Assembly (NCBI RefSeq): GCF_036826855.1
Contig: NZ_CP104578.1
Coordinates: 3,162,001 to 3,226,000 of the forward strand
Length of the DNA stretch: 64,000 bases
Reading direction: 5' to 3'
From: Streptomyces sp. SJL17-4
GTDB lineage: Bacteria; Actinomycetota; Actinomycetes; Streptomycetales; Streptomycetaceae
The notes beneath the pieces were generated by a model, which saw only the letters and a program-made list of their open reading frames with translations, did not search any database and was not told the DNA's origin. Below, in pieces: positions 1 to 64,000 of the stretch (positions within the stretch are counted from its first letter, which is position 1; each line of letters opens with the position of its first letter). The position numbers and the translations under genes were made by a program.

Positions 1-2
1 TC

Positions 3-953
3 TCAGCGCAGCTTCGGGTCGAAGGCGTCACGGACCGCGTCGCCGAGCATGATGAAGGCGAGCACCGTGATAGTGAGCATTCCGGACGGGAACAGCAGCG
101 GGTGCAGACCCGACGAGATGCGGTCCTGCGCCTCGGAGATCATCACGCCCCAGGAGATGGCCGGGGGCCTGATGCCGATACCCAGGAAGCTCAGGGTCGC
201 TTCCGCGCCGATGACCGCACCGAGCGAGATCGTGGCGACCACGATCAGCGGGGTGACGGAGTTCGGCAGGACGTGACGGAACATCATCCGCGAGGTGGAG
301 GCACCGAGCGAGCGGGCGGCGGCCACGTAGTCGGCCTGCTTGACCTGCATCACGGCGCCGCGCATGACGCGGGCCATGGACATCCAGCCGACCGCGGTCA
401 GCGTGAGGACCACGGCCATCACGCCGGCGTTGCGCATGCCCTTCTCGTCACGGAAGTTGTTCAGGATGACGATCGCGGCGAGCAGCAGCGGCAGTCCGAA
501 GAAGACGTTGGTGACGAACGAGAGGAGGGCGTCCGTCCACTTGCCGAAGAAACCGCCGAGGACACCCACGAGGCCGCCGATGACCAGGGAGAAGGCGGTC
601 GTCAGCACACCCACGATGATCGAGTTGCGGGTGCCGTGGATGGTCTGCGAATAGACGTCGCAGCCCTGGAAGTTGTAGCCGAACCAGGCGCTGCCGCTGG
701 GGCCCTCCATCGAGTGCTTCAGGTCGCACGCGAGCGGGTCGACACTGGTGAAGAGGCTCGGGAAGGCGGCGATGGACAGGATCCCGACGATGAGGACCGC
801 CGAGACGATGAACATCGGGTTGCGGACCAGGTCCCGGAAGGCGTCCTGCGCGAGACTGCGGGTCTTCTCCTGCTTGGCCGGGGCCTGAGCGGGCGCGGTG
901 GGGCCGGCGGGGTCGCCGACGGCCGTGTCGGTCTTCTGGGTCGTGTCACTCAT
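3..953 (-). CDS. Peptide ABC transporter permease, OppC/DppC type
   Basis: Inner-membrane permease of an oligopeptide/dipeptide importer, about 316 residues. After a Lys/Gln-rich cytoplasmic N-terminus there is a first membrane helix (around RNPMFIVSAVLIVG), then the OppC N-terminal extracytoplasmic segment and a BPD_transp_1 domain. The EAA loop that contacts the ATPase is visible as AARSLGASTSRMMFRHVLPN. I chose the ATG at 953 rather than the in-frame start at 971, because it overlaps the upstream permease stop by 8 bp (ATGAGTGA), a usual sign of translational coupling. It is the third gene of a minus-strand operon (lipoprotein, OppB-type, OppC-type). The ATPase genes would lie to the left, outside the window. 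The substrate cannot be read from the sequence. Confidence 0.93.
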   Translation of the reverse strand: MSDTTQKTDTAVGDPAGPTAPAQAPAKQEKTRSLAQDAFRDLVRNPMFIVSAVLIVGILSIAAFPSLFTSVDPLACDLKHSMEGPSGSAWFGYNFQGCDVYSQTIHGTRNSIIVGVLTTAFSLVIGGLVGVLGGFFGKWTDALLSFVTNVFFGLPLLLAAIVILNNFRDEKGMRNAGVMAVVLTLTAVGWMSMARVMRGAVMQVKQADYVAAARSLGASTSRMMFRHVLPNSVTPLIVVATISLGAVIGAEATLSFLGIGIRPPAISWGVMISEAQDRISSGLHPLLFPSGMLTITVLAFIMLGDAVRDAFDPKLR

Positions 954-1872
954 AGCGAATCCTCGGGTCAAGCACGGCGTACAGCATGTCCACGACCAGC
1001 GCAGAGATCAGATAGACGAGCACCAGCAGGCTGACGAATCCGACGACCGCCGGTCCGTCCTCCACGTTCAGCGAGGTGAACAGCTGGTAGCCCACGCCGG
1101 GGATGTTGAAGATGCCCTCGGTGACGATGGCGCCGCCCATGAGGGAGCCGAGGTCGGCGCCCAGGTAGGTGACGACCGGGATCAGCGAGTTGCGCAGCAC
1201 GTGGATGCCGATGACCCGGCTCTTCGGCAGGCCCTTGGCCTTCGCGGTGCGGATGTAGTCGGCACGGAGGTTCTCCGCGACCGACGCCCGTGCGAGACGC
1301 GCGATGTAGGCGAGCGACACCGAGCCGAGCACCATACCCGGCAGCAGATAGCTGGAGAAACCGTCGTCGGTACCGGAGACGGGGAACAGTCCCCATTCCA
1401 TGCCGAAGAAGGTCTGCGTGACATTGCCGAGCACGAAGATCGGGACGGCGATGACGGTCAGGGTGGAGACGAGCACCAGGTTGTCCATGAAGCTGCCGCG
1501 GCGCATGCCCGCGAGCACGCCGGCGACGACGCCGATGACGAGCTCGAAGGTGAAGGCCACACCGGCGACCTTCAGCGTCTCGGGCCAGGCCTCGGCGAGA
1601 AGCTCGACGATGGGCCGGCCCTGGTTGATGGACTCACCGAAGTCGCCCTGGAGCAGGCCGCTGAAGTAGTACCAGTACCTCACGAAGAACGGGTCGTCGA
1701 GGTGGTACTGCGCGGTGAGCGTCGCTCTGATGTTGTCAGGTACGGGCTTCTCGCCGTACAGGTTCTGGATGGGGTCGCCACCCATCTGCGTGACGAGAAA
1801 ATAGACGATCAACGTGGTGCCGATGAAGACGGGCACCATCTGAAGGATTCGTCGGATGACGAACCGGCCCAT
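946..1872 (-). CDS. Peptide ABC transporter permease, OppB/DppB type
   Basis: First permease subunit of the same peptide importer, 308 residues, the usual OppB/DppB length. It starts with the N-in helix typical of the family (MGRFVIRRILQMVPVFIGTT), continues through a large extracytoplasmic loop and has an EAA motif near the middle of the transport domain (TAKAKGLPKSRVIGIHVLRN). A good ribosome site (GAGGAGGATCC) sits directly before the ATG. It lies between the binding lipoprotein, 91 bp upstream across a strong hairpin, and the OppC-type permease, which overlaps its end. It should form the membrane pore with that partner. Confidence 0.93.
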   Translation of the reverse strand: MGRFVIRRILQMVPVFIGTTLIVYFLVTQMGGDPIQNLYGEKPVPDNIRATLTAQYHLDDPFFVRYWYYFSGLLQGDFGESINQGRPIVELLAEAWPETLKVAGVAFTFELVIGVVAGVLAGMRRGSFMDNLVLVSTLTVIAVPIFVLGNVTQTFFGMEWGLFPVSGTDDGFSSYLLPGMVLGSVSLAYIARLARASVAENLRADYIRTAKAKGLPKSRVIGIHVLRNSLIPVVTYLGADLGSLMGGAIVTEGIFNIPGVGYQLFTSLNVEDGPAVVGFVSLLVLVYLISALVVDMLYAVLDPRIRYE

Positions 1873-1885
1873 GGATCCTCCTCGC

Positions 1886-1930
1886 GAGAAGCGGCGGGGG
1901 CTGGTGTTGCCCGCCCCCGCCGCCGTTCTC
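1886..1930 (-). terminator. GC-rich hairpin between lipoprotein and permease genes
   Basis: Inverted repeat: GCGGCGGGGGC pairs with GCCCCCGCCGC across a short loop, extended by GAGAA/TTCTC. It lies between the binding-protein stop and the OppB-type start. In ABC importer operons such a hairpin usually gives partial termination or 3'-end stability, so that more binding protein than permease is made. That role is inferred. Confidence 0.6.
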
Positions 1931-1963
1931 GACTCTTAAAAGTGGGTCAGATGCCTGAGGCTG

Positions 1964-3607
1964 TTAGGCCTTGGAGATCTTGGTGACGTCGACCCGGTTG
2001 AAGAGGTCCATCTCGACGTTCGACACGTTCTTGCTGTGCGCGAACACGTTCTTGCCGAAGCGCAGCGGGATCACCGGCATGTCCTGGACGAGGACGTCCT
2101 CGGCCTGCTGCCAGAGCTTGATGGCCTCGGCCGGCGTCTTCGCGGCGCGGCCGTCCTCGACGAGCTTGTCGAACTTCTTGTTGCTGTAGCCGTAGTAGTT
2201 CGAGGAACCACCGGTGGTGAACAGCGGGCCGAGGTAGTTCTCCATGGACGGGTAGTCCATGATCCAGCCCATGCGGAACATGCCGGAGAACTTCTTCTGC
2301 TCGACCTGGGTCAGCAGCTCGGCGAACTGCGGGACGGCCTGGCCGACGCAGTCGACGCCGAGGTTCTTCTTCACCTGGTTGCAGGTGGCGTCGACCCACT
2401 CCTTGTGACCACCATCGCCGTTGTAGCCGATGTTGATCTTGTTGCCCTCGATGCCGCCGACGCTGTCGAGCAGCTTCTTGGCAGCGGTCGGGTCGAACTT
2501 GCAGGCGTCGCCACAGGTGTTGTCGCGGTAGCCGCCGACGACCGGGGAGACGAACGAACGGGCCGGGGACTGCGAGTCGTTGAGGATCACCTTGGTGATC
2601 TCTTCCCGGTCGATCGCCATGGAGATCGCCTTGCGGACCTCGGGCTTCGAGTACTTCTTGTCGTACGTCGGGAACGACACGAACTGGAAGGTCGAGGCCG
2701 GGGAGGACTTGAAGCGCTCACCGAACTGCTTCGGGGCGTTGGCCAGCTCCGAGCTCGGGACCTGCGGGATGACGTCCAGGGCGCCGGCGACGACGTCCTT
2801 ATACATCGTCTCCTGCTTCTGGTAGATCTTGTACGTCACCGAGTCCACGTTGGGCTTGTTCGTGCCCGTGTAGTCAGGGTTCTTGACGACCTTGATCGAC
2901 TTGTTGTGGTCCCACTTGCCCTCGATCTTGAAGGCGCCCTGGCCGATCGGAGCCTGCTCGTACGCCTTGATGTTGGCGATGGCGGAGTCCGGCAGCGGGT
3001 AGAACACCGTGTAGCCGAGGACGGTCTTGTAGTCGGCGAAGGGCTTCGCCAGCTTGACCGTGAAGGTGGTGTCGTCGACGACCTTGAGGCCCGACATCTC
3101 CTTGGCGCTCGGCGCGGGGGCCTTCTTCGGGCCCTCCTCGCCGTCCGGGTCCGCCGGGTTGAGGGCGTCGTAGCCCTCGATGGTGGCGAAGAAGTAGTTG
3201 CCGTCGGCCGCGTTCGGGCCGTAGGCGCCCCAGTTCCAGCCCTGGACGTAGCTCTTGGCGGTCACCGGAGTGCCGTCGTGGAACTTCTGGCCCGGCTTGA
3301 TCTTCACGGTCCAGAGCGAGTTGTCCGTCGTCGTGATCGACTGGGCGGCGTCCTCGACCGGCTGGTTCTTGTCGTCGTAGCTGACGAGCGGACGGAACAG
3401 CGCGTCCAGCACCTGCGAGCCCTCGGACTCGGTCGTGGTCTGCGGCACAAGGCGCTTCGGCTCGGAGATACCGACGCTCACCGAGCCGCCGGCCTTGGCC
3501 TTGCCGTCCTTGCCTTCCGTGCCCTTGTCGTTCCCGCCACAGGCGGTTGCTGCCAGGGCGACGACGATCGCGCCCGCTACCCACTTGGCGCTCTTGGCAC
3601 CGCGCAT
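1964..3607 (-). CDS. Oligopeptide-binding lipoprotein (solute-binding protein family 5)
   Basis: Extracellular binding component of the peptide importer, 547 residues. The N-terminus is a lipoprotein signal: MRGAKSAKWV, a hydrophobic stretch, then ATAC with Cys23 as the lipidated residue, followed by a Gly/Lys/Asp-rich linker. The rest matches SBP_bac_5: LVPQTTTESEGSQVLDALF near the N-terminus and the FHDGTPVTAKSYVQGW block around residues 110-125. The ribosome site (AGGAGGAA) is five bases before the ATG. It is the first gene of the operon, with the two permeases downstream. Conserved Cys pairs (for example CGDACKF) suggest disulfides. BldK-like peptide import is possible, but the ligand cannot be inferred. 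Confidence 0.93.
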   Translation of the reverse strand: MRGAKSAKWVAGAIVVALAATACGGNDKGTEGKDGKAKAGGSVSVGISEPKRLVPQTTTESEGSQVLDALFRPLVSYDDKNQPVEDAAQSITTTDNSLWTVKIKPGQKFHDGTPVTAKSYVQGWNWGAYGPNAADGNYFFATIEGYDALNPADPDGEEGPKKAPAPSAKEMSGLKVVDDTTFTVKLAKPFADYKTVLGYTVFYPLPDSAIANIKAYEQAPIGQGAFKIEGKWDHNKSIKVVKNPDYTGTNKPNVDSVTYKIYQKQETMYKDVVAGALDVIPQVPSSELANAPKQFGERFKSSPASTFQFVSFPTYDKKYSKPEVRKAISMAIDREEITKVILNDSQSPARSFVSPVVGGYRDNTCGDACKFDPTAAKKLLDSVGGIEGNKINIGYNGDGGHKEWVDATCNQVKKNLGVDCVGQAVPQFAELLTQVEQKKFSGMFRMGWIMDYPSMENYLGPLFTTGGSSNYYGYSNKKFDKLVEDGRAAKTPAEAIKLWQQAEDVLVQDMPVIPLRFGKNVFAHSKNVSNVEMDLFNRVDVTKISKA

Positions 3608-4010
3608 GGGTTCCTCCTCATGAGTCCACTAGTCACTACGAAGAGGGCCCTGGAGACAGCCGACACCCCTGACGGCCCAGGACTCCAAGTGCCCCGAGTG
3701 TGCTCGTGAGTCGTCACTCCCCACAGTGCTTGACCCATTGACCCGAGCTCAACTGAGCCAACTATTGAGCACGTCCGGGCCGTAAACCACAGTTAAGCGG
3801 TCTCGTTTTGACAACATCACTTAGACCCTAGGGATCGAAATACGGACAAAGCGAGCACAGACAGACACACTCGAAACGGACTGTTAACACACGTACCGGA
3901 GAGCGATGACCGGAATGCGGACGGTCCGTCATGGAATTGGACTTGACGCCGAAGTGGGAGGCACTGGTTCCTCCCTGCCCACCTGCCGTCCGTCCACTCC
4001 TCCCGCACAG
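3608..4010. other. Intergenic region upstream of the peptide-transport operon
   Basis: About 400 bases with no convincing gene. It is noticeably A+T-richer than its surroundings between about 3740 and 3900 and should hold the promoter of the minus-strand transporter operon. I could not place a firm -10/-35 pair. Short reading frames here show no family signature. Confidence 0.5.
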
Positions 4011-4050
4011 CCGGAGGCCCGGCACCCCGCGAGGGGTACCGGGCCTCCGG
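4011..4050 (-). terminator. Distal terminator hairpin of typA
   Basis: An 18-bp stem (CCGGAGGCCCGGCACCCC with GGGGTACCGGGCCTCCGG, one G-T wobble) and a GCGA tetraloop. It lies about 120 bp beyond the typA stop. There is no U-tract, as is usual in Streptomyces. Confidence 0.65.
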
Positions 4051-4118
4051 TCACCGGGATGCCCCGGTCGCAGCGGTACTGGGTGTGGAGTCGGGGAGTG
4101 GCGGCAGCCGCCCCCATG

Positions 4119-4154
4119 CGACTGGACCCCGGCGAATCCGCCGAGGTCCAGTCG
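4119..4154 (-). terminator. Proximal terminator hairpin of typA
   Basis: CGACTGGACC pairs with GGTCCAGTCG, and the interior CGGCG/CGCCG around AATC extends the stem. It begins 19 bp after the typA stop codon, so with the hairpin at 4011-4050 it makes a tandem terminator. Confidence 0.7.
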
Positions 4155-4172
4155 ACTTGGTCAGGCCGGAGA

Positions 4173-6074
4173 TCAGCCGTTCTTGGCGCGGGAGGACGCG
4201 CGGCCACGCGCGTTCTGGTCCAGGATGACCTTGCGGATGCGCACGGCCTCCGGGGTGACCTCGACGCACTCGTCGTCGCGGCAGAACTCCAGGGACTGCT
4301 CCAGCGACAGCTTGCGCGGCGGGACGATCGCCTCGAAGGAGTCGGCCGAGGCGGAGCGCATGTTGGTGAGCTTCTTCTCCTTGGTGATGTTCACGTCCAT
4401 GTCGTCGGAGCGCGAGTTCTCGCCGACGATCATGCCCTCGTACACCTCGGTGCCGGGGTCGGTGAACAGGACACCGCGCTCCTGGAGGTTCGTCATCGCG
4501 AAGGCGGTGACGGCGCCGGCGCGGTCGGCGACCAGCGAACCGTTGTTACGGGTCGTCAGCGTGCCGAACCACGGCTCGTGGCCCTCGTGGATCGAGTGGG
4601 CGATGCCCGTGCCGCGGGTGTTGGTGAGGAACTCCGTACGGAAGCCGATGAGGCCACGGGACGGAACGACGAACTCCATGCGGACCCAGCCGGAGCCGTG
4701 GTTCGACATGTTGTCCATGCGGCCCTTGCGGACACCCATGAGCTGCGTGACCGCGCCCATGTGCTCCTCGGGCACGTCGACCGTGAGGCGCTCGACGGGC
4801 TCGTGGACCTTGCCGTCGACCTCCTTGGTGACGACCTGCGGCTTGCCGATGGTCAGCTCGAAGCCCTCGCGGCGCATCTGCTCGACCAGGATGGCGAGCG
4901 CGAGCTCACCACGGCCCTGGACCTCCCAGGCGTCGGGACGCTCGGTGTCGAGGACGCGGAGCGAGACGTTACCGATGAGCTCGCGGTCCAGACGGTCCTT
5001 CACCTGGCGGGCGGTGACCTTGCGCTGCTTGACCGCGGACTTGGCGTCCGCGCCCTTGCCCGTGCCACCGCGGCCGACGAGCGGCGAGGTGTTCGTACCG
5101 ATGGTCATGGAGATCGCCGGCTGGTCGACCGTGATCAGCGGCAGCGCGATCGGGTTCTCCGGGTCGGCCAGGGTCTCGCCGATCATGATGTCGGGGATAC
5201 CGGCGACGGCGCAGATGTCACCGGGGCCGGCGACCTCGGCCGGCTTGCGGGTGAGCGCCTCGGTCATCATCAGCTCGGTGATGCGGACGTTGGAGATCGT
5301 GCCGTCCCGCTTGATCCACGCGACCGTCTGGCCCTTGCGCAGCTCGCCCTGCTCGACGCGGAGCAGCGCGATGCGGCCGAGGAAGTTGTCGGCGTCGAGG
5401 TTGGTGACGTGGGCCTGGAGCGGGGCCTCCTCGTCGTACACCGGGGCCGGGACGTGCTCCAGGATGGCGGAGAAGAACGGCTCCAGGCTGTCGCTGTCGG
5501 CCGGCACCGTGCCGTTCTCCGGCTTGGTCAGCGAGGCGATGCCGTCACGGCCACAGGCGTAGACGATCGGGAACTCGATCTGGTCCTCGTCCGCGTCCAG
5601 GTCGAGGAAGAGGTCGTAGGTCTCGTTGACGACCTCGTCGATCCGGGAGTCCGGGCGGTCCGTCTTGTTGATGCAGAGGATGACGGGCTTGCGCTGCTGG
5701 AGGGCCTTGCGCAGCACGAAGCGGGTCTGCGGGAGGGGACCCTCGGAGGCGTCCACGAGGAGGACGACCGCGTCCACCATCGACAGACCGCGCTCGACCT
5801 CGCCACCGAAGTCGGCGTGACCGGGGGTGTCGATGATGTTGATCGTGATCGGGGCCCCGCCGTCCTTGGGGTGATACTTCACCGCCGTGTTCTTGGCGAG
5901 GATCGTGATGCCCTTCTCACGCTCCAGGTCGTTCGAGTCCATCATGCGGTCGTCGAGCTGCTGGTGGGCGGCGAAGGCACCGGCCTGCTTGAGCATGGCG
6001 TCGACGATGGTCGTCTTGCCATGGTCGACGTGGGCGACGATGGCGACGTTACGGATGTCGTGGCGCGTGGGCAT
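4173..6074 (-). CDS. typA: Translational GTPase TypA/BipA
   Basis: Ribosome-associated GTPase of the EF-G/LepA superfamily, 633 residues, typical for TypA. The G domain has the Walker A motif AHVDHGKTT at about residues 14-22, the switch II block DTPGHADFGGEVERG, and the NKTD specificity motif. After it come the beta-barrel domain II, EF-G-like domains III and V, and the TypA-specific C-terminal domain (HGSGWVRMEFVVPSRG and following). It is thought to act in 50S assembly and stress or cold adaptation. It is monocistronic by position, with two terminator hairpins behind it. Confidence 0.97.
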   Translation of the reverse strand: MPTRHDIRNVAIVAHVDHGKTTIVDAMLKQAGAFAAHQQLDDRMMDSNDLEREKGITILAKNTAVKYHPKDGGAPITINIIDTPGHADFGGEVERGLSMVDAVVLLVDASEGPLPQTRFVLRKALQQRKPVILCINKTDRPDSRIDEVVNETYDLFLDLDADEDQIEFPIVYACGRDGIASLTKPENGTVPADSDSLEPFFSAILEHVPAPVYDEEAPLQAHVTNLDADNFLGRIALLRVEQGELRKGQTVAWIKRDGTISNVRITELMMTEALTRKPAEVAGPGDICAVAGIPDIMIGETLADPENPIALPLITVDQPAISMTIGTNTSPLVGRGGTGKGADAKSAVKQRKVTARQVKDRLDRELIGNVSLRVLDTERPDAWEVQGRGELALAILVEQMRREGFELTIGKPQVVTKEVDGKVHEPVERLTVDVPEEHMGAVTQLMGVRKGRMDNMSNHGSGWVRMEFVVPSRGLIGFRTEFLTNTRGTGIAHSIHEGHEPWFGTLTTRNNGSLVADRAGAVTAFAMTNLQERGVLFTDPGTEVYEGMIVGENSRSDDMDVNITKEKKLTNMRSASADSFEAIVPPRKLSLEQSLEFCRDDECVEVTPEAVRIRKVILDQNARGRASSRAKNG

Positions 6075-6395
6075 GGGTGCTTGCGCTTCTCTCGGATCGT
6101 GGGATGCGGCGTCAGTTCCTCGTACGCCCGCCGGGCGGACGCGCCACGGCTATGTCCTATGGTACGGGGCTGCCGCGCAAGGGGCTTCCCCGGCCAAGAT
6201 CCGAGAAGTTCACCTGCGAGTGAGCAAGGGTGTGGGGGAGGTCGTGCGACCGGGTCAAAGGGCCGACGCGATCCTGCCCGCCGGGATCACCGGCGGGCAA
6301 GGAAATTGAGCTGCTTCTGAGGTTGTGACCTGCGGTTTCAGGGCTTTCGGGGGGTTCGGTGCCCCCGCCGGAGCCTGCTCGGTGCGGTCAGGCTT

Positions 6396-6480
6396 GAGCT
6401 CGGTGGGTCAGGGGCTGAGCTCGGTGGGTCAGGGGCTGAGCTCGGTGGGTCAGGGGCTGAGCTCGGCGTGGTCAGGGGTT
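6396..6480. repeat. 21-bp tandem repeat spanning a stop codon
   Basis: Three exact copies of a 21-bp unit starting GAGCTCGGTGGGTCAGGGG at 6396, 6417 and 6438, plus a degenerate fourth copy (6459-6480) that holds the stop codon (6472-6474) and last codons of the minus-strand lipoprotein gene. Each downstream unit repeats that gene's final GAGCTC-CCCCTGA text. It appears to have grown out of the gene's 3' end. Confidence 0.9.
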
Positions 6481-8940
6481 GAGCTCGGCGCCCTTGGACG
6501 TCTCGGCCTTCTTGAAGCCGATGTCCTGGTAGCGCGGAGCGGCCAGGCCCCAGGCGCCGGCGTTCACCAGATCCGCCTTGGCGGCGACGAGCTGCGGGCG
6601 CTGGTAGAGGGGAATGGAGCCGGCGGCGGCCCAGATCCGGGCGTCGGCCTGGCGCACCAGCTCCCGGGCCTCCTCCTCGTCGAGCGTCCCCGCCGCCTGG
6701 TCGAACAGCTGGTCGATCCGGTCGGTGCCGACCCGCGAGTAGTTCTGCTCGACCAGGAGTGAGCCGTCCGAGGCGGGCTCGGGCTTGGCGAAGATCGGCC
6801 GGGCGTCGGTCGCCGGGAAGGCGGAGGCGGGCCAGGAGTAGAGCGCCAGGTCGTAGTCGCCCGAGGCCACGTGGTCCTTGAAGAAGCTGTCGTCGGAGAC
6901 CTTGGTGACCTCGGTGCGGATGCCGACGGCGTCGAGCATCCGGACGATCCGGTCGCCGACGGCCCGCAGCGACTCGGAGCCGGGGCCGGACGGCAGGACG
7001 AAGCGGAGGCTGAGCGCCTTGCCGTCCTTGCCGAGGGCCTTGCTCGCCTCGGGCGCCGTCACGGGGGCTGCGGTGCCGCGCGGGGCGTAGGCGCCGGCGA
7101 CGCCCTTGTCCGTACGCGCGATCGTCTGGGCGGCGTGCGCGCCGGCGCCCGTACCGGTGTCGAGTGCCTCGGCGCGGGCGAGGAGCGCGGCGCTCTGGCG
7201 TGCGGCCGCGGGGGCCGGGGCGAGGATGTTGGTGCCGTTCTCGGGGCCGGCGGCGCCGATGACGGGGGCGGGGGCGGCCCGGCGCTCGCCCGGCTTGTCG
7301 TCGCCGACGATGTAGAGGCCCTCGTCGGAGGCGGTGTCGGCGGCCTGCTTCTTGGCGTCGGTGGAGCCTGCGGCGTCCTTCTTCTCGCCCGCCTTCTCGG
7401 CGCCTTGCTTCTCGGCGCCCTTCTTCTCGGCGCCCTCCTTCTTCGCGCCCTCCTTCTCGGCGCCCTCCTTCTTCGCGTCCTCGGCCTTCTTCTCGGCCTC
7501 GCTGCCCGCCTTGGTGCCCGCGCCCGCGGGCTTCCTGGCCGCGCCGCCGGGGACCCAGCCCGCGTCGGCCAGGAGGGCCCGCGCCTCCTTGGTGTCCTGG
7601 TTGCCGAGGGCGTCGCTGCTGTCCGCGTACGCGGCCTGGCCCGCGAGGGCCAGATGGCTGCCGGGGGGATCCGCCGGGAGGCCGAGCGGCTTGAGTACGG
7701 ATTCGGCCAGTTCCCGGCGGTTGATCGCGCGGGCCACCGCTCGCCGTACCCGCTCGTCGGCGAGCGGCCCGGACTCGCCGTTCAGCGAGAGCTGGGTGTA
7801 GGCGGGCTCCAGGGACTTGCGGACGACGTACTTCGCCAGGATGTCCTGGGCGCTCGCGTACGCGGCGATGGCCTTCTGGTTCTTCTCGCGGGCGGCCTGG
7901 ACCTCCTCCGCCTTCTCCTCGTCGGAGCCGTGGGCCAGCGCCCAGGACTTCAGGGCCTTGGAGGGCGTGATCGAGGAGCCGGGGCCGTGGGCGAGGGCGG
8001 CCTGGGCGCCGCTGCGCCCGGCGCGGGCGTCGCGGAGGGCGAGGGAGATGCGCTCGGCGGTGGACCGGTCGATCTCGGCCAGATCGAGGGTGCCCTCGGC
8101 GAGGGCCTCCGCCCGGTCGGCGCGGGCGACGGCCTTGAGGACCATGCTGTCGAGCTTGGCCGGCTGTCCCCACCAGCGGGGGTTGCGGGCGAGGGTGACA
8201 TCGCCGTTCTTGCGGTCGATCGTCTTCAGCAGGAACGGTCCTGCGGTGGCCTTGAGGGTGGTGCGGGCCCCGTCGTTGAAGGAGTTCGGGGAGCCCATCA
8301 CCTGCTTCGGGTAGAGCGGGGTGAAGAGGGACTGCCAGTCGGCGTAGGGCTTGGAGAAGGTGACCCGTACCTCCAGGTCGTTCTTGCCCCGCTCGATCTT
8401 CTCGATCCGCTCGTAGCCGGAGTTCCGCGCGGTCCAGTACGCGGTGTCGCGGCCGCTCAGCGCCCGCCACTGGGCCACGAAGTCGGGTGCCCCGATCTCG
8501 CGTCCGTCGCTCCACTCCGCCTGCTGGTTGAGCTTGTAGAGGACGACCTGCTTGGGCTCCGTCTCGACGACCTGCGCGGACTCCAGGTAGTCGGGGTTCC
8601 GCTGTGGTCTGCCCCGCTCGTCGAGTGTGTAGAGGGCGGGGAGCACGGCCCCGGCGATCCGGGAGGTGGTGCCGTCGGCGTCGGCCTGGAAGGTGTTGAG
8701 GGTGGTGGGGAGCGCGTCGACGGCCCAGCGCAGAGTGCCTCCGTCGGCGACCTTGTCGCGGGCTGCGGGCGCGTTGTCCTGGACCGCGGCCCGGCTCTCG
8801 TCGGCCTCGTCGGTGGAACTGCACCCGGCGAGGACGGCGACGGCGAGGACGGCGCTGGTGAGGGTGGCGACGGAGCGGAGCGTGCGGGAGCGGGGGCTCC
8901 TGGAGCATGTCCTCCCGCGAGGGGCGCCGATCTGGGACAT
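6472..8940 (-). CDS. ABC transporter family substrate-binding lipoprotein, extra-long
   Basis: Secreted, lipid-anchored SBP_bac_5-type protein of about 822 residues, much longer than the usual 520-600. Starting at the ATG at 8940 (ribosome site GAAGGGG eight bases upstream) gives a lipoprotein signal ending LAGC with Cys40. The N-terminal half reads as a peptide-binding protein (VAQWRALSGRDTAYW, VMGSPNSFNDGA, WGQPAKLDSMVLK). At about residues 455-520 there is a low-complexity charged insert built from EKEGAKKEGAEK-like repeats, followed by an Ala-rich linker. The second lobe resumes after it (SLRFVLPSGPGSESLRAVGDRI). No transporter genes adjoin it. It may donate to another importer or have become a sensor-like protein. 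Confidence 0.85.
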   Translation of the reverse strand: MSQIGAPRGRTCSRSPRSRTLRSVATLTSAVLAVAVLAGCSSTDEADESRAAVQDNAPAARDKVADGGTLRWAVDALPTTLNTFQADADGTTSRIAGAVLPALYTLDERGRPQRNPDYLESAQVVETEPKQVVLYKLNQQAEWSDGREIGAPDFVAQWRALSGRDTAYWTARNSGYERIEKIERGKNDLEVRVTFSKPYADWQSLFTPLYPKQVMGSPNSFNDGARTTLKATAGPFLLKTIDRKNGDVTLARNPRWWGQPAKLDSMVLKAVARADRAEALAEGTLDLAEIDRSTAERISLALRDARAGRSGAQAALAHGPGSSITPSKALKSWALAHGSDEEKAEEVQAAREKNQKAIAAYASAQDILAKYVVRKSLEPAYTQLSLNGESGPLADERVRRAVARAINRRELAESVLKPLGLPADPPGSHLALAGQAAYADSSDALGNQDTKEARALLADAGWVPGGAARKPAGAGTKAGSEAEKKAEDAKKEGAEKEGAKKEGAEKKGAEKQGAEKAGEKKDAAGSTDAKKQAADTASDEGLYIVGDDKPGERRAAPAPVIGAAGPENGTNILAPAPAAARQSAALLARAEALDTGTGAGAHAAQTIARTDKGVAGAYAPRGTAAPVTAPEASKALGKDGKALSLRFVLPSGPGSESLRAVGDRIVRMLDAVGIRTEVTKVSDDSFFKDHVASGDYDLALYSWPASAFPATDARPIFAKPEPASDGSLLVEQNYSRVGTDRIDQLFDQAAGTLDEEEARELVRQADARIWAAAGSIPLYQRPQLVAAKADLVNAGAWGLAAPRYQDIGFKKAETSKGAELNP

Positions 8941-9187
8941 GACTTGTACCCCTTCGTCCAGATTCATTCCATTTGGAGATGATCACACCTATTGCTCATA
9001 CACTGAAAAGGACGGAGCGGATCCGGCCACGGCGACACGGCGGCACGTCCGGGAAACCCCACTCGTGCGGCCCAATCGCCGGAGAAGGAGCGCTCCGGAC
9101 GAGTGGAATCCCGTGCACATGGCTTCCCAAGCGGGAATGTGACGCGCGACACTCCTGCCGAAGCCGCTCGCGGAAGTGAGGGCAACC

Positions 9188-9415
9188 ATGTCCGTTCAGG
9201 ACGATCTGGCAGCCGTCAAGCGCTGCCTCGAAGACCTGGTCCGCACCGTCGGACAGCTCGAGCGCTCCGTCACGGCCGAGCGGGGCGCACCCGCCGCGCC
9301 GCAGGAGGGACGCGCCGAAAGCCTGGTGACCATCCCCGACGCCCCGTACGACAGCGGGCTGTGGACGGATACGGACGACGAGGGACTGGGAGCACGCGAC
9401 CGCCACGCGCCGTAG
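9188..9415 (+). CDS. Small acidic protein upstream of the succinate dehydrogenase operon
   Basis: 75 residues, beginning MSVQDDLAAVKRCLEDLVRT. The first 35 residues look like an amphipathic coiled helix; the tail is acidic and disordered (DSGLWTDTDDEGLG). I do not recognise a domain. The ATG at 9188 is preferred over one 12 bp upstream because AGTGAGGGCAACC precedes it. It is 83 bp from the membrane subunit of the Sdh-type operon on the same strand, so co-transcription is plausible. A role as a small accessory subunit is only a guess from position. Confidence 0.6.
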   Translation: MSVQDDLAAVKRCLEDLVRTVGQLERSVTAERGAPAAPQEGRAESLVTIPDAPYDSGLWTDTDDEGLGARDRHAP

Positions 9416-9466
9416 GACGCCACGCGGGGTCAGACGCCACGCGGGGCAAGACGCCACGCGCCGCGG
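9398..9466. repeat. 17-bp tandem repeat starting at a stop codon
   Basis: Units starting GACGCCACGCG at 9416, 9433 and 9450, preceded by a variant at 9398 that contains the last codons and TAG stop (9413-9415) of the small protein. It lies in the gap before the Sdh membrane subunit. Confidence 0.85.
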
Positions 9467-9498
9467 GACGTACCGGCAACCGACCGTAGGAGGGCCTG

Positions 9499-10320
9499 TT
9501 GGCCACAGGTACGGAACCGCCCGGAACCGCCACGGGGGTGCGCTCCCCGGGGCGCGCCGCCATCGCCGCCCGACATCTGCGCACCGACCGCTGGTGGCTC
9601 TCCCCCGCGGCGACGGCCGCCGGACTGCTCGCCTTCGTCGCGTACTCGACCTGGCGGGCCTTCGCCAACGCCGACTACTACGCCGCCCCCTACGTCTCGC
9701 CGTTCTACTCGCCCTGTCTGGCGGAGAACTGCGTCCCGATGAAGGACGGACCGAACTGGGAGATCTTCGGCAGTTGGTGGGGCCTCTCACCCGCGCTGCT
9801 GATCCTGGTCTTCCCGCTGGGGTTCCGGCTGACCTGCTACTACTACCGGAAGGCGTACTACCGGGGCTTCTGGGCGTCTCCCCCGGCCTGCGCGGTCGCC
9901 GAACCCCACGGGTCGTACACCGGCGAGACCCGCTTCCCGCTGCTCCTGCAGAACCTCCACCGGTACTTCTTCTACGCCGCGCTGCCGGTGGCCGGAATCC
10001 TCACGTACGACACGGTGCTCACCTTCCGGAACGCCGACTACGCCTGGGGCCACGCCGGTCTCGGGACGCTCATCTTCCTCATCAACATCGCCCTTATCTG
10101 GGCGTACACCCTCTCCTGCCACTCCTGCCGGCACATCGTCGGCGGCCGGCTCAAGCACTTCTCGAAGCATCCGGTCCGCTACCGGCTGTGGACCTGGGTC
10201 GGCCGGCTGAACGCCCGCCACATGCTGCTCGCCTGGTCCTCCCTGATCAGCGTCGCCCTCTGCGACCTGTACGTGTACCTGCTCGCCACCGGCACCTTCG
10301 ACGACCCGAGGTTCTTCTGA
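9499..10320 (+). CDS. Succinate dehydrogenase/fumarate reductase membrane (cytochrome b-type) subunit
   Basis: Integral membrane subunit, 273 residues, that anchors the flavoprotein and iron-sulfur subunits encoded next. It starts at a TTG; the strong ribosome site AGGAGGG five bases upstream supports this. Hydrophobic helices are seen at about residues 33-55, 95-115, 155-175, 188-210 and 235-260. Histidines that could ligate haem occur in or beside helices (LLQNLHRYFFYAAL, HAGLGTLIFLINIAL, CHSCRH). The gene ends one base before the SdhA start, a coupled operon. It resembles the actinobacterial single-subunit anchor rather than the SdhC/SdhD pair. Confidence 0.82.
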   Translation: MATGTEPPGTATGVRSPGRAAIAARHLRTDRWWLSPAATAAGLLAFVAYSTWRAFANADYYAAPYVSPFYSPCLAENCVPMKDGPNWEIFGSWWGLSPALLILVFPLGFRLTCYYYRKAYYRGFWASPPACAVAEPHGSYTGETRFPLLLQNLHRYFFYAALPVAGILTYDTVLTFRNADYAWGHAGLGTLIFLINIALIWAYTLSCHSCRHIVGGRLKHFSKHPVRYRLWTWVGRLNARHMLLAWSSLISVALCDLYVYLLATGTFDDPRFF

Positions 10321-10321
10321 G

Positions 10322-12262
10322 ATGACGCACGTCGAGCGAGAGCAGTGGGACGTGGTCGTGGTCGGCGCGGGCGGCGCCGGGCTGCGGGCCGCGATCGAGG
10401 CGCGCCGGGCCGGAGCCCGTACGGCGGTCATCTGCAAATCCCTCTTCGGCAAGGCCCACACCGTGATGGCCGAGGGCGGAATCGCCGCCTCCATGGCCAA
10501 TGTGCACCCGCAGGACGACTGGAAGACGCACTTCCGCGACACCATGCGCGGCGGGAAGTTCCTCAACCAGTGGCGGATGGCCGAGCTGCACGCCCAGGAG
10601 GCCCCCGAGCGGGTCTGGGAGCTGGAGACCTGGGGCGCGCTCTTCGACCGCACCCCGGACGGCCGGATCTCGCAGCGCAACTTCGGCGGCCACGAGTACC
10701 CGCGGCTCGCGCACGTCGGCGACCGCACCGGCCTCGAACTGCTCCGCACCCTCCAGCAGAAGTCCGTCGGACTCCAGCAGGAGGACCACCGCGAGACCGG
10801 CGACCACGAGGGCCGGCTGAAGGTCTTCCAGGAGTTCACCGTCACCCGGATCCTCAAGGACGGTGACGGGCGGGTCTCCGGGGTCTTCTGTTACGAGCGG
10901 GAGAGCGGGCGCTTCCTCGTCCTGGAGGCGCCCGCCGTCGTCCTCGCGACCGGCGGCATCGGCAAGTCCTTCAAGGTGACCTCGAACTCCTGGGAGTACA
11001 CCGGAGACGGGCACGCCCTCGCCCTGCTCGCGGGCGCGCCCCTGGTGAACATGGAGTTCGTGCAGTTCCATCCGACCGGCATGGTCTGGCCGCCGTCGGT
11101 GAAGGGCATCCTCGTCACCGAGTCCGTCCGCGGGGACGGCGGGGTGCTGCGGAACTCCGAGGGCCGGCGCTTCATGTTCGACTACGTCCCCGACGTCTTC
11201 AAGGAGAAGTACGCGGAGACGGAGGAGGAGGGCGACCGCTGGTACGAGGATCCCGACCACAACCGCCGCCCGCCCGAGCTGCTGCCGCGCGACGAGGTGG
11301 CGCGGGCCATCAACTCCGAGGTGAAGGCGGGCCGCGGGTCCCCGCACGGCGGGGTGTTCCTGGACGTGTCGACCCGGATGCCGGCCGAGACGATCAAGCG
11401 TCGGCTGCCCTCGATGTACCACCAGTTCAAGGAGCTGGCCGATGTCGACATCACGGCGGAGGCCATGGAGGTGGGCCCCACCTGCCACTACGTGATGGGC
11501 GGCGTCAACGTCGACTCCGAGACGGCGGCGACGGTCGGCGTTCCCGGACTGTTCGCGGCCGGTGAGGTGGCCGGCGGCATGCACGGCTCCAACCGGCTCG
11601 GCGGGAACTCCCTCTCCGACCTGCTGGTCTTCGGCCGGCGGGCGGGTCTGTACGCGGCGCAGTACGCGCTGTCGGGGGCCGGGGGCCGGATCGTGGCGGC
11701 GGACGTCGAGGCCGCGGCGGCGGAGGCGCTGGCTCCGTTCGGGTCGGCGTCCGGCGGAAGCGACGGCGCCCGCGGGCCCGAGGAAGACGCGGGCCCTCCG
11801 GAGAATCCGTACACCCTCCACCAGGAACTCCAGCAGACGATGAACGACCTCGTCGGGATCATCCGGCGGGAGGGCGAGATGGCCGAGGCCCTGGACCGGA
11901 TCGCCGCCCTGCGCGCCCGGGCCCGGCGGGTCGCGGTCGAGGGCCACCGGCAGTTCAACCCCGGCTGGCACCTCGCCCTCGACCTGCGGAACATGCTGCT
12001 CGTCGGCGAGTGCGTGGCCCGCGCCGCCCTGGAACGCACCGAGTCCCGCGGCGGACACACCCGCGAGGACTACCCGGCGATGGACCGCGCCTGGCGCCCG
12101 GTGAACCTGCTGTGCCATCTGGACGGCGACGGGATCGCCCTCGAAAGGACCCGCACGGAGCCCGTACGGCCCGACCTGCTCGCGTTGTTCGAGCAGGAGG
12201 AGCTGGCGAAGTACCTCGCCGAGGACGAGCTGGTAAGCCTGGAAGGGGAGCAGGGCGCATGA
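10322..12262 (+). CDS. sdhA: Succinate dehydrogenase/fumarate reductase flavoprotein subunit
   Basis: Catalytic FAD subunit, 646 residues. The N-terminal dinucleotide-binding fold is clear (VVVVGAGGAGLRAAIEARR). The FAD-linking region contains the SLFGKAHTVMAEGGIAA block, and the active-site segment includes MEFVQFHPTG and later the HGSNRLGGNSLSDLLVFG motif. The C-terminal domain has the helical FRD/SDH arrangement (EMAEALDRIAALRARARRV). It oxidises succinate to fumarate, or does the reverse, and passes electrons to the SdhB clusters. Its stop overlaps the sdhB start by 4 bp. This operon type is often a second Sdh complex in Streptomyces, separate from the four-gene sdhCDAB set. Confidence 0.95.
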   Translation: MTHVEREQWDVVVVGAGGAGLRAAIEARRAGARTAVICKSLFGKAHTVMAEGGIAASMANVHPQDDWKTHFRDTMRGGKFLNQWRMAELHAQEAPERVWELETWGALFDRTPDGRISQRNFGGHEYPRLAHVGDRTGLELLRTLQQKSVGLQQEDHRETGDHEGRLKVFQEFTVTRILKDGDGRVSGVFCYERESGRFLVLEAPAVVLATGGIGKSFKVTSNSWEYTGDGHALALLAGAPLVNMEFVQFHPTGMVWPPSVKGILVTESVRGDGGVLRNSEGRRFMFDYVPDVFKEKYAETEEEGDRWYEDPDHNRRPPELLPRDEVARAINSEVKAGRGSPHGGVFLDVSTRMPAETIKRRLPSMYHQFKELADVDITAEAMEVGPTCHYVMGGVNVDSETAATVGVPGLFAAGEVAGGMHGSNRLGGNSLSDLLVFGRRAGLYAAQYALSGAGGRIVAADVEAAAAEALAPFGSASGGSDGARGPEEDAGPPENPYTLHQELQQTMNDLVGIIRREGEMAEALDRIAALRARARRVAVEGHRQFNPGWHLALDLRNMLLVGECVARAALERTESRGGHTREDYPAMDRAWRPVNLLCHLDGDGIALERTRTEPVRPDLLALFEQEELAKYLAEDELVSLEGEQGA

Positions 12263-13029
12263 GCACGTACGACGCGCGGTTCCGGGTGTGGCGGGGAGAC
12301 GCCGACGGCGGCGAACTGACCGACTACACGGTGGAGGTCCACGACGGCGAGGTCGTCCTCGACGTGGTGCACCGCCTGCAGGCCACCCAGACGCCGGATC
12401 TCGCGGTGCGGTGGAACTGCAAGGCGGGCAAGTGCGGTTCGTGCTCGGCCGAGATCAACGGCAGGCCGCGGCTGCTCTGCATGACCCGGATGTCGGTCTT
12501 CGCCCGGGACGAGGTGATCACCGTGACCCCGTTGCGGGCCTTCCCGGTCGTACGCGACCTGGTCACGGACGTGTCCTTCAACTATGCGAAGGCCCGGGAG
12601 ATCCCGGCCTTCGTGCCGCCCGCCGGGGTGGGTCCCGGCGAGTACCGGATGCGGCAGGAGGACGTGGAGCGCTCGCAGGAGTTCAGGAAGTGCATCGAGT
12701 GCTTCCTGTGCCAGGACACCTGCCATGTGGTGCGCGACCACGAGGAGAACAAGGAGTCCTTCGCCGGGCCCCGGTTCCTCATGCGGGTCGCGGAGCTCGA
12801 CATGCACCCGCTGGACGCGGCGGAGGAGGCGGGGCTCGACCGGCAGCGGACCGCGCAGGAGGAGCACGGACTCGGCTACTGCAACATCACCAAGTGCTGT
12901 ACGGAGGTGTGCCCCGAGTCCATCCACATCACCGACAACGCCCTGATCCCGATGAAGGAGCGGGTCGTGGACCGGAAGTACGACCCGCTGGTGTGGCTCG
13001 GGAACACGATCAGGCGGCGGAAGACGTAG
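12259..13029 (+). CDS. sdhB: Succinate dehydrogenase/fumarate reductase iron-sulfur subunit
   Basis: Electron-transfer subunit of about 256 residues. The N-terminal ferredoxin domain binds the [2Fe-2S] cluster through CKAGKCGSCSAEINGRPRLLC. The C-terminal domain carries two Cys-rich motifs, CIECFLCQDTC and CCTEVCPESIHI, for the [4Fe-4S] and [3Fe-4S] clusters. The ATG at 12259 overlaps the sdhA stop (ATGA), so the longer in-frame extension upstream is a shadow. Its 3' end overlaps the convergent transglutaminase-like gene by 20 bp. Confidence 0.95.
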   Translation: MSTYDARFRVWRGDADGGELTDYTVEVHDGEVVLDVVHRLQATQTPDLAVRWNCKAGKCGSCSAEINGRPRLLCMTRMSVFARDEVITVTPLRAFPVVRDLVTDVSFNYAKAREIPAFVPPAGVGPGEYRMRQEDVERSQEFRKCIECFLCQDTCHVVRDHEENKESFAGPRFLMRVAELDMHPLDAAEEAGLDRQRTAQEEHGLGYCNITKCCTEVCPESIHITDNALIPMKERVVDRKYDPLVWLGNTIRRRKT

Positions 13030-13822
13030 GACTTGTGCCTGCCCCTGCCCCTGCCCCTGCCCCTGCCCCCGCGCCCGCGCTCCAGCGGCCGAGGAGCGGC
13101 TCGGCGAGGGTGCGGGCGGGGAGGCAGAGGGTCTGACCGTGCCGGGCGAACAACTCGTCGCGGGAGGTGAAGCGGCCCAGGTCGGTCCGCAGGTGGGCGG
13201 AGAGGTCGCAAGGGGCCGATCCGGCGCAGGCGGCCGGGGCGTCCCAGTCGACGGTGGTCCGGGCCACGGCCTCGAAGAGGGTCTCCGCACCGTCGTTGGT
13301 GAAGGCGTCCGCGGGGGCGGGGCCGGTGATCTGACCCGCGAAGAGTTCCGCGACCGGCACCCAGGTGTCGTCCAGCAGGAACTCGGGCCAGGCGAGCAGC
13401 ACCTCCTCGGGCACGAACGGGCGCAGCTTCGGGAAGCGCGGGTACCAGAAGACGCCGTCGACGAGCAGGCCCCGGACCCGGGTGGGCACGTCGAGGGACC
13501 GGGCCACCGCCTCCAGGACCGCCATGCGCTGACTGCACGAGCCGCGCCCGAGCCGCAGTGTCCGCGACACCCGGCGCAGGTCCTCCACGGAGTACACCGG
13601 CCGCACGGAGGCGGCGATGATGCCGTGGGCGGTCCGCAGCCGGTCGCGGTCGGTCGTCGCGCCCCGCTCGTCCGCCACACGCCGCACCCTGGTCACGAGC
13701 GCGGCGACCCGGGGGTGCGCCAGGTCCAGGATCTGCGTGGGCCGGGTCGACCCGGCGGTCTCCGCGTCCGGTGCGGAACCCGCGCCGGCGGTCCGGAAGG
13801 GCATCAAGAGACGGCTCGTCAT
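13010..13822 (-). CDS. Transglutaminase-like superfamily protein
   Basis: 270 residues, probably a cytosolic cysteine-protease-fold protein. The core is RGSCSQRMAVLEAVARSLDVPTRVRGL, where the Cys of GSCSQ would be the nucleophile in the transglutaminase-like fold; Trp/Asp-containing downstream segments (FLLDDTWVPVAELF) may give the His/Asp partners. The C-terminus ends in a Gly-Ala run encoded by a 6-bp CCTGCC repeat (13038-13062) near the convergent sdhB. No secretion signal is apparent. Substrate and partner are unknown. Confidence 0.78.
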   Translation of the reverse strand: MTSRLLMPFRTAGAGSAPDAETAGSTRPTQILDLAHPRVAALVTRVRRVADERGATTDRDRLRTAHGIIAASVRPVYSVEDLRRVSRTLRLGRGSCSQRMAVLEAVARSLDVPTRVRGLLVDGVFWYPRFPKLRPFVPEEVLLAWPEFLLDDTWVPVAELFAGQITGPAPADAFTNDGAETLFEAVARTTVDWDAPAACAGSAPCDLSAHLRTDLGRFTSRDELFARHGQTLCLPARTLAEPLLGRWSAGAGAGAGAGAGAGTSPTSSAA

Positions 13823-13936
13823 GGTGGGCTCCCCCGTGCGCGGCGACGGTTCGCGCCGATGGCCCCATCCTCCTCCGGCCCGGCCGCCCCCGGTACGCGG
13901 GGTCGCTTCCAGGTGCGCGGGTGGTGCCCGCGCAGC

Positions 13937-14956
13937 TCAGTGCCAGTTGGCGCGGTAGGCCGCCCAGTCGCCCTCCTCCGCGGCGAAGTCGACGTACAGT
14001 GCCACGCCGAACGGTGCGCGGTCGGGGTCGGTGCGCCCCAGGCCGAGTCTGACGCCCCGGACGGCGGCCTCGACGGTCTCCGCGTTCTCGTGGTGACCCA
14101 GGTCGTCCTCGTGGAAGAAGGGGAGCCCCATCAGGAGGTCGGTCGACTCGGGGGTCACTTCGAGGGCGAGGCTGGTCTGCTGGGCGACGTACCCGCCGTA
14201 CAGGCTCTCCAGGGGCATCCACGTGTCGTACGACATGACGGCGATCTGGTCGACGCGCCGGGCGACCTGTCCGAAGAACTCCTGCGACCACCACTTCTCC
14301 TTGCCCGTGACCAGGCTGTTGGCCGAGTGCAGGCCGGGGAAGGGGTCGATCTGGTGGGCGGCGATGGAGAGCTGCGCCTTCCGCGGCCGGGTGACCTCTC
14401 CGAGGTCGTCGAGGAGGGAGAGGTAGTCGGTGTCGTCGGAGAGCAGCGGCTCCAGGTCGAAGTGGACCCCGTCGAAGCCGACGTCCAGGATCTGCCGGGC
14501 CGAGGTCACCACGGCCGCGCGGGACTCCGCCTTGTCGAGGTGCAGTCCGTCGGGTCCGTCGTTGGCCAGGACGTCACCGAGCCAGGCCTGCACCCGTATC
14601 CCGGGCATCGTGCGGTGCACGGCGTCGATGAACCACTTCGCGCGCGGGTACTTGGCGGCGGGCAGGGTGCCGTCGTGCTCCAGGGGCCCGGCGTGGACGT
14701 ACAGGTCGCGTATGCCCGTGTCCTTGATCCTCGCGGCGAACGCGGCGAGGTCGGCGTCCTTCTTCCGCCCGTCGACCCAGGCGTGGCCGAGCCAGATGGC
14801 GTCCTTGTCCCGGGTCTTCGCGTCGTCCCTGAGGTCGCCCGCGTAGTTGACACGCAGGGCGAGCGCGCCGAACAGCGGGGGCACCACGAGGACGAGGACA
14901 AGGCCGAGCAGGAACCAGCGCCCCCGTCGCCACACTCTCCTCAGTCGTCCACTCAC
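13937..14956 (-). CDS. Membrane-anchored GH18-like (TIM-barrel) protein
   Basis: About 339 residues from the GTG at 14956, which has GAGGGGGC five bases upstream; a longer GTG start at 15004 is also open. It has an Arg-rich cytoplasmic start, one membrane helix (FLLGLVLVLVVPPLFGALAL), then an extracytoplasmic domain. FDGVHFDLEPL matches the DxxDxDxE-type strand of GH18 barrels, and IAVMSYDTWMP matches a later barrel strand with the conserved Tyr/Asp. It is likely a cell-surface glycosidase-like protein, but the substrate is unknown and the catalytic motif is only a partial match (D-x-x-H-x-D-x-E). Confidence 0.72.
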   Translation of the reverse strand: MSGRLRRVWRRGRWFLLGLVLVLVVPPLFGALALRVNYAGDLRDDAKTRDKDAIWLGHAWVDGRKKDADLAAFAARIKDTGIRDLYVHAGPLEHDGTLPAAKYPRAKWFIDAVHRTMPGIRVQAWLGDVLANDGPDGLHLDKAESRAAVVTSARQILDVGFDGVHFDLEPLLSDDTDYLSLLDDLGEVTRPRKAQLSIAAHQIDPFPGLHSANSLVTGKEKWWSQEFFGQVARRVDQIAVMSYDTWMPLESLYGGYVAQQTSLALEVTPESTDLLMGLPFFHEDDLGHHENAETVEAAVRGVRLGLGRTDPDRAPFGVALYVDFAAEEGDWAAYRANWH

Positions 14957-15118
14957 CCGAGCCCCCTCGTGCCGTCGTTCGTGCCGTGGTGTCACGTCTC
15001 CCACCGCTTCTCACCGTAGCGGTGGCTACCGACAGTGACGCGGGGCTGTGGAGAATGGTTTCCGTGGGGCACGATCGTCCGGTCGCGGGGCGGCATACAC
15101 GGACATAACCTCCCCATT

Positions 15119-17227
15119 GTGACGCGAATAGCCACCCGAGCCCTTCTCGCGGTACTGGTGGCGGCGTGGTGGCTCCTCGTGCCCGCCGTTCACGGTGCCC
15201 ATGCCGACGACCCCGTCGTCCTGTCCCGTGACGGGCAGATCACCGACCGGGTGGACGCCCTGGGCGACCGTCGTGCCTCCGTGGTCCAGGCCCTCGACCG
15301 GCTCTACGACGACCGGCGGATCCAGCTCTTCGTCGTCTACGTGCGGGACTTCTCCGGCCGTACGGGCCAGGCCTGGTCCGATGCCACGGCCGAGCGCAAC
15401 GGCCTCGGGGTCGACGACGTGCTGCTCGCCGTCGCCACCCACGACCGCCAGTACGGCTACTCCGCCGACCCGGACGCGCGCCTCACCCAGGGGCAGCTCG
15501 ACGACGTGGCCCGGACCGCGATCGAACCGGCGCTGCGGCAGAACGACTGGGCGGGCGCCGCGATCGGCGCGGCCGACGGCTACTCCGCCGCCCTCGCCGG
15601 GCGGCCCGTCCCCACACCGGCCATCACCCCCGGTCCCGCCGATCCGGGCGGGGCGGTCGACGACGGCGCCTCGGCGACCGATCTGGTGCTGCCCGTGGTC
15701 CTGGTCGGCGGCGCGGGGGCCGTGGCGGCCTACGCGTTCACCAAGCGGCGCCGGCGGACCGAGACCCGCACCACGCCGCAGGGCGGACAGGGCTGGGGCG
15801 CCCCGAAGGAACCCGCCCCGCCGTCCCTCGACGAGCTCGACGGGCAGGCCCGGCAGACGCTGGTCGCCACCGACGACGCCGTCCGCACCAGCCAGGAGGA
15901 ACTCGGCTTCGCGTCCGCCCAGTTCGGCGACGAGGCTGTACGGCCCTTCACCGAGGCGGTCGCCTTCGCCAAGGAGCAGCTGACGGCCTCGTTCCGGCTG
16001 CGGCAGAAACTCGACGACGCCTTCGCCGAGGACGACTCGACCCGGCGGTCCATGCTCGACGAGATCCTGCGCCGCTGCGCGGAGGCGAACGCCCGTCTCG
16101 ATGCCGAGAGCGAGGACTTCGACCGGTTGCGGGCCCTGGAGCGGACCGCGCCCGAGGCGCTGGCCACCGTCGAGGCCGCCTTCCGGGACCGGACCGGGAG
16201 CATGGGCATGGCCGAGGCGGCCCTGACGGCGATGCGCGAGCGGTACGCCGAGACGGCCGCCGCGCCCGTCGCCGGCGACGTCGAGCAGGCCAAGGACCGG
16301 CTCGTCTTCGCGACGACCCACATCAACGAGGCCCGCCAGCGGATCGACACCGGTGACAACGGCGGGGCCGCCGTCCACATCCGGGCGGCCGAGGGCGCCG
16401 TGGACCAGGCGGCCCGGCTGGTCGAGGCGGTGGACCGGCGGGCGCAGGAACTGGCCGAGGCGGTCGGCAAGCTGCCGGGCGCCCTGTCGGAGACGGACGC
16501 CGACCTGGCGGAGGCCCGGGGGCTGCTGCGGGGGACCGCCGAAGGAGTGTCGACGGCCGATCTCCAGGGCCGGGTCGCCCGCGCCGAATCGGTGCTCGCC
16601 GAGGTGCGGCGGGTCATGGACACCGGACGGTACGACCCGCTCGACTCCCTGCGCCGGGTGGAGGAGGCCGACGCGGTGCTCGACGAGGCGCTGGAAGGCG
16701 CGCGGGAGCGCGAGTCGGGCAGCCGGCGCGCCCGCGCGCTCCTCGACCAGGCGATGCTGACGGCCCGCTCGGCGATCGGGGCGGCCTCGGACTACGTCAC
16801 CACCCATCGGGGCGCCGTGGGCAGTGAGGCCCGTACGCGTCTTGCCGAGGCCCAGCGGCGCTGGGAGAAGGCGCGGGGGCTCGCCGAGGCCGACGACCCT
16901 CAGGCCGCCCTCGCGGAGGCCCGGCAGGCGGATGCCCTCGCCCGACGGGCCCAGGACCTCGCCGAGCGGGACGTCCGGACGTATGGGAACCCGAACGGCC
17001 TGGGCGGTGTATCAGGGGTAGGAGGGGGCGGTGGCGGCGGGCTCGGCGGTGCGGTGCTCGGCGGCATCATCCTCGGCGGACTGTTCGGCGGGGGAAGGGG
17101 AGGCGGACATGGGGGGTTCGGTGGAGGTTCGGGCGGGGGTTTCGGGGGCGGAGGTTTCGGCGGCGGGCCCGGCAGCTTCGGCGGCAGCGGCACGCGCGGC
17201 CGGCTGGGCGGCGGAGGCCGTTTCTGA
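15119..17227 (+). CDS. TPM-domain membrane protein
   Basis: About 702 residues from the GTG at 15119. A signal peptide (ALLAVLVAAWWLLVPAVHGAHA) leads to a TPM domain (around residues 30-160: QITDRVDALGDRRASVVQAL, QLFVVYVRDFSG, GLGVDDVLLAVA). A single membrane helix follows (LVLPVVLVGGAGAVAAYAF) with a basic stop-transfer, then a long coiled-coil cytoplasmic region and a Gly-rich C-terminal tail. It sits directly before pspA on the same strand with a 53-bp gap, so the pair probably works together in envelope stress or membrane maintenance. That function is inferred from the pairing. Confidence 0.85.
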   Translation: MTRIATRALLAVLVAAWWLLVPAVHGAHADDPVVLSRDGQITDRVDALGDRRASVVQALDRLYDDRRIQLFVVYVRDFSGRTGQAWSDATAERNGLGVDDVLLAVATHDRQYGYSADPDARLTQGQLDDVARTAIEPALRQNDWAGAAIGAADGYSAALAGRPVPTPAITPGPADPGGAVDDGASATDLVLPVVLVGGAGAVAAYAFTKRRRRTETRTTPQGGQGWGAPKEPAPPSLDELDGQARQTLVATDDAVRTSQEELGFASAQFGDEAVRPFTEAVAFAKEQLTASFRLRQKLDDAFAEDDSTRRSMLDEILRRCAEANARLDAESEDFDRLRALERTAPEALATVEAAFRDRTGSMGMAEAALTAMRERYAETAAAPVAGDVEQAKDRLVFATTHINEARQRIDTGDNGGAAVHIRAAEGAVDQAARLVEAVDRRAQELAEAVGKLPGALSETDADLAEARGLLRGTAEGVSTADLQGRVARAESVLAEVRRVMDTGRYDPLDSLRRVEEADAVLDEALEGARERESGSRRARALLDQAMLTARSAIGAASDYVTTHRGAVGSEARTRLAEAQRRWEKARGLAEADDPQAALAEARQADALARRAQDLAERDVRTYGNPNGLGGVSGVGGGGGGGLGGAVLGGIILGGLFGGGRGGGHGGFGGGSGGGFGGGGFGGGPGSFGGSGTRGRLGGGGRF

Positions 17228-17280
17228 GGGCGGCGCGATGCGCGTCCTCCCCCTTTCTGTCCCTCTCAAGGAGAAGAGTC

Positions 17281-17988
17281 ATGAGCAAGCAGACCGTCCT
17301 CGGCCGGGTCACCCAGCTGGCGAAGGCCAACATCAACGCGCTGCTGGACCAGGCGGAGGATCCGCAGAAGATGCTGGACCAGCTGATCCGCGACTACTCG
17401 AACAACATCACGGAGGCGGAGGAGGCGGTGGCCGCGACCATCGGCAACCTCCGGCTGATGGAGCAGGACCACCAGGAGGACGTGGAGGCGGCGAAGGAGT
17501 GGGGCGGCAAGGCGCTGGCCGCCAGCCGGAAGGGCGACGAGCTGCGCGGCGGTGGGCGGACGTCGGAGGCGGACCGCTTCGACAATCTGGCGAAGGTGGC
17601 GCTCGGCCGTCAGCTCCAGTCGGAGAAGGAGGCGCGGACGGCGGAGCCGACGATCGCCGCGCAGACCGAGGTGGTGTCGAAGCTCAGGACGGGCCTCGAC
17701 CAGATGAAGGCCAAGCTCGGCGAGTTGCAGGCCAAGCGCGACGAGCTGGTGGCCCGCGCCAGGTCGGCCCAGGCGCAGAACACGATGATGGACGCCGTGA
17801 AGACCATCGACGTGCTCGACCCGACCAGCGAGCTGAGCCGGTTCGAGGACAAGGTGCGCCGGGAGGAGGCGCGGGCGATGGGCAAGCAGGAGCTCGCCGC
17901 GTCCTCCCTGGACGCCCAGTTCGAGCAGTTGGACGGGCTGGGCGACAGCGCCGAGATCGAGGCCCGGCTGGCGGCGCTCAAGGGCTGA
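17281..17988 (+). CDS. pspA: PspA/IM30 (ESCRT-III-like) membrane-stress protein
   Basis: 235 residues, almost all alpha-helical. The N-terminal amphipathic helix and the AKANINALLDQAEDPQKMLD block are typical of PspA/IM30. Long coiled coils follow (residues about 25-190), rich in Lys/Glu/Ala. PspA polymers bind and stabilise damaged cytoplasmic membrane. An AAGGAGA ribosome site lies before the ATG. It is co-directional with the TPM-domain gene. Confidence 0.93.
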   Translation: MSKQTVLGRVTQLAKANINALLDQAEDPQKMLDQLIRDYSNNITEAEEAVAATIGNLRLMEQDHQEDVEAAKEWGGKALAASRKGDELRGGGRTSEADRFDNLAKVALGRQLQSEKEARTAEPTIAAQTEVVSKLRTGLDQMKAKLGELQAKRDELVARARSAQAQNTMMDAVKTIDVLDPTSELSRFEDKVRREEARAMGKQELAASSLDAQFEQLDGLGDSAEIEARLAALKG

Positions 17989-18029
17989 TCGCCCGTCTGG
18001 CCGGGATCGGGGCGCGGCTCCGGCGTGCG

Positions 18030-20600
18030 TCAGAACATGCTGAGGAGCTGTTCCACCGTGGGTTCCGCCGCCCCCTCGCCGTCCGGCAGGGCCAGTTCGA
18101 ACCAGACGGTCTTGCCGCGCGGGGTGCGGCGCGAGCCCCAGGAGGAGCTGAGCAGCCCGACCAGCTGGAGGCCCCGGCCGCCCTCGTCGGTGTCCTTGGC
18201 GCGGCGGCGGCGGGGCTGGACCAGGCCAGCGTCCCAGACCTCGCAGACGAGGGTGCGGTCGCGGAGCAGCCGCAGCCGGATCTCCCCCTCGCCGTACCGC
18301 AGCGCGTTGGTGACGAGTTCGCTGACGAGGAGTTCGACGGTGTCGACGAGCGGTTCGAGGCCCCAGGCCTTGAGCTGGGTACGGGCGAGTTCACGGGCCC
18401 GGCCGACCGAGCGGGGTTCCCTGGGCAGCCGCCAGTCGCCGACCGCCTCGCTGGGCAGTCCCTGGATCCTGGCCATGAGGAGGGCGATGTCGTCCTCGCC
18501 GTGTCCGGTGTCCAGGCTGGTCAGGACCCGGTCGCAGACGTCCTCCAAGGGGCGGGCGGGGTCGGTGAGGGCCCGCCGGAAGGCGCTCAGGCCCTCGTCG
18601 AGGGGATGGTCGCGGGATTCGACGAGCCCGTCGGTGTAGAGGGCGAGGAGGGCGCCTTCCGGGAGTTCGACCTCGACCTCCTCGAAGGGTTCGCCGCCGA
18701 CCCCGAGCGGCATCCCGGGGGGTACGTCGAGCAGCAGGGCCTCTTCACCGGGTTCGACGAGCACCGGCGGGAGGTGTCCGGCGTTGGCGAAGGTGCAGCG
18801 GCGGGTGACCGGGTCGTAGACGGCGTAGACGCAGGTCGCGAGGTAGACCTCGGAGAGTTCGGGGCCGCGGGACTTGTGCCCGCGGGACTGCTGGGCGCCG
18901 ATGGGGGCGCCGAGGCCGCGGGCGATCTCGTCGAGGTGGGAGAGGACCTCGGCCGGCTCCAGGTCGAGCTGGGCGAGGGTGCGGACGGCGGTGCGCAGTT
19001 CGCCCATGGCGACGGCGGCGCGCAGGCCCCGGCCCATGACGTCCCCGATGACGAGGGCGGTGCGGTGGCCGGGGAGTTCGATGACGTCGAACCAGTCGCC
19101 GCCGACCTCGGTGGCGGCGGTGCCGGGGAGGTAGCGGCAGGCGATGTCGAGCCCGGCCGCCTCGGGGTCGCCGGGCGGGAGCAGGCTGCGCTGGAGGATC
19201 AGGGCCCGCTCGTGCTCGCGGCGGTAGAGGCGGGCGTTGTCGATGCAGACGGCGGCGCGGGCGGCGAGTTCGACGGCGAGGGCGCGGTCGCGCTCCCCGA
19301 AGGGCTCGCTGCCCTTGGTGCGGGAGAACTGGACGAGTCCGACGACGGTGTCGTGGGCGACCATCGGGACGACCAGGGTGGTCTGGACGAGTTCGCCGTC
19401 GGCGCCGGGAACGGTGCGGAGGCGGCCGGTGCGCAGGGCCCCGGCGCACGGCGAGTTGAAGGGGTAGCGGTGGACGGCGCCGACCTCGATCGGTTCGGGG
19501 CCGCAACAGCCGCTGCCCGGTCCGTGGCTCTCGTCGGTTCTCAGGGGGGTGTCGGAGACGGCGCTGGCGAAGGCGACCCTGCGGAGTTCGGCGCTGCCGG
19601 CTCCGTAGCCGACGTCGTGGGAGCTGCCCCATCGGCCGGGCGGTGCCTCGTCGCCGGTGAGCAGGCCCTGGTAGAGGTCGACGGAGGCGAGGTCGCAGAA
19701 GCCGGGGACGGCGACGTCGAGCAGTTCGCGGGCGGTGGCCTCCAGGTCGAGGGAGTTGCCGATGCGGGCGCCGGCCTCGTTGAGGAGGGCGAGGTTGCGG
19801 CGGGCGTTGGCGGCTTCCCTGGCGGCGTTGTGGCGGCGGGTGACGTCGATGCCGAGGCCGGCGACGCCGATCGGGCGGCCGGATCCGCTGTGGACGCGGT
19901 AGAGGTTGATGGACCAGTGGCGGCGGTCCCGGGAGCCGGGTGCGGCGCCGACGATCTCGAAGTCGGTGACGGACTCCCCGGTCTCCAGGACGCTGCGGAG
20001 GGCCGCGGTCATCCGGTCGGCCTCGGTCAGGTTGAGGTAGTCGTGGACGGTGCGGCCGCGGTGGTCGTCGGCGGAGCCGCCGAAGACGGTGGCGAAGCGC
20101 CGGTTGGCCCGCTTCACGGTGAGGTCGGTGCCGAAGAGGAGAAAGCCGAAGGGGGATTGGCCGAATATCGCCTGGGAGGCGGCGAGGTCCGTCTCGATGC
20201 GGCGCAGGGCGCGGACGTCGACGACGATGCACAGCGCGGCCCGCTCCCCGGACTGGGTCTCGCTCGGCATGACGTACATCTCGGCGATGCCGTGGGGTCG
20301 GTCCTCGCCGGGGATCCGGAAGGGGACGAGGCCTGTCCACTCCTTGCCGTCGAGGATCTCCCGGACCCGCCGGTGGCCGCGCTCGCGCAGGTCGGCGGGC
20401 ATGAAGGCCTCGACGGGGTCCTTGCCCCTGGCCTCCTCCGCGCTGACCCCGAAGAGGTCCACGGCCCGTCGGCTCCACTGCTCGACGAGTCCGTCGGGCC
20501 CGATGGAGAAGGACGCCACCCGTATGTAGTCATAGATGGAGCCGGGCGGGCTGCTCTGCCACACGACGCCGCCACTCGCCTTCTCAGGTATCTCGCTCAC
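18030..20600 (-). CDS. PAS-PAS-GAF-SpoIIE phosphatase-HATPase signalling protein
   Basis: 856-residue cytoplasmic regulator of the Streptomyces multidomain RsbU/SpoIIE class. Order: PAS (about 25-130, VASFSIGPDGLVEQWSRRAV), second PAS (about 140-260, DFEIVGAAPGS and RRHWSINLYRV), GAF (about 285-440), PP2C-type SpoIIE phosphatase (about 470-690, AATEVGGDWFDVIELPGHRT and LVIGDVMGRGLRAA supply the metal-binding Asp), and a GHKL ATPase at the C-terminus (LLVSELVTNALRYGEGEIRLRLL, DEGGRGLQLVGLLSSSWG). It combines anti-anti-sigma phosphatase and anti-sigma kinase activities in one chain. The adjacent 140-residue protein repeats the last module. Confidence 0.92.
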   Translation of the reverse strand: MSEIPEKASGGVVWQSSPPGSIYDYIRVASFSIGPDGLVEQWSRRAVDLFGVSAEEARGKDPVEAFMPADLRERGHRRVREILDGKEWTGLVPFRIPGEDRPHGIAEMYVMPSETQSGERAALCIVVDVRALRRIETDLAASQAIFGQSPFGFLLFGTDLTVKRANRRFATVFGGSADDHRGRTVHDYLNLTEADRMTAALRSVLETGESVTDFEIVGAAPGSRDRRHWSINLYRVHSGSGRPIGVAGLGIDVTRRHNAAREAANARRNLALLNEAGARIGNSLDLEATARELLDVAVPGFCDLASVDLYQGLLTGDEAPPGRWGSSHDVGYGAGSAELRRVAFASAVSDTPLRTDESHGPGSGCCGPEPIEVGAVHRYPFNSPCAGALRTGRLRTVPGADGELVQTTLVVPMVAHDTVVGLVQFSRTKGSEPFGERDRALAVELAARAAVCIDNARLYRREHERALILQRSLLPPGDPEAAGLDIACRYLPGTAATEVGGDWFDVIELPGHRTALVIGDVMGRGLRAAVAMGELRTAVRTLAQLDLEPAEVLSHLDEIARGLGAPIGAQQSRGHKSRGPELSEVYLATCVYAVYDPVTRRCTFANAGHLPPVLVEPGEEALLLDVPPGMPLGVGGEPFEEVEVELPEGALLALYTDGLVESRDHPLDEGLSAFRRALTDPARPLEDVCDRVLTSLDTGHGEDDIALLMARIQGLPSEAVGDWRLPREPRSVGRARELARTQLKAWGLEPLVDTVELLVSELVTNALRYGEGEIRLRLLRDRTLVCEVWDAGLVQPRRRRAKDTDEGGRGLQLVGLLSSSWGSRRTPRGKTVWFELALPDGEGAAEPTVEQLLSMF

Positions 20601-20744
20601 GCGACCGTCCCCTCCAGCTCACCGCACCGGACCGGCCATGCCCGCAGTATTCAATACGGCAGGCCCCGACGGCACGACGTTCACGATCACAGGGTGGTCT
20701 CGTTCGCTTCGCGCCGAGTACCGGTGATCGTTGTCCCACCCTGT

Positions 20745-21167
20745 TTACTCACCAGGGAGAGCCAGCTCGAACCATACGGTTTTGCCGGTCCTTCCTTTAC
20801 GAGTGCCCCAGCGGCGTGCGGAACAGGCCACCAGACCGAGTCCGCGTCCCCCTTCGTCCTCGGGTCCGGGGGCACGCTCGGTGGGGGGATCCGGAAGCGG
20901 ATCGGAAACCTCCACGAGCAGCGCGGTCGGGGGCGCGAGGTCGGTGCCGTCGGGTCGGGGGCGGACGAGCCGGACTCCGATCGGTCCGGAGGCGTACCGC
21001 AGGGAGTTGGTCACCAGCTCGCTGACCAGCAGGACGGTCACATCACCGAGGGCCGAGTCGAGGTCCCAGGCACGCAGCGTCTCGCGCACGGCATGGCGAG
21101 CCGTGCGCACGGCATTGGCCTCCGCCGGGAAGTGCCACTCGGCGCGGTCGCCGTCGGTGTCGATCAC
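20745..21167 (-). CDS. RsbW-like ATP-binding protein (GHKL kinase fold)
   Basis: 140 residues consisting only of a histidine-kinase-like ATPase domain. The N-box is LLVSELVTNSLRYASGPIGV and the Gly-rich G-box region is DEGGRGLGLVACSARRWG; the ending KGRTGKTVWFELALP is the same as in the C-terminus of the preceding SpoIIE protein. Such proteins are usually anti-sigma kinases that control sigma factors or anti-anti-sigma factors. No cognate sigma gene lies in the window. Confidence 0.88.
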   Translation of the reverse strand: MIDTDGDRAEWHFPAEANAVRTARHAVRETLRAWDLDSALGDVTVLLVSELVTNSLRYASGPIGVRLVRPRPDGTDLAPPTALLVEVSDPLPDPPTERAPGPEDEGGRGLGLVACSARRWGTRKGRTGKTVWFELALPGE

Positions 21168-21310
21168 ACCCGATCACTTCCCCAGCCGTGCGTCAGCAGG
21201 AAGGCCCACGTCCTCTTTCAACGGGTCAATCAGGACATACCCGAAATATGGGGCGAGATATCGCGCTGGGCGCAGCAGCGGGCGCACGGTGGCACGAACG
21301 GCGTAGAAAG

Positions 21311-21763
21311 TCAGCCGTGCGCTCCGGTGTCGGGCGCCGCCGGGAGCCTCCGGGCTGCCTCGGCGACGGCGGGGCGGTCCTGGTCGAGCCAGTCGACGGA
21401 GTCCAGCTCGGACCGGGCGAGCCAGCGCAGGGCGTCGTGGTCCTCCAGGGGGCGCGGTTCGCCCGAGAGCAGTCGGGCGGTCCAGACCCGGAGGACGTAT
21501 CCGGGCTTCAGCGGCCACTCGCCGGGGATCCGCTCACCGGGTTCGACCTCGACGCCGAGCTCTTCGCGCAGCTCGCGGACCAGGGCCTCCTCGGGGCTCT
21601 CGCCCGGTTCGAGCTTGCCGCCGGGCAGTTCCCAGCGGCCGGCGAGCTCGACGGGGGCGCTGCGGCGTGCGGCGAGCAGCCGCCCCTGGTCGTACAGGGC
21701 GCCCGCGACGACGACCACGACGGGTCGGTGGGGCGCGGCGGGGTCGGTGGGGCGTTCGGTCAT
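21311..21763 (-). CDS. Nudix hydrolase, MutT type
   Basis: 150 residues. The Nudix box is complete: GGKLEPGESPEEALVRELRE followed by ELGVE, with the metal-binding glutamates present. The N-terminus VVVVAGALYDQGRLLAARRS and the size fit (deoxy)nucleoside triphosphate pyrophosphohydrolases that remove oxidised nucleotides such as 8-oxo-dGTP. It is monocistronic by position. The exact substrate is not readable. Confidence 0.9.
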   Translation of the reverse strand: MTERPTDPAAPHRPVVVVVAGALYDQGRLLAARRSAPVELAGRWELPGGKLEPGESPEEALVRELREELGVEVEPGERIPGEWPLKPGYVLRVWTARLLSGEPRPLEDHDALRWLARSELDSVDWLDQDRPAVAEAARRLPAAPDTGAHG

Positions 21764-21803
21764 GGGCGCGAGCCTAGCCCGGCCCCGCCGGCGCCCGTCG
21801 GGC

Positions 21804-21983
21804 TCAGAGCGCGGGGGTGCCGATGCGCTCGACCCAGTAGAGCTGCTTGTGGCCGCGATCGTCGAGGCTGTCCGCGACCTTCTGCGCTTCGTCCTCGGTC
21901 GCGTACCGCCCCACCCGGTAGCGGTTGCCGTTGTCGTCCTGCCGAATGACGAGCCAGGTGAGGACAGGGCCGCTCTCGGCCAT
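21804..21983 (-). CDS. Small SPOR-like protein
   Basis: About 59 residues from MAESGPVLTWLVIRQD, chosen because an Arg/Gly-rich extension upstream looks non-coding. The sequence YRVGRYATEDEAQKVADSLD and YWVERIG resembles a single SPOR fold (beta-alpha-beta) but is shorter than the domain. Small proteins of this sort are common in Streptomyces and are often annotated SPOR-domain. It precedes the Nudix gene on the same strand. Confidence 0.72.
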   Translation of the reverse strand: MAESGPVLTWLVIRQDDNGNRYRVGRYATEDEAQKVADSLDDRGHKQLYWVERIGTPAL

Positions 21984-22137
21984 CAGGCTTCTCCCTCCGC
22001 CGGTTCGGGCGCCGTTGAGGATCTCCATGAAACCGCAATGCGCATATGCCGGAGCTTACGCCTGACCTTCACACAGCGGATACGCAATTGCACAAAGAGA
22101 TACGGATCGGCCGGGAACCGACGGAGGGAGGCCGAAG

Positions 22138-23898
22138 TCACGCCCCAGGGGCCGCCCCGGGCACGGTCGGTACGGGCATCAGGACGGGACCGCCGGCGCC
22201 CTCGGGGTCCTTGCGGCAGACGTCGCCGCATGTGGCGTCGAGCGAGCAGCAGAGGGAGCAGACCGGGCCGGACCGCACCGGGCAGTCGGCGATGTCGGGC
22301 AGTTCATAGGCGGTCTCGCACTCCGCGCAGATATGGGTGGCCCGCTCGTCGACGACTCCGGCGGCCGGACCGTTCACCGTGTTGGGGCGGGCCAGGTAGT
22401 AGCGGCCCTTGGTGGCCCAGGCGATCAGCGGGCAGAGGACCAGGGCGAGGCCGGCGGCGATGAAGGTGGAGAAGGCCTGGGCGTAGGTACCGAAGGCACC
22501 GAAGAAGGCGAGGATCGAGACGACGGAGGCGATGACCATGGCACCGAAGCCGGCCGGGTTCACGGCGTACAGATAGGCGCGCTTGAACTCGATGTACGGA
22601 GGGCTCCAGCCGGCCCGCTTGTTGATGACGAGGTCGGCGGCGACGGCCGTGATCCAGGCGATGCCGACGTTGGAGTAGAACCCGAGCAGCTTGTTCAGGG
22701 CCGCGAACATGTTCATCTCCATCAGCGTCAGCGCGATGGCGAGGTTGAGGAAGATGTACCAGACGCGGCCCGGGTGCCGGTGGGTGACGCGGGAGAAGAA
22801 GTTCGACCAGGACAGTGAGCCGCTGTAGGCGTTGGTGACGTTGATCTTGATCTGGGAGACGATCACGAAGAGCGCGGCGGCGGGCAGGGCGAACGTCCCG
22901 AGCCAGGGCTTGAGCGCCTCGATCTGAGGGGCGATCGGCTCCAGGGCATGGGTCTTGCCGACGGCCTCCAGGGCGACGAACGCGAGGAAGGCGCCGCCGA
23001 GCTGCTTGGCCGCGCCGATGACGACCCAGCCGGGGCCGGCGGCGAGTACGGCGAGGTTCCAGCGGCGCTTGGTGGCCTCCGTCCTGGCCGGCATGAAGCG
23101 CAGATAGTCGGCCTGTTCGCCGATCTGGGCGATCAGGGAGAGCGCGACGCCCGTGCCGAGGCCGAAGCCGATCCACGAGAAGCCGGCACCGGCCCCCTCC
23201 GTACCACCGAAGGAGGAGAAGGCGCCCCAGGCCTCGGGGGCTTCGAAGGCCAGGACGACGAAGGGCAGCACCATGCCGATGATCCAGACCGGCTGGGTCC
23301 AGGCCTGCACCTTGGCCAGGGCGCCCATGCCGCGGAAGACGATCGGGATGACGATGAGGGTGGTGATCAGGTAGCCGATCTCGACCGGCAGGCCGACGGC
23401 CTGATGCATGGCCTGGGCCATGATCGAGCCTTCGAGGGCGAAGAAGATGAAGGTGAAGGAGGCGTAGATGAGCGAGGTGAGCGTCGAGCCGAAGTAGCCG
23501 AAGCCGGCGCCGCGGGTGATGAGGTCCATGTCCAGGCCGTACGTCGCACAGGCCCGGGCGATGGGGATGCCGGTGAGGAAGATGAGCGTGGCCGCGGTGA
23601 GGATCGAGGCGAGACCGCTGCCGAAGCCGTAGGTGAAGACGATCGAGGCGCCGATCGCGAAGTCGGCGAGATAGGCGATGCCGCCGAGGGCGGTCCCCGC
23701 CACGGTCCCGGGCGACCAGCGCCGGAACGAGTGCGGGGCGTAGCGCAGCGAGTAGTCCTCGCGGCTCTCGTCGGCGGCCAGTTTGGCGTAGCTGCGGCGG
23801 GGGCGGGCGGGTGGCGGCGCTGCCTCCCCCCGTGCCTCAGGGGCCTGGGAGGTGTCCCCACCCGGCTCCGGGGTGGGGGTGGTGACCGTGTCCGTCAT
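22138..23898 (-). CDS. NCS1-family cytosine/purine permease with C-terminal zinc ribbon
   Basis: 586 residues. A Pro/Ala-rich N-terminus is followed by about 12 membrane helices of the nucleobase-cation-symport-1 fold, starting at FRRWSPGTVAGTALGGIAYL and including FGSTLTSLIYASFTFIFFAL. The last 60 residues are unusual: a Cys-rich segment CAECETAYELPDIADC and CSLCCSLDATCGDVC that looks like one or two zinc ribbons on the cytoplasmic side. Uptake of cytosine, purines, allantoin or a related compound is expected. A GntR/UTRA regulator is encoded 158 bp upstream on the same strand and may control it. Confidence 0.86.
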   Translation of the reverse strand: MTDTVTTPTPEPGGDTSQAPEARGEAAPPPARPRRSYAKLAADESREDYSLRYAPHSFRRWSPGTVAGTALGGIAYLADFAIGASIVFTYGFGSGLASILTAATLIFLTGIPIARACATYGLDMDLITRGAGFGYFGSTLTSLIYASFTFIFFALEGSIMAQAMHQAVGLPVEIGYLITTLIVIPIVFRGMGALAKVQAWTQPVWIIGMVLPFVVLAFEAPEAWGAFSSFGGTEGAGAGFSWIGFGLGTGVALSLIAQIGEQADYLRFMPARTEATKRRWNLAVLAAGPGWVVIGAAKQLGGAFLAFVALEAVGKTHALEPIAPQIEALKPWLGTFALPAAALFVIVSQIKINVTNAYSGSLSWSNFFSRVTHRHPGRVWYIFLNLAIALTLMEMNMFAALNKLLGFYSNVGIAWITAVAADLVINKRAGWSPPYIEFKRAYLYAVNPAGFGAMVIASVVSILAFFGAFGTYAQAFSTFIAAGLALVLCPLIAWATKGRYYLARPNTVNGPAAGVVDERATHICAECETAYELPDIADCPVRSGPVCSLCCSLDATCGDVCRKDPEGAGGPVLMPVPTVPGAAPGA

Positions 23899-24056
23899 GA
23901 GGGTTCCTGTCGTCCGACCGGCTCGCGGGTACGGACGAGGAAGGTAGGAGCCGGTCGTGACGGACGGCGGCGGCGCGCGGTTGCGCCGGGGTTACGCGAC
24001 TTGAGGTCGCGTCAACTCGCGGTAAACCCGCCCGGACGGCGGGGTCCGCTGAACGG

Positions 24057-24809
24057 TCACCGCACCGGCAGGTGGTACGAGAGGCGGTAGCGGTCGGCCG
24101 GGACCACGACGTCGGCCGTCTCGACGGCCCGGCCCGACGCGTAGTACGTGCGCTCCACGACCATCACGACATGGCCCGGCACCCCGCCGAGCGCCAGGAG
24201 TTCCTCGGCGAGGCCCGGTCGGGCACCGACCTCCTCCACCACGTTGTCCACGACCACGTCGATGGCCGCCATCCGCTCGACGACACCGCAGCCGCCCAGA
24301 GGGCCCTCCTCGGGCAGCATGACCGGCGTCCGGCCCGTGACGGCGAGCGGCTCCCAGGAGGTGGCGACCATCATGGGCTCGCCGCCGTCCCGGTACACGT
24401 ACCGCGTGCGCATCACGCGCTCCCCCGGCTCGATGCCGAGCCGCTCGGCCACCTCACCGCCCGCCGGCTCCTGCTCGCTGCTCGACTCCCAGGTGCCACG
24501 GGCGCCTTCCGCCGCCTGCTCCTGCCGGAAGGGGCTGGCGCCCGACGCGGGGCGGTAGCCGGAGCGGGCGATCCTGCGCGGCACCGGACGCTCACGGACG
24601 TAGGTACCCGAGCCGGAGCGGCCCTCCACCAGCCCCTCGGCCATGAGCACCTTGCGGGCCTCCAGCGCGACGGTGTCCGACACCCCGTACTCCTCGCGGA
24701 TGCGCGCCTGCGAGGGGAGGCGGGTATGCGGCGGCAGCGAGCCGTTCGCGATCTTCTCCCGCAGATCGCTCGCCACGCGCAGATAGGCGGGCTGCTCACC
24801 GAACGTCAC
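24057..24809 (-). CDS. GntR-family regulator, HutC/UTRA subfamily
   Basis: 250 residues. The N-terminal winged helix is typical (YLRVASDLREKIANGSLPPHTRLPSQ, then REEYGVSDTVALEARKVLMA and GTYVRERP). The C-terminal UTRA ligand domain follows (RTRYVYRDGGEPMMVATSWE, RTYYASGRAVETADVVVPAD). It is transcribed towards the NCS1 permease, and a nucleobase-related ligand would fit, but this is an inference. Confidence 0.9.
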   Translation of the reverse strand: MTFGEQPAYLRVASDLREKIANGSLPPHTRLPSQARIREEYGVSDTVALEARKVLMAEGLVEGRSGSGTYVRERPVPRRIARSGYRPASGASPFRQEQAAEGARGTWESSSEQEPAGGEVAERLGIEPGERVMRTRYVYRDGGEPMMVATSWEPLAVTGRTPVMLPEEGPLGGCGVVERMAAIDVVVDNVVEEVGARPGLAEELLALGGVPGHVVMVVERTYYASGRAVETADVVVPADRYRLSYHLPVR

Positions 24810-24969
24810 TGGACACTCCCCTCAGGTTGACTTACAGCTACAGACTGACAACCGTCGGTCGCGATTCGCAAGCATGGGCCAAAGTTTCACTCGAAGTGAT
24901 GACACCGAGATCACACCTCTTGCTACCCACGGTCACCCCGGATAGGCGACGTCGACCCTCTTGACCAGC

Positions 24970-24985
24970 ATTGGTACAGACCAAT
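24970..24985 (+). promoter_or_regulatory. Candidate DasR-responsive element (dre) of the chitinase gene
   Basis: The palindrome ATTGGTACAGACCAAT matches the dre core TGGTCTAGACCA at 10 of 12 positions and lies about 100 bp before the chitinase start. DasR represses chitin and GlcNAc genes in Streptomyces until glucosamine-6-phosphate is present. Confidence 0.7.
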
Positions 24986-25085
24986 ACGTTCCTGCCAGCA
25001 CGCTCCACACCGCGCACGCTCCACCGTGCGCGCCCTCCGCACGCTCCACCGCACGCGCCATCCCGCCTCGCACAGGAACGAGCCC

Positions 25086-26423
25086 ATGCGTCCCAGAGCC
25101 ATGACCAAGCTGACCTTCGGTGCGGCCGCCGCGGCCACTCTCGGTCTCCTCGCCACCCTGGCCCCCACCGCCGACGCCCACCAGCCGTCCGGGCACAAGC
25201 CCGAACTGAAGCGCATCGGCTACTTCACCCAATGGGGCATCTACGGACGGAACTTCCAGGTCAAGGACCTGGAGACGAGCGGCACCGCCGCCAAGCTCAG
25301 CCACATCAACTACGCCTTCGGCGTGATCGGTTCGGACGGCAAGTGCCTCATGGGCAACGCACCGGGCTCCGACCCGTGGGCCGACTACGTGCGCCCGGTC
25401 GACGCCGCCACCTCGGTGGACGGCGTCGGTGACACCGCCGACCAGCGACTGGCCGGGAACTTCAACGAGTTGCGCGAGCTGAAGGCGAAGAACCCCGGCC
25501 TCAAGGTCATGATCTCGCTGGGCGGCTGGACCGGCTCCGCGCACTTCTCCGACGCGGTGCGCACCGACGCCGGCCGCAAGACCCTCGTCGCCTCCTGCAT
25601 CGACACGTACATCAAGGGCAACCTGCCCGTCGACGGCGCCCGCGGCGGCGCCGGAGCCGCCGCCGGGATCTTCGACGGCGTCGACCTGGACTGGGAGTGG
25701 CCCGGCTCGGACGGCGCCCCCGGGAACGTGATCCGCCCCGAGGACAAGCCCAACTTCACCAAGCTGGTGCGGGAGTTCCGCACCCAGCTCGACGCCTACG
25801 GACGTTCGCTGCCGAAGCCGCAGCGCAAGCACTACGAGCTCAGCGCGTACGTGCCCACCGCCCCCGCGAAGATCGACGCCGGCTTCGAAGTCGCCAAGAT
25901 CATGCGGGACTTCGACTTCGTGAACCTCCAGGGCTACGACTTCCACGTCTCCGGCGAGAAGACCACCGCCCAGCAGTCCGCGCTCTTCGCCAAGAACGAC
26001 TTCAGCGTCGACCAGACCGTCAAGGCCTGGCTGCGACGCGGCGCCCCCGCCCACAAGCTCGTGGTCGGCATGCCGTTCTACGGCCAGGGCTGGACCGGCG
26101 TCACCGGCGGCGGCGACGGCCTCGGACAGCCGGCGACCGGCCCCGCCCCCGCGACCTGGGTGGCGGGCTCCGAGGACTACAAGCACCTGAAGACGCTGGC
26201 CGATTCGGGGACGTACAAGCTGCACCGCGGCTACCGCAACGGCCACGCCTGGCTCTTCGACGGCACCAACCTGTGGACGTACGACGACCCGACCGTGCTG
26301 CGCACCAAGGCGTCCTACGTCCGGCAGCACGGGCTCGGCGGCGCCATGGTCTGGTCCCTCGACGGGGACACCCCCGACGGCGAGCTGATCACCGCCATCG
26401 ACCGGGGCCTGACCGGGCGCTGA
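25086..26423 (+). CDS. Secreted GH18 chitinase
   Basis: 445 residues. The signal peptide (MRPRAMTKLTFGAAAAATLG, then LLATLAPTADAH) targets it outside the cell. The mature protein is a single GH18 TIM barrel with no carbohydrate-binding module: KRIGYFTQWGIYGR opens strand 1, LKVMISLGGWTGSAHFS is strand 3, and FDGVDLDWEWPG holds the catalytic DxxDxDxE. KLVVGMPFYGQGWTGV and GGAMVWSLDGDTPDGELI complete the barrel. It hydrolyses chitin to chito-oligosaccharides. The ATG at 25086 is preferred over one 60 bp upstream because it gives the proper signal peptide. A dre-like operator lies upstream and a terminator downstream. Confidence 0.95.
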   Translation: MRPRAMTKLTFGAAAAATLGLLATLAPTADAHQPSGHKPELKRIGYFTQWGIYGRNFQVKDLETSGTAAKLSHINYAFGVIGSDGKCLMGNAPGSDPWADYVRPVDAATSVDGVGDTADQRLAGNFNELRELKAKNPGLKVMISLGGWTGSAHFSDAVRTDAGRKTLVASCIDTYIKGNLPVDGARGGAGAAAGIFDGVDLDWEWPGSDGAPGNVIRPEDKPNFTKLVREFRTQLDAYGRSLPKPQRKHYELSAYVPTAPAKIDAGFEVAKIMRDFDFVNLQGYDFHVSGEKTTAQQSALFAKNDFSVDQTVKAWLRRGAPAHKLVVGMPFYGQGWTGVTGGGDGLGQPATGPAPATWVAGSEDYKHLKTLADSGTYKLHRGYRNGHAWLFDGTNLWTYDDPTVLRTKASYVRQHGLGGAMVWSLDGDTPDGELITAIDRGLTGR

Positions 26424-26566
26424 CACCCCCGCCCCGGCCGCCGTTCGACGGTGGCCGGCGCCGGGGCCCTGTACCGCGGACCGGCCCCGCCGCTCGCGGT
26501 GGACGGGCAGCGGCGGTCGGTCACGGGCCGCCGCTCCCCCGGACCACCGCCCGGTCCGCACACGAC

Positions 26567-26598
26567 GGGGCCGGGTCTCCCGAAGGAGACCCGGCCCC
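26567..26598. terminator. Bidirectional terminator between chitinase and DUF4190 genes
   Basis: A perfect 14-bp stem GGGGCCGGGTCTCC/GGAGACCCGGCCCC with a CGAA loop, followed by GTTT on the plus strand. It sits between two convergent genes and can serve both. Confidence 0.88.
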
Positions 26599-26602
26599 GT
26601 TT

Positions 26603-26646
26603 CCCGTACGGAGTCCCGTACGGAGTCCCGTACGGAGTCCCGTACG
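26603..26646. repeat. 12-bp tandem repeat in a 3' untranslated region
   Basis: Three full copies of CCCGTACGGAGT (26603, 26615, 26627) and a partial fourth. It lies between the stop of the minus-strand DUF4190 gene and the shared terminator. Confidence 0.85.
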
Positions 26647-26666
26647 CGCCCTCCAGACGCGCGGAA

Positions 26667-27881
26667 TCAGGCCGAGGTGCCTTCGCCCGCCCCGCCGCCC
26701 ACCGGCGGAGTGTCCGTCAGGTCGAGTGCGGTCCGCGCGTCCGCGCCCAGGTCCTCGGGCAGGGCGTCCCACGCCGGGTCGTACGCCTCCCAGTAGGCGT
26801 CCGCGTCGGCCGCCGTCGCCAGCTTGAGCCACTGCTTCGACGCCGCCGCGAGCTCCTTGCGGAGCGCCGCGACGGAGGGGGCGGATTCGGCGGGCCAGGT
26901 GCGCTGCCCCAGTCCCGCGTGCGCCGTGTTGATCGCCGCCAGGAGTTCCATGGCCCACACCTTGTTGGCGGTGAAGTCCTCGTCCGGGTCCGCATCCGGC
27001 TCCCGGTAGCTCACCGTCTCGATCGGGTTGACGGCCTTCAGGAAGGCCGTCTGGTCGTCGGTGAGCTGGGTGGCGTCGGACCGCACGGAACCCTTGAACG
27101 GCTTCTTCTCGCTGGCGAACGCGCAGGTCACCGTACGGTCGCCGAGACGCCAACTCTGTCTGCTGGGAAGGTAGTAGTACACCCAGACGTCCGCGGGGAC
27201 GGCCCAGGTGTCCATCGCGTAACCGCTGTTGATCGTCTCGCAGCGCTTCTCCGCGATCCTGTCGATCGCGTCCTCGCCGGGCCACTTGTCGAAGCCGGTC
27301 ACCTTGAAGCCACCGGTGACCTCACCGATGTGCGGGCGGTCGCAGTCGACGACCGTGACGTCCGTCGCGTACGCCTCCAGCTTGCCTTCGGGAGTGAAGC
27401 ACTGGCCGGTCCGCAGCGAGAACGGCGACTTCGTGCGGGCCGCCTCGTCCATGCCCTCCTTGAAGCCGCCCCAGAACGAGCTGATGCCGCCGGTCGCGAT
27501 GCCGATCAGGAGCAGCAGACAGCTCAGGACGGAGAGGAGAATGCCCGCGACGGCGAGCCCCTTGCCCGCCTGGTCCCGCTTCCTGATCTGCGGAAGCGCG
27601 ACGAGACCGAGGATCAGGCCGAGGGGCGGCAGGCAGCAGACGACGCCGGTGACGAGGGAGCCGATGGCGAGCCCGTTGGTGGTCCGCCGGGGCGGCTGCC
27701 CGTACGGACCGGCCCCGGGCACGCCGGGCGCACCGGGCCCGCCGGGCATCCCGGCGTAGGGCCCGGCCGTGTACGGCATCCCCGGCGAGGTGTACGGCCC
27801 CGGCGCGGGCCAACCCCCCTGCTGCGGGCCGCCCTGAGGGGACGGCGGCGGAGGAGGCGGGGTCGGCGGGGTCGGCTCCAC
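26667..27881 (-). CDS. DUF4190/septum-formation-type membrane protein
   Basis: About 404 residues from the GTG at 27881, which has AGGAG ten bases upstream; the longer frame to 28055 reads through non-coding-looking sequence. A Pro/Gly-rich disordered head (about 70 residues) leads to two membrane helices with the DUF4190 pattern (TNGLAIGSLVTGVVCCLPPL, LAVAGILLSVLSCLLLLIG). The extracytoplasmic part holds a septum-formation-like domain (TGQCFTPEGK, VTVVDCDRPHIGEVTGGF, TWAVPADVWVYYYLPSRQSW), with Cys residues placed for disulfides. This architecture is common in Streptomyces; the function is unknown. Confidence 0.82.
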   Translation of the reverse strand: MEPTPPTPPPPPPSPQGGPQQGGWPAPGPYTSPGMPYTAGPYAGMPGGPGAPGVPGAGPYGQPPRRTTNGLAIGSLVTGVVCCLPPLGLILGLVALPQIRKRDQAGKGLAVAGILLSVLSCLLLLIGIATGGISSFWGGFKEGMDEAARTKSPFSLRTGQCFTPEGKLEAYATDVTVVDCDRPHIGEVTGGFKVTGFDKWPGEDAIDRIAEKRCETINSGYAMDTWAVPADVWVYYYLPSRQSWRLGDRTVTCAFASEKKPFKGSVRSDATQLTDDQTAFLKAVNPIETVSYREPDADPDEDFTANKVWAMELLAAINTAHAGLGQRTWPAESAPSVAALRKELAAASKQWLKLATAADADAYWEAYDPAWDALPEDLGADARTALDLTDTPPVGGGAGEGTSA

Positions 27882-28023
27882 GGGTGCGGTGCTCCTGTTC
27901 GGGGCGAACGATGCGAACGGTGCGAACAAACGATCGGTCGCGCATCGTACGCGCCCCGGCGGCGGGGGCGACATGCGGGGGACAACTCCGACGATCCCGA
28001 CAGCGACGGGTGAACGACCGGAA

Positions 28024-28051
28024 GGGGCGGCCGCCCTCAGGCGACCGCCCC
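28024..28051 (-). terminator. Terminator hairpin of the subtilase gene
   Basis: GGGGCGGCCGCC pairs with GGCGACCGCCCC (one wobble) across CTCA. It lies downstream of the subtilase stop, beyond the tandem repeat. Confidence 0.65.
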
Positions 28052-28060
28052 TCACCGCTC

Positions 28061-28160
28061 ACGATCCGTACTGTTAACGATCCGTAGTTCACGATCCGTA
28101 GTTCACGATCCGTACTGTTCACGATCCGTACTGTTCACGATCCGTACTGTTCACGACCGT
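28061..28160. repeat. Tandem repeat of ACGATCCGTA, alternating 14/16-bp period
   Basis: Six copies of ACGATCCGTA at 28061, 28077, 28091, 28105, 28121 and 28137, spaced 16, 14, 14, 16 and 16 bp, with a degenerate seventh at 28153. The spacer is CTGTTC or GTTC. It lies between the subtilase stop and its hairpin. Confidence 0.92.
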
Positions 28161-28181
28161 CGTGACCAGCGTCAGGTCGGG

Positions 28182-29753
28182 TCAGAACTGCAGACCCCAG
28201 GAGTCGATCTTGCCGGTGTCGATGGACGCGTTGTCCGTGACCCGGAGCTTCCACGTGCCGTTGGCGACCTCCGAGGAGGCGTTCACGGTGTACGTGGTGT
28301 TGATGTTGTCCGAGCTGCCGCCGGTGCCGAAGCCCTTCAGCGTGTACGCCGAGCCGTCGGGGGCGATCAGCTGGACCTGGAGGTCACCGATGTAGGTGTG
28401 GACGATGTTCACCGGCACCTGGAGGGCGGAGGGGGCGTTGCCGGTGACACCGCTGACGGTGACCGGGGACTCGACGGTCGCGTTGTCGGCGATGGCGAAG
28501 TCGGCGGTGTTCTCGAACTTCGGGCCGGGCGGGGTGGTGGTGCCGCCGCCGACGTACAGCAGCCGGTTCGGGGAGCCGGAGCCCGGGTTGGTGACGACGT
28601 TCGGGGTGGCGGCGGTCGTCAGGGCCGTGGAGACCTGTGCCGGGGTCGCCGTCGGGTTGCCGGCGAGGTAGACGGCCGCGGCGCCCGCGACGTGCGGGGT
28701 CGCCATGGACGTACCGGAGATGGTGTTGGTGGCGGTGTCGCTGGAGTTCCAGGACGAGGTGATGGAGGAGCCCGGGGCGAAGATGTCCAGGACCGTGCCG
28801 TAGTTGGAGAAGCTGGAGCGGGCGTCGGTGTTGGTCGTGGAGCCGACCGTGATGGCCTCGGAGACCCGCGCCGGCGAGTAGTTGGAGGCGTTGGAGTTGT
28901 CGTTGCCGGCGGCGACGGCGTAGGTGACGCCGGAGGCGATCGAGTTGCGTACGGCCGTGTCGAGGGCGGAGTCGATGCCACCGCCGAGGCTCATGTTGGC
29001 GACGGCCGGCTTCACGGCGTTCTGCGTGACCCAGTCGATGCCGGCGACGACCTGCGCGGTCGTGCCGGAGCCCTGGTTGTTGAGGACACGGACGCCGACG
29101 ATCTTGGCCTTCTTGGCGACGCCGTACGACGTGCCCGCGACGGTGCCGGCGACATGGGTGCCGTGGCCGTGGCCGTCCTGGGCGACGTTGTCGTTGTCGA
29201 TGGCGTCGTAGCCGTTGAAGGCCCGGCCGCCGAAGTCGCTGTGGGAGATGCGTACACCGGTGTCGATGATGTACGCGGTGACGCCCTGGCCCGCGGTGTC
29301 CGGGTAGGTGTAACTCTGGTTCAGCGGAAGGGCCTTCTGGTCGATCCGGTCCAGACCCCAGGACGGCGGGGACGGCTGCGTACCGTCGATCGTGAAGACG
29401 CGGTTCTGGACGACGGAGGTCACGGCGGGGTCGGCCGCGAGCTTCTTCGCCTGTGCCTCGGAGAGTGCGACGGCGTAGCCGTTGATCGCCGAGGTGTACG
29501 TCCGCTCGATCTTCGCGCCGAACTTGGCGGCCACGGCCCGGCCCTTGGCGGTCTCCGCCTGCGCCGACTCGTCGAGGGTGACGATGTAGCTGCCCGCGAT
29601 CGTGCCCTCGGCTCCGGCGTTCTCGATGACGCCCTCCGGGGAGGCCGGAGAGGCGGCCGCCGGGAGGGCGGAGAGGGTGCCGAGGGTGAGAGCGGTGACG
29701 GCGACGGCCGCGGCGGTGGCGATTCGACGCCGTGATTCACGCATCACTGACAT
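28182..29753 (-). CDS. Secreted subtilisin-like serine protease (S8) with P domain
   Basis: About 523 residues from [19 protein letters not shown], where AGGAGGA precedes the ATG at 29753; the longer reading frame upstream lacks a signal. A signal peptide ends near LPAAASPA. An I9-type propeptide follows ([20 protein letters not shown]). The catalytic domain has the triad in [15 protein letters not shown] (Asp), [12 protein letters not shown] (His) and [14 protein letters not shown] (Ser), and the oxyanion Asn in [17 protein letters not shown]. The C-terminus is a proprotein-convertase P domain ([31 protein letters not shown]). It is an exported protease that matures by propeptide removal. 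Confidence 0.95.
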
Positions 29754-29940
29754 GTGAGGGGTCCTCCTCATTGGTGGTGCGTTGCTGTGGGGGATTAGCA
29801 GGGACATGACAAAATGATGTGGCTCCACACCGTCTCGCACATCTGGCTGCCGAGCGAAAGATTGACTGATCCATAGGAATCCCACAAGGGTTCTCGACAC
29901 CCCGCAACACCCGCGCCACACAGCTGACATGCTGATCACC

Positions 29941-31074
29941 ATGACCTCGTACGTGTGCCCCGACTGCCGGGTTCACTCGCCCACGGACACCCTCACCTGG
30001 TGTTGTCCGAAGTGCCGCGGCCCCTGGGACCTGGAGTTCACCGGCGGCCCGGTTCCACTCCCGTCACTCACGTCACTCGCGTCACGACGAAATTCGTTGT
30101 GGCGTTACGAGGAGGCGCTGCCGCCGATGCCGTGCGCGCCGGAGGTGACGCTCGGGGAGGGACGCACGCCACTCGTCCCCCTCGAAGAAGGGGAGGAGGG
30201 ATCGATTTCCGCCAAGCTCGACTTCCTCATGCCGACCCTGTCCTTCAAGGACCGCGGCGCGGTGATGCTCGCCGCCCACGCCCTCCGCCTCGCACGGAAC
30301 GGCACTCTCCGCCGGGTCGTCGCCGACAGCAGCGGGAACGCCGGCACGGCGATCGCCGCCTACGGTGCGCGGGCCGGGCTCGACTGCCTCGTGTACGTCC
30401 CCGAGGGCACCTCCCCCAAGAAGCTGGAGCAGATCCGGGCGCACGGGGCCCAGGTCGTCGAGGTCCCCGGCGACCGCGAGGCCACGGCCCGCGCCGCGCG
30501 GGCGGCCGCCGACGAGCCCGGCACCTTCTACGCCTCGCACGTCTACAACCCGTACTTCCTGCACGGCACCAAGACCTATGTCTACGAGCTGTGGGAGGAG
30601 CTCGGCGGCCGCCTCCCGGACGCGATCGTCGTCCCCGTCGGCAACGGCACCCTGCTTCTCGGCGCCGCCCTCGCACTGGACGAGCTGCACCGCCACGGGC
30701 TCACGGACAACCGCCCCGCCCTCGTCGCCGTCCAGGCGGAGGCCGTCTCCCCGCTGGCCGCGGCCTTCCACGCAGGGGCGGACGACCTGGTCGGGGCGGC
30801 CCCCGCGCGCCCCACCCTCGCCGAGGGCATCGCGATCCCGGCGCCGCCCCGCGCCCGCCAGATCCTGCGTGCGGTACGGGCGACGGGCGGCACGTTCCTG
30901 ACGGTGACGGAGGAGCAGATCCGCACCGCCCAGCGGGATCTGGCCGGCCGCGGCCTCTTCGTCGAATCCACCGGGGTGGCCTGCTGGGCGGCGGTCAGGG
31001 CCGCCGCGCCGAGGCCCGGCCTCACCGTGGTGCCCCTGTGCGGGGCGGGGGCGAAGACGGGCCTGGCGCGGTGA
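29941..31074 (+). CDS. Threonine synthase-like PLP enzyme
   Basis: 377 residues from MTSYVCPDCRV. An N-terminal rubredoxin-like zinc ribbon (CPDC and CCPKC) precedes a fold-type II PLP domain. The PLP lysine is in TLSFKDRGAVML, the substrate Ser/Asn loop is DSSGNAGTAIAAYGARAG, and the phosphate-binding Gly loop is VPVGNGTLLLGAAL. It is shorter than housekeeping threonine synthase and has no homoserine or threonine genes beside it, so it may be a ThrC paralogue or a related beta-eliminating/replacing enzyme. Confidence 0.85.
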   Translation: MTSYVCPDCRVHSPTDTLTWCCPKCRGPWDLEFTGGPVPLPSLTSLASRRNSLWRYEEALPPMPCAPEVTLGEGRTPLVPLEEGEEGSISAKLDFLMPTLSFKDRGAVMLAAHALRLARNGTLRRVVADSSGNAGTAIAAYGARAGLDCLVYVPEGTSPKKLEQIRAHGAQVVEVPGDREATARAARAAADEPGTFYASHVYNPYFLHGTKTYVYELWEELGGRLPDAIVVPVGNGTLLLGAALALDELHRHGLTDNRPALVAVQAEAVSPLAAAFHAGADDLVGAAPARPTLAEGIAIPAPPRARQILRAVRATGGTFLTVTEEQIRTAQRDLAGRGLFVESTGVACWAAVRAAAPRPGLTVVPLCGAGAKTGLAR

Positions 31075-31114
31075 TCCTCGGGAACGGCCGGGCGGGCGTC
31101 GGGGGCGAGGCCGA

Positions 31115-31870
31115 TCAGAACTCGTCGGCGCCGTTGCGGAGCTGGTCCGTCCAGTAGCCGGTCTTCGCGGCGGCCTCGTCGACGGCCAGGCCGCCCGCGG
31201 GGGCCTTGACGACGATGCTGCCCTCGGCCGGGCCGCCGGCGGCGAAGAGGTTCACGTTGAAGCTCTTCACGACCTTGTTGTTCTCGTGGACGCCGCCGAG
31301 CGAGACGCGCACGTTGGCGTACGCGGGCGCGCCGGGCTTCAGGAGGACCGGAGCGGCCGGCTTGCTCTTGGCGACGGCGGGGATGTCCTTGGCGGTCTGG
31401 ATCGGGCCGAAGGCGATCAGCGGGTACTCCAGCAGGGTGCAGGCGCTGCCGGAGGTGTTGGTGGCGGTGAGGACGATGTGCTCGGTCGGGACCTCGTCGG
31501 CCTTCGCGGCCGTGACCGTGATGTCGCCGTAGGCGCAGGCGGGCGCCTTGGCGGAGGTCTTGCCGCCGGAGGTGCTGCCGGTGGCCGTGGAGCCCTTGGT
31601 GCCGGTGCCTCCGGTACCGCCGGTGGCCGTGGATCCGCCGGTGGAGCCCGAGCCGCTCTTGGCGGCGGTCTGGTCGGCGGTGCCCGCGGCGGCGGTCCCG
31701 TTGTCGGTGGTCCCGGTGTCGCCGTTCCCGGAGCCCTGCTGCGAGGCGCTCGCGCTGCCCGCGTCCTTGGCGCCGGTGGCGCTGTCGCCACCACCGCAGG
31801 CGGTGAGGCCGAGCGAGAGGGCGGCGACGGCCGCGGCGGCGAGGACGGTGGACTTGTGGTGGGTACGCAT
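31115..31870 (-). CDS. DUF4232 lipoprotein
   Basis: 251 residues. The signal is MRTHHKSTVLAAAAVAALSL followed by GLTAC, with Cys25 lipidated. A Ser/Thr/Gly/Ala-rich linker (about residues 30-105) leads to a DUF4232 domain (CAYGDITVTAAKADEVPTEH, TNTSGSACTLLEYPLIAFG), whose two Cys could form a disulfide. It is a common surface lipoprotein of actinomycetes with no known function. It converges with the threonine-synthase-like gene. Confidence 0.88.
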   Translation of the reverse strand: MRTHHKSTVLAAAAVAALSLGLTACGGGDSATGAKDAGSASASQQGSGNGDTGTTDNGTAAAGTADQTAAKSGSGSTGGSTATGGTGGTGTKGSTATGSTSGGKTSAKAPACAYGDITVTAAKADEVPTEHIVLTATNTSGSACTLLEYPLIAFGPIQTAKDIPAVAKSKPAAPVLLKPGAPAYANVRVSLGGVHENNKVVKSFNVNLFAAGGPAEGSIVVKAPAGGLAVDEAAAKTGYWTDQLRNGADEF

Positions 31871-32008
31871 GGTGGTTCTCCCCCGTGAAGCGTTCGGTCG
31901 GTGCGGGTGCGCCGGGGCGACTGCCCCGGCGCGAGGGCTCCGGGTACGTCGTGTACTCGGTGCTGTATCCAGCTTCCGGCCCCCCGCTGCCGTCCCGCTT
32001 GCGTACCG

Positions 32009-34654
32009 CTAACGATCCGCTGACAGGCGCGAGAGGCCCGCCGCCGCCCGCGCCGAACCCTCGGTGAAACCGGCCGCTTCGGCCGCCACGATCGCGCGTT
32101 CCAGCTGGTCGGCGGCCTCTTGGTGGCGACCGATGCCGGCCAGCGCCTCACCCCGCACGATCTGCAGCTGTGCCTGGACGACCACCGCGTCGGGTGCGAC
32201 GAGTTCCCCGGCGCGAAGGGTGTGCGCGAGCGCGGCCTCGTAGTCCCCCGCCTTCATGCAGTGCCCCGCCAGGTGATGGAGCGTGAGCACCTGGGTGGAC
32301 GGATGACCCGTGCGGTCGGCGAGCGAGACGGCGTGCACCATGAGCAGCCCGGCCCGCTCGTGCTCCCCTGTGGCATCCAGGACGGCCGCGTGGTTGACGT
32401 ACGCGATCGCCTCGCTGATCATGTCGCCGGCCCGGGCGGCGAGGCCGGGCGCCTTCTCCAGATGGACGAGCGCCTCGGCGTCCCGGCCCTCCTCGTGCAG
32501 GATCCAGCCGAGCAGCGCCCTGGTCCGCGACTGCGCGTCGAAGTCGCCCACGTGCTCGGCCGAGGCGAGTCCGGCCTCCAGGAGCGGTGTCCAGCCGTCC
32601 CCGATCCTCATGAGCATCAGCGGCCACTGCACCAGGGCGAGCCGCCAGGCCCTGTCGTGCAGGCCGAGGGCGGCCGCGGCGGTGACGGCGCCCTCCAGGG
32701 CGGCGCGCTCGGCCACGTACCAGTCGAGGGCCGCCGTACGGTCCTCGAACTCACGGGTCGCGGCGGGCCGGCGGGCGTCGGCGGGCAGCGAGTAGCAGGG
32801 CTGGGAGCCCGGCTCGGCGGCGGCGTCGGCCGCGAGCCCCGTGAACAGGTAGTGGTCGAAGAGGCGGCGCAGGCCCTCGGGGTCGGCGTCCTCGGCGAGG
32901 TGGCGGGCGTAGAGCCGTACCAGGTCGTGCGGCATCCAGCGGCCCGGGACGGACTCGGTGAGCAGATGGGCGGCGGCCAGCCGGTCCAGGTCCGCGGAGG
33001 CCTGCCCCGGGGACGTGCCGACGAGCGCGCCGGCCGCGAACCGGTCCAGGTCGGAGCCGGTGTGCAGGCCGATCACGCGGAACAGCCGGGCCGCGGAGTC
33101 GGGCAGCTGCTGCACGGTGAGGTGCAGCGCGGCGGAGACGCCCCGGTCCTCGACGTCCAGGAGCATCAACCGGCTCTGCTCGTCCGCGAGTTCGCCGACC
33201 ATCGCGTCGAGCGTCCACTGGGGGCGCTCGGCGAGCCGGGCGGCGGTCACGCGCAGGGCGAGCGGGAGGCCGTCGCAGAGTCCGGCGAGCCGTGCGGCGG
33301 CGGCCGGTTCGGCGGCGACGCGTGTCTCGCCGAGGACGGTGGTGAGCAGGGCGGCCGAATCGGCCGGGGGGAGGTGGCCGAGGGGTACCGGCCGGGCCGC
33401 GTCGGAGGCGATGAGGCCGCCCAGCCGGTCGCGGCTGGTGACCAGGGTGGTGCAGTGGTCGCCGCCGGGCAGCAGGGGCCTGACCTGCTCGGAGGAGCGG
33501 GCGTTGTCGAGGACGACGAGCAGCCGGCGGCCGGCGGTCAGGGAGCGGAACAGGGCACCACGCGCCTCGACGGCCTCCGGGATCCGCTGCGGCTGCACGC
33601 CGAGCGCGAGCAGGAACTCACGGAGGACGGCGGCGGTCTCGGGGGCCGGGGTGTCGCTGAAGCCGCGCAGGTCGGCGAAGATCCGTCCGTCGGGGAAGTC
33701 GGCACGACGCTCGTACGCCCAGTGCACGGCGAAGGCCGTCTTGCCGACGCCGGCGGGCCCGGTGACCAGGCAGACGGGTCCGTCGCCGCCCCGGACCGCC
33801 CGGTCGAGGGCGGCGAGTTCGGGACCGCGCCCGGTGAACCCGCGCGGGGCGCGGGGCAGCCCCTCCGGCGCCGGGACCGCGACGGGAGCGACGAGCCGGG
33901 GCACGGTCACGGGCTCGGCGGAGCGGAGCAGCGTCGCGTACGCCTCGCTGAGCGTCTCGCCGGGATCGACGCCCAGTTCCTCGGCGAGCAGCCGCCGGGT
34001 GCGGTGGTACCAGTCGATCGCGTCCGACTGCCGGCCCGAACGGCCCAGGGCCAGCATCAGCGCGGCCGCGAGGGACTCCCGCAGCGGGTGCGCGACGGCC
34101 TCGGTACGCAGCACGGCGGCGGCCCTGGCATGCTCGCCGAGCTCCCCGTACGCCTCCGCCAACGCCTCCACCGAGGCCAGCCGCAGCTCTTCGAGCCCCC
34201 CGGCCGCCGCCTCCAGGGGCCGGCTGTGCACGGTCCCGGTGAGCGCGGGCCCCTGCCAGTACGACAAGGCCTCCCGCAGCATCCGTACCGCGTCGGCGGG
34301 CCGCCGCTGCACCCCGGCGAGCGCCACGAGCTCCTCGAAGCGGTGCGCGTCCACCAGTGTTTCCGGCATCCGCAGCACGTACGCCGAGCCCTGCGTGGCC
34401 AGTTCGACCCCGTACGCCTCCGCCCCGTGCTCGGCGAGCAGCGCCCGCAGCCGCGAGACGTGCCCCTGCAGCACGGTCTTGGCGTGGGTGGGCGGCTCCT
34501 CCTCCCAGAGCGCGTCGATCAGCTGACCGACGTTCACCGCGCTGTTGGGCCGCAGCAGCAGGACGGCGAGAAGGCTGGACCGTTTGGCGGGCCCCAGGGC
34601 TACGTCCCCGTCCTCCGTCACCAGCGCAACGGAGCCGAGCAGCCGGAACTCCAC
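32009..34654 (-). CDS. SARP-family regulator with NB-ARC and TPR domains (AfsR/DnrI type)
   Basis: About 881 residues from the GTG at 34654 (VEFRLLGSVALVTEDG), which has CGGAGGTG upstream; the frame continues upstream to 34933 but runs through the tRNA-like element. The N-terminal winged helix (ALGPAKRSSLLAVLLLRPNS, VLQGHVSRLRALLAEHG) and BTAD helices (about 90-250) mark a SARP. The NB-ARC ATPase has Walker A VTGPAGVGKTAFAVHWA and a Walker B-like LLVVLDNARSSEQVRPLLPG. A C-terminal TPR-like region follows. Such AfsR-like proteins activate secondary metabolism or development; no biosynthetic cluster is in the window. Confidence 0.92.
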   Translation of the reverse strand: MEFRLLGSVALVTEDGDVALGPAKRSSLLAVLLLRPNSAVNVGQLIDALWEEEPPTHAKTVLQGHVSRLRALLAEHGAEAYGVELATQGSAYVLRMPETLVDAHRFEELVALAGVQRRPADAVRMLREALSYWQGPALTGTVHSRPLEAAAGGLEELRLASVEALAEAYGELGEHARAAAVLRTEAVAHPLRESLAAALMLALGRSGRQSDAIDWYHRTRRLLAEELGVDPGETLSEAYATLLRSAEPVTVPRLVAPVAVPAPEGLPRAPRGFTGRGPELAALDRAVRGGDGPVCLVTGPAGVGKTAFAVHWAYERRADFPDGRIFADLRGFSDTPAPETAAVLREFLLALGVQPQRIPEAVEARGALFRSLTAGRRLLVVLDNARSSEQVRPLLPGGDHCTTLVTSRDRLGGLIASDAARPVPLGHLPPADSAALLTTVLGETRVAAEPAAAARLAGLCDGLPLALRVTAARLAERPQWTLDAMVGELADEQSRLMLLDVEDRGVSAALHLTVQQLPDSAARLFRVIGLHTGSDLDRFAAGALVGTSPGQASADLDRLAAAHLLTESVPGRWMPHDLVRLYARHLAEDADPEGLRRLFDHYLFTGLAADAAAEPGSQPCYSLPADARRPAATREFEDRTAALDWYVAERAALEGAVTAAAALGLHDRAWRLALVQWPLMLMRIGDGWTPLLEAGLASAEHVGDFDAQSRTRALLGWILHEEGRDAEALVHLEKAPGLAARAGDMISEAIAYVNHAAVLDATGEHERAGLLMVHAVSLADRTGHPSTQVLTLHHLAGHCMKAGDYEAALAHTLRAGELVAPDAVVVQAQLQIVRGEALAGIGRHQEAADQLERAIVAAEAAGFTEGSARAAAGLSRLSADR

Positions 34655-34825
34655 CAGTACACCTCCGCGATCCGTCTCCCCCATTTCCCCAGCAGTCGAG
34701 GATACGTGGGGTGGACGGGTCGAAAGTGACGTGGAGATCCCCGATCCCGCCCTCATCGTCCGAATCTGCACATGGTCATGAACTGTGCGCTGTGCACCGT
34801 TACCTGTGCGCTGTGCTGAGCGGCT

Positions 34826-34945
34826 GTGTAAAACGGGGAATCGAACCCCTGCGCTGCTCCCCACGCACCAAGATGACCGGATCGACCGCCGGTCACGGCT
34901 TGTGCACGCCTTCGGGACGACTACCTGCTCCACGTCGAGCGACTC
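34826..34945 (-). ncRNA. tRNA-like RNA element downstream of the DIP1984 gene
   Basis: Read on the minus strand. A canonical T arm GGGG-TTCGATT-CCCC lies at 34835-34849. In 5'-to-3' order before it come a possible D arm CGAC/GTCG (34918-34937, loop with GG), a small stem GGC/GCC (34897-34910), and a perfect 7-bp stem TGACCGG/CCGGTCA (34874-34895). No acceptor stem matching the 3' TTTTACA is found and there is no CCA, so it is not an ordinary tRNA. It resembles the tRNA-like module of bacterial Y RNAs. The boundaries are estimates. Confidence 0.5.
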
Positions 34946-34947
34946 GC

Positions 34948-35418
34948 TCAGTCCAGCAGATCGACCTCCCAGTTCGACCGCTGGATCAGCACGTCGACCT
35001 CACGGATCTCCCGCGCCAGCACATCGGCCTGCGCCCGCAGCGGGGCCACGGGAAACGCCGACAGCATCTTCAGCTCGGACCGCAGCTGCCGCACCCGTCC
35101 CTGCTGGTCCCGCCCGGCGGCGGCGTCGGCGGCCGACGTGACGACGGAATGCCGCAGCCGCAGCACATCGCGCCGCGCCAGCGCATCGGTGAGCGTGCCC
35201 CCGCCCTCGACGACGGCCTGGGCGTTGGTCCGGTTGATCCGCCGGATCAGCTCCTCCAGCTCCGTCAGGACCTCGCCGGTCTCGGCCAGCAGGGCGGCCG
35301 CGTCCTCGGCAGGCTCCTCGCCCTCCTGATACCGGGCGCTGCCGACCACCCGCGCCCGCAACTGCTCGACCCGCCGAGCGGCATCCGCCCTCAACACCAA
35401 CGCCTCGGCAAGCTTCAA
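34948..35418 (-). CDS. DIP1984-family (septicolysin-like) protein
   Basis: 156 residues, nearly all helical: MKLAEALVLRADAARRVEQL, then LEELIRRINRTNAQ and LARRDVLRLRHSVVTSAADA, ending VLIQRSNWEVDLLD. This matches the DIP1984 family, which has no agreed function; the septicolysin name comes from an old database label. The gene is followed after its stop by a tRNA-like RNA element on the same strand. That pairing is the main clue to a possible RNA-related role. Confidence 0.85.
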   Translation of the reverse strand: MKLAEALVLRADAARRVEQLRARVVGSARYQEGEEPAEDAAALLAETGEVLTELEELIRRINRTNAQAVVEGGGTLTDALARRDVLRLRHSVVTSAADAAAGRDQQGRVRQLRSELKMLSAFPVAPLRAQADVLAREIREVDVLIQRSNWEVDLLD

Positions 35419-35529
35419 GACCCCGCACCTCCACCACGACGATTCCGGCTGAAAGTATGCCCGCCGCCGACCACCACCGCGGACCGGTTACGGCAGCGGT
35501 GACGCGGTGGTGCCGCGGGCGCTCCTTCT

Positions 35530-36021
35530 CTACTCCACGAAGTAGGAGTCGTGGCGGACGAAGAACTCCGCCCGCTCCTCGTCCGTCGCGTCCGCCATCG
35601 CCGCCAGGCCCTCGAAGTACTCCTCACGCGGGGCGCCCGGGGCGAAGATCATCAGCATCTCGGCGGGTACGTCCGAGTCGTTGCGGAAGGCATGCAGCCC
35701 GCCCTGCGGCACGTACAGGAAGTCGCCCTTCCTGGCGTCGACCCAGTCCTCGCCGTCGAACAGCCGCACCGTGCCGTCGAGGACGAAGAACGACTCCGAG
35801 ATCGTCTTGTGGAAGTGCGTCTTGGGCCCACCGGCCCTGGCGCTCATCTCCACCCGGTAGAGCCCGAACTCCCCTTGCGTGGAAGCCTTGGTGGCCAGGT
35901 AGTGAATCGCGTCCTTGCCCGCGACCCCGAACTCGGGCGGGGTGTCCACCGCCCGGAAGACCGCACTGACCTCGCCCTCCTCGCGGTGGTAGACCTGCTC
36001 CGGATACTCCGGGTACGACAT
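35530..36021 (-). CDS. Cupin-domain protein
   Basis: 163 residues from MSYPEYPEQVYHREEGEV; AAGGGGGATCCG precedes the ATG at 36021. The double-stranded beta-helix has cupin motif 1 in THFHKTISESFFVLDGTVRL and motif 2 in KGDFLYVPQGGLHAFRN, with His and Glu residues suited to metal binding. It could be a dioxygenase, isomerase or stress protein; neighbours do not narrow it. It is preceded by about 210 bp without a gene. Confidence 0.88.
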   Translation of the reverse strand: MSYPEYPEQVYHREEGEVSAVFRAVDTPPEFGVAGKDAIHYLATKASTQGEFGLYRVEMSARAGGPKTHFHKTISESFFVLDGTVRLFDGEDWVDARKGDFLYVPQGGLHAFRNDSDVPAEMLMIFAPGAPREEYFEGLAAMADATDEERAEFFVRHDSYFVE

Positions 36022-36231
36022 CGGATCCCCCTTGATCGACGGCCCTGCCGGACGTGGCAGCACCCTCCTTGACCAACCACGAGCCGACCGGCGTATTCCG
36101 ACACCCCACCGACCACCCCACCCCGGCCCGGCCACGCCATTGCGGGGCCGATGTGACAAAGCTACCCGTTGAGTGTGTTTCCTGTTCAGCTGGCCGAAAT
36201 TCGGGCCGAAGCCGGTCATCGAGCGCGCCGC

Positions 36232-37242
36232 CTACTGTGCGCCGGCCTGCTCGTGGCCACCCCTCTCTGCTGTCTCGACCCGACCGTGGTGCTGATCCGT
36301 CGCGCTGGTGAGCCGGGCCGCCAGCGTCTTGATGTGCTCGACAAGTTCTGGGGGTTCGTGCACGTGGAAGTCGAAGCCTTTGGTTGTCACGTAGATGGCC
36401 AGCTCGTCCAGCGAGTTGGATCCGGCCCGCAGGGTGCAGCTGTGCTCGTCGATCGCTTCCAGCGCTGCGGTGGTGGGGGAGATCCGCTCGGCCGCGGTCT
36501 CGGCGCTGACGTACAGGGTGAACCGGGCCTGGTAGCGGTAGGCCGACGTGGAGATCGCCCGTGAGGTGTAGCCGCTGAGATCGGGGTCTGGCGGGGTGCG
36601 CGGGGTGAACCGGGGGCCGGTGGGTGTGCGCGGGGCGAGGCGGTCCACGCGGTAGGTGCGCCAGTCCTCGCGGTCGGTGTCCCACCCGATGAGGTACCAG
36701 CGCCGGCCGGTGTGCACCAGGCGGTGGGGCTCGGTCGTGCGGATGCTGGTGGTTCCGTCGTGGGTGCGGTAGTCGAAGCGCAGGCGCAGCGAGTCGCGGC
36801 AGGCGGCGGCGATGGCGGTGAGGGTGCTCGGGTCGACGGTGGGGCCGGTGTTGGCCATCGGCACCGTCACCGACTGCAGGGCGTTGATCCGGTGGCGCAG
36901 CCGGGACGGCAGTACCTGTTCGAGCTTGGCCAGGGCCCGCACCGAGGTCTCCTCGATGCCGGTGATCGAACCGCCGGCGGCCGTGCGCAGGCCCATCGCG
37001 ACCGCGACGGCTTCGTCGTCGTCGAGCAGCAGCGGTGGCAGGTCCGCGCCGGCACCCAGCCGGTAGCCGGCGGTGCCCGCGGTGGCGAGCACGGGGTAGC
37101 CGAGGTCGCGCAGCCGGTCGATATCGCGGCGTACGGTGCGCGGAGTGATCTCCAGTCGCTCGGCCAGTTCGCCGCCGGACCAGTCGCGTCGGGTCTGAAG
37201 GAGCGAGAGCAGTCGCAGTAGTCGTGTCGAGGTTTCCCACAT
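36232..37242 (-). CDS. WYL-domain transcriptional regulator (YafY type)
   Basis: 336 residues. The N-terminal DeoR/HTH_11-type winged helix is RLLRLLSLLQTRRDWSGGEL, then EITPRTVRRDIDRLRDLGYP. The WYL sensor domain is at about residues 145-225 (LRLRFDYRTHDGTTSIRTTE, RRWYLIGWDTDREDWRTYRV), with a WCX extension. WYL proteins sense nucleic acids or nucleotides and often regulate accessory genes. It is transcribed divergently from the epoxide hydrolase across 63 bp, so it probably controls it. Confidence 0.92.
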   Translation of the reverse strand: MWETSTRLLRLLSLLQTRRDWSGGELAERLEITPRTVRRDIDRLRDLGYPVLATAGTAGYRLGAGADLPPLLLDDDEAVAVAMGLRTAAGGSITGIEETSVRALAKLEQVLPSRLRHRINALQSVTVPMANTGPTVDPSTLTAIAAACRDSLRLRFDYRTHDGTTSIRTTEPHRLVHTGRRWYLIGWDTDREDWRTYRVDRLAPRTPTGPRFTPRTPPDPDLSGYTSRAISTSAYRYQARFTLYVSAETAAERISPTTAALEAIDEHSCTLRAGSNSLDELAIYVTTKGFDFHVHEPPELVEHIKTLAARLTSATDQHHGRVETAERGGHEQAGAQ

Positions 37243-37305
37243 GGTGTGAAGCCTGCCATCAACCTAGGACCGGATCTGTCCTAACCGGCTCCTAGGGTTG
37301 CCGGC

Positions 37306-38460
37306 ATGGACAACAACGACGAGATCCGGCCTTTCACCATCGACATTCCCCAGGCCGACCTGGACGACCTGAGGGACCGGCTCGCCAGGACCCGGTGGGC
37401 CGCGGACCTGCCCGATGCCGGCTGGAGCCGCGGGGTGCCGGTGAACTACCTCAAGGGGCTGGCCGAGTACTGGCGCGATGGCTATGACTGGCGCGTCTAC
37501 GAGCGGGAGCTGAACTCCTACCCGCAGTTCACCACCGAGATCGACGGGCAGAACATCCACTTCCTGCACGTGCGCTCGCCCGAACCGGACGCGCTGCCGC
37601 TGATCCTGATCCACGGCTGGCCCGGCTCGATCGTGGAGTTCCTGAACGTCATCGGCCCGCTGACCGACCCGAGGGCACATGGCGGCGACCCGGCGGACGC
37701 GTTCCACCTGGTGATCCCGTCGATCCCCGGCAGCGGGTTCTCCGGGCCGACCCGCGAGGCCGGTTGGGACACCAACCGGGTGACCAGGGCGTTTGCCGAG
37801 CTGATGAACCGGCTCGGCTACGACCGCTACGGCGCGCAGGGCGGCGACACCGGCGCGGTCATCTCCCCGGGACTCGGCCGGCTCAACCCCGACAAGGTCG
37901 TCGGCGTGCACGCGAACGGGCTCACCGCGTTCACCGAGGTCAACCCGGACGAGGTGGGAGAGCTGACCGAGGCCGAGCGGGCGCGGCTGGAGAACCTGCA
38001 GTACCTGGAGACCGAGCAGTCCGGCTACGCGATGATCCAGATCTCCCGGCCGCAGACCCTGGCGCACGGCCTGCACGACTCCCCGGTCGGGCAGTTGGCC
38101 TGGATCGTGGAGAAGTTCAAGGAGTGGACCGATCCCACCGCCGAACTGCCCGAGGACGCGGTGGACCGGGATCTGTTGCTCACCAACGTGATGCTGTACT
38201 GGCTGACCGGCACCGCCGGGTCCTCGGCCAACAGCTACTACGAGACCGCGCATGCCGGAGCCTGGGGCGCCAGTGAGCGTTCCACGGTGCCGACCGGGGT
38301 CGCGGTGTTCCCCATGGACGTGTCGATCCGGCGCACTGTCGAGCTCGAACACACCGTCGTGCACTGGTCCGAGTTCGACCGCGGCGGCCACTTCGCCGCC
38401 ATGGAGGCTCCCGACCTGCTCGTCGGCGACGTCCGGGAGTTCTTCCGCAAGCTGCGCTGA
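37306..38460 (+). CDS. Epoxide hydrolase family protein (EHN domain, alpha/beta hydrolase)
   Basis: 384 residues. The N-terminal EHN extension ([20 protein letters not shown]) is followed by an alpha/beta-hydrolase fold. The oxyanion-hole motif is [17 protein letters not shown], the nucleophile Asp is in [16 protein letters not shown], and the base His is in [18 protein letters not shown]. Tyr residues in the cap (NSYYETA) would polarise the epoxide. It hydrolyses epoxides to diols and is likely a detoxification enzyme. The divergent WYL regulator is its probable controller. Confidence 0.92.
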
Positions 38461-38590
38461 AACCACCGCGGCGCCGACCTCGATCAAGTCGGCGCCGCGG
38501 CAGCATTCGGTGCTCGGGCTCAGTGAATGACCGGGATGGACCACGACCGGCGATCGCCGGACATCCGGGAGCGCCTGCGACCAGCCGTGC

Positions 38591-38751
38591 TCAGATCCTG
38601 CGGGTGACGAACTGCGCCCACCGCTGCTGCCAGTCTGCGTGTTCCGGGCTTTCCAGGGCGGGCACGCTCCTCAGGTCCTCGGGGAGCTCGGTCTGGGCGG
38701 CCGCAGGCCGAGATTCCAGGGGGCCGTGATGAGCTCAACGGCAGCAGCCAT
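38591..38751 (-). pseudogene. Remnant of an arginase-family gene
   Basis: A strong ribosome site (AAAGGAGA) precedes an ATG at 38751 encoding MAAAVELITAPWNLGLRP, which resembles the N-terminus of arginase/agmatinase-family proteins. The frame stops after 26 codons. A second open frame ending at 38591 (ELPEDLRSVPALESPEHADW, then QQRWAQFVTRRI) covers the rest. An internal deletion or frameshift has joined the two parts. The rest of 38461-38891 shows no other gene. Confidence 0.45.
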
Positions 38752-38891
38752 GGCCGTCTCCTTTCCACCGGTGGATTGGGGGGCGCTGGGGGGGCAGCGC
38801 CGAGCGATGGGGGCTCTGTCGATGAACCGGGGGCCCGGCACCAGAGGCAGACCATGTGGCACGCCCGGCCCGGCGCAGGCCCTCGAAGGAG

Positions 38892-39308
38892 TCAGGAAGC
38901 GGGGGCGGATGCGGTGCTCAGGGTCCGCCGGATCACCTGTACCCCCTGACCGACCATCGTGGCGATGGGCTCCGCCAGGCTGTGCGGCTGTACGTCGGTG
39001 ATCCAGACGAAGCGGCTGCGACCGCTGGCTTCGGCGAACACCTGCATGGAGGCGTGGTGGTGGACGACGTCCAGGGATCCGCCCACCACCGAGTAGGCGA
39101 TGCGCCGGGCGTCGGCGTCCAGCGACACGATGAGTTCGTGCACCACCGTGCCGTCTGCGAAGGTCACCACCCGGACGTCGCCTTCGACACGCGTGTCGAC
39201 GACGAAGCCCGGGACGAGTCTGCGGTGGACTTGGCCCCAATCGTGGATCGCCGCCCAGACCTCTTCGGGATCGGCATCGATCAGGACGTCTCGGTGAACG
39301 GTTGCCAT
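38892..39308 (-). CDS. SRPBCC (START-like) family protein
   Basis: 138 residues. MATVHRDVLIDADPEEVWAA is the standard SRPBCC opening strand and helix, and the C-terminal long helix is PIATMVGQGVQVIRRTLSTA. These helix-grip proteins bind small hydrophobic ligands and include polyketide cyclases and MxaD/BetV1-like proteins. It follows the VOC-fold gene with a 27-bp gap and is probably co-transcribed with it. Confidence 0.88.
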   Translation of the reverse strand: MATVHRDVLIDADPEEVWAAIHDWGQVHRRLVPGFVVDTRVEGDVRVVTFADGTVVHELIVSLDADARRIAYSVVGGSLDVVHHHASMQVFAEASGRSRFVWITDVQPHSLAEPIATMVGQGVQVIRRTLSTASAPAS

Positions 39309-39335
39309 GGGTGGCTCTCCGTTTCTCTTGGAGGG

Positions 39336-39713
39336 TCAGTTGGTTGCGGTCGTGGCCGGGATCAGACAGAAGGGGTGGCCTTGGGGGTCGGTGAGGACGA
39401 CCCACTGGCCCTCGCCCGGCTGGAAGGCGGGGCGGAACGCTCCGAGGGCGAGCAGTTCCTCAACCGCGTGGTCCAGATCGGGGACGGTGAAGTCGAGGTG
39501 CAGGTGCTTGTCCCCTTCAGGCCACTGCGGCGCCTGGTATCCCTCGACACGGACGAAGGCCAGTCCCGGCCCTGTGCTGTCCCCGCCGAGGGAGGCGAAG
39601 TCCTCGGCGCTGTATGTGAGCTCCCGACCGGTTGCCTTCTGGTAGAAGGCGGCGAGCGCGACCGGGTCGGCGCAGTCGACGACCACGGTGGTGAGCTGTT
39701 CGAGAACGGGCAT
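39336..39713 (-). CDS. VOC (glyoxalase/bleomycin-resistance fold) protein
   Basis: 125 residues: two beta-alpha-beta-beta-beta modules of the vicinal-oxygen-chelate fold. TTVVVDCADPVALAAFYQKA opens module 1, HLHLDFTVPDLDHAVEELLA opens module 2, and the ending is WVVLTDPQGHPFCLIPATT. His and Glu positions could bind a metal. The function (glyoxalase-like, resistance or dioxygenase) is open. It heads a two-gene unit with the SRPBCC gene and diverges from the AraC regulator. Confidence 0.9.
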   Translation of the reverse strand: MPVLEQLTTVVVDCADPVALAAFYQKATGRELTYSAEDFASLGGDSTGPGLAFVRVEGYQAPQWPEGDKHLHLDFTVPDLDHAVEELLALGAFRPAFQPGEGQWVVLTDPQGHPFCLIPATTATN

Positions 39714-39849
39714 GAGCGGACTCCCCAGAATCGTGAATGATCGAAAGCCTCACGGGCTTCGGAGAAGAGCCTGCCCTCGTCTCCCCGACCAGGTCTTGAA
39801 CATCCTTGCGGCGGCGGGGCTGTCAGACCCGCCGCGTACGGTGCGGACC

Positions 39850-40683
39850 ATGCTCTCCGCCGAACCCGTCGCCAGACGGCCCGACTTCGACATCAGCGCG
39901 GTCGCCTGCCGCAGCGATCACACCCGCTGGTCGGCCCCCGAGGTCTGCGGCTCCTACCGCGTGGTGCTGGTGCGGCGCGGCCGCTTCCGCCGCCGTGCCG
40001 CCGGATCGGCCCTCGACCTGGACACGAGCCTCGCCTACCTCGGAGCCCCCGGCGAGGAGGAAAGCTTCGCCCACCCCTCCGGCGGCGACCACTGCACCTC
40101 GATCAGCGTCACTCCCGCGCTCTGGCGCTCCCTGGCCGGTGACGGGCCCCGGGTCGAGACGGAGGCGATCTACGTCGATCCCGCCCTCGACCTGGCCCAC
40201 CGGCGCCTGCTCGCGGCCGCCCGCTCTGGGGACATCGACTATGCCACCACCGAGGGGCTGCTGACCCTGCTGGCGACCGCGGTCACCCGTGCGGTCCCCG
40301 GACCGACGCCCTCCGCGGGCGGCGGGCCCGCCGCCCGCGACCGCGCCCTCGTCACGTCGGCCCGCGAAGCGATCAACGACGATCACCCGGCCGCCGCCAC
40401 CCTCTTCTCCCTCGCCGAACTCCTTGGTACCTCCCCCTACCGTCTGAGCCGCGCCTTTCCCCGCGAACTCGGAGTCTCCGTGACCCATTACCGCCACCGT
40501 GTCCGCATCGGCCGCGCCCTGGACCGTATGGAGGGCGGCGAGACCAGCCTCAGCACCCTCGCCGCCGACCTCGGCTACGCCGACCAGGCCCACCTCACCC
40601 GCACCTTCCGCCACCACCTCGGCCACACCCCGACTGCCTTGCGCCGCCTGCTGGCATCGGCAGACGCACGGCGGATCGGGTGA
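39850..40683 (+). CDS. AraC-family transcriptional regulator
   Basis: About 277 residues from MLSAEPVARRPDFDIS. The N-terminal part is a degenerate cupin-like sensor (VVLVRRGRFRRRAAGSALDL, LGAPGEEESFAHPSGGDHCT). The C-terminal HTH_18 domain has two helix-turn-helix units: LFSLAELLGTSPYRLSRAF and LSTLAADLGYADQAHLTRTF, followed by HHLGHTPTALRRL. It diverges from the VOC/SRPBCC pair and likely regulates it. A perfect inverted repeat follows the gene. Confidence 0.9.
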   Translation: MLSAEPVARRPDFDISAVACRSDHTRWSAPEVCGSYRVVLVRRGRFRRRAAGSALDLDTSLAYLGAPGEEESFAHPSGGDHCTSISVTPALWRSLAGDGPRVETEAIYVDPALDLAHRRLLAAARSGDIDYATTEGLLTLLATAVTRAVPGPTPSAGGGPAARDRALVTSAREAINDDHPAAATLFSLAELLGTSPYRLSRAFPRELGVSVTHYRHRVRIGRALDRMEGGETSLSTLAADLGYADQAHLTRTFRHHLGHTPTALRRLLASADARRIG

Positions 40684-40738
40684 CGGCCGAACGACAGCAG
40701 GACGGGCCCGGGCCCGCCTCACCAGCAGCAGAGGAGTC

Positions 40739-40771
40739 GATGCCCTCGCCACGATGCGTGGCGAGGGCATC
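40739..40771. terminator. Perfect 15-bp inverted repeat after the AraC gene
   Basis: GATGCCCTCGCCACG and its exact complement are separated by ATG. There is no T-run. It probably terminates the AraC transcript and also marks the left side of the decayed integrase region. A second inverted repeat, GTCAGCGGTGCC/GGCACCGCTGAC, lies at 40779-40790 and 40858-40869. Confidence 0.75.
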
Positions 40772-40915
40772 TGACTGTGTCAGCGGTGCCGACCGCGTAC
40801 TTCGAGCCTCTTGGCCACTGGTGTGGCCGGAGGGTGCAGTGTGGCGGACACGGACGAGGCACCGCTGACGGTGCTTCGCGTGCGAGCCGCTTGAGCCCGC
40901 CTGTTCGGTTGAGCA

Positions 40916-41371
40916 GTGATGCGCCAGTTGAGGATCTGGCGGAAAAACAAGACCGCTCGCTCGCACCGCACAGTCCCGCTCCCCCGCGTGGCGGTGGATG
41001 CGATGAAGGCCCACCTGCGGGACTTCCCCGCCGATGGGCCCGAGGGCTGGATCTTCACAGCGCCGCAAGGCGGACCCGTGGTCTACACGCACTTCATGGA
41101 CGCATCCTGGCGGCCCGCCCGCGCGAAGGCCGGCATACCGAAGGGCACCGGACCCCACGCCCTCCGGCACCACTACGCCAGCCTGCTGATCAAGCACGGC
41201 GAGTCCGTGAAGACCGTCTCCGAGCGCCTCGGCCACACCAACGCGGCCATGACGCTGAACATCTACACCCACCTGTGGCCCGACTCCGAGGAGCGGACCC
41301 GGGCCGCAGTCGACAAGGCGTACGCGGACCAGTCCGCCGATACCCGGCCGCAGGTCGAAGAAGCGGCGTAG
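40916..41371 (+). pseudogene. Tyrosine integrase C-terminal fragment (left copy)
   Basis: 151 codons open, matching only the end of a phage/ICE tyrosine recombinase. TARSHRTVPLPRVAVDAMKA is the region after the first catalytic Arg; then come HALRHHYASLLIKHGESVKT (His-x-x-Arg box), SERLGHTNAAMTLNIYTHLW (GHxx and the Tyr nucleophile). The N-terminal SAM-like domain and the first catalytic Arg are missing, so it cannot be active as it stands. From 41028 on it is nearly identical to the copy at 51501-51839. Confidence 0.85.
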
Positions 41372-41498
41372 CCGCTCCCCCATGCGCTGACCGAAGTCAG
41401 CACGCCGCGGACTCCGTGCGGACCGCAAAGGCCGCCCAACCCGCTCCGTCGCAGGTCAGACGGCCTTTCGCCGGACGTATCAGACGTTGAAGCGGAAC
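41028..41498. repeat. Left copy of the ~470-bp direct repeat bounding the island
   Basis: Identical to 51496-51967 apart from about four substitutions and one single-base indel (GTAT here, GTAAT there). It contains the integrase C-terminus, a spacer with an AAAGGCCG/CGGCCTTT hairpin, and the last 19 bp of ychF. Confidence 0.93.
41480..41498. other. Displaced attachment-site copy (ychF 3' end)
   Basis: TCAGACGTTGAAGCGGAAC is exactly the stop and last codons of ychF (FRFNV-stop read on the minus strand), but here no ychF adjoins it. It marks the left boundary of the inserted element. The core length is uncertain because the flanking repeat is longer. Confidence 0.7.
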
Positions 41499-41593
41499 GT
41501 CGAGCAAGGCCCTCCCACCTGCGGAAACGTTTCATCTGGGTCATCCATCCCAGCACCATCCCAGCACGGGGGGTTCATCCCAGCACAAGGGCC

Positions 41594-41940
41594 TCACGCC
41601 GCAGGCGCGAAGGCCGTCTGCATGATGTCCCGACAACGATCCCACGACTCGGGGACCAGGTGTCCGTAGATGTCCACCGTGGTCTTGATCGACTTGTGGC
41701 CGAGCCAGCGCGAGACCTCGTGGATCGGGATGCCGGCGGCCAGCGCAGTTGAGGCGAAGAAGTGCCGGAGACTGCCGGGCGTGTACTTGGCCTTGCCGTC
41801 CACATCGACCAGGCCGGCCGACACGCACGCCTTCCTGAAGTGGTAGCCGTAGGTGGAGGCGGTGGGCATCACACCCTTGCCACGCTGACGCAGGGCGAAG
41901 AAGACCTCCAGCCGCTGTCGCCTGCCCCGCCGACCGGTGA
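41594..41940 (-). pseudogene. Second tyrosine integrase relic (C-terminal)
   Basis: On the minus strand TYGYHFRKACVSAGLVDVDG, then YTPGSLRHFFASTALAAGIP (a recombinase box-II-like segment) and HEVSRWLGHKSIKTTVDIYG, which includes the GHxx and Tyr nucleophile. It is unrelated in detail to the direct-repeat integrase. Coding similarity stops near 41940, where a plus-strand frame begins, so the N-terminal two-thirds have been lost. The relic shows that a second element once used this site. Confidence 0.75.
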
Positions 41941-42146
41941 AGTTCTGGCAGGTGGACGCCGGCCGCACGTACGGCGTCTCCGACCCCGGCCTGGACTGGG
42001 AACTCGACTGGAGTGCGCCCTGGGAGCACCTGGTCGAAAAGTCCCGCACCTGGTCCCTGCGGGAAGCCTCCGAAGCCCCCGTCGGCGACAACACCTTCGT
42101 CGTCCCCACCTGGATCGACTGTACCGACCTGTACCCGGATAAGTGA
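41937..42146 (+). CDS. Small hypothetical protein or fragment
   Basis: A 69-residue frame from a GTG: begins KFWQVDAGRTYGVSDPGLDW, and ends WIDCTDLYPDK. It has protein-like composition (many Trp, Asp, Tyr) but I recognise no family. It begins exactly where the integrase relic ends and overlaps the next frame by 4 bp (GTGA). It may be the C-terminal remnant of a longer cargo gene. Confidence 0.4.
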   Translation: MKFWQVDAGRTYGVSDPGLDWELDWSAPWEHLVEKSRTWSLREASEAPVGDNTFVVPTWIDCTDLYPDK

Positions 42147-42454
42147 CCGATGCCGTTCCGGCACCCGCGGAGACCAGCTGCGGCTACGTAGTCGAGCGCT
42201 GTGTCTTCGCGAAGGACGGGACCCCGCCCATGGGCCTGTCGCTCTCGAACACTTTGTTCCGATCATGGTCAATCCCGGTCGCCCCGAGGAACGGGCAGGG
42301 AACAACGAAGAACGAAAGAGGCAACGGGCAACACCGTCGAACCCCGATTCTCCAAACGAGGGTCGTGCCAGACTCAGTTTCGGACGCGAAGCGAAACGAC
42401 ACCGTTACAGCAAGTGTTCACCATCGGGTTTCGCGTCGACCGGTGGTCGTCTGA
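42143..42454 (+). CDS. Hypothetical protein or fragment
   Basis: 103 codons from a GTG overlapping the previous stop. The first 45 residues (SCGYVVERCVFAKDGTPPMG, LSLSNTLFRSW) look like real protein; the rest is Arg/Thr-rich and could be read-through. No family recognised. The low-GC run around 42300-42420 differs from the chromosome and fits foreign DNA. Confidence 0.3.
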   Translation: MTDAVPAPAETSCGYVVERCVFAKDGTPPMGLSLSNTLFRSWSIPVAPRNGQGTTKNERGNGQHRRTPILQTRVVPDSVSDAKRNDTVTASVHHRVSRRPVVV

Positions 42455-42512
42455 TGACGGCTCCCGTGAGGGCGGACGGCTCTCGCGGTCACTGTTCAAG
42501 GGGAGGTTGATG

Positions 42513-43766
42513 ATGAGCACGACTTTACGTTTTGGCCCGGAACTTCGCCGTTTACGAGTGGAAGCGGGGCTAACTCTTACCGAGTTCTCCGTGGCGCTCA
42601 ACTACGACAAGGGGCACCTCAGCAAGGTCGAGCGCGGAGAGCGTTCCGCGTCCCCCGAACTGGCCCGGCGGTGTGACGCCTTTCTCGGCGCGGACGGCGA
42701 ACTGCAGCGCCTGGTCGTCCGCCCCGAAGCGGACTCGGACTCGGGCTCCGCCGCCTCCCCCGCCGGTCCCTGCCGCTGGCTAGTCGGGCGTCGGGCAGTC
42801 CTCTCGGCGGGCACGGGAGTGCTGATCGACCTCGGCCTGAAACTCGGCGGTCAGGCGTTGTCCTACGCCGACGACCCCCTCCTGGGCTCCTACCGCATGC
42901 AATTCGACCAGCTGCGGAAGCTCGGCCAGTCCACCGCTCCCAAGATCTTGCTCCCCCTGTTGGAGGCGCAGACCCGCATGGTCGCCGGGCTCGCCTCCGA
43001 CGCCCGGTCCACCTCCCGGGCCCCTGCGTTCCTGCTCGCCTCACGGTTCGCGGAGTTCACCGGCTGGATGGCCCAGGAGGCCGGGGACAGCGACGCAGCA
43101 CTCGGCTGGACGGGCGAGGCCGTCGAATTGGCGCGCGCCGGGGGTGACCCGTACCTCGGTTCCTACGCACTGGTGCGGCGCGCCCTGGTCACAATGTACG
43201 GCGGGGACGCCGCTGGCACCGTCGCCCTGGCCCGCCGCGCCCAGAGCAGCGAACTCCCACCGCGCATCAGGGGACTCGCGGCCCAACGAGAGGCCCAAGG
43301 GCACGCGCTCGTCGGCAACGAAGTGGACTGCCTCCGCAGCCTCGATAGGGCGCGGGAACTGCTCGCCGACGATGACGCCCTCAACGGCGCCGAGCCCGTG
43401 ATCGGCACCTCACACGTGAGCGATCCGGCGGCGATGTCGACCGGCTGGTGTCTGCACGACCTCGGGCGCCCCAAGACTGCTGCCGAGGTACTCGACCGAG
43501 AGTACCGCCGCCTCCCGCCGCACGCGCTGCGTACCCGCGCCCGGTACGGCTTCCGCAGGTCCCTGGCACATGCCGCCTCCGGGGAGGTCGAGCACGCGTG
43601 CGCGATCGCCGGGGAGCTCCTGGGAGTGATGCCGGCCGTGCCCTCGGCGACGGTGAACAGCGACGTCCGACGCCTCTCACGGGAACTGTCCCGGTTTCGG
43701 AGCAGCCGCGCCGTACGTGATCTACAACCCGCGCTGGCGCGCGTACTCGCTCCCGCGCACGACTGA
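42513..43766 (+). CDS. XRE-family helix-turn-helix regulator with TPR-like sensor
   Basis: 417 residues from MSTTLRFGPELRRLRVEAGL; GGGAGG is six bases before this ATG (another ATG lies one codon upstream). The Cro/C1-type HTH is at about residues 6-60 (LTLTEFSVALNYDKGHLSKV, ERGERSASPELARRC). The C-terminal two-thirds are helical TPR-like repeats (LLASRFAEFTGWMAQEAGDS, DAALGWTGEAVELARAGGDP, AAQREAQGHALVGNEVDCLR). This domain plan is common in Streptomyces. It lies upstream of the TIR operon on the same strand and is its natural candidate regulator. Confidence 0.88.
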   Translation: MSTTLRFGPELRRLRVEAGLTLTEFSVALNYDKGHLSKVERGERSASPELARRCDAFLGADGELQRLVVRPEADSDSGSAASPAGPCRWLVGRRAVLSAGTGVLIDLGLKLGGQALSYADDPLLGSYRMQFDQLRKLGQSTAPKILLPLLEAQTRMVAGLASDARSTSRAPAFLLASRFAEFTGWMAQEAGDSDAALGWTGEAVELARAGGDPYLGSYALVRRALVTMYGGDAAGTVALARRAQSSELPPRIRGLAAQREAQGHALVGNEVDCLRSLDRARELLADDDALNGAEPVIGTSHVSDPAAMSTGWCLHDLGRPKTAAEVLDREYRRLPPHALRTRARYGFRRSLAHAASGEVEHACAIAGELLGVMPAVPSATVNSDVRRLSRELSRFRSSRAVRDLQPALARVLAPAHD

Positions 43767-44073
43767 CAGCCTCTCCACGACCGACACGGACTCGAGCCGC
43801 CCGGCTCGCCCCACTACCGCCCCCTCGGGCCCTCCGGATCCCATGATCCCCCGCGGCCTCTCTGATTCCCGCCCGACGCGTCGCATCGCGCCCCCCGGCT
43901 TCTCCGGGCTGCCCGCAGCCAGTGACGCACAGGCGGTGCCCCTCCATTCGCATGCCCTCCCGTGGACGCGCCATGCCGTCACACGGTCGGGACCCCATGG
44001 CTCGGGTGAACCGAAACCCCGGTCCACAGCCCTGTGCCCGTTCACTCGTCTTTCTCTCACGAAGGGAACCTTC
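43767..44073. other. Gap between the XRE regulator and the TIR operon
   Basis: 307 bases with no gene I can support; the frame that runs into the TIR protein is Pro/Thr/Ser-rich and lacks a ribosome site until GAAGGGA at 44061. It should contain the operon promoter, which I could not pinpoint. Confidence 0.5.
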
Positions 44074-44868
44074 ATGCCCGACGTCTTCGTCAACTACCGC
44101 ACAGGCGACGAGGAATCCGCCGCGACCATGATCGCCCGGGAGCTCACCCGGAGGTTCGGCGACGAGCGGATCTTCTTCGCCAGCAACTCAATTGATCCCG
44201 GACGCCGTTTCCCGGCGGAACTGGTCAGGGCGGTGGAGGAGTGCGAGGCGCTCCTCGCCGTGATCGGCCCGCGCTGGGCGGAGGTACGGGGGACCGACGG
44301 CCGCCCCGCGCTCGAAGCCGAACAGGACTGGACCCGTCGCGAGATCCAGACCGCGCTCGACCGCGGGATCCTGGTGATCCCCGTGCTCGTCGGAAAGGCC
44401 ACGCGGATCGACCGCACCGTCCTTCCGGACGATCTGCTGGAGCTGGCGGACTTCCAGTACAGGCGGTTCGACCACCGCAACGCCGAATCGGACCTGACGA
44501 CGCTCGGAGACACCCTCGCCCGGCTGCTGCCCGAGCTGAGCAGGGTGGACCGCGACGGCCGTGCGGCAAGGGAGCGGACGGAGGCGAAGTCACACGAGAA
44601 GTCGGCCCGGGACACCGGGCACATCAGGATGCGGACGCGTGACGTCGAACAGCGCGTGCGCGGCGGCATCGGAAACCTCAACGGAGACCTGTCCGGCACC
44701 TTCGTCAACGAGCCGCAGGGGCCCGTGAACACCGGCCGGGGCCACCAGTACAACGCGCCTCACTTCGAGGGCGACAACACCGGGGTCCAGTTCACCGCCG
44801 GCGACAACAGCGGTACGGTCCACCAGCGCTTCGAGCGCGAGCGCCGACGCTGGGACGACGGGCGATGA
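44074..44868 (+). CDS. TIR-domain effector with C-terminal GPVNxGxGHQY tail
   Basis: 264 residues. The TIR domain covers about 1-155: MPDVFVNYRTGDEESAATMI (strand A and BB-loop region), GDERIFFASNSIDPGRRFP, and DWTRREIQTALDRGILVIPV, where Glu90 sits in the position of the catalytic Glu of NAD-cleaving TIR domains. After a charged linker the C-terminus is Gly/Asn-rich: LNGDLSGTFVNEPQ, then GPVNTGRGHQYN at 216-227 and NTGVQFTAGDNSGTVHQ at 235-251. The same GPVN motif opens the next protein. The ATGA overlap with the next gene makes a coupled operon. Known families suggest NAD depletion upon activation; the trigger is unknown. Confidence 0.88.
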   Translation: MPDVFVNYRTGDEESAATMIARELTRRFGDERIFFASNSIDPGRRFPAELVRAVEECEALLAVIGPRWAEVRGTDGRPALEAEQDWTRREIQTALDRGILVIPVLVGKATRIDRTVLPDDLLELADFQYRRFDHRNAESDLTTLGDTLARLLPELSRVDRDGRAARERTEAKSHEKSARDTGHIRMRTRDVEQRVRGGIGNLNGDLSGTFVNEPQGPVNTGRGHQYNAPHFEGDNTGVQFTAGDNSGTVHQRFERERRRWDDGR

Positions 44869-46865
44869 CCGAGCAGGACCGCGTCACCGTCAGCGATCCG
44901 CACGGCCCGGTGAACAACGGCGAGGGGCATCAGTACGTCTTCTACGGCGCTGCCACGGACTGGATGACCCGCAAAGGGGTCGAGTCCCTCCGGATCGCCC
45001 TCGAGGACCGGGTGCGCCTGGCCGACCGGTTCGTTCCCCCTAGGGGCTACCGCATCGCCGCCGACCACTTGGAGAAACCAGGATCGGTGGTGCTGCTGGA
45101 GGGACCGCCCGGCAGCGGCCGCCGTGCCGCGGCAATCATGCTGCTGCACGGGGTCGGGGATGACAGGAACACCGACGAGGAGAGGGTTCGGGTCGAGGAG
45201 CTTCCCGCCACAGCCAAGGACGAGAACAGGAACGACAAGCCACTCACCCCCGGCGAGGGGGACCGTTTCCTTCTCGACCTCTCCGGGATCACCGACGAAG
45301 AGGAGTACACCAGGGCCCAGCGCCGTCTGGCCGTGCACCGGTCGAAGGTCCAGGAGGCGGGGGCCCACATGGTCGTCGTCCTGCCGTCGGTCATGGAGTA
45401 CGCCCATGCGCCGGACTTCGAACCGCACAGGGTGAAGCTGGAGCGCCCCCGGGGCGTCGCTGTCGTCACCCGGTACCTCCGCATGGACCGGATGGCCTTC
45501 CACCCTGCGGATCTGAGGAGCGCCGGCCTCCAGCACCTGTGTGACCGCTCCCCCATGCGGGAACTGGCGCGGCTCGCGAGGCTGGTGAAGGCCGCTCGCG
45601 ACAGTGGCCGGTTCGGATCCGACTTCGCGGGATGGCTCGACCAGGCGATGCACGCGGTGACCGACCGTGCCGGTGAGGTGGGTCAGCAGATGGTCGCGGT
45701 CCGCACCGCGCCCGAGCGGGCCTTGCTACTCGCGGCGGCAGTGTTCGAAGGATCTCGCGCAGACACCGTTTACGAGGCATGGCAACGCCTATTGAAGGAA
45801 GTGGGGCACAAGGAGGAGGTGACCTCCGAGTTCGCGCAGACGGACTTCGGGGAGCGGTTGAAAGCGCTCGGGATCGAACGGGCCCCGGACGGACGACTCC
45901 GCTTCGAGCGGCTGGCCTACGCCGACGCGGTGCGGACGTACTTCTGGGCGAACTTCCCCGGGGTACGCAACGGCCTCAGGGACTGGATCGGCTCTGCCGC
46001 CGAGCTGGACGGCCTGACCACCGACGACCAGGTGGACGTCGTCGTCCGCTTCGGCGAGCGGTCTCTGGCCGTCCGGCGGCCCGACGACCTCTTCGGCCTC
46101 GTGGTGCGCTGGGCGAACGACGCGGCCAGGGCGTCCAGCGATCCGCGAGCCGCGACAGCTCTCGAACTCGGTCTTCGGCACGAGGAGTTCGGGGGGCGGT
46201 TCCGCAGGCGGATGTACGAGTGCGTCACGAGGTCCGGCTCCTTGTCTGACGGCCTGGCCCGTGTCCTGACAACCGCCTGTCACCAGAGCCTCGGCGCGAC
46301 GCACCCAGATCAAGCAGTGGTGCGCCTCCACCACCTCGCCGTACGGAGGGAGGGGGCAGCGCACGGGGCCCGGGAAGCGCTTCTCGACCTCGCCGGCCGT
46401 GACCGTCGGCTCTACCGACTGCTGATCGACCGCCTGCGGGACCGGGCACGTCCGGAACAACCCGGGGCACATTCCCATCTCCACCTGCTCGCAGAGCTGT
46501 TGAGGAGCGACCGAGCGCCGGACCCACCCCGCTGGCCGGACCTGTTCCTGGGCTGGAAGACGGTGTTCTCGCAACCGCCGACGGAACTCTGGAACCCGCT
46601 GGTGAGCAGCTGGCTGGACGCCGTGGCGGACGACCGCACGCAAGAGATGGCGCTGGACGTGATGGTCAGGGCGACGCACGGCCGCACGGCCGCCCTCCAC
46701 CGCCTCTACGTCATCGCCTGCGGCTGGGCACGGTCTGCGCGCCACCCGTCCCGGGCAGCCGTCGCCGCCCTCTTCTGGCGGCACATCGACCAAGCGCAGT
46801 ACGCCCGCCCGGAGAGTAAGGAGCGTGCGGGCGCCGAACCACGGATCACGGAAGAGGAACGATGA
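44865..46865 (+). CDS. Large P-loop-like conflict protein (degenerate Walker A), TIR partner
   Basis: 666 residues. The N-terminus DPHGPVNNGEGHQYVFYG (about 11-28) repeats the motif at the TIR C-terminus. A P-loop-like segment follows, SVVLLEGPPGSGRRAAAIML, but the usual GK[ST] is GRR at residues 85-87; a Walker B-like strand is RFLLDLSGITDEEEY. The remaining 450 residues are helical (LERPRGVAVVTRYLRMDRMA, RALLLAAAVFEGSRADTVYE, RFERLAYADAVRTYFWANFP), like the helical sensor region of STAND-type proteins, though no clear repeat is seen. It overlaps both neighbours by 4 bp. Probably the sensor/scaffold of the system; family not recognised. Confidence 0.8.
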   Translation: MTEQDRVTVSDPHGPVNNGEGHQYVFYGAATDWMTRKGVESLRIALEDRVRLADRFVPPRGYRIAADHLEKPGSVVLLEGPPGSGRRAAAIMLLHGVGDDRNTDEERVRVEELPATAKDENRNDKPLTPGEGDRFLLDLSGITDEEEYTRAQRRLAVHRSKVQEAGAHMVVVLPSVMEYAHAPDFEPHRVKLERPRGVAVVTRYLRMDRMAFHPADLRSAGLQHLCDRSPMRELARLARLVKAARDSGRFGSDFAGWLDQAMHAVTDRAGEVGQQMVAVRTAPERALLLAAAVFEGSRADTVYEAWQRLLKEVGHKEEVTSEFAQTDFGERLKALGIERAPDGRLRFERLAYADAVRTYFWANFPGVRNGLRDWIGSAAELDGLTTDDQVDVVVRFGERSLAVRRPDDLFGLVVRWANDAARASSDPRAATALELGLRHEEFGGRFRRRMYECVTRSGSLSDGLARVLTTACHQSLGATHPDQAVVRLHHLAVRREGAAHGAREALLDLAGRDRRLYRLLIDRLRDRARPEQPGAHSHLHLLAELLRSDRAPDPPRWPDLFLGWKTVFSQPPTELWNPLVSSWLDAVADDRTQEMALDVMVRATHGRTAALHRLYVIACGWARSARHPSRAAVAALFWRHIDQAQYARPESKERAGAEPRITEEER

Positions 46866-48202
46866 AACACCGTTTTCCCAGCCTGCTGTTCGTCGCTCTC
46901 TGCGGCCTCGCACCGGCTGTGCTCGGACACTTTCTGGACTGGTCGGCATGGTTGTGGGGCTTTATGTCCATGGTCACGGCCTCCGGTTCCCTGCTGCTCG
47001 TGATGACGGTCCTCAGCAGTGGCCACACGTCCGCCGACCCGTACGAGCCCGGGGAGCCCGAGCCGCCCGCGGTGCCGACGGAGCAGCCGTACCAGGAGGC
47101 ACGGGTGGTCGACGCGGCGCTGTCGAGCGCGACGAACGGCTACGACTTCCTCTTCTCCGCCACCGTGTGGTGGAGGCCGGTCCCCGACCACGCCGGCCAG
47201 GCAGACAGTGCCTCCTCAGCCCTCGCCGTGTCCTCGGTCGTCAGCCGGGCCCTGGAGGTCGTCCGTCACGAGGAACCCGGCCGGGCCAGCTTCGCACGGT
47301 ATCTCTTGGAGGGGCAGCTGGGCATCCCGCTCCCCGACCTGAGCGGACGGGTGAAGGCCATGGCGGCCGATGTGACGCTGACCCTCGCCCCCGCCGACCG
47401 CGAACGCCTGCAGAAGCTGAACGACCTTCGCAAGGACGAGGAGATCTGGGAGTACGAGCGTCAGCACGAGCGCAACAAGCGGCGCTACCTCGGTGACGAC
47501 GTGCTCAAGAGCGCGGGCAGCGCGGTGGTGTGGTGGCTCGCCCGCCACGAGAACGAAATCGAGAAGGCGGTCGACATGATCGGCCCGCTCGCACAGGTCG
47601 CGGCGGCGGCCAACGACGAGGAAGTGCCCGAGCTCTTCCGCCACCTGCTCGTCCCACCCGTGAGCGCACGGAGCGAAGCGACCGTCGGGGGCCCGCTGTG
47701 GGACGGGGACGACCACGGAGGAGGGGTCTTCGACCGCGAGGAGGAAGTAGGGGTCTCGGATCGACTGCGCCTGTTGCTGACGGAGGCGGGCCTGAAGCCG
47801 GACATGGACGGGTACACGGTGCTCGCGCACCGCGTAATGAGGTTCTTGAAAACGGAGGGGCTGGACGAGGCCGCCGCCGAGATCAGGCAGGCCTTTGGCC
47901 TGGCTCCCGGCGATGGCCCGGAGGACGAGCCTTCGAGCGAGGGGAACACTACCGGCCCCTGGCCGCCCCGCTCCCCGGCCCCCGAAGGCCCGCCGTTCAC
48001 CGACCCGGACGTGGCCCCCGGTGCGAGCACGTTCACACCGAGGACGGCGGAGGGCAGCGCGAACGCCGGTGACCGGGACCAGGATCGGTGGGAGACGAGC
48101 GAGGACGACACTCCGCCTCCCCACTTCTGGGACCCGTCGCACAGCCCGCACCGGCCCGCCGAACCCCGCCCATGGAACGAGGACGACGAGAACGGGGTCT
48201 GA
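46862..48202 (+). CDS. Two-helix membrane protein of the TIR operon
   Basis: 446 residues. Two adjacent N-terminal membrane helices (FPSLLFVALCGLAPAVLGHF, then LWGFMSMVTASGSLLLVMTV) put the rest in the cytoplasm. A globular part with SSATNGYDFLFSATVWWRPV and an SPFH-like hint (MAADVTLTLAPADRERLQKL, then a charged helix EEIWEYERQHERNKRRYLGD) leads to VVWWLARHENEIEKAVDMIG. The last 90 residues are Pro/Asp-rich and disordered. The family is not recognised. Its 4-bp overlap with the P-loop gene suggests it anchors or regulates the complex at the membrane. Confidence 0.78.
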   Translation: MKHRFPSLLFVALCGLAPAVLGHFLDWSAWLWGFMSMVTASGSLLLVMTVLSSGHTSADPYEPGEPEPPAVPTEQPYQEARVVDAALSSATNGYDFLFSATVWWRPVPDHAGQADSASSALAVSSVVSRALEVVRHEEPGRASFARYLLEGQLGIPLPDLSGRVKAMAADVTLTLAPADRERLQKLNDLRKDEEIWEYERQHERNKRRYLGDDVLKSAGSAVVWWLARHENEIEKAVDMIGPLAQVAAAANDEEVPELFRHLLVPPVSARSEATVGGPLWDGDDHGGGVFDREEEVGVSDRLRLLLTEAGLKPDMDGYTVLAHRVMRFLKTEGLDEAAAEIRQAFGLAPGDGPEDEPSSEGNTTGPWPPRSPAPEGPPFTDPDVAPGASTFTPRTAEGSANAGDRDQDRWETSEDDTPPPHFWDPSHSPHRPAEPRPWNEDDENGV

Positions 48203-48224
48203 TCCGGTAGACGGTCAGCTCGCC

Positions 48225-48263
48225 GAGGCTCCCCTTCACCGCACACCGCGGCAGGGGAGCCTC
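48225..48263 (+). terminator. Terminator-like inverted repeat after the TIR operon
   Basis: GAGGCTCCCC and GGGGAGCCTC, 19 bases apart, begin 23 bp after the stop of the membrane-protein gene. Confidence 0.65.
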
Positions 48264-48463
48264 TCCTGTCCTGCGAGACCATCACCGGGCCCGTCCGTTG
48301 GCCTGGGTTCGACCTGCGTTGGAGCCACGATGCGGCGCAAGGGATGGTGGCCATCGGGTTCGTCTTCCCACACGGCCGGGTCACCGTCTTCAACGCGCTC
48401 GACGAGAACGGCCTGAGCTTCATGGCGCCCGAGCCCTTCTACGAGTGCCACTCCCTGGAGTAG
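48264..48463 (+). pseudogene. Short C-terminal gene remnant
   Basis: One frame reads GPVRWPGFDLRWSHDAAQGM, VAIGFVFPHGRVTVFNALDE, NGLSFMAPEPFYECHSLE then TAG. It looks like the last 60 residues of a protein and has no plausible start or ribosome site. Family not recognised. From 48464 to 48702 I see nothing further except the upstream region of the next gene. Confidence 0.35.
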
Positions 48464-48702
48464 CTGCCCTTGGATGTCTTCTGGATGCTGCTGCGCTCAC
48501 GTGCTTGATCGGCAATCGGTACCACTCTCTCCCCGGAGACGTGTTACACCTCAGGACGGGTGATGGGTAGCCGTTCGGCTTGCCGCGCGCAGCAGCCGAA
48601 GGCAGTGTCGTTGGTAACGGAATCAGCGTCGGTATTGGCACGCCGCCGTTGCCCATCAAGACTGCACATACCGAAAGCCAGCGATCCTATGGGGGTGTAC
48701 CG

Positions 48703-49149
48703 ATGAGCGATCTGTTGGACGCCGTGGACACGGCTCACAGCAACATCGAGCGCCTCACCGATCCGGGTGCACTACGCGACGCCACCGAGCAAGTGATCGC
48801 TGTCGCTCGCCAGTGCGGCGCCCAAGCGGTCCTTGCCGCCAGCCCCGTTGCCGAACGCTTGGTCGGCGCGCTCCTGTCGTCATGCAGCGACTTGGTCAGC
48901 TTGTCCTCGCAGGCAGCCGCAGCCTCACAGAACGTACTGATCGTGGACGTCAACCTTGCCAGCGGCACTACGGTGGCGCAGGCCGCCCGCCACGCCCGCA
49001 GCCGCGGAGCACGGCGTATCCACGCAGTCGTCCTCCATCAACTGACCGCGGTTGCAGCACAGGCCGCAGACTGCGGCGTAGATGCATTGGACGTCCTCGG
49101 AGAACGACCGCCGACCCGCTCTTTGTCTACGACAGATTCGGGTCTGTAG
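48703..49149 (+). CDS. Phosphoribosyltransferase-fold protein
   Basis: 148 residues from MSDLLDAVDTAHSNIERLTD. The type I PRTase signature is VLIVDVNLASGTTVAQAARH, with Ser-Gly-Thr-Thr as the PRPP 5'-phosphate loop; the usual paired acidic DD is DV-N here. AVLAASPVAERLVGALLSSC and RIHAVVLHQLTAVAAQAADC complete a Rossmann-like fold. Too little flanking sequence to name a substrate. It converges on, and overlaps by 23 bp, the RuvC-like gene. It may be one component of the kinase module. Confidence 0.7.
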   Translation: MSDLLDAVDTAHSNIERLTDPGALRDATEQVIAVARQCGAQAVLAASPVAERLVGALLSSCSDLVSLSSQAAAASQNVLIVDVNLASGTTVAQAARHARSRGARRIHAVVLHQLTAVAAQAADCGVDALDVLGERPPTRSLSTTDSGL

Positions 49150-49609
49150 TAGATGCAGCGGGCAAACCCGTAAGGGCCGCAGCAGCGGCCACCGATCGCC
49201 TAGAGTCCAGCGTCTTACCGCGTGCCAGTGCCTCCGCCTTGCTCAGGCCAAGCGCCTCGCCGACTTCCTTGCCGTTGCGGTACACAACCTGCTGGATCTT
49301 GTGATCGCGACACACGTATCCGAGAGCACCTTCGATCATGAGGCGATGTCGGGGTGCCGCCTTGCGGTTCCCGGCGGGACTAACGTCCGCAACGCAGATC
49401 ACCACGGCGTTGGGATTCAAGGCCGAGAGCTTGCTACTGAGCATGCGCCCCAGGTCTTCAACCTGGTCGATGACCTCCAACGCCGCCGTTCGAAGCTCAC
49501 AAGCCTCCTGAATCTGGGGCTCGTCCTGCGATCCTCCCAGGACAACGCAGGTAACTACAGGGCCTCGCCCTGCCGCTGGAAAGCCCACACTGATCCCAAG
49601 TACCTCCAT
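49127..49609 (-). CDS. RNase H/RuvC-fold-like protein
   Basis: 160 residues from MEVLGISVGFPAAGRGPVVT. The order of strands (LGISVG, then NPNAVVICVADVSPAGNRKA, then LGYVCRDHKIQQVVYRNGKE and GLSKAEALARGKTLDSRR) resembles RuvC/Holliday-resolvase-like RNase H folds, though the first catalytic Asp of the usual DPG motif is Ser here. The assignment is tentative. It starts at an ATG with no ribosome site; a -10 hexamer TATAGT ends seven bases upstream, so the mRNA is probably leaderless. It diverges from the kinase gene across 24 bp. Confidence 0.62.
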   Translation of the reverse strand: MEVLGISVGFPAAGRGPVVTCVVLGGSQDEPQIQEACELRTAALEVIDQVEDLGRMLSSKLSALNPNAVVICVADVSPAGNRKAAPRHRLMIEGALGYVCRDHKIQQVVYRNGKEVGEALGLSKAEALARGKTLDSRRSVAAAAALTGLPAASTTDPNLS

Positions 49610-49616
49610 GCACAGC

Positions 49617-49626
49617 ACTATAGAGT
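49617..49626. promoter_or_regulatory. Overlapping divergent -10 boxes for two leaderless genes
   Basis: On the minus strand TATAGT (49622-49617) is followed by GCTGTGC and the ATG at 49609. On the plus strand TAGAGT (49621-49626) is followed by GACAGGC and the ATG at 49634. Both -10 boxes end seven bases before an ATG and overlap by two bases. Neither gene has a Shine-Dalgarno sequence. Confidence 0.65.
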
Positions 49627-49633
49627 GACAGGC

Positions 49634-50698
49634 ATGTCGGGAACGGTCATCGCCCAGGTCGGCAACCACCAGGTCGGGAACCGCATCAGTGATCGCTACA
49701 AGGTGCTGGAACACCTCGGGGGCGGGGCTGGTGGCCAGGTCTATCGGGTCGAGGACGAGCATCTGCGCGCAGAGGTGGCGCTCAAGCTCTTCGAACCGCA
49801 GTCAGGTCAGCCAGCCACGTGGGACGAAGCCCAGGCGCTCAAGGAGCTGCAGAGCCAGTACCTCCTCCCCGTCTACAACGCCGACATCGCCAGCGGGACC
49901 GACATCCGCTACATCACGATGCCCGTCATGGACGGCGATCTTGAAACAGCTTCAGTACCGTTCGGCATCGACATCGCCAAGGCGGTGCGCTGGGGCCAGC
50001 AGCTCGGGCACGGACTTGAGCGCGTCCACGCCGCCGGCCTACTGCATCGCGACGTCAAACCAGGCAACGCGTTCGTCGACACCGGCAACAACGTCCTGCT
50101 GGGAGATCTTGGTTTTGCCGCGCGGATGGATGCCGACGGCTATACCGCCGCGAACGGAACATACGCCACCGTAGCTCCGGAGGTACTGAGTACAGGCAAA
50201 TGCTCGGTGGCCTCAGACGTCTACTCGCTGGCTGCCACCATGTTCTACCTCCTGTCCGGGCAGTACCCGAACGGGCCGATAACCCTGGGACGAAGCGCCC
50301 GCAGGGAGCGAATTCTCCACGGCCAGTTCGACAAACTGCGCGATGTCGCCCCGCATGTCTCCCAGGGCCTCGGCAGCGTCGTCGAGCGAGGACTCTCTCT
50401 CGATCCAGTTGCTCGTCCCAGCAGCGCGCAAGCTCTCGCAAACCAACTCGCTCAATGTGTACGCCCTCACAGACCTTGGCGCCGCGTCACACCCCACGAC
50501 GGTCACGACCAATGCTTTGAAGGGGGCGCCACCAACACGGCGAAGGCAGTCTCGGTCTGCGCGGTACAGGACGCACGTGGGCGCTACGGCGTCGAGGTGC
50601 GCCACGAGACAGGCCGGCGAGCACGCCAGCACGAGAAGAGCGGACTCCAACGAGACAGCCTTCCTGCCGCTTTGCGCACTGTGCTTCGCAACCTCTAG
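49634..50698 (+). CDS. Serine/threonine protein kinase
   Basis: 354 residues. The Gly-rich loop LGGGAGGQVYRVED, ATP lysine in VALKLF (Lys51), catalytic loop LLHRDVKPGNAFVD (Asp about 140), and DLG in place of DFG (LLGDLGFAARMDADG) are all present, with an APE-like TVAPEVL. The kinase domain ends near residue 275. The remaining 75 residues hold a His/Cys-containing segment (RRVTPHDGHDQCFEGGATNT) instead of the membrane helix and PASTA domains of housekeeping kinases, so it is soluble. Kinases of this type recur in defence islands. It starts leaderless, opposite the RuvC-like gene. Confidence 0.88.
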   Translation: MSGTVIAQVGNHQVGNRISDRYKVLEHLGGGAGGQVYRVEDEHLRAEVALKLFEPQSGQPATWDEAQALKELQSQYLLPVYNADIASGTDIRYITMPVMDGDLETASVPFGIDIAKAVRWGQQLGHGLERVHAAGLLHRDVKPGNAFVDTGNNVLLGDLGFAARMDADGYTAANGTYATVAPEVLSTGKCSVASDVYSLAATMFYLLSGQYPNGPITLGRSARRERILHGQFDKLRDVAPHVSQGLGSVVERGLSLDPVARPSSAQALANQLAQCVRPHRPWRRVTPHDGHDQCFEGGATNTAKAVSVCAVQDARGRYGVEVRHETGRRARQHEKSGLQRDSLPAALRTVLRNL

Positions 50699-50811
50699 CA
50701 CGGTATTGAGGACGGCAGAATTCCATTCCGTACTGTCCCGCCCGCCAGCACGAGTGAGCGGGTTACTGGCTGCCTTCCCGGGGCGCTACACACGCTTACG
50801 GGCGGAAGCAG

Positions 50812-51163
50812 TCACGGCCTCAGCAGCCGAAGCTGCGGATCGAAGCAGACAAGCCCCATCGATGCCGCGAGGTCCGCAGCGTAGGCCGACGCTTCCTCGG
50901 CCATGCTGTACCGCATTGGGAAGTAGAGGCCCGGCCGCCTCGCCGATCAACGGCCCCGTCGACCAAGGGGAGGTGCCCTCCTCGTCCTCCGTGAGATCCA
51001 CCCATCGCGCCAAGAGCCCAGCAACGTACTCCGCGATACGCGGTGACGGTGGAAACTCTTCCTCCGTGTCGATGTAGCGGTCGTACAGCTGGGTGAGGAC
51101 CTCGCCCGCGATCACATCGTCAGCGGGCTTGCTGCCTTCCCACACCGCCAGGTCGTAGCTCAT
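50812..51163 (-). pseudogene. Frameshifted small Streptomyces protein (MSYDLAVWEG family)
   Basis: The start MSYDLAVWEGSKPADDVIAG and TPL-like middle (WVDLTEDEEGTSPWSTGPLI) run in frame. Then near 50930 the frame must shift by one base to give GLYFPMRYSMAEEASAYAAD, LAASMGLVCFDPQLRLLRP and a stop at 50812. The shifted part is clearly the natural C-terminus. Without the shift the frame ends in a meaningless Ala-rich tail. It is broken by a one-base loss, or this is a sequencing error. Confidence 0.75.
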
Positions 51164-51257
51164 GGGCGAACTGTGCCACGCCCTACTGACAGTACCGCTT
51201 GGCGTCGATCAGCAGGCCAGCCGCACCAGACGTCCGAGGGAGCTGTTCCGTTCCGCC

Positions 51258-51495
51258 CATGACCGCACCAGACGATCTACTCCTTCGGATCGAGCAGGAG
51301 CCTTCCCTTGCTGCCGCGCTCGCCTGGCCTGGCGACTTCGACATCGAGCGCCGGGACCCCATTGAGGACCTTGCCCTTCCCGCCGGGCTTCCCTCCCCTG
51401 CACCCGATAGCCGGCTGCGGCGCTGGCGGCACCTACTTCCTGTGCGGGGAAGCCGGGGCCGAGGAGAGGCCCGTCCTGTACGCCGACTCGGAGGG
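51258..51495 (+). pseudogene. Truncated and frameshifted small protein gene (possibly SMI1/KNR4-like)
   Basis: MTAPDDLLLRIEQEPSLAAA, LAWPGDFDIERRDPIEDLAL in one frame, then FPPLHPIAGCGAGGTYFLCG and EERPVLYADSEGR in another, so a one-base shift occurs around 51390. The second part resembles Streptomyces SMI1/KNR4-like proteins, which often act as immunity proteins. The gene is cut off where the integrase direct repeat begins (51496), so the repeat arrived after it. Confidence 0.55.
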
Positions 51496-51500
51496 CCGCC

Positions 51501-51839
51501 GATGGGCCCGAGGGCTGGATCTTCACAGCGCCGCAAGGCGGGCCCGTGGTCTACACGCACTTCATGGACGCATCCTGGCGGCCCGCCCGCGCGAAGGCCG
51601 GCATACCGAAGGGCACCGGACCCCACGCCCTCCGGCACCACTACGCCAGCCTGCTGATCAAGCACGGCGAGTCCGTGAAGACGGTCTCCGAGCGCCTCGG
51701 CCACACCAGCGCGGCCATGACGCTGAACATCTACACCCACCTGTGGCCCGACTCCGAGGAGCGGACCCGGGCCGCAGTCGACGAGGCGTACGCGGACCAG
51801 TCCGCCGATACCCGGCCGCAGGTCGAAGAAGCGGCGTAG
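51501..51839 (+). pseudogene. Tyrosine integrase C-terminal fragment (right copy)
   Basis: 113 codons with the His-x-x-Arg box (HALRHHYASLLIKHG), LGHTSAAMTLNIYTHLW with the Tyr nucleophile, and the same C-terminus as the left copy. It differs by a few residues (Asn to Ser, Lys to Glu). No N-terminal part and no start codon of its own: the sequence upstream is a different, broken gene. Confidence 0.85.
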
Positions 51840-51948
51840 CCGCTCCCCCATGCGCTGACCGAAGTCAGCACGCCGCGGACTCCGTGCGGACCGCAAAGGC
51901 CGCCCAACCCGCTCCGTCGCAGGTCAGACGGCCTTTCGCCGGACGTAA

Positions 51949-51967
51949 TCAGACGTTGAAGCGGAAC
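51949..51967. other. Attachment site at the 3' end of ychF
   Basis: TCAGACGTTGAAGCGGAAC, the stop and last codons of ychF, is repeated at 41480-41498. Integration that restores the gene's 3' end would leave ychF functional, as seen. Confidence 0.7.
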
Positions 51968-53037
51968 TCCACCACGTCGCCGTCCTGCATGACGTACTCC
52001 TTGCCCTCCATGCGGGCCTTGCCCGCCGAGCGGGCGTCGGCGACCGAGCCGGTTTCCACGAGGTCGGCGAAGGAGATGACCTCGGCCTTGATGAAGCCCT
52101 TCTGGAAGTCGGTGTGGATGACACCGGCCGCCTCGGGGGCCGTCGCGCCCTGCTTGATCGTCCAGGCGCGGGATTCCTTCGGGCCGGCCGTCAGGTAGGT
52201 CTGGAGGCCCAGGGTCGCGAAGCCCACGCGGGCGAGGGTCGCCAGGCCCGGCTCCTCGGCGCCGACCGACTGGAGGAGCTCCATGGCGTCCTCCTCGTCC
52301 AGCTCCGCCAGGTCCTGCTCCAGCTTCGCGTTCAGGAAGATCGCCTCCGCCGGGGCGACCAGCGCGCTCTGCTCGGCCTTGAACGCGTCGTCCGTCAGCT
52401 CGTCCTCGTCCACGTTGAAGACGTAGAGGAACGGCTTGGTGGTGAGGAGGTGCAGGTCGTGGAGGAGCTCCGCCTTCTCCGAGCCCTGCACGATGCCCTG
52501 CGAGAAGAGGGTGTCGCCCTTCTCCAGGATCGCCTGGGCGGCCTCGACGGCCGCGACCTTCGGCGCCGTGTCCTTCTTGATCCGCATCTCCTTCTGGAGG
52601 CGCGGCAGGACCTTCTCGATCGTCTGGAGGTCCGCGAGGATCAGCTCCGTGTTGATCGTCTCGATGTCGTCCTTCGGCGAGACCTTGCCGTCGACGTGCA
52701 CGACGTTCTCGTCCTTGAAGGCGCGGATGACCTGGCAGATCGCATCCGACTCGCGGATGTTCGCCAGGAACTTGTTGCCGAGGCCCTCGCCCTCGCTCGC
52801 GCCGCGCACGATGCCCGCGATGTCGACGAAGTCGACCGTCGCCGGGAGGATCCGCTGCGAGGAGAAGATCTCCGCGAGCTTGGTCAGGCGGGCGTCGGGG
52901 ACACCGACGACTCCGACGTTGGGCTCGATCGTGGCGAACGGGTAGTTGGCCGCCAGCACGTCGTTCTTGGTCAGGGCGTTGAACAGGGTCGACTTGCCGA
53001 CATTCGGCAGACCGACGATTCCGATCGTGAGCGACAC
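51949..53037 (-). CDS. ychF: Redox-regulated ATPase/GTP-binding protein YchF (OBG family)
   Basis: 362 residues. Walker A is GLPNVGKSTLFNALTKND at about residues 9-26. The switch regions follow (NYPFATIEPNVGVV, VDFVDIAGIVRGASEGEG), then a helical domain, and the C-terminal TGS domain (LQTYLTAGPKESRAWTIKQG, DVVEFRFNV). YchF prefers ATP to GTP and binds ribosomes. Its intact 3' end coincides with the island attachment site. Confidence 0.97.
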   Translation of the reverse strand: MSLTIGIVGLPNVGKSTLFNALTKNDVLAANYPFATIEPNVGVVGVPDARLTKLAEIFSSQRILPATVDFVDIAGIVRGASEGEGLGNKFLANIRESDAICQVIRAFKDENVVHVDGKVSPKDDIETINTELILADLQTIEKVLPRLQKEMRIKKDTAPKVAAVEAAQAILEKGDTLFSQGIVQGSEKAELLHDLHLLTTKPFLYVFNVDEDELTDDAFKAEQSALVAPAEAIFLNAKLEQDLAELDEEDAMELLQSVGAEEPGLATLARVGFATLGLQTYLTAGPKESRAWTIKQGATAPEAAGVIHTDFQKGFIKAEVISFADLVETGSVADARSAGKARMEGKEYVMQDGDVVEFRFNV

Positions 53038-53198
53038 GGTGGCGACTTCCTGAAGTGTGGATGGTGGGCCGATCCCCCAGTTTACGGGCGGGCCGAACCG
53101 GCCAGTGACGCCGACCTTCGGTCGTTCTCGGGGGCAAGGTCACCCAAAGGGCGTGTCCCGGACCCGGTTCCCGCCCCTTCCCGACCTACGTTGGTGGA

Positions 53199-53942
53199 GT
53201 GGAGCAGCACAGGACAAGTCAGCCGCAAGGCCGCCGACGGCCGCAAACCCCCGTCACGCCGCCTGTCACCCCGCCCGCCGCGCTCGTGGAGGGCGCGGCC
53301 GTGTACCGCGTGACCGGCCGGACCCGGCGGGGCCCCGGCGGCCCCCGCGTCCAGCGCGCCGGAGCACCCGGAGCGGTGGCCGGGAAGCCGACGGGACGGC
53401 CCGTGCCGCCCGTCGTCCTCGCGCTGCGGCGCCTCCCCCAGCCCCGCCTCACCGGGCTCGGCGCCGGGCTCTTCGCCTCCGCCGTCATGCTGACGCTCGG
53501 CTTCCTCGACCTGCTGCTCCTCGACGGCTCCCCCGTCGTCTACGGACTGCTCTTCCTGCCGGTCAGCGCCCTGACCGCGCTCTGGGTCCGTACCGCCGAC
53601 CTCGTCACCGCCCCCATCGGCGTCCCCATCGCCTTCGCCGTCGGCGTCGTTCCCATCGCGGGCGGCACGGGCGGCTTCGGGGGCCAGGCCATGGCCGTCG
53701 TGACCGCCCTCGCCGTGCACGCCGGCTGGCTGTACGGCGGCACCCTCGTCGCCGGGCTCATCGCGAGCGTACGGAAGGTGCGGGAGATGGGGCGGCGCCA
53801 GCACCTCGTGCGGTCCGCCGCCGCTGCGGCTGCCGCGTCCGCCGGAGCCCCGTCCGCCGGAGCCGGGGCCGGGGAGGCGCCCGCGGCCGGTGGGAGGGGG
53901 GCCTCGTCGGGTCGTACCGCCCGCCGTCGCCCCGTCGCCTAG
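53199..53942 (+). CDS. DUF6542-type membrane protein
   Basis: 247 residues from a GTG. A basic, Pro-rich cytoplasmic head of about 80 residues leads to four membrane helices ([78 protein letters not shown]). The tail is Ala/Gly-rich and ends in Arg-Arg-Arg. It is conserved in Streptomyces next to ppgK and ychF; no function is known. Confidence 0.8.
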   Translation: MEQHRTSQPQGRRRPQTPVTPPVTPPAALVEGAAVYRVTGRTRRGPGGPRVQRAGAPGAVAGKPTGRPVPPVVLALRRLPQPRLTGLGAGLFASAVMLTLGFLDLLLLDGSPVVYGLLFLPVSALTALWVRTADLVTAPIGVPIAFAVGVVPIAGGTGGFGGQAMAVVTALAVHAGWLYGGTLVAGLIASVRKVREMGRRQHLVRSAAAAAAASAGAPSAGAGAGEAPAAGGRGASSGRTARRRPVA

Positions 53943-54013
53943 ATCTCCCCGATCTCCCCGATCCACCGGATCTCCCGGATCCCCCGGATCCACCGGATCC
54001 ACCGGATCTCGGA
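53940..54013. repeat. 9-bp tandem repeat beginning at a stop codon
   Basis: About eight to ten degenerate copies of GATCYMCCS, starting in the TAG stop of the DUF6542 gene (TAGATCTCCCC). The 9-bp unit would be translated as a Leu/Pro-Pro-Asp repeat if the stop were read through. It ends about 40 bp before the convergent ppgK stop. Confidence 0.85.
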
Positions 54014-54054
54014 GATCGCGTAGATCACCGGTGCCGCCCCGGCCGTAGAGCCTT

Positions 54055-54798
54055 CTACGACGCCCCCGCCGCCATCCCCGCCCCCACGATCCCCGCGTTG
54101 TTCTGGAGTTCCGCCGGGACGATCTCCGCCCTGATGCCCTCGATGAGCGGCAGGAACTTGTCCGCCTTGCGGCTCACGCCGCCGCCGATGATGAACAGCT
54201 CCGGCGAGAACAGCATCTCCACATGCGCGAGGTACTTCCGCACGCGGCGCGTCGCCCAGTGTTCCCAGGAGAGGCCCTCGTCCTCCTTGGCCTTCGTCGA
54301 CGCCCTGGTCTCCGCGTCGTGGCCCTTGAGCTCCAGGTGGCCCAGCTCCGTGTTCGGGACGAGGCGGCCGTCGACGAAGAGGGCCGAGCCGATGCCCGTG
54401 CCGAAGGTCAGCATGATCACGGTGCCCTTGCGGCCCCGGCCCGCGCCGAAGGTCATCTCCGCGACTCCGGCCGCGTCCGCGTCGTTCAGGACGGTCACCG
54501 GGAGGCCGCCCAGGCGCTCGCTCAGCAGGGTGCCCGCGTCCACGCCGATCCATGACGTGTCGACGTTCGCCGCCGTACGGATGGTCGAGCCGGTCACCAC
54601 CCCCGGGAAGGTCACCCCCACCGGTCCCGTCCAGCCGAAGTGCTCCACGACCTCCACGACGCAGCCTGCCACACCGTCGGGTGTGGCGGGCTGCGGGGTC
54701 AGTACCTTGTGGCGCTCCTCGGTGAGCGCTCCGCGCTCCAGGTCCACAGGGGCGCCCTTGATGCCCGAGCCGCCGATGTCCACTCCGAAGACGTTCAT
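54055..54798 (-). CDS. ppgK: Polyphosphate glucokinase
   Basis: 247 residues from MNVFGVDIGGSGIKGAPVDL (start at 54798). ROK-type sugar kinase: the phosphate loop is DIGGSGIKG, and TVIMLTFGTGIGSALFVDGR and ELGHLELKGHDAET form the catalytic and glucose-binding region. It phosphorylates glucose with polyphosphate or ATP in the cytoplasm. It converges with the DUF6542 gene. Confidence 0.95.
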   Translation of the reverse strand: MNVFGVDIGGSGIKGAPVDLERGALTEERHKVLTPQPATPDGVAGCVVEVVEHFGWTGPVGVTFPGVVTGSTIRTAANVDTSWIGVDAGTLLSERLGGLPVTVLNDADAAGVAEMTFGAGRGRKGTVIMLTFGTGIGSALFVDGRLVPNTELGHLELKGHDAETRASTKAKEDEGLSWEHWATRRVRKYLAHVEMLFSPELFIIGGGVSRKADKFLPLIEGIRAEIVPAELQNNAGIVGAGMAAGAS

Positions 54799-54828
54799 GG
54801 AACCCACGGTAAGGGCTGTGGCGCCGAG

Positions 54829-55881
54829 TTACTCCTTGACGGACGGGGCGGACGGGGCGGGCGCGCCCGCGCCCAGCTTCTCCGCCACGGCCCGCAGGTC
54901 CTTGTTGCGGAGCTCCTTGGGCAGCGAGAAGGTGAGGGACTCGTCGGCCGTCTTGACGATCTCCACGTCCGCGTAGCCGCGCTCGGAGAGCCACTCCAGG
55001 ACCTCCTGCACGAGGACGTCCGGGACGGAGGCGCCGGAGGAGAGGCCGACGCTGGAGACGCCCTCCAGCCAGGCCTCGTCGATCTCGCTCGCGAAGTCGA
55101 CCAGGTACGCGGCGGGGACGCCGGCCTGCTTGGCGACCTCGACCATGCGGATCGAGTTCGAGGAGTTCTTCGAGCCGACGACGATCACGAGCTCGGCCTG
55201 GCCGGCCAGCTCCTTGATCGCGATCTGGCGGTTCTGCGTGGCGTAGCAGATGTCGTCGGACGGCGGGGAGATCAGCTGCGGGAACTTCTCCTTCAGCGCG
55301 TCGACCGTCTCCATCGTCTCGTCGACCGAGAGCGTGGTCTGGGAGAGCCAGACGACCCGGGACGGGTCGCGGACCTCGATCTTGGCGACGTCGCCGGGGC
55401 CGTCGACCAGCTGGATGTGGTCGGGGGCCTCGCCGGACGTACCGATGACCTCCTCGTGGCCCTCGTGGCCGATGAGGAGGATGTCGAAGTCCTCGTTGGC
55501 GAAGCGGACGGCTTCCTTGTGGACCTTGGTGACCAGCGGGCAGGTGGCGTCGATGGTCGCGAGCCGGCCCTCGCGGGCCTCCTCGTGGACGGTCGGGGCG
55601 ACGCCGTGCGCGGAGAACATCACGATGTTGCCCGGCGGCACCTCGGTCGCCTGGTCGACGAAGATGGCGCCCTTCCGCTCCAGGGTCTGGACGACGTACT
55701 TGTTGTGGACGATCTCGTGCCGGACGTAGATCGGGGCCCCGTACTGCTCCAGGGCCTTCTCCACCGCGATCACGGCACGGTCCACGCCCGCGCAGTAGCC
55801 GCGGGGGGCGGCGAGCAGGACACGCTTCGGGCGGTTCGTCGCGGAGGCGGAATCGGGCGTCGACGCGGGCGTTGCAGTCAT
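54829..55881 (-). CDS. ispH: 4-hydroxy-3-methylbut-2-enyl diphosphate reductase
   Basis: 350 residues from [20 protein letters not shown] (ATG at 55881; the longer frame upstream is an antisense shadow of the permease). Last enzyme of the MEP isoprenoid pathway; it makes IPP and DMAPP with a [4Fe-4S] cluster. The three conserved Cys are in [21 protein letters not shown] and [28 protein letters not shown] and [20 protein letters not shown] are also typical. It lies 21 bp from the ppgK stop, on the same strand. Confidence 0.97.
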
Positions 55882-55944
55882 GCGTCCCATCGTAAGGCCG
55901 CGTCGGTGAGCGGTTTGATCGGCGCCGTGGCCGAAACTGTGGCC

Positions 55945-57315
55945 ATGGCCGAGGAATCTCAGGTGGCGGCGCGCGGGAAAGACGCGGAACATACGGGACT
56001 TCGACGGAACCTCGGGTTCCGGGACCTGGTCGTCTACGGGCTCCTCTTCATCGCTCCCATGGCGCCCGTCGGTGTCTTCGGCACGCTCGACGCGAAGTCC
56101 GGCGGCGCGGTCGCACTCGTGTACGTCGTGGCCACGGTGGCCATGGCGTTCACGGCCTTCAGCTACGCGCAGATGGTCCGGGTCGCCCCGCAGGCCGGCT
56201 CCGTCTTCACGTACGCGCGCAAGGGCCTCGGCGAAGGGCCGGGATTCATCGCCGGCTGGATGGCGATGCTCGACTACCTGCTGATCCCGGCGGTCGCCTA
56301 TCTCTTCGCGGGCATCGCGATGGAGGCGCTGGTCCCGGAGGTCGACCGGTGGGTGTGGACCGGGATCGCCGTCGTCGTCACGACCCTGCTCAACCTCTGG
56401 GGCGTACGGGCGGCCGCCCGGGTCGGCTTCGCGGTGCTCGCGATGGAGATCGTCGTCCTGCTCGTCTTCGTCGTCGCCGCGATCGTGGTGCTCGCGCAGG
56501 ACGGGGCGCGGCGCGACTGGTGGTCGCCGCTCGCCGGTGACGCCTCGTTCTCGCCGGCCGCCGTCATCGGCGCGGTGTCCGTGGCCGTCCTGTCCTACCT
56601 GGGCTTCGACGCGATCGCCTCCTTCGCGGAGGAGGTCACGGGCGGCTCGGCGAAGGTGGCCCGCGCGGTGCTGTTCTGCCTGGCCCTCGCGGGTGTCCTG
56701 TTCATCGCGCAGACCTGGCTGGTCGCGCTGCTCGAACCGGTCTCGTCGGCCGAGCTCGCCGCCGATCCGGGAAAGCAGGGGTCGGCCTTCTACGACGCCG
56801 TCGAGAGCGCGGTCGGCGGCTGGCTGCACGACCTCGTGGCCGTCTCGAAGGCGATCGGCGCGGCCTTCGCGGCGCTCGCGGGGCAGGCGGCCGGTGGCCG
56901 TCTCCTCTTCGCGATGGGCCGCGACCGGCGCCTGCCGCACGTGCTCGCCCGGACGGACGGGGGCGTGCCGCGGGTGGCGCTCCTGGTGTCGGCGACGGTG
57001 ACGATGATCGCGGCGGTGTGGGCGGCCCGGCGGGACGACGGCCTCGACCACCTGGTGTCGGTCGTGGACGTGGGCGCGCTGACGGCCTTCGTCCTGCTGC
57101 ACGCGAGCGTGGTGGGCTGGTTCGCGGTACGGCGGGCGGAGGGCCCGCCGCACTGGCTGAAGCACATCGTCCTCCCGGTGGTGGGCGCGGCGATCCTGAT
57201 CGCGGTCATCGTGGAGGCCTCGGTGTCGGCGCAGGTGGTGGGCGTGGTGTGGCTGGGCGTGGGCCTGATCGTCCTGGCCGTACAGGGAGCGACGAGAACC
57301 CCGGCGCGCGACTGA
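55945..57315 (+). CDS. APC-superfamily amino acid permease
   Basis: 456 residues from [20 protein letters not shown]; a GTG 18 bp upstream is an alternative. About 12 membrane helices with APC family signatures: [20 protein letters not shown] opens helix 1 and its unwound region, [20 protein letters not shown] is the helix 2-3 consensus, and [20 protein letters not shown] marks helix 6. Expected to import an amino acid or amine. It diverges from ispH across 63 bp. Confidence 0.92.
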
Positions 57316-57322
57316 GCCGCGC

Positions 57323-57402
57323 CGAGCCGCCGAGCCGCCGAGCCGCCGAGCCGCCGAGCCGCCGAGCCGCCGAGCCGCCGAGCCGCCGAGCCGCCGAGCC
57401 GC
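57323..57402. repeat. 8-bp tandem repeat after a stop codon
   Basis: About nine copies of GCCGAGCC following the TGA of the APC permease gene (57313-57315), whose text TGAGCCGCGCCGAGCC already contains a degenerate unit. The 8-bp period is not a multiple of three. Confidence 0.9.
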
Positions 57403-57731
57403 CCGGAACTTCGCGCGCGGCGTCTGGTTACGGGCCGCGGGGCGGGCCGCGTCGGGCTTGGGCTACCAGGCCGAGGCCGGGTGCGGGACGGGTTTGGGCG
57501 CGCGAGCGTGCCCGCGGCCCCTGGGGCCCCGGGTACACGCGCAGCCCGTGCCGGAACCCGGTACTCGGGACGAGGGGGCAGGCGTACGCGGCCGGGGCCG
57601 AAGCCAGGCCTCGGGGCAGAGGCGTACGGGACCGGGCGAGGCGTACGGGGCCGGGGCCTGGCCGCAGGGCCGGGGGCCGGGGCACACGGCCGGGGCGACC
57701 GGTCCTCGGCGCGGGGCACGCGCGCGTGCCC
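57403..57731. other. GC-rich spacer without a gene
   Basis: About 330 bases of very GC-rich, low-complexity sequence rich in GGCCGGGGCC and AGGCGTACG words. Reading frames are open on several strands at once but show no protein-like pattern. It holds the promoter region of xseA at its right end. Confidence 0.55.
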
Positions 57732-57760
57732 CTGACGTTGTCGTACCGCGCGGTTACGCT
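57732..57760 (+). promoter_or_regulatory. Promoter of xseA, probably leaderless
   Basis: CTGACG (57732-57737) and TACGCT (57755-57760) are separated by 17 bp and fit -35/-10 boxes. The -10 ends six bases before the xseA ATG, and no Shine-Dalgarno sequence precedes that ATG. Confidence 0.55.
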
Positions 57761-57766
57761 CGGTCC

Positions 57767-58984
57767 ATGGCTCTGACTACGTCCGCCGAAGCACCGCTTC
57801 CCGTCGGTGAGGTCTCCCGCCTGATCGGGGGTTGGATCGACCGGCTCGGGGCGATCTGGGTCGAGGGGCAGATCACGCAGCTGTCCCGGCGCCCCGGCGC
57901 CGGGGTCGTGTTCCTGACGCTGCGGGACCCCTCGTACGACATCTCCATCGGCGTCACCTGCTACCGCCAGGTCTTCGACGCCGTCGCGGACGTCGTGTCG
58001 GAGGGCGCCCGGGTCGTCGTGCGCGCCAAGCCCGAGTGGTACGCGCCGCGCGGCCAGCTGTCCCTGCGGGCGGTGGAGATCAAGCCGGTCGGGATCGGCG
58101 AGCTGCTCGCCCGCCTTGAGCAGCTGAAGCGGAGCCTGGCCTCCGAGGGACTCTTCGCGCTCGACCGGAAGAAGCCGCTGCCGTTCCTGCCGCACCGCAT
58201 CGGGCTCGTCTGCGGCCGCGCCTCCGCGGCGGAGCGGGACGTCCTGGAGAACGCGCGCCGGCGCTGGCCCGCCGTCGCCTTCGAGGTGCGGAACGTCGCG
58301 GTGCAGGGCGTGAAGGCCGTCCCGCAGGTCGTCCAGGCGGTCAAGGAGCTCGACGCCCACGAGGACGTCGACGTGATCATCGTCGCCCGGGGCGGCGGCA
58401 GCGTCGAGGACCTGCTGCCGTTCTCGGACGAGCAGCTCGTCCGGGCCGTCGCCGACTGCCGTACGCCGGTGGTCTCGGCCATCGGGCACGAACCCGACTC
58501 GCCGCTCCTCGACCTGGTGGCCGACCTGCGCGCCTCGACGCCGACGGACGCGGCCAAGAAGGTCGTCCCGGACGTCGGTGAGGAGCTGGACCGGGTGCGC
58601 GGGCTGCGGGACCGCGCCCTGCGGACCGTACGCGGCCTGCTCGACCGGGAGGAGCGCGGCCTCGCGCACACGCTCGCCCGGCCCGTCATGGAGCATCCGC
58701 AGCGCATGGTCGAGGTCCGCGAGGACGAGCTCGTCGCACTGCTCGCCCGCAGCCGTCGGGTCCTCGGGCACCTCCTGGACCGGGCGGACTCCGAGCTGTC
58801 GCACACCCGGGCGCGGGTCCGGGCGCTGTCGCCCGCCGCGACGATGGAGCGGGGGTACGCGGTGCTCCAGCGGGCCGACGGCTCGGTGGTCCGCTCCCCC
58901 GAGGAGGTCGCGGCGGGCGAGGAGCTGCGTGCCCGGGTCGCGGAGGGCGAGTTCGCGGTACGGCGCGTGGCCGACCCGGCCTGA
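57767..58984 (+). CDS. xseA: Exodeoxyribonuclease VII large subunit
   Basis: 405 residues from [20 protein letters not shown]. The N-terminal OB fold ([40 protein letters not shown]) precedes the catalytic domain ([60 protein letters not shown]). A long helical region follows, then the tail [20 protein letters not shown]. It degrades single-stranded DNA with the small subunit, whose gene follows. Confidence 0.96.
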
Positions 58985-59035
58985 GCGGGACCACGCAAGA
59001 CGCATAAGAACCGGTTACGGAGGGTGGAGCAGCAC

Positions 59036-59299
59036 ATGGCAGCGGGAACGGGTACGGACGAGGCGGCGCTCGGGTACGAGCAGGCGCGGGACGAGCTGAT
59101 CGAGGTCGTTCGGCGGCTCGAAGCGGGCGGAACGTCCCTGGAGGAGTCCCTCGCGCTCTGGGAGCGCGGCGAGGAGCTGGCGAAGGTCTGCCGGCGCCGC
59201 CTCGAAGGGGCGCGGGCCCGACTGGACGCCTCGCTCGCCGCCGAGCGTGCGGCGGAGGAGGCGGAGGGCGCCTCGGGCGGCGACGACGGGGACGCCTAG
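59036..59299 (+). CDS. xseB: Exodeoxyribonuclease VII small subunit
   Basis: 87 residues. LGYEQARDELIEVVRRLEAG, GTSLEESLALWERGEELAK and CRRRLEGARARLD form the XseB helical hairpin. GGAG lies seven bases before the ATG at 59036, so the frame opening at 59024 is not used. It is co-directional with xseA, 51 bp away. The tail is acidic and disordered. Confidence 0.95.
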   Translation: MAAGTGTDEAALGYEQARDELIEVVRRLEAGGTSLEESLALWERGEELAKVCRRRLEGARARLDASLAAERAAEEAEGASGGDDGDA

Positions 59300-59537
59300 C
59301 CCCCGCGCGGTCCGCACGGGCCGCACGGGCCGCCGGTCCGCACGGGCCGCCGGTCCGCCACGGGCCGCCCGCGCCGCCGCCGTGCGGCGACTCATCGGGG
59401 CGGCGTAGACTGGCGAGTGAAGCGGATCACTATCCGGATGGATTGGTTGAACTTTCACCAATCCTCGGCGTACTGTCGAGGACATCGCTTGAACCCCGTA
59501 CGAGCGAACCCCCTTTGCAGTCCGGAAGGTACGCAGC

Positions 59538-60128
59538 ATGTCTCTCGCCCTTGACGCCGCCGCTCAGGATCTCCTTTTCCGTGAGGCCCGCACCGCCAAC
59601 ACGTTCACCGACGAGCCGGTGACCGACGAGCAGGTCCAGGCGATCTACGACCTGGTGAAGTACGGCCCGACCGCCTTCAACCAGACCCCGCTGCGCATCA
59701 CCCTGGTCCGCTCCCCCGAGGCCCGCGAGCGCCTGGTCAAGCACATGGCCGAGGGCAACCAGCCCAAGACCGCCGCCGCCCCGCTCGTCGCGATCCTCTC
59801 GGCCGACAACGAGTTCCACGAGGAGCTCCCGGCCCTGCTTCCGCACTTCCCGCAGGCCAAGGACATGTTCTTCGCCGAGCGTCCGGTCCGCGAGCAGTCC
59901 GCCGTCCTGAACGCCGCCCTCCAGGCCGCGTACTTCATCGTGGGCGTCCGCGCCGCCGGCCTGGCCGCCGGCCCGATGACCGGCCTGGACTTCGCCGGCG
60001 TCCAGAAGGAGTTCCTGGACGCCGACCACACCCCGCTGATGGTCATCAACATCGGCAAGCCGGGCGAGGACGCCTGGTTCCCGCGCTCCCCGCGCCTCTC
60101 CTTCGACGAGGTCGTCACCACCGTCTGA
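59538..60128 (+). CDS. Nitroreductase family protein (malonic semialdehyde reductase, RutE-like)
   Basis: 196 residues. FMN-dependent nitroreductase fold: FREARTANTFTDEPVTDEQV, the FMN-binding YGPTAFNQTPLRITLVRS, and ALQAAYFIVGVRAAGLAAGP. The length and KFGP-like motif fit the RutE/HadB group, which reduces malonic semialdehyde to 3-hydroxypropionate. A strong terminator follows. Exact substrate not proven by sequence. Confidence 0.9.
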   Translation: MSLALDAAAQDLLFREARTANTFTDEPVTDEQVQAIYDLVKYGPTAFNQTPLRITLVRSPEARERLVKHMAEGNQPKTAAAPLVAILSADNEFHEELPALLPHFPQAKDMFFAERPVREQSAVLNAALQAAYFIVGVRAAGLAAGPMTGLDFAGVQKEFLDADHTPLMVINIGKPGEDAWFPRSPRLSFDEVVTTV

Positions 60129-60148
60129 GTCCGCTGACGCGACAATGA

Positions 60149-60193
60149 CGCGAAGAAGGCCCCGCACTCCATGAGTGCGGGGCCTTCTTCGCG
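60149..60193. terminator. Bidirectional terminator after the nitroreductase gene
   Basis: A perfect 20-bp stem CGCGAAGAAGGCCCCGCACT with its complement and a CCATG loop. It lies between the convergent nitroreductase and DUF4245 genes. Confidence 0.92.
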
Positions 60194-60220
60194 TTCTCCG
60201 CGGTTTCGCGTTCCCCACGG

Positions 60221-60266
60221 CTCGGACTCCGCGACTCGGACTCCGCGGTTCGGACTCCGCGGCTCA
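60221..60266. repeat. 14-bp tandem repeat reaching a stop codon
   Basis: Units CTCGGACTCCGCGA (60221), CTCGGACTCCGCGG (60235) and TTCGGACTCCGCGG (60249), then CTCAGACC, which contains the TCA complement of the DUF4245 stop (60264-60266). It fills the space between that stop and the shared terminator. Confidence 0.88.
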
Positions 60267-60797
60267 GACCTTCTTCGACTGGAGCGAGCCCACCATCTCG
60301 GTGAGCCGCTCGAACGACGCCGTGCCGGTCACCACCGTCGTCGCCCCGCCGTCCACCCGGACGAGCGCGTCGTACTTCGGGCCCTCCCAGCGCTGCCAGA
60401 CCTGGCCCGCCACCGTCTCGGTCCTCCCGGTGTTCTTCGCCCGCTGGGTGACGTCCGGCACGAAGGTCTTCGGCGCCGCCGTCGACTGGTGGATCGCCAC
60501 GTACTGGGTGTCCGGCGAGAGGAAACCGAGCTGCCAGGCGTTGGAGTTCTCGCGCTTGTACGAGACGACCGTCGCCTTCCACCCCTCGCCGAGGCCCTCG
60601 GGGGCAAGCACCGGATACGGTGCCGCCCGCTGAGCCGTCAGGAGCTCGACCCGGTAGTCCTTCGCCTTGACCGGTTCGGCGCTCTCATCATGCGGAATGA
60701 AGAGATACATCACTCCCGCGGCGACCAAGATCACCGCGAGCGACTGGAACATTCCGCGTACCGTCTGCCTGCCTCGCATACCTGCCACGCGCACCAT
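60264..60797 (-). CDS. DUF4245 membrane-anchored protein
   Basis: 177 residues; starts at 60797, 60788 or 60779 are all open. One N-terminal membrane helix ([20 protein letters not shown]) anchors an extracytoplasmic domain with the DUF4245 pattern: [38 protein letters not shown] and [19 protein letters not shown]. Conserved next to glpX in Streptomyces. No function is assigned. It diverges from glpX across about 117 bp. Confidence 0.88.
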
Positions 60798-60914
60798 GGT
60801 CGCATCAAGGGTCCGTGCTCATACGTGGGCCCCTCTGCTCATTTTGTCGACGTACCGATAGAGTCGCAGCACCCTCCCTTAACCGGCCGTCGCCGTACAG
60901 AAAGGTGCGTTCCG

Positions 60915-61949
60915 ATGACCGAGCAGCAGAATCTGCCGCCCGAGCTCGTGGTCTCCCCCGAGGCTCCCGACCGCAACCTCGCCCTTGAGCTGGTCCGCGT
61001 CACCGAGGCCGCCGCCATGGCCGCCGGCCGCTGGGTCGGCCGCGGCGACAAGATCGGCGCGGACGGCGCGGCGGTCAACGCCATGCGCACCCTGATCTCC
61101 ACCGTCTCGATGAACGGCGTGGTCGTCATCGGCGAGGGCGAGAAGGACGAAGCGCCCATGCTCTTCAACGGCGAGCGGGTCGGCGACGGCACCGGCGCCG
61201 AGGTCGACATCGCCGTCGACCCGATCGACGGCACCACGCTGAACGCCAAGGGCATGCCCAACGCGATCGCCGTCCTCGCCGCCGCCGACCGCGGCACCAT
61301 GTTCGACCCCTCCGCGGTCTTCTACATGGACAAGCTGGTCACCGGCCCCGAGGCCGCCGACTTCGTCGACATCAACGCCCCCGTCTCGGTCAACATCCGC
61401 CGGGTCGCCAAGGCGAAGAACTCCTCGCCCGAGGACATCACGGTCGTCATCCTGGACCGCCCCCGTCACGAGGGCATCGTCAAGGAGATCCGCGAGACCG
61501 GCGCCCGCATCAAGTTCATCTCGGACGGCGACGTCGCCGGTTCGATCATGGCCGTCCGCGAGGGCACCGGCGTCGACATGCTCATGGGCGTCGGCGGCAC
61601 CCCCGAGGGCATCATCTCCGCCTGCGCCATCAAGTGCCTCGGCGGTGTGATCCAGGGCAAGCTGTGGCCGAAGGACGAGGCCGAGCGCCAGAAGGCCCTC
61701 GACGCCGGCCACGACCTGGACCGGGTGCTCTCCACGAACGACCTGGTCGGCGGCGACAACGTGTTCTTCGTCGCGACCGGCATCACCGACGGCGAACTGC
61801 TCCGCGGGGTGCGGTACCGCGCCGAGACCGCGACCACGCAGTCGCTCGTCATGCGTTCGAAGTCCGGCACGATCCGCCAGATCGACTCCACGCACCGGCT
61901 CTCGAAGCTGCGCGCGTACAGCAAGATCGACTTCGACCGCGCGAAGTGA
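60915..61949 (+). CDS. glpX: Class II fructose-1,6-bisphosphatase
   Basis: 344 residues from [27 protein letters not shown] precedes the start. GlpX motifs: [40 protein letters not shown] (metal and phosphate binding), and [20 protein letters not shown]. It dephosphorylates fructose-1,6-bisphosphate in gluconeogenesis. Streptomyces lacks the class I enzyme in most cases, so this is likely the main one. Confidence 0.96.
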
Positions 61950-62020
61950 TCCACGCGAAGTGATCCGCGCGAAGTAGTCCGCGCGAAGTGGTCCGCGCGA
62001 AGTGGTCCGCGCGGTCGTCC
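61939..62020. repeat. 14-bp tandem repeat starting in the glpX stop
   Basis: Five copies of a unit like GCGCGAAGTGATCC at 61939, 61953, 61967, 61981 and 61995, then a degenerate copy. The first holds the last codons and TGA of glpX (CGCGCGAAGTGA). It ends about 30 bp before a terminator hairpin. Confidence 0.92.
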
Positions 62021-62051
62021 ACGCGGAAGCCGTCCGTCGGACGGCACGAAG

Positions 62052-62084
62052 AGGGGCGCCCCCATGTGCGGTGGGGGCGCCCCT
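62052..62084. terminator. Bidirectional terminator between glpX and the WhiB-like gene
   Basis: AGGGGCGCCCCCA pairs with TGGGGGCGCCCCT across a TGTGCGG loop. The two genes converge here. Confidence 0.88.
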
Positions 62085-62120
62085 TCCCGTACGGAACGAC
62101 GGTGGTGGACCGCGCTCCCG

Positions 62121-62492
62121 TCAGCCCGCCTGGGCGATGCGGTCGGTCGCGGCCGCCTTCCGCAGCTCCACCTCGCGCCGCCGGCGGCGGGCCAGGGCGA
62201 CGCGGCGCTCCGCCGCCGTGAGCCCGCCCCACACCCCGTACGGCTCGGGCTGGAGGAGCGCGTGCTCCCGGCATTCGACCATCACGGGACAGCGGCCGCA
62301 GACCCGCTTGGCCGCCGCCTCACGCGCGAGCCGGGCGGCGGTCGGCTCCTTGGAGGGGGCGAAGAACAGTCCGGCCTCGTCCCGGCGGCACACCGCCTCC
62401 GCATGCCAAGGACCGGCCTCGTCCTCCCGTGCAGGGGCGCGCTGAGAGGGCACGGCGGCGACCTGGAGGGGCTGATGCGGCAGTTGCAGCAC
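62121..62492 (-). CDS. WhiB-family iron-sulfur transcription factor
   Basis: 123 residues. The four cluster ligands are in AVCRRDEAGLFFAP and KRVCGRCPVMVECREHALL, and the YGVWGGLTAAERR turn with a basic C-terminus (ALARRRRREVELRK) completes the WhiB pattern. The position between glpX and a DUF1707 gene matches wblI in S. coelicolor, but I have not been able to confirm this by alignment. The cluster responds to oxygen or NO, and the protein binds sigma factor region 4. Confidence 0.93.
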   Translation of the reverse strand: MLQLPHQPLQVAAVPSQRAPAREDEAGPWHAEAVCRRDEAGLFFAPSKEPTAARLAREAAAKRVCGRCPVMVECREHALLQPEPYGVWGGLTAAERRVALARRRRREVELRKAAATDRIAQAG

Positions 62493-62666
62493 GGTCTACT
62501 CCTGACGACGGCTTCGCGAGCGAGCGGCGATGCACCAGCCCTACCCGCTGTGCGCGCGCCTATGCACTGCGTGCCGCGCCGTTCCGCACTGCGGATACCC
62601 CAGGGCGAATTCCGGTCACTCCCACGCCGCCTCGCGCGTCACCGTCGCCGCGTCGCCGTCGCCGCG

Positions 62667-63395
62667 TCAGTGACCGAGATGCTTGCGCAGCTTGTCCTGG
62701 AGGTCGGTGATCCACTTGCCGCGCTTGGGTCTCGCCTCGACGTTCCCGAAGACCGAGTAGCCGTTGATGACGACGACCGGGGCCTGCGGGTCGACGCCCT
62801 CCAGGGTCACGACCTCGAAGTTGCCGAAGATCCCGCTGCCGTTGCCACGCAGGCTGATGTTCTCCGGGACCCGCACCTCCACGTTGCCGAAGATCGACGT
62901 GGCATTGATGGTGGTCAGCCGCTGCGCGAAGATCGCCTCGGTCAGGTCGATCTCGATGTTCCCGAAGAGCGCGAACGCGTTCGTCCGGCGGCTCACGCGC
63001 CACCGCCCCTTGCGGGTGGTGCTGGAGAAGATCGCGACGAGGTTGGCCGGGGGGCCGTCGGCTCCCTCCGGGCCGTAGCCGTAGTCCGGCGCGGGCTCCT
63101 GGCGGGTCCGGGCGCCCGGCAGGTCACGGACGATCGGCTCCAGCTCCCCGACGGTCTTCGCCCGGTACACCGCGTCGATCCGGTCCGAGTGCTCCTCGGC
63201 GTCGATCCGCCCCTCGGCCAGGGCGTCCCTGAGGATGTCCGCGATCCGGTCCCGGTCCGCGTCCGAGGCCCGCAACGAGCCCTGTGGGTCGGCGAAGACG
63301 GTCTCCGCGGAGGCGGGCTCGGCAGGCTTGGCGGGCGCGGCCTGCCGCTGCGGCTCCGGCTGCATTTCGGGTTCGGGCTTCTTTTCGAGGTCCAC
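62667..63395 (-). CDS. DUF1707/LiaF-like protein
   Basis: 242 residues. After a Pro/Glu-rich head, DUF1707 is at about residues 38-92 (LRASDADRDRIADILRDALA, EGRIDAEEHSDRIDAVYRAK). The C-terminus is a LiaF-like beta domain (AIFSSTTRKGRWRVSRRTNA, FALFGNIEIDLTEAIFAQRL, IFGNVEVRVPENISLRGNGS) with short GN-repeat strands. No membrane helix is present. The LiaF-like domain in other bacteria senses envelope stress; here it is unassigned. Confidence 0.85.
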   Translation of the reverse strand: MDLEKKPEPEMQPEPQRQAAPAKPAEPASAETVFADPQGSLRASDADRDRIADILRDALAEGRIDAEEHSDRIDAVYRAKTVGELEPIVRDLPGARTRQEPAPDYGYGPEGADGPPANLVAIFSSTTRKGRWRVSRRTNAFALFGNIEIDLTEAIFAQRLTTINATSIFGNVEVRVPENISLRGNGSGIFGNFEVVTLEGVDPQAPVVVINGYSVFGNVEARPKRGKWITDLQDKLRKHLGH

Positions 63396-63613
63396 GTCGC
63401 CAGCCTAGCGAAACGCGATAGATCGCGACCAGGGGGCGGGCCGGGCCCTGTGGACAAGGTCTCGAACCGGAAGCCGAAACACGCCACTCCGGCACGGTCC
63501 CCGCCCCAAGTGAGCCTTACCTCACAGGACCGCGCCCGGGCCCGCGTTCTACGCTGGAGGGCGCACTGCCAACGGAGGCGGTGCGCCGTCTTGCCGAGTG
63601 AGGAATGGCCCCC

Positions 63614-64000
63614 ATGCCAGAGTTTGCGTACTCCGATCTGCTCCCCCTGGGAGAGGACACCACGCCCTACCGCCTGGTGACCTCCGAAGGTGTCTCCACC
63701 TTCGAGGCCGACGGCCGTACGTTCCTCAAGGTCGAGCCGGAGGCGCTGCGCACGCTGGCCGCCGAGGCGATCCACGACATCCAGCACTTCCTGCGGCCGG
63801 CCCACCTGGCCCAGCTGCGCCGGATCATCGACGACCCGGAGGCGTCGAGCAACGACAAGTTCGTCGCGCTCGACCTCCTCAAGAACGCGAACATCGCCGC
63901 CGCGGGTGTCCTGCCCATGTGCCAGGACACCGGCACCGCGATCGTCATGGGCAAGCGCGGGCAGAACGTGCTGACCTCCGGCCGCGACGAGGAGGCCCTG
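63614..64000 (+). CDS. Class I fumarate hydratase, N-terminal part
   Basis: Runs off the window; 129 residues visible from [20 protein letters not shown]. The cluster-bearing region starts [20 protein letters not shown] and [19 protein letters not shown], where the first cluster Cys is in MCQDTG. It is an oxygen-sensitive [4Fe-4S] fumarase, a TCA-cycle enzyme that follows the DUF1707 gene divergently. GAGGA precedes the ATG. Confidence 0.93.

Follow-up and report, generated by a model that had tools for sequence, protein, structure and literature searches.

A co-inherited Streptomyces gene set of a TIR protein, a STAND-like NTPase and a predicted SPFH-like membrane protein: a candidate for amyloid-type conflict signalling

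How might a STAND-like NTPase be coupled to a TIR effector encoded by the neighbouring gene, and what might a membrane protein do beside them? These questions are raised by a locus of Streptomyces sp. SJL17-4 (GCF_036826855.1, NZ_CP104578.1), analysed within positions 3,162,001-3,226,000 of the forward strand; this whole stretch of 64,000 nt is hereafter called the window. An earlier sequence-only reading had described three genes here, overlapping by 4 bp each, behind an XRE regulator. On rechecking, the coordinates of the three genes and both overlaps proved exact. The genes are as follows, in window numbering.

42507..43766 (putative start; open frame 42201-43766), + strand: HTH/TPR-like regulator of the NsdA family, which opens the conserved unit (HTH_31, NF053720)
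44074..44868, + strand: TIR protein, 264 aa, with the TIR domain at residues 4-135 and Glu90 (TIR_2, SARM1-type profile match)
44865..46865, + strand: STAND-like NTPase, 666 aa, with a C-terminal helical superhelix (nSTAND3, AlphaFold2, Foldseek)
46862..48202, + strand: membrane protein, 446 aa, with a predicted two-helix hairpin, an SPFH-like domain and a low-confidence C-terminus (AlphaFold2, Foldseek)

A conserved four-gene unit

The sequence-only reading had staked itself beforehand on a homologous trio in other genomes, and such a trio was found. The three genes occur in the same order in 77/79 examined loci of a survey of 392 genomes of the genus (the window's own locus counted), and in 72/78 loci from named genomes (the best 80 of 227 relatives, corresponding to 78 loci); the two locus sets overlap. 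The genus survey gave 123 match rows, 92 of which belong to the 90 loci fetched, while the other 31 are fragments, weak or further matches. Six of the 78 loci (L146, L147, L157, L158, L185 and L186) were excluded from the alignment, overlap and motif counts, and the gene set has decayed in the first five of them. A 4-bp overlap, counted junction by junction, is present at each junction in 53/72 loci (from the best 80 of 227), and pN/pS is below 1 in all ten segments compared among 14 relatives. Chance or an annotation artefact is ruled out by the recurrence of the trio, these overlaps and the pN/pS values.

The regulator ahead of the trio was identified by HTH_31 (1.7e-13) and by the NsdA-family model NF053720 (1.6e-49, above cut-off), in agreement with the earlier XRE assignment. 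It lies just upstream on the same strand in 135/147 loci, with a median gap of 118 bp (redundancy included), and the conserved unit therefore comprises four genes. The proposed three-gene operon thus stands as a conserved trio and falls short in size. On the genomic evidence, the regulator, the TIR protein, the STAND-like NTPase and the membrane protein are co-inherited.

The distribution of the unit is patchy: 107/392 genomes of the genus have matches (own genome and distant paralogues counted), and a sampling of the phylum gave 2/396, namely the own genome and one congeneric. Among the best 80 of 227 relatives, loci are also found in Streptosporangium, Planomonospora, Kitasatospora and Mangrovactinospora. 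The membrane protein has matches on 2 plasmids, and a phage collection searched with the NTPase gave no match.

The TIR protein and the STAND-like NTPase

Pfam TIR_2 matches the TIR protein above its cut-off (E=4.5e-11) and is found in 33/33 members of the family. Among solved structures, the closest relative is SARM1, against whose TIR domain the family profile scores 7e-15. Glu90 is located within a DWxxxEI motif and aligns with the Glu of SARM1 DWVHKEI, which we take to be the catalytic Glu of SARM1. Asp85, Trp86 and Glu90 are invariant in 73/73 aligned rows (relatives from the best 80 of 227), which bears out the earlier claim of a TIR effector with a catalytic-type Glu. The TIR protein therefore resembles SARM1 and is a candidate SARM1-like NADase.

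The second protein had been credited with a P-loop-like segment and a long helical region, and both were located.

45102..45125, + strand: Walker-A-like GPPGSGRR, NTPase residues 80-87, with Lys replaced by Arg

The nSTAND3 profile is matched by 27/29 NTPase members (E up to 10; best 1.1e-7); the window NTPase alone gives E=0.0014, which does not reach the cut-off. Its AlphaFold2 model (pLDDT 83.7) contains the C-terminal superhelix, and residues 1-44 are predicted to be disordered, as judged from low model confidence. With this model, Foldseek retrieved AAA+/STAND folds including Avs4, NLRP1 and Dark at E of about 1e-3, so the suspected pairing of a TIR with a STAND-like protein was borne out. 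The Walker-A Lys is replaced by Arg in the window NTPase and in 70/73 rows (relatives from the best 80 of 227). Because of this replacement, we call the protein STAND-like and do not file it as a STAND NTPase member, and ATP-driven switching is uncertain.

The Avs and TIR-NLR systems are single-protein STAND defences. The present NTPase shares with these single-protein systems a STAND-like NTPase with a helical C-terminus (Avs4, Foldseek E=1.1e-3). It differs from them in that the TIR is a separate gene, the Walker-A Lys is replaced and the chain has 666 residues, as compared to 1534 in Avs4.

The membrane protein

The third protein had been described as a two-helix membrane protein. Its two N-terminal hydrophobic helices were recovered, and the description was incomplete, as an SPFH-like domain is predicted as well.

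46874..47017, + strand: two predicted membrane helices, residues 5-25 and 29-52 (AlphaFold2, hydrophobicity windows)
47093..47611, + strand: predicted SPFH-like domain and following helices, residues 78-250 (AlphaFold2, Foldseek)

When Foldseek was run with the predicted model, 12/12 matches at E<=0.001 were SPFH proteins, with low whole-chain TM-scores of 0.15-0.28. An SPFH identity by sequence was unsupported: the Band_7 profile (PF01145) matches 0/32 members of the membrane-protein family, and hhalign against 8 Band_7 proteins of the own genome gave a probability of 0.5%, below the 1.6% of the TIR control (the other control gave 0.1%). The protein is accordingly termed SPFH-like, and not filed as an SPFH / Band 7 member, because it has no detectable Band_7 sequence similarity. 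The model resembles the SPFH scaffolds (HflK/C, prohibitin, erlin and stomatin) in its predicted membrane helices, SPFH-like domain and long helix; unlike these scaffolds, it lacks detectable Band_7 similarity and is encoded beside TIR and NTPase genes (77/79 loci, and 72/78 from the best 80 of 227).

Could the TIR protein signal to the membrane protein through a small molecule? In a Thoeris-like arrangement, the NTPase would sense, the TIR would make an ADP-ribose-type messenger, and the SPFH-like membrane protein would respond, for example by opening the membrane. As in Thoeris (ThsA/ThsB, type III), the operon joins a TIR, the probable NAD+-acting component, with a two-TM protein, and it shows similarity to ThsB (a weak 13.2 bits) and to the ThcB4 profile (24.1 bits, far under the cut-off of 220). 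These scores rule out membership in Thoeris itself. The three proteins matched no messenger-binding domain of a known kind (SIR2, Macro, SLOG or other), nor was a ThsA-type NADase or other messenger-responsive effector domain found beside the TIR in the trio. Moreover, a STAND-like NTPase is present, unlike in Thoeris, and the closest solved structure to the TIR, SARM1, is a NAD hydrolase. We consider the messenger reading improbable.

A motif common to the TIR tail and the NTPase head

How, then, might the NTPase reach the TIR? The C-terminal tail of the TIR protein and the disordered head of the NTPase carry matching short motifs.

44689..44823, + strand: C-terminal tail of the TIR protein (residues 206-250), a candidate segment for amyloid signalling (pN/pS, motif count, Smith-Waterman)
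44719-44751, + strand: tail core GPVNTGRGHQY, within the TIR tail
44904..44936, + strand: matching motif GPVNNGEGHQY at the NTPase N-terminus, residues 14-24, in the predicted disordered segment 1-44

The tail motif is present in 67/72 TIR tails, and tail and head motifs occur together in 58/72 loci, as compared to 0.05 expected (loci from the best 80 of 227), with a motif expression that was loosened after the sequences had been inspected; under a stricter expression and with shorter heads, both motifs are present in 49/72 of these loci. In the same 72 loci, the motif expression finds nothing in NTPase residues 81-600, in TIR residues 1-150 or in the entire membrane protein. The TIR tail has the lowest pN/pS of the ten segments (0.07, as compared to 0.23 for the TIR domain; 14 relatives). 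In these relatives the NTPase head, residues 1-45, has a pN/pS of 0.44, similar to the rest of the NTPase, and is under no special constraint.

Next, we scored each tail against its own NTPase head by Smith-Waterman, leaving out 3 of the 79 trio-branch loci for broken frames (L025, L028 and L063). The mean score was 59.5, as compared to 45.3 with permuted pairs, and 0/20000 permutations reached 59.5. Among 26 diverged representatives, the tail matches the head better than shuffled heads at p<0.01 in 22, and the matching pair is missing in the other 4. With these 4 motif-less representatives left out, the cognate partner beat the nearest relative by 17 to 4 (Wilcoxon 0.0012), and by 14 to 7 in the reciprocal comparison (0.012). 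The cognate partner is top-ranked in only 5/22, and a partial Mantel test for tail/head covariation beyond phylogeny was null (r=-0.04, 1245/2000 permutations >=); the specificity is therefore modest. Phylogeny alone as the source of the match is thus partly answered, by the preference for the cognate partner over the nearest relative. The match does not stem from a recent duplication of DNA spanning the TIR/NTPase junction: codon identity at the common residues is 165/325 = 0.51, at the background of 0.48 (p=0.37; window and 21 representatives), and the match has therefore been kept at the protein level.

A paralogue branch of the NTPase carries a different motif, which is common, by eye, to the tail of the upstream gene's product in 6/11 loci; five of these upstream proteins were scanned and matched no Pfam family above cut-off. 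The fungal sigma motif was not significant (NACHT_sigma E=0.75 per protein, 3/33 members), although a search of the own genome up to E=10 yields this match alone (E=2.26 there).

By analogy, the tail/head layout is that of NLR-associated amyloid signalling motifs, and the amyloid nature of the motif is a candidate property. The two motifs might also dock in a non-amyloid manner, by pairing into a plain beta-arch or solenoid heterodimer, or by joint binding to a third protein such as the SPFH-like one, and the module would then remain a sensor-TIR alarm devoid of prion-like templating. The motif is short and polar and is lost or changed as a pair in a few clades, which would suit docking, as would the modest cognate preference, the ordinary constraint on the NTPase head and an SPFH-like partner that is nearly always present (77/79; 72/78, best 80 of 227). 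We nevertheless hold docking to be rather unlikely: motif placement at the head and tail of products of adjacent genes is how amyloid NLR signalosomes were recognised (PMC7889193), and the paralogue branch repeats this placement with another motif.

Proposed mechanism and related systems

We favour, as moderately probable, a four-gene conflict or cell-death module in which the TIRs would cluster on a template provided by the STAND-like sensor, at an SPFH-like membrane platform, and NAD+ would be lost. At rest, the NTPase would be monomeric and the TIR inactive, and the NsdA-type regulator may set the expression of the module. A trigger, probably phage, would be sensed by the NTPase superhelix, and the NTPase would then assemble into oligomers in which its disordered N-terminal motifs meet. 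From the gathered motifs a cross-beta nucleus could arise, on which the matching motif in the TIR tails would be templated; such a mechanism has been put forward for NLR-associated amyloid signalling. Finally, the clustered TIRs would cleave NAD+, leading to cell arrest or death, while the two-helix SPFH-like protein may build a patch or cage in the membrane and so hold the complex or limit it. More tentatively, and as a possibility rather than an expectation, the module would be a bacterial equivalent of the amyloid death signalling of animals and fungi, in which prion-like templating by the STAND-like sensor assembles a SARM1-like TIR into an active NADase on an SPFH-like membrane scaffold that belongs regularly to the module.

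The nearest precedent is provided by the BASS motifs (Dyrka et al. 2020), as described in parts of PMC7889193, PMC12261475 and PMC8086366. In the account given in PMC7889193, as far as it covers these points, that bacterial NLR-like sensors are coupled to effectors through amyloid is mainly a sequence-based proposal, TIR is a less frequent partner domain, and the systems are actinobacterial, with adjacent genes and a single motif that recurs at the N-terminus of the NLR/STAND protein and at the C-terminus of the effector. The present locus has the same features: adjacent or overlapping STAND-like and effector genes in 77/79 and 72/78 loci, and the same short motif at the two termini in 58/72 (the latter two from the best 80 of 227). 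This likeness is one of gene layout and motif placement. Unlike BASS systems, the four-gene unit includes an SPFH-like membrane protein and an NsdA-type regulator, and the partner is TIR, not Bell.

In the EAD-coupled conflict systems of multicellular bacteria, the genes of a core component and the effector are adjacent, as here, each of the two proteins carries a coupling module, and Band7-like domains are among the superstructure-forming domains (Kaur et al. 2020, PMC7159879). In contrast to these systems, the coupler here would be a short, predicted-disordered motif in place of a folded EAD, and the unit contains no MoxR-vWA, GTPase or caspase. No EAD model is among the matches of 33 TIR and 29 NTPase members to the models in the Pfam copy used.

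Our search of open-licence papers found no signalosome with a dedicated membrane platform, consistent with the earlier remark that the trio, with its membrane protein, was not recognisable as a described type. The locus offers a compact, recurrent and testable case of sensor-TIR coupling, in which a motif more often has its better match in the cognate partner than in the nearest relative, and it adds an SPFH-like membrane component and a dedicated regulator; the read-out of the putative enzyme, NAD+, would be simple. It would allow us to ask directly whether bacteria use prion-like templating to activate a SARM1-like NADase, and which part SPFH-like scaffolds play in immunity.

The ychF site and the regulator

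Is the module a conflict gene set or a part of mycelial development? The surroundings of the locus bear on this question.

41028..41498, no strand: left direct repeat, integrase 3' fragment and 19-bp ychF 3' end at 41480-41498 (repeat comparison)
51496..51967, no strand: right direct repeat, integrase 3' fragment and ychF 3' end at 51949-51967 (repeat comparison)
51949..53037, - strand: ychF, with the putative attachment site at its 3' end (YchF-GTPase_C 1.8e-38)

The direct repeats are 472 bp long with 98.9% identity, and both copies end in the 19-bp copy of the ychF 3' end. The ychF gene is convergent beside the module in 36/147 loci, and a second copy of its end is present in 5/29 ychF loci scanned (29 of the 36). 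Of the mobile, repeat-bounded island claimed earlier, the flanking repeats are thus real, and mobility is likely, although a second ychF end was seen in only those five of the loci scanned.

NsdA-family regulators are connected with sporulation. A link of the family with antibiotic control is also described, as far as the published source goes. Together with the presence of such a regulator in 135/147 loci and the occurrence of the loci in filamentous actinomycetes (phylum sampling; best 80 of 227 relatives), this raises the idea of a developmental or stress-induced cell-death switch of the mycelium in place of phage defence. We regard this as quite improbable: the patchy distribution (107/392 genomes, counted as above), the decay in the five loci and, in some loci, the repeat-flanked insertion at ychF are more in keeping with a conflict gene than with a core gene of development.

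Four observations go beyond the sequence-only reading: the ychF end within the repeats, the motif common to tail and head, the finding that the regulator is conserved, and the predicted SPFH-like fold.

Recurrence of the trio

The source genome is one 8.54-Mb contig, in which the TIR protein, the STAND-like NTPase and the SPFH-like membrane protein are encoded by the following genes.

44074–44868, + strand: TIR gene, with the TIR domain at residues 4–135 followed by a long tail
44865–46865, + strand: NTPase gene, encoding a 666-residue protein
46862–48202, + strand: membrane-protein gene, encoding two helices and a long soluble part

As the sequence-only reading had it, the three genes overlap, through ATGA at both junctions (44865–44868 and 46862–46865). 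The trio is also found in order elsewhere. Relatives of the survey query protein P0002 at E ≤ 1e-5 occur in 107 of 392 genus genomes (own genome and distant paralogues counted; 123 match rows, with 90 examined loci covering 92 of them). The same-order trio is encoded in 30/30 close loci, the window's own counted (frames are broken in L025 and L028), and in 47/49 more distant ones; L035 lacks the membrane gene, and L063 has a broken TIR gene and no membrane gene. Among named genomes, searched with the membrane-protein alignment, the best 80 of 227 relatives represent 78 loci, of which 72 hold the whole trio; Streptomyces species (S. pacificus, S. dysideae) supply the closest of these loci. Genes are split in L146 and L185, and L147, L157 and L158 are degraded; L147 retains an apparently whole membrane gene and an NTPase remnant, with the TIR gene absent. 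The two sets overlap, and the distinct loci number about 125. In L186 (S. benahoarensis), a single open frame (5119–6765) joins a TIR domain to an SPFH-like soluble domain, without NTPase, motif or membrane helices; this fusion is either a deletion product or an assembly artefact.

Properties of the three proteins

The TIR family profile finds the SARM1 TIR as its best solved match (7e-15; window protein alone, 4.1e-5). Asp85, Trp86 and Glu90 are invariant in 73/73 aligned rows, and Glu90 aligns with the Glu of SARM1 DWVHKEI, the SARM1 catalytic residue; the catalytic-type Glu read from the sequence is in place. The protein presumably has NADase activity. In PADLOC, the TIR protein has just a weak ThsB match (13.2 bits), and the NTPase and membrane protein have no match. 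Signalling by a messenger, as in Thoeris, is among the explanations that we place lower.

With E allowed up to 10, nSTAND3 matches 27/29 NTPase members, the best of them at 1.1e-7; the window protein alone has E = 0.0014, under the cut-off. The top Foldseek matches are AAA+ proteins (RFC, RuvB, ORC/Cdc6, FtsH), followed by SAMD9 (1.1e-4) and by Avs4, NLRP1 and Dark (1.1e-3 to 1.5e-3); TM-scores are low. The Walker-A Lys is replaced by Arg in 70/73 family rows (window 45102–45125), with the Walker-B-like Asp138 retained in 70/73; on these grounds ATP use may be unusual, and we call the protein STAND-like.

For the membrane protein, AlphaFold2 agrees with the two-helix architecture noted earlier: two N-terminal helices precede a long soluble part, whose confident domain (pLDDT mostly >90) is predicted to start with two strands and continue through helices into a third strand, with a long helix also modelled. 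Foldseek has 12 matches at E ≤ 0.001, every one to an SPFH protein (erlin, HflK/C, prohibitin), and vault-protein and stomatin entries come next; whole-chain TM-scores are low. Band_7 matches 0/32 members, the profile finds nothing below E = 0.35 among solved structures, and hhalign against eight Band_7 proteins of the same genome gives a probability of 0.5%, no better than the NTPase (0.1%) and TIR (1.6%) controls. Since these sequence searches lend no SPFH support, we word the model-based assignment as "SPFH-like".

A motif common to the TIR tail and the NTPase head

The TIR tail (residues 206–250) contains FVNEPQGPVNTGRGHQYNAPHF, and the NTPase begins, six residues in, with VTVSDPHGPVNNGEGHQYVFYG. 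In tblastn, the TIR query itself matched the NTPase start at three loci (L006, L020, L021; E ~1e-3). Among 26 representatives with NTPase bodies <60% identical, drawn from 76 loci, tails score 59.5 on average against their own heads and 45.3 (sd 1.8) in permuted pairs, and 0/20000 permutations reach the observed value. Shuffled heads are beaten at p<0.01 in 22/26 representatives, and the head outscores the best body window of the same NTPase in 22/26. For the 22 representatives that carry the motif, cognate pairs exceed nearest-relative pairs by 17 to 4 with one tie (p=0.0012), and by 14 to 7 (p=0.012) in the reciprocal comparison; the cognate partner is top-ranked in only 5/22. A partial Mantel test shows no tail/head covariation once NTPase and TIR-domain similarity are accounted for.

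In the 72 intact named-genome loci (from the best 80 of 227), the motif occurs in 67 tails, 60 heads and both in 58, by an expression loosened after the sequences had been inspected; residue shuffling predicts 1.9, 0.4 and 0.05, respectively. A stricter expression gives 67, 51 and 49, the heads being partly shortened by start-codon choice. The motif is absent from NTPase residues 81–600, TIR residues 1–150 and the membrane protein of these loci. A recent DNA duplication as its source is ruled out, because codons are identical at 165/325 identical tail/head residues (0.51 vs 0.48 expected).

Among 14 relatives, pN/pS is 0.07 for the tail, 0.23 for the TIR domain and 0.30–0.61 for the other eight segments compared. 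The head (residues 1–45), with residues 1–44 predicted to be disordered (pLDDT <50), has an unremarkable value of 0.44, which speaks against a simple picture of equally constrained partners.

A branch of 11 loci in the NTPase family (L080–L090) lacks the TIR and membrane genes. Its NTPases start with a different motif, of the VTQVGGDY type (e.g. AEASGHARVTQVGRDYTEHHH in L081), and by eye the end of the upstream gene resembles it in 6/11 loci (L080, L081, L082, L084, L085, L087; e.g. SGHAQVVQVGGDQITY in L082). From this likeness, two or more motif classes seem to be in use within the single NTPase family, each common to the NTPase and its upstream partner. In the five partner proteins scanned, no Pfam family exceeds its cut-off.

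Proposed mechanism

According to reviews, BASS (bacterial amyloid signalling) motifs are N-terminal in bacterial NLRs and C-terminal in the proteins adjacent to them (PMC7889193, PMC12261475, PMC8086366). The head/tail placement described here is of this kind, and TIR is, like CHAT, among the less frequent BASS partners, most of which are Bell (PMC7889193). The sequences themselves show co-inheritance of the genes, matching of the two motifs, constraint on the tail and residues in catalytic positions. We rank first, and hold to be somewhat more probable than not, a mechanism in which a trigger would activate and oligomerise the STAND-like sensor, and the sensor would template the TIR protein in a prion-like, putatively amyloid manner. 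The SPFH-like membrane protein would be the platform for this templating, and NAD+ loss would follow, possibly with antiphage effect. Ranked second is a non-amyloid docking motif, through which tail and head would act without templating.

Kaur et al. 2020 (PMC7159879) list Band7-like domains among the superstructure-forming domains of other conflict systems. We did not find an SPFH/stomatin and TIR defence combination described in the portions of the open-licence literature covered, nor in the titles and abstract starts of PMC13239085, PMC8301139 and PMC4936722; this absence is weak evidence because coverage is confined to open-licence papers.

Regulator and genomic island

The XRE regulator reported ahead of the trio is present, belongs to the NsdA family (NF053720, 1.6e-49) and makes up a conserved four-gene unit with the trio. 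It lies upstream of the TIR gene on the same strand in 135/147 loci (a redundant set, the window's own counted), at 17–912 bp (median 118) and with 41–100% identity. Among the 12 exceptions, the TIR gene is at a contig end in four (L047, L116, L124, L190) and not recognisable in three (L147, L157, L158, the regulator persisting in the latter two); no regulator match was found in L031, L035, L155, L165 and L186. A developmental death switch also ranks below both templating and docking.

The island was correctly described as repeat-bounded: direct repeats of 472 bp (98.9% identity) flank the module. Each carries the 3′ portion of a gene for a tyrosine integrase, and its last 19 bp repeat the 3′ end of ychF. 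In 36/147 loci, ychF is convergent to the module, 47–4629 bp away. In 5/29 scanned ychF loci (the window, L092, L119, L127, L144), the ychF end occurs again, with ≤2 mismatches, beyond the regulator, and the two copies in L144 enclose ~7 kb including the four genes. This suggests insertion of the module at the ychF 3′ end, for some loci only.

Adjoining the left repeat, a different, second integrase-like C-terminal fragment (41594–42109, − strand; a tyrosine recombinase by eye) has tblastn matches in 16/147 loci, its own counted. Between the two repeats, 48703–50698 carries a short phosphoribosyltransferase-like gene, which stays under the Pfam cut-off, as well as a gene for a Ser/Thr protein kinase (Pkinase, 8.9e-32). 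In the short flanks of the 147 loci, these genes occur outside the window's locus only in S. dysideae (L135, 100%); in the window, they came with or after the suggested insertion. At 57304–57415, there is a tandem array of the 8-bp unit CGCCGAGC, in which a 40-nt segment occurs ten times in register, one every 8 bp.
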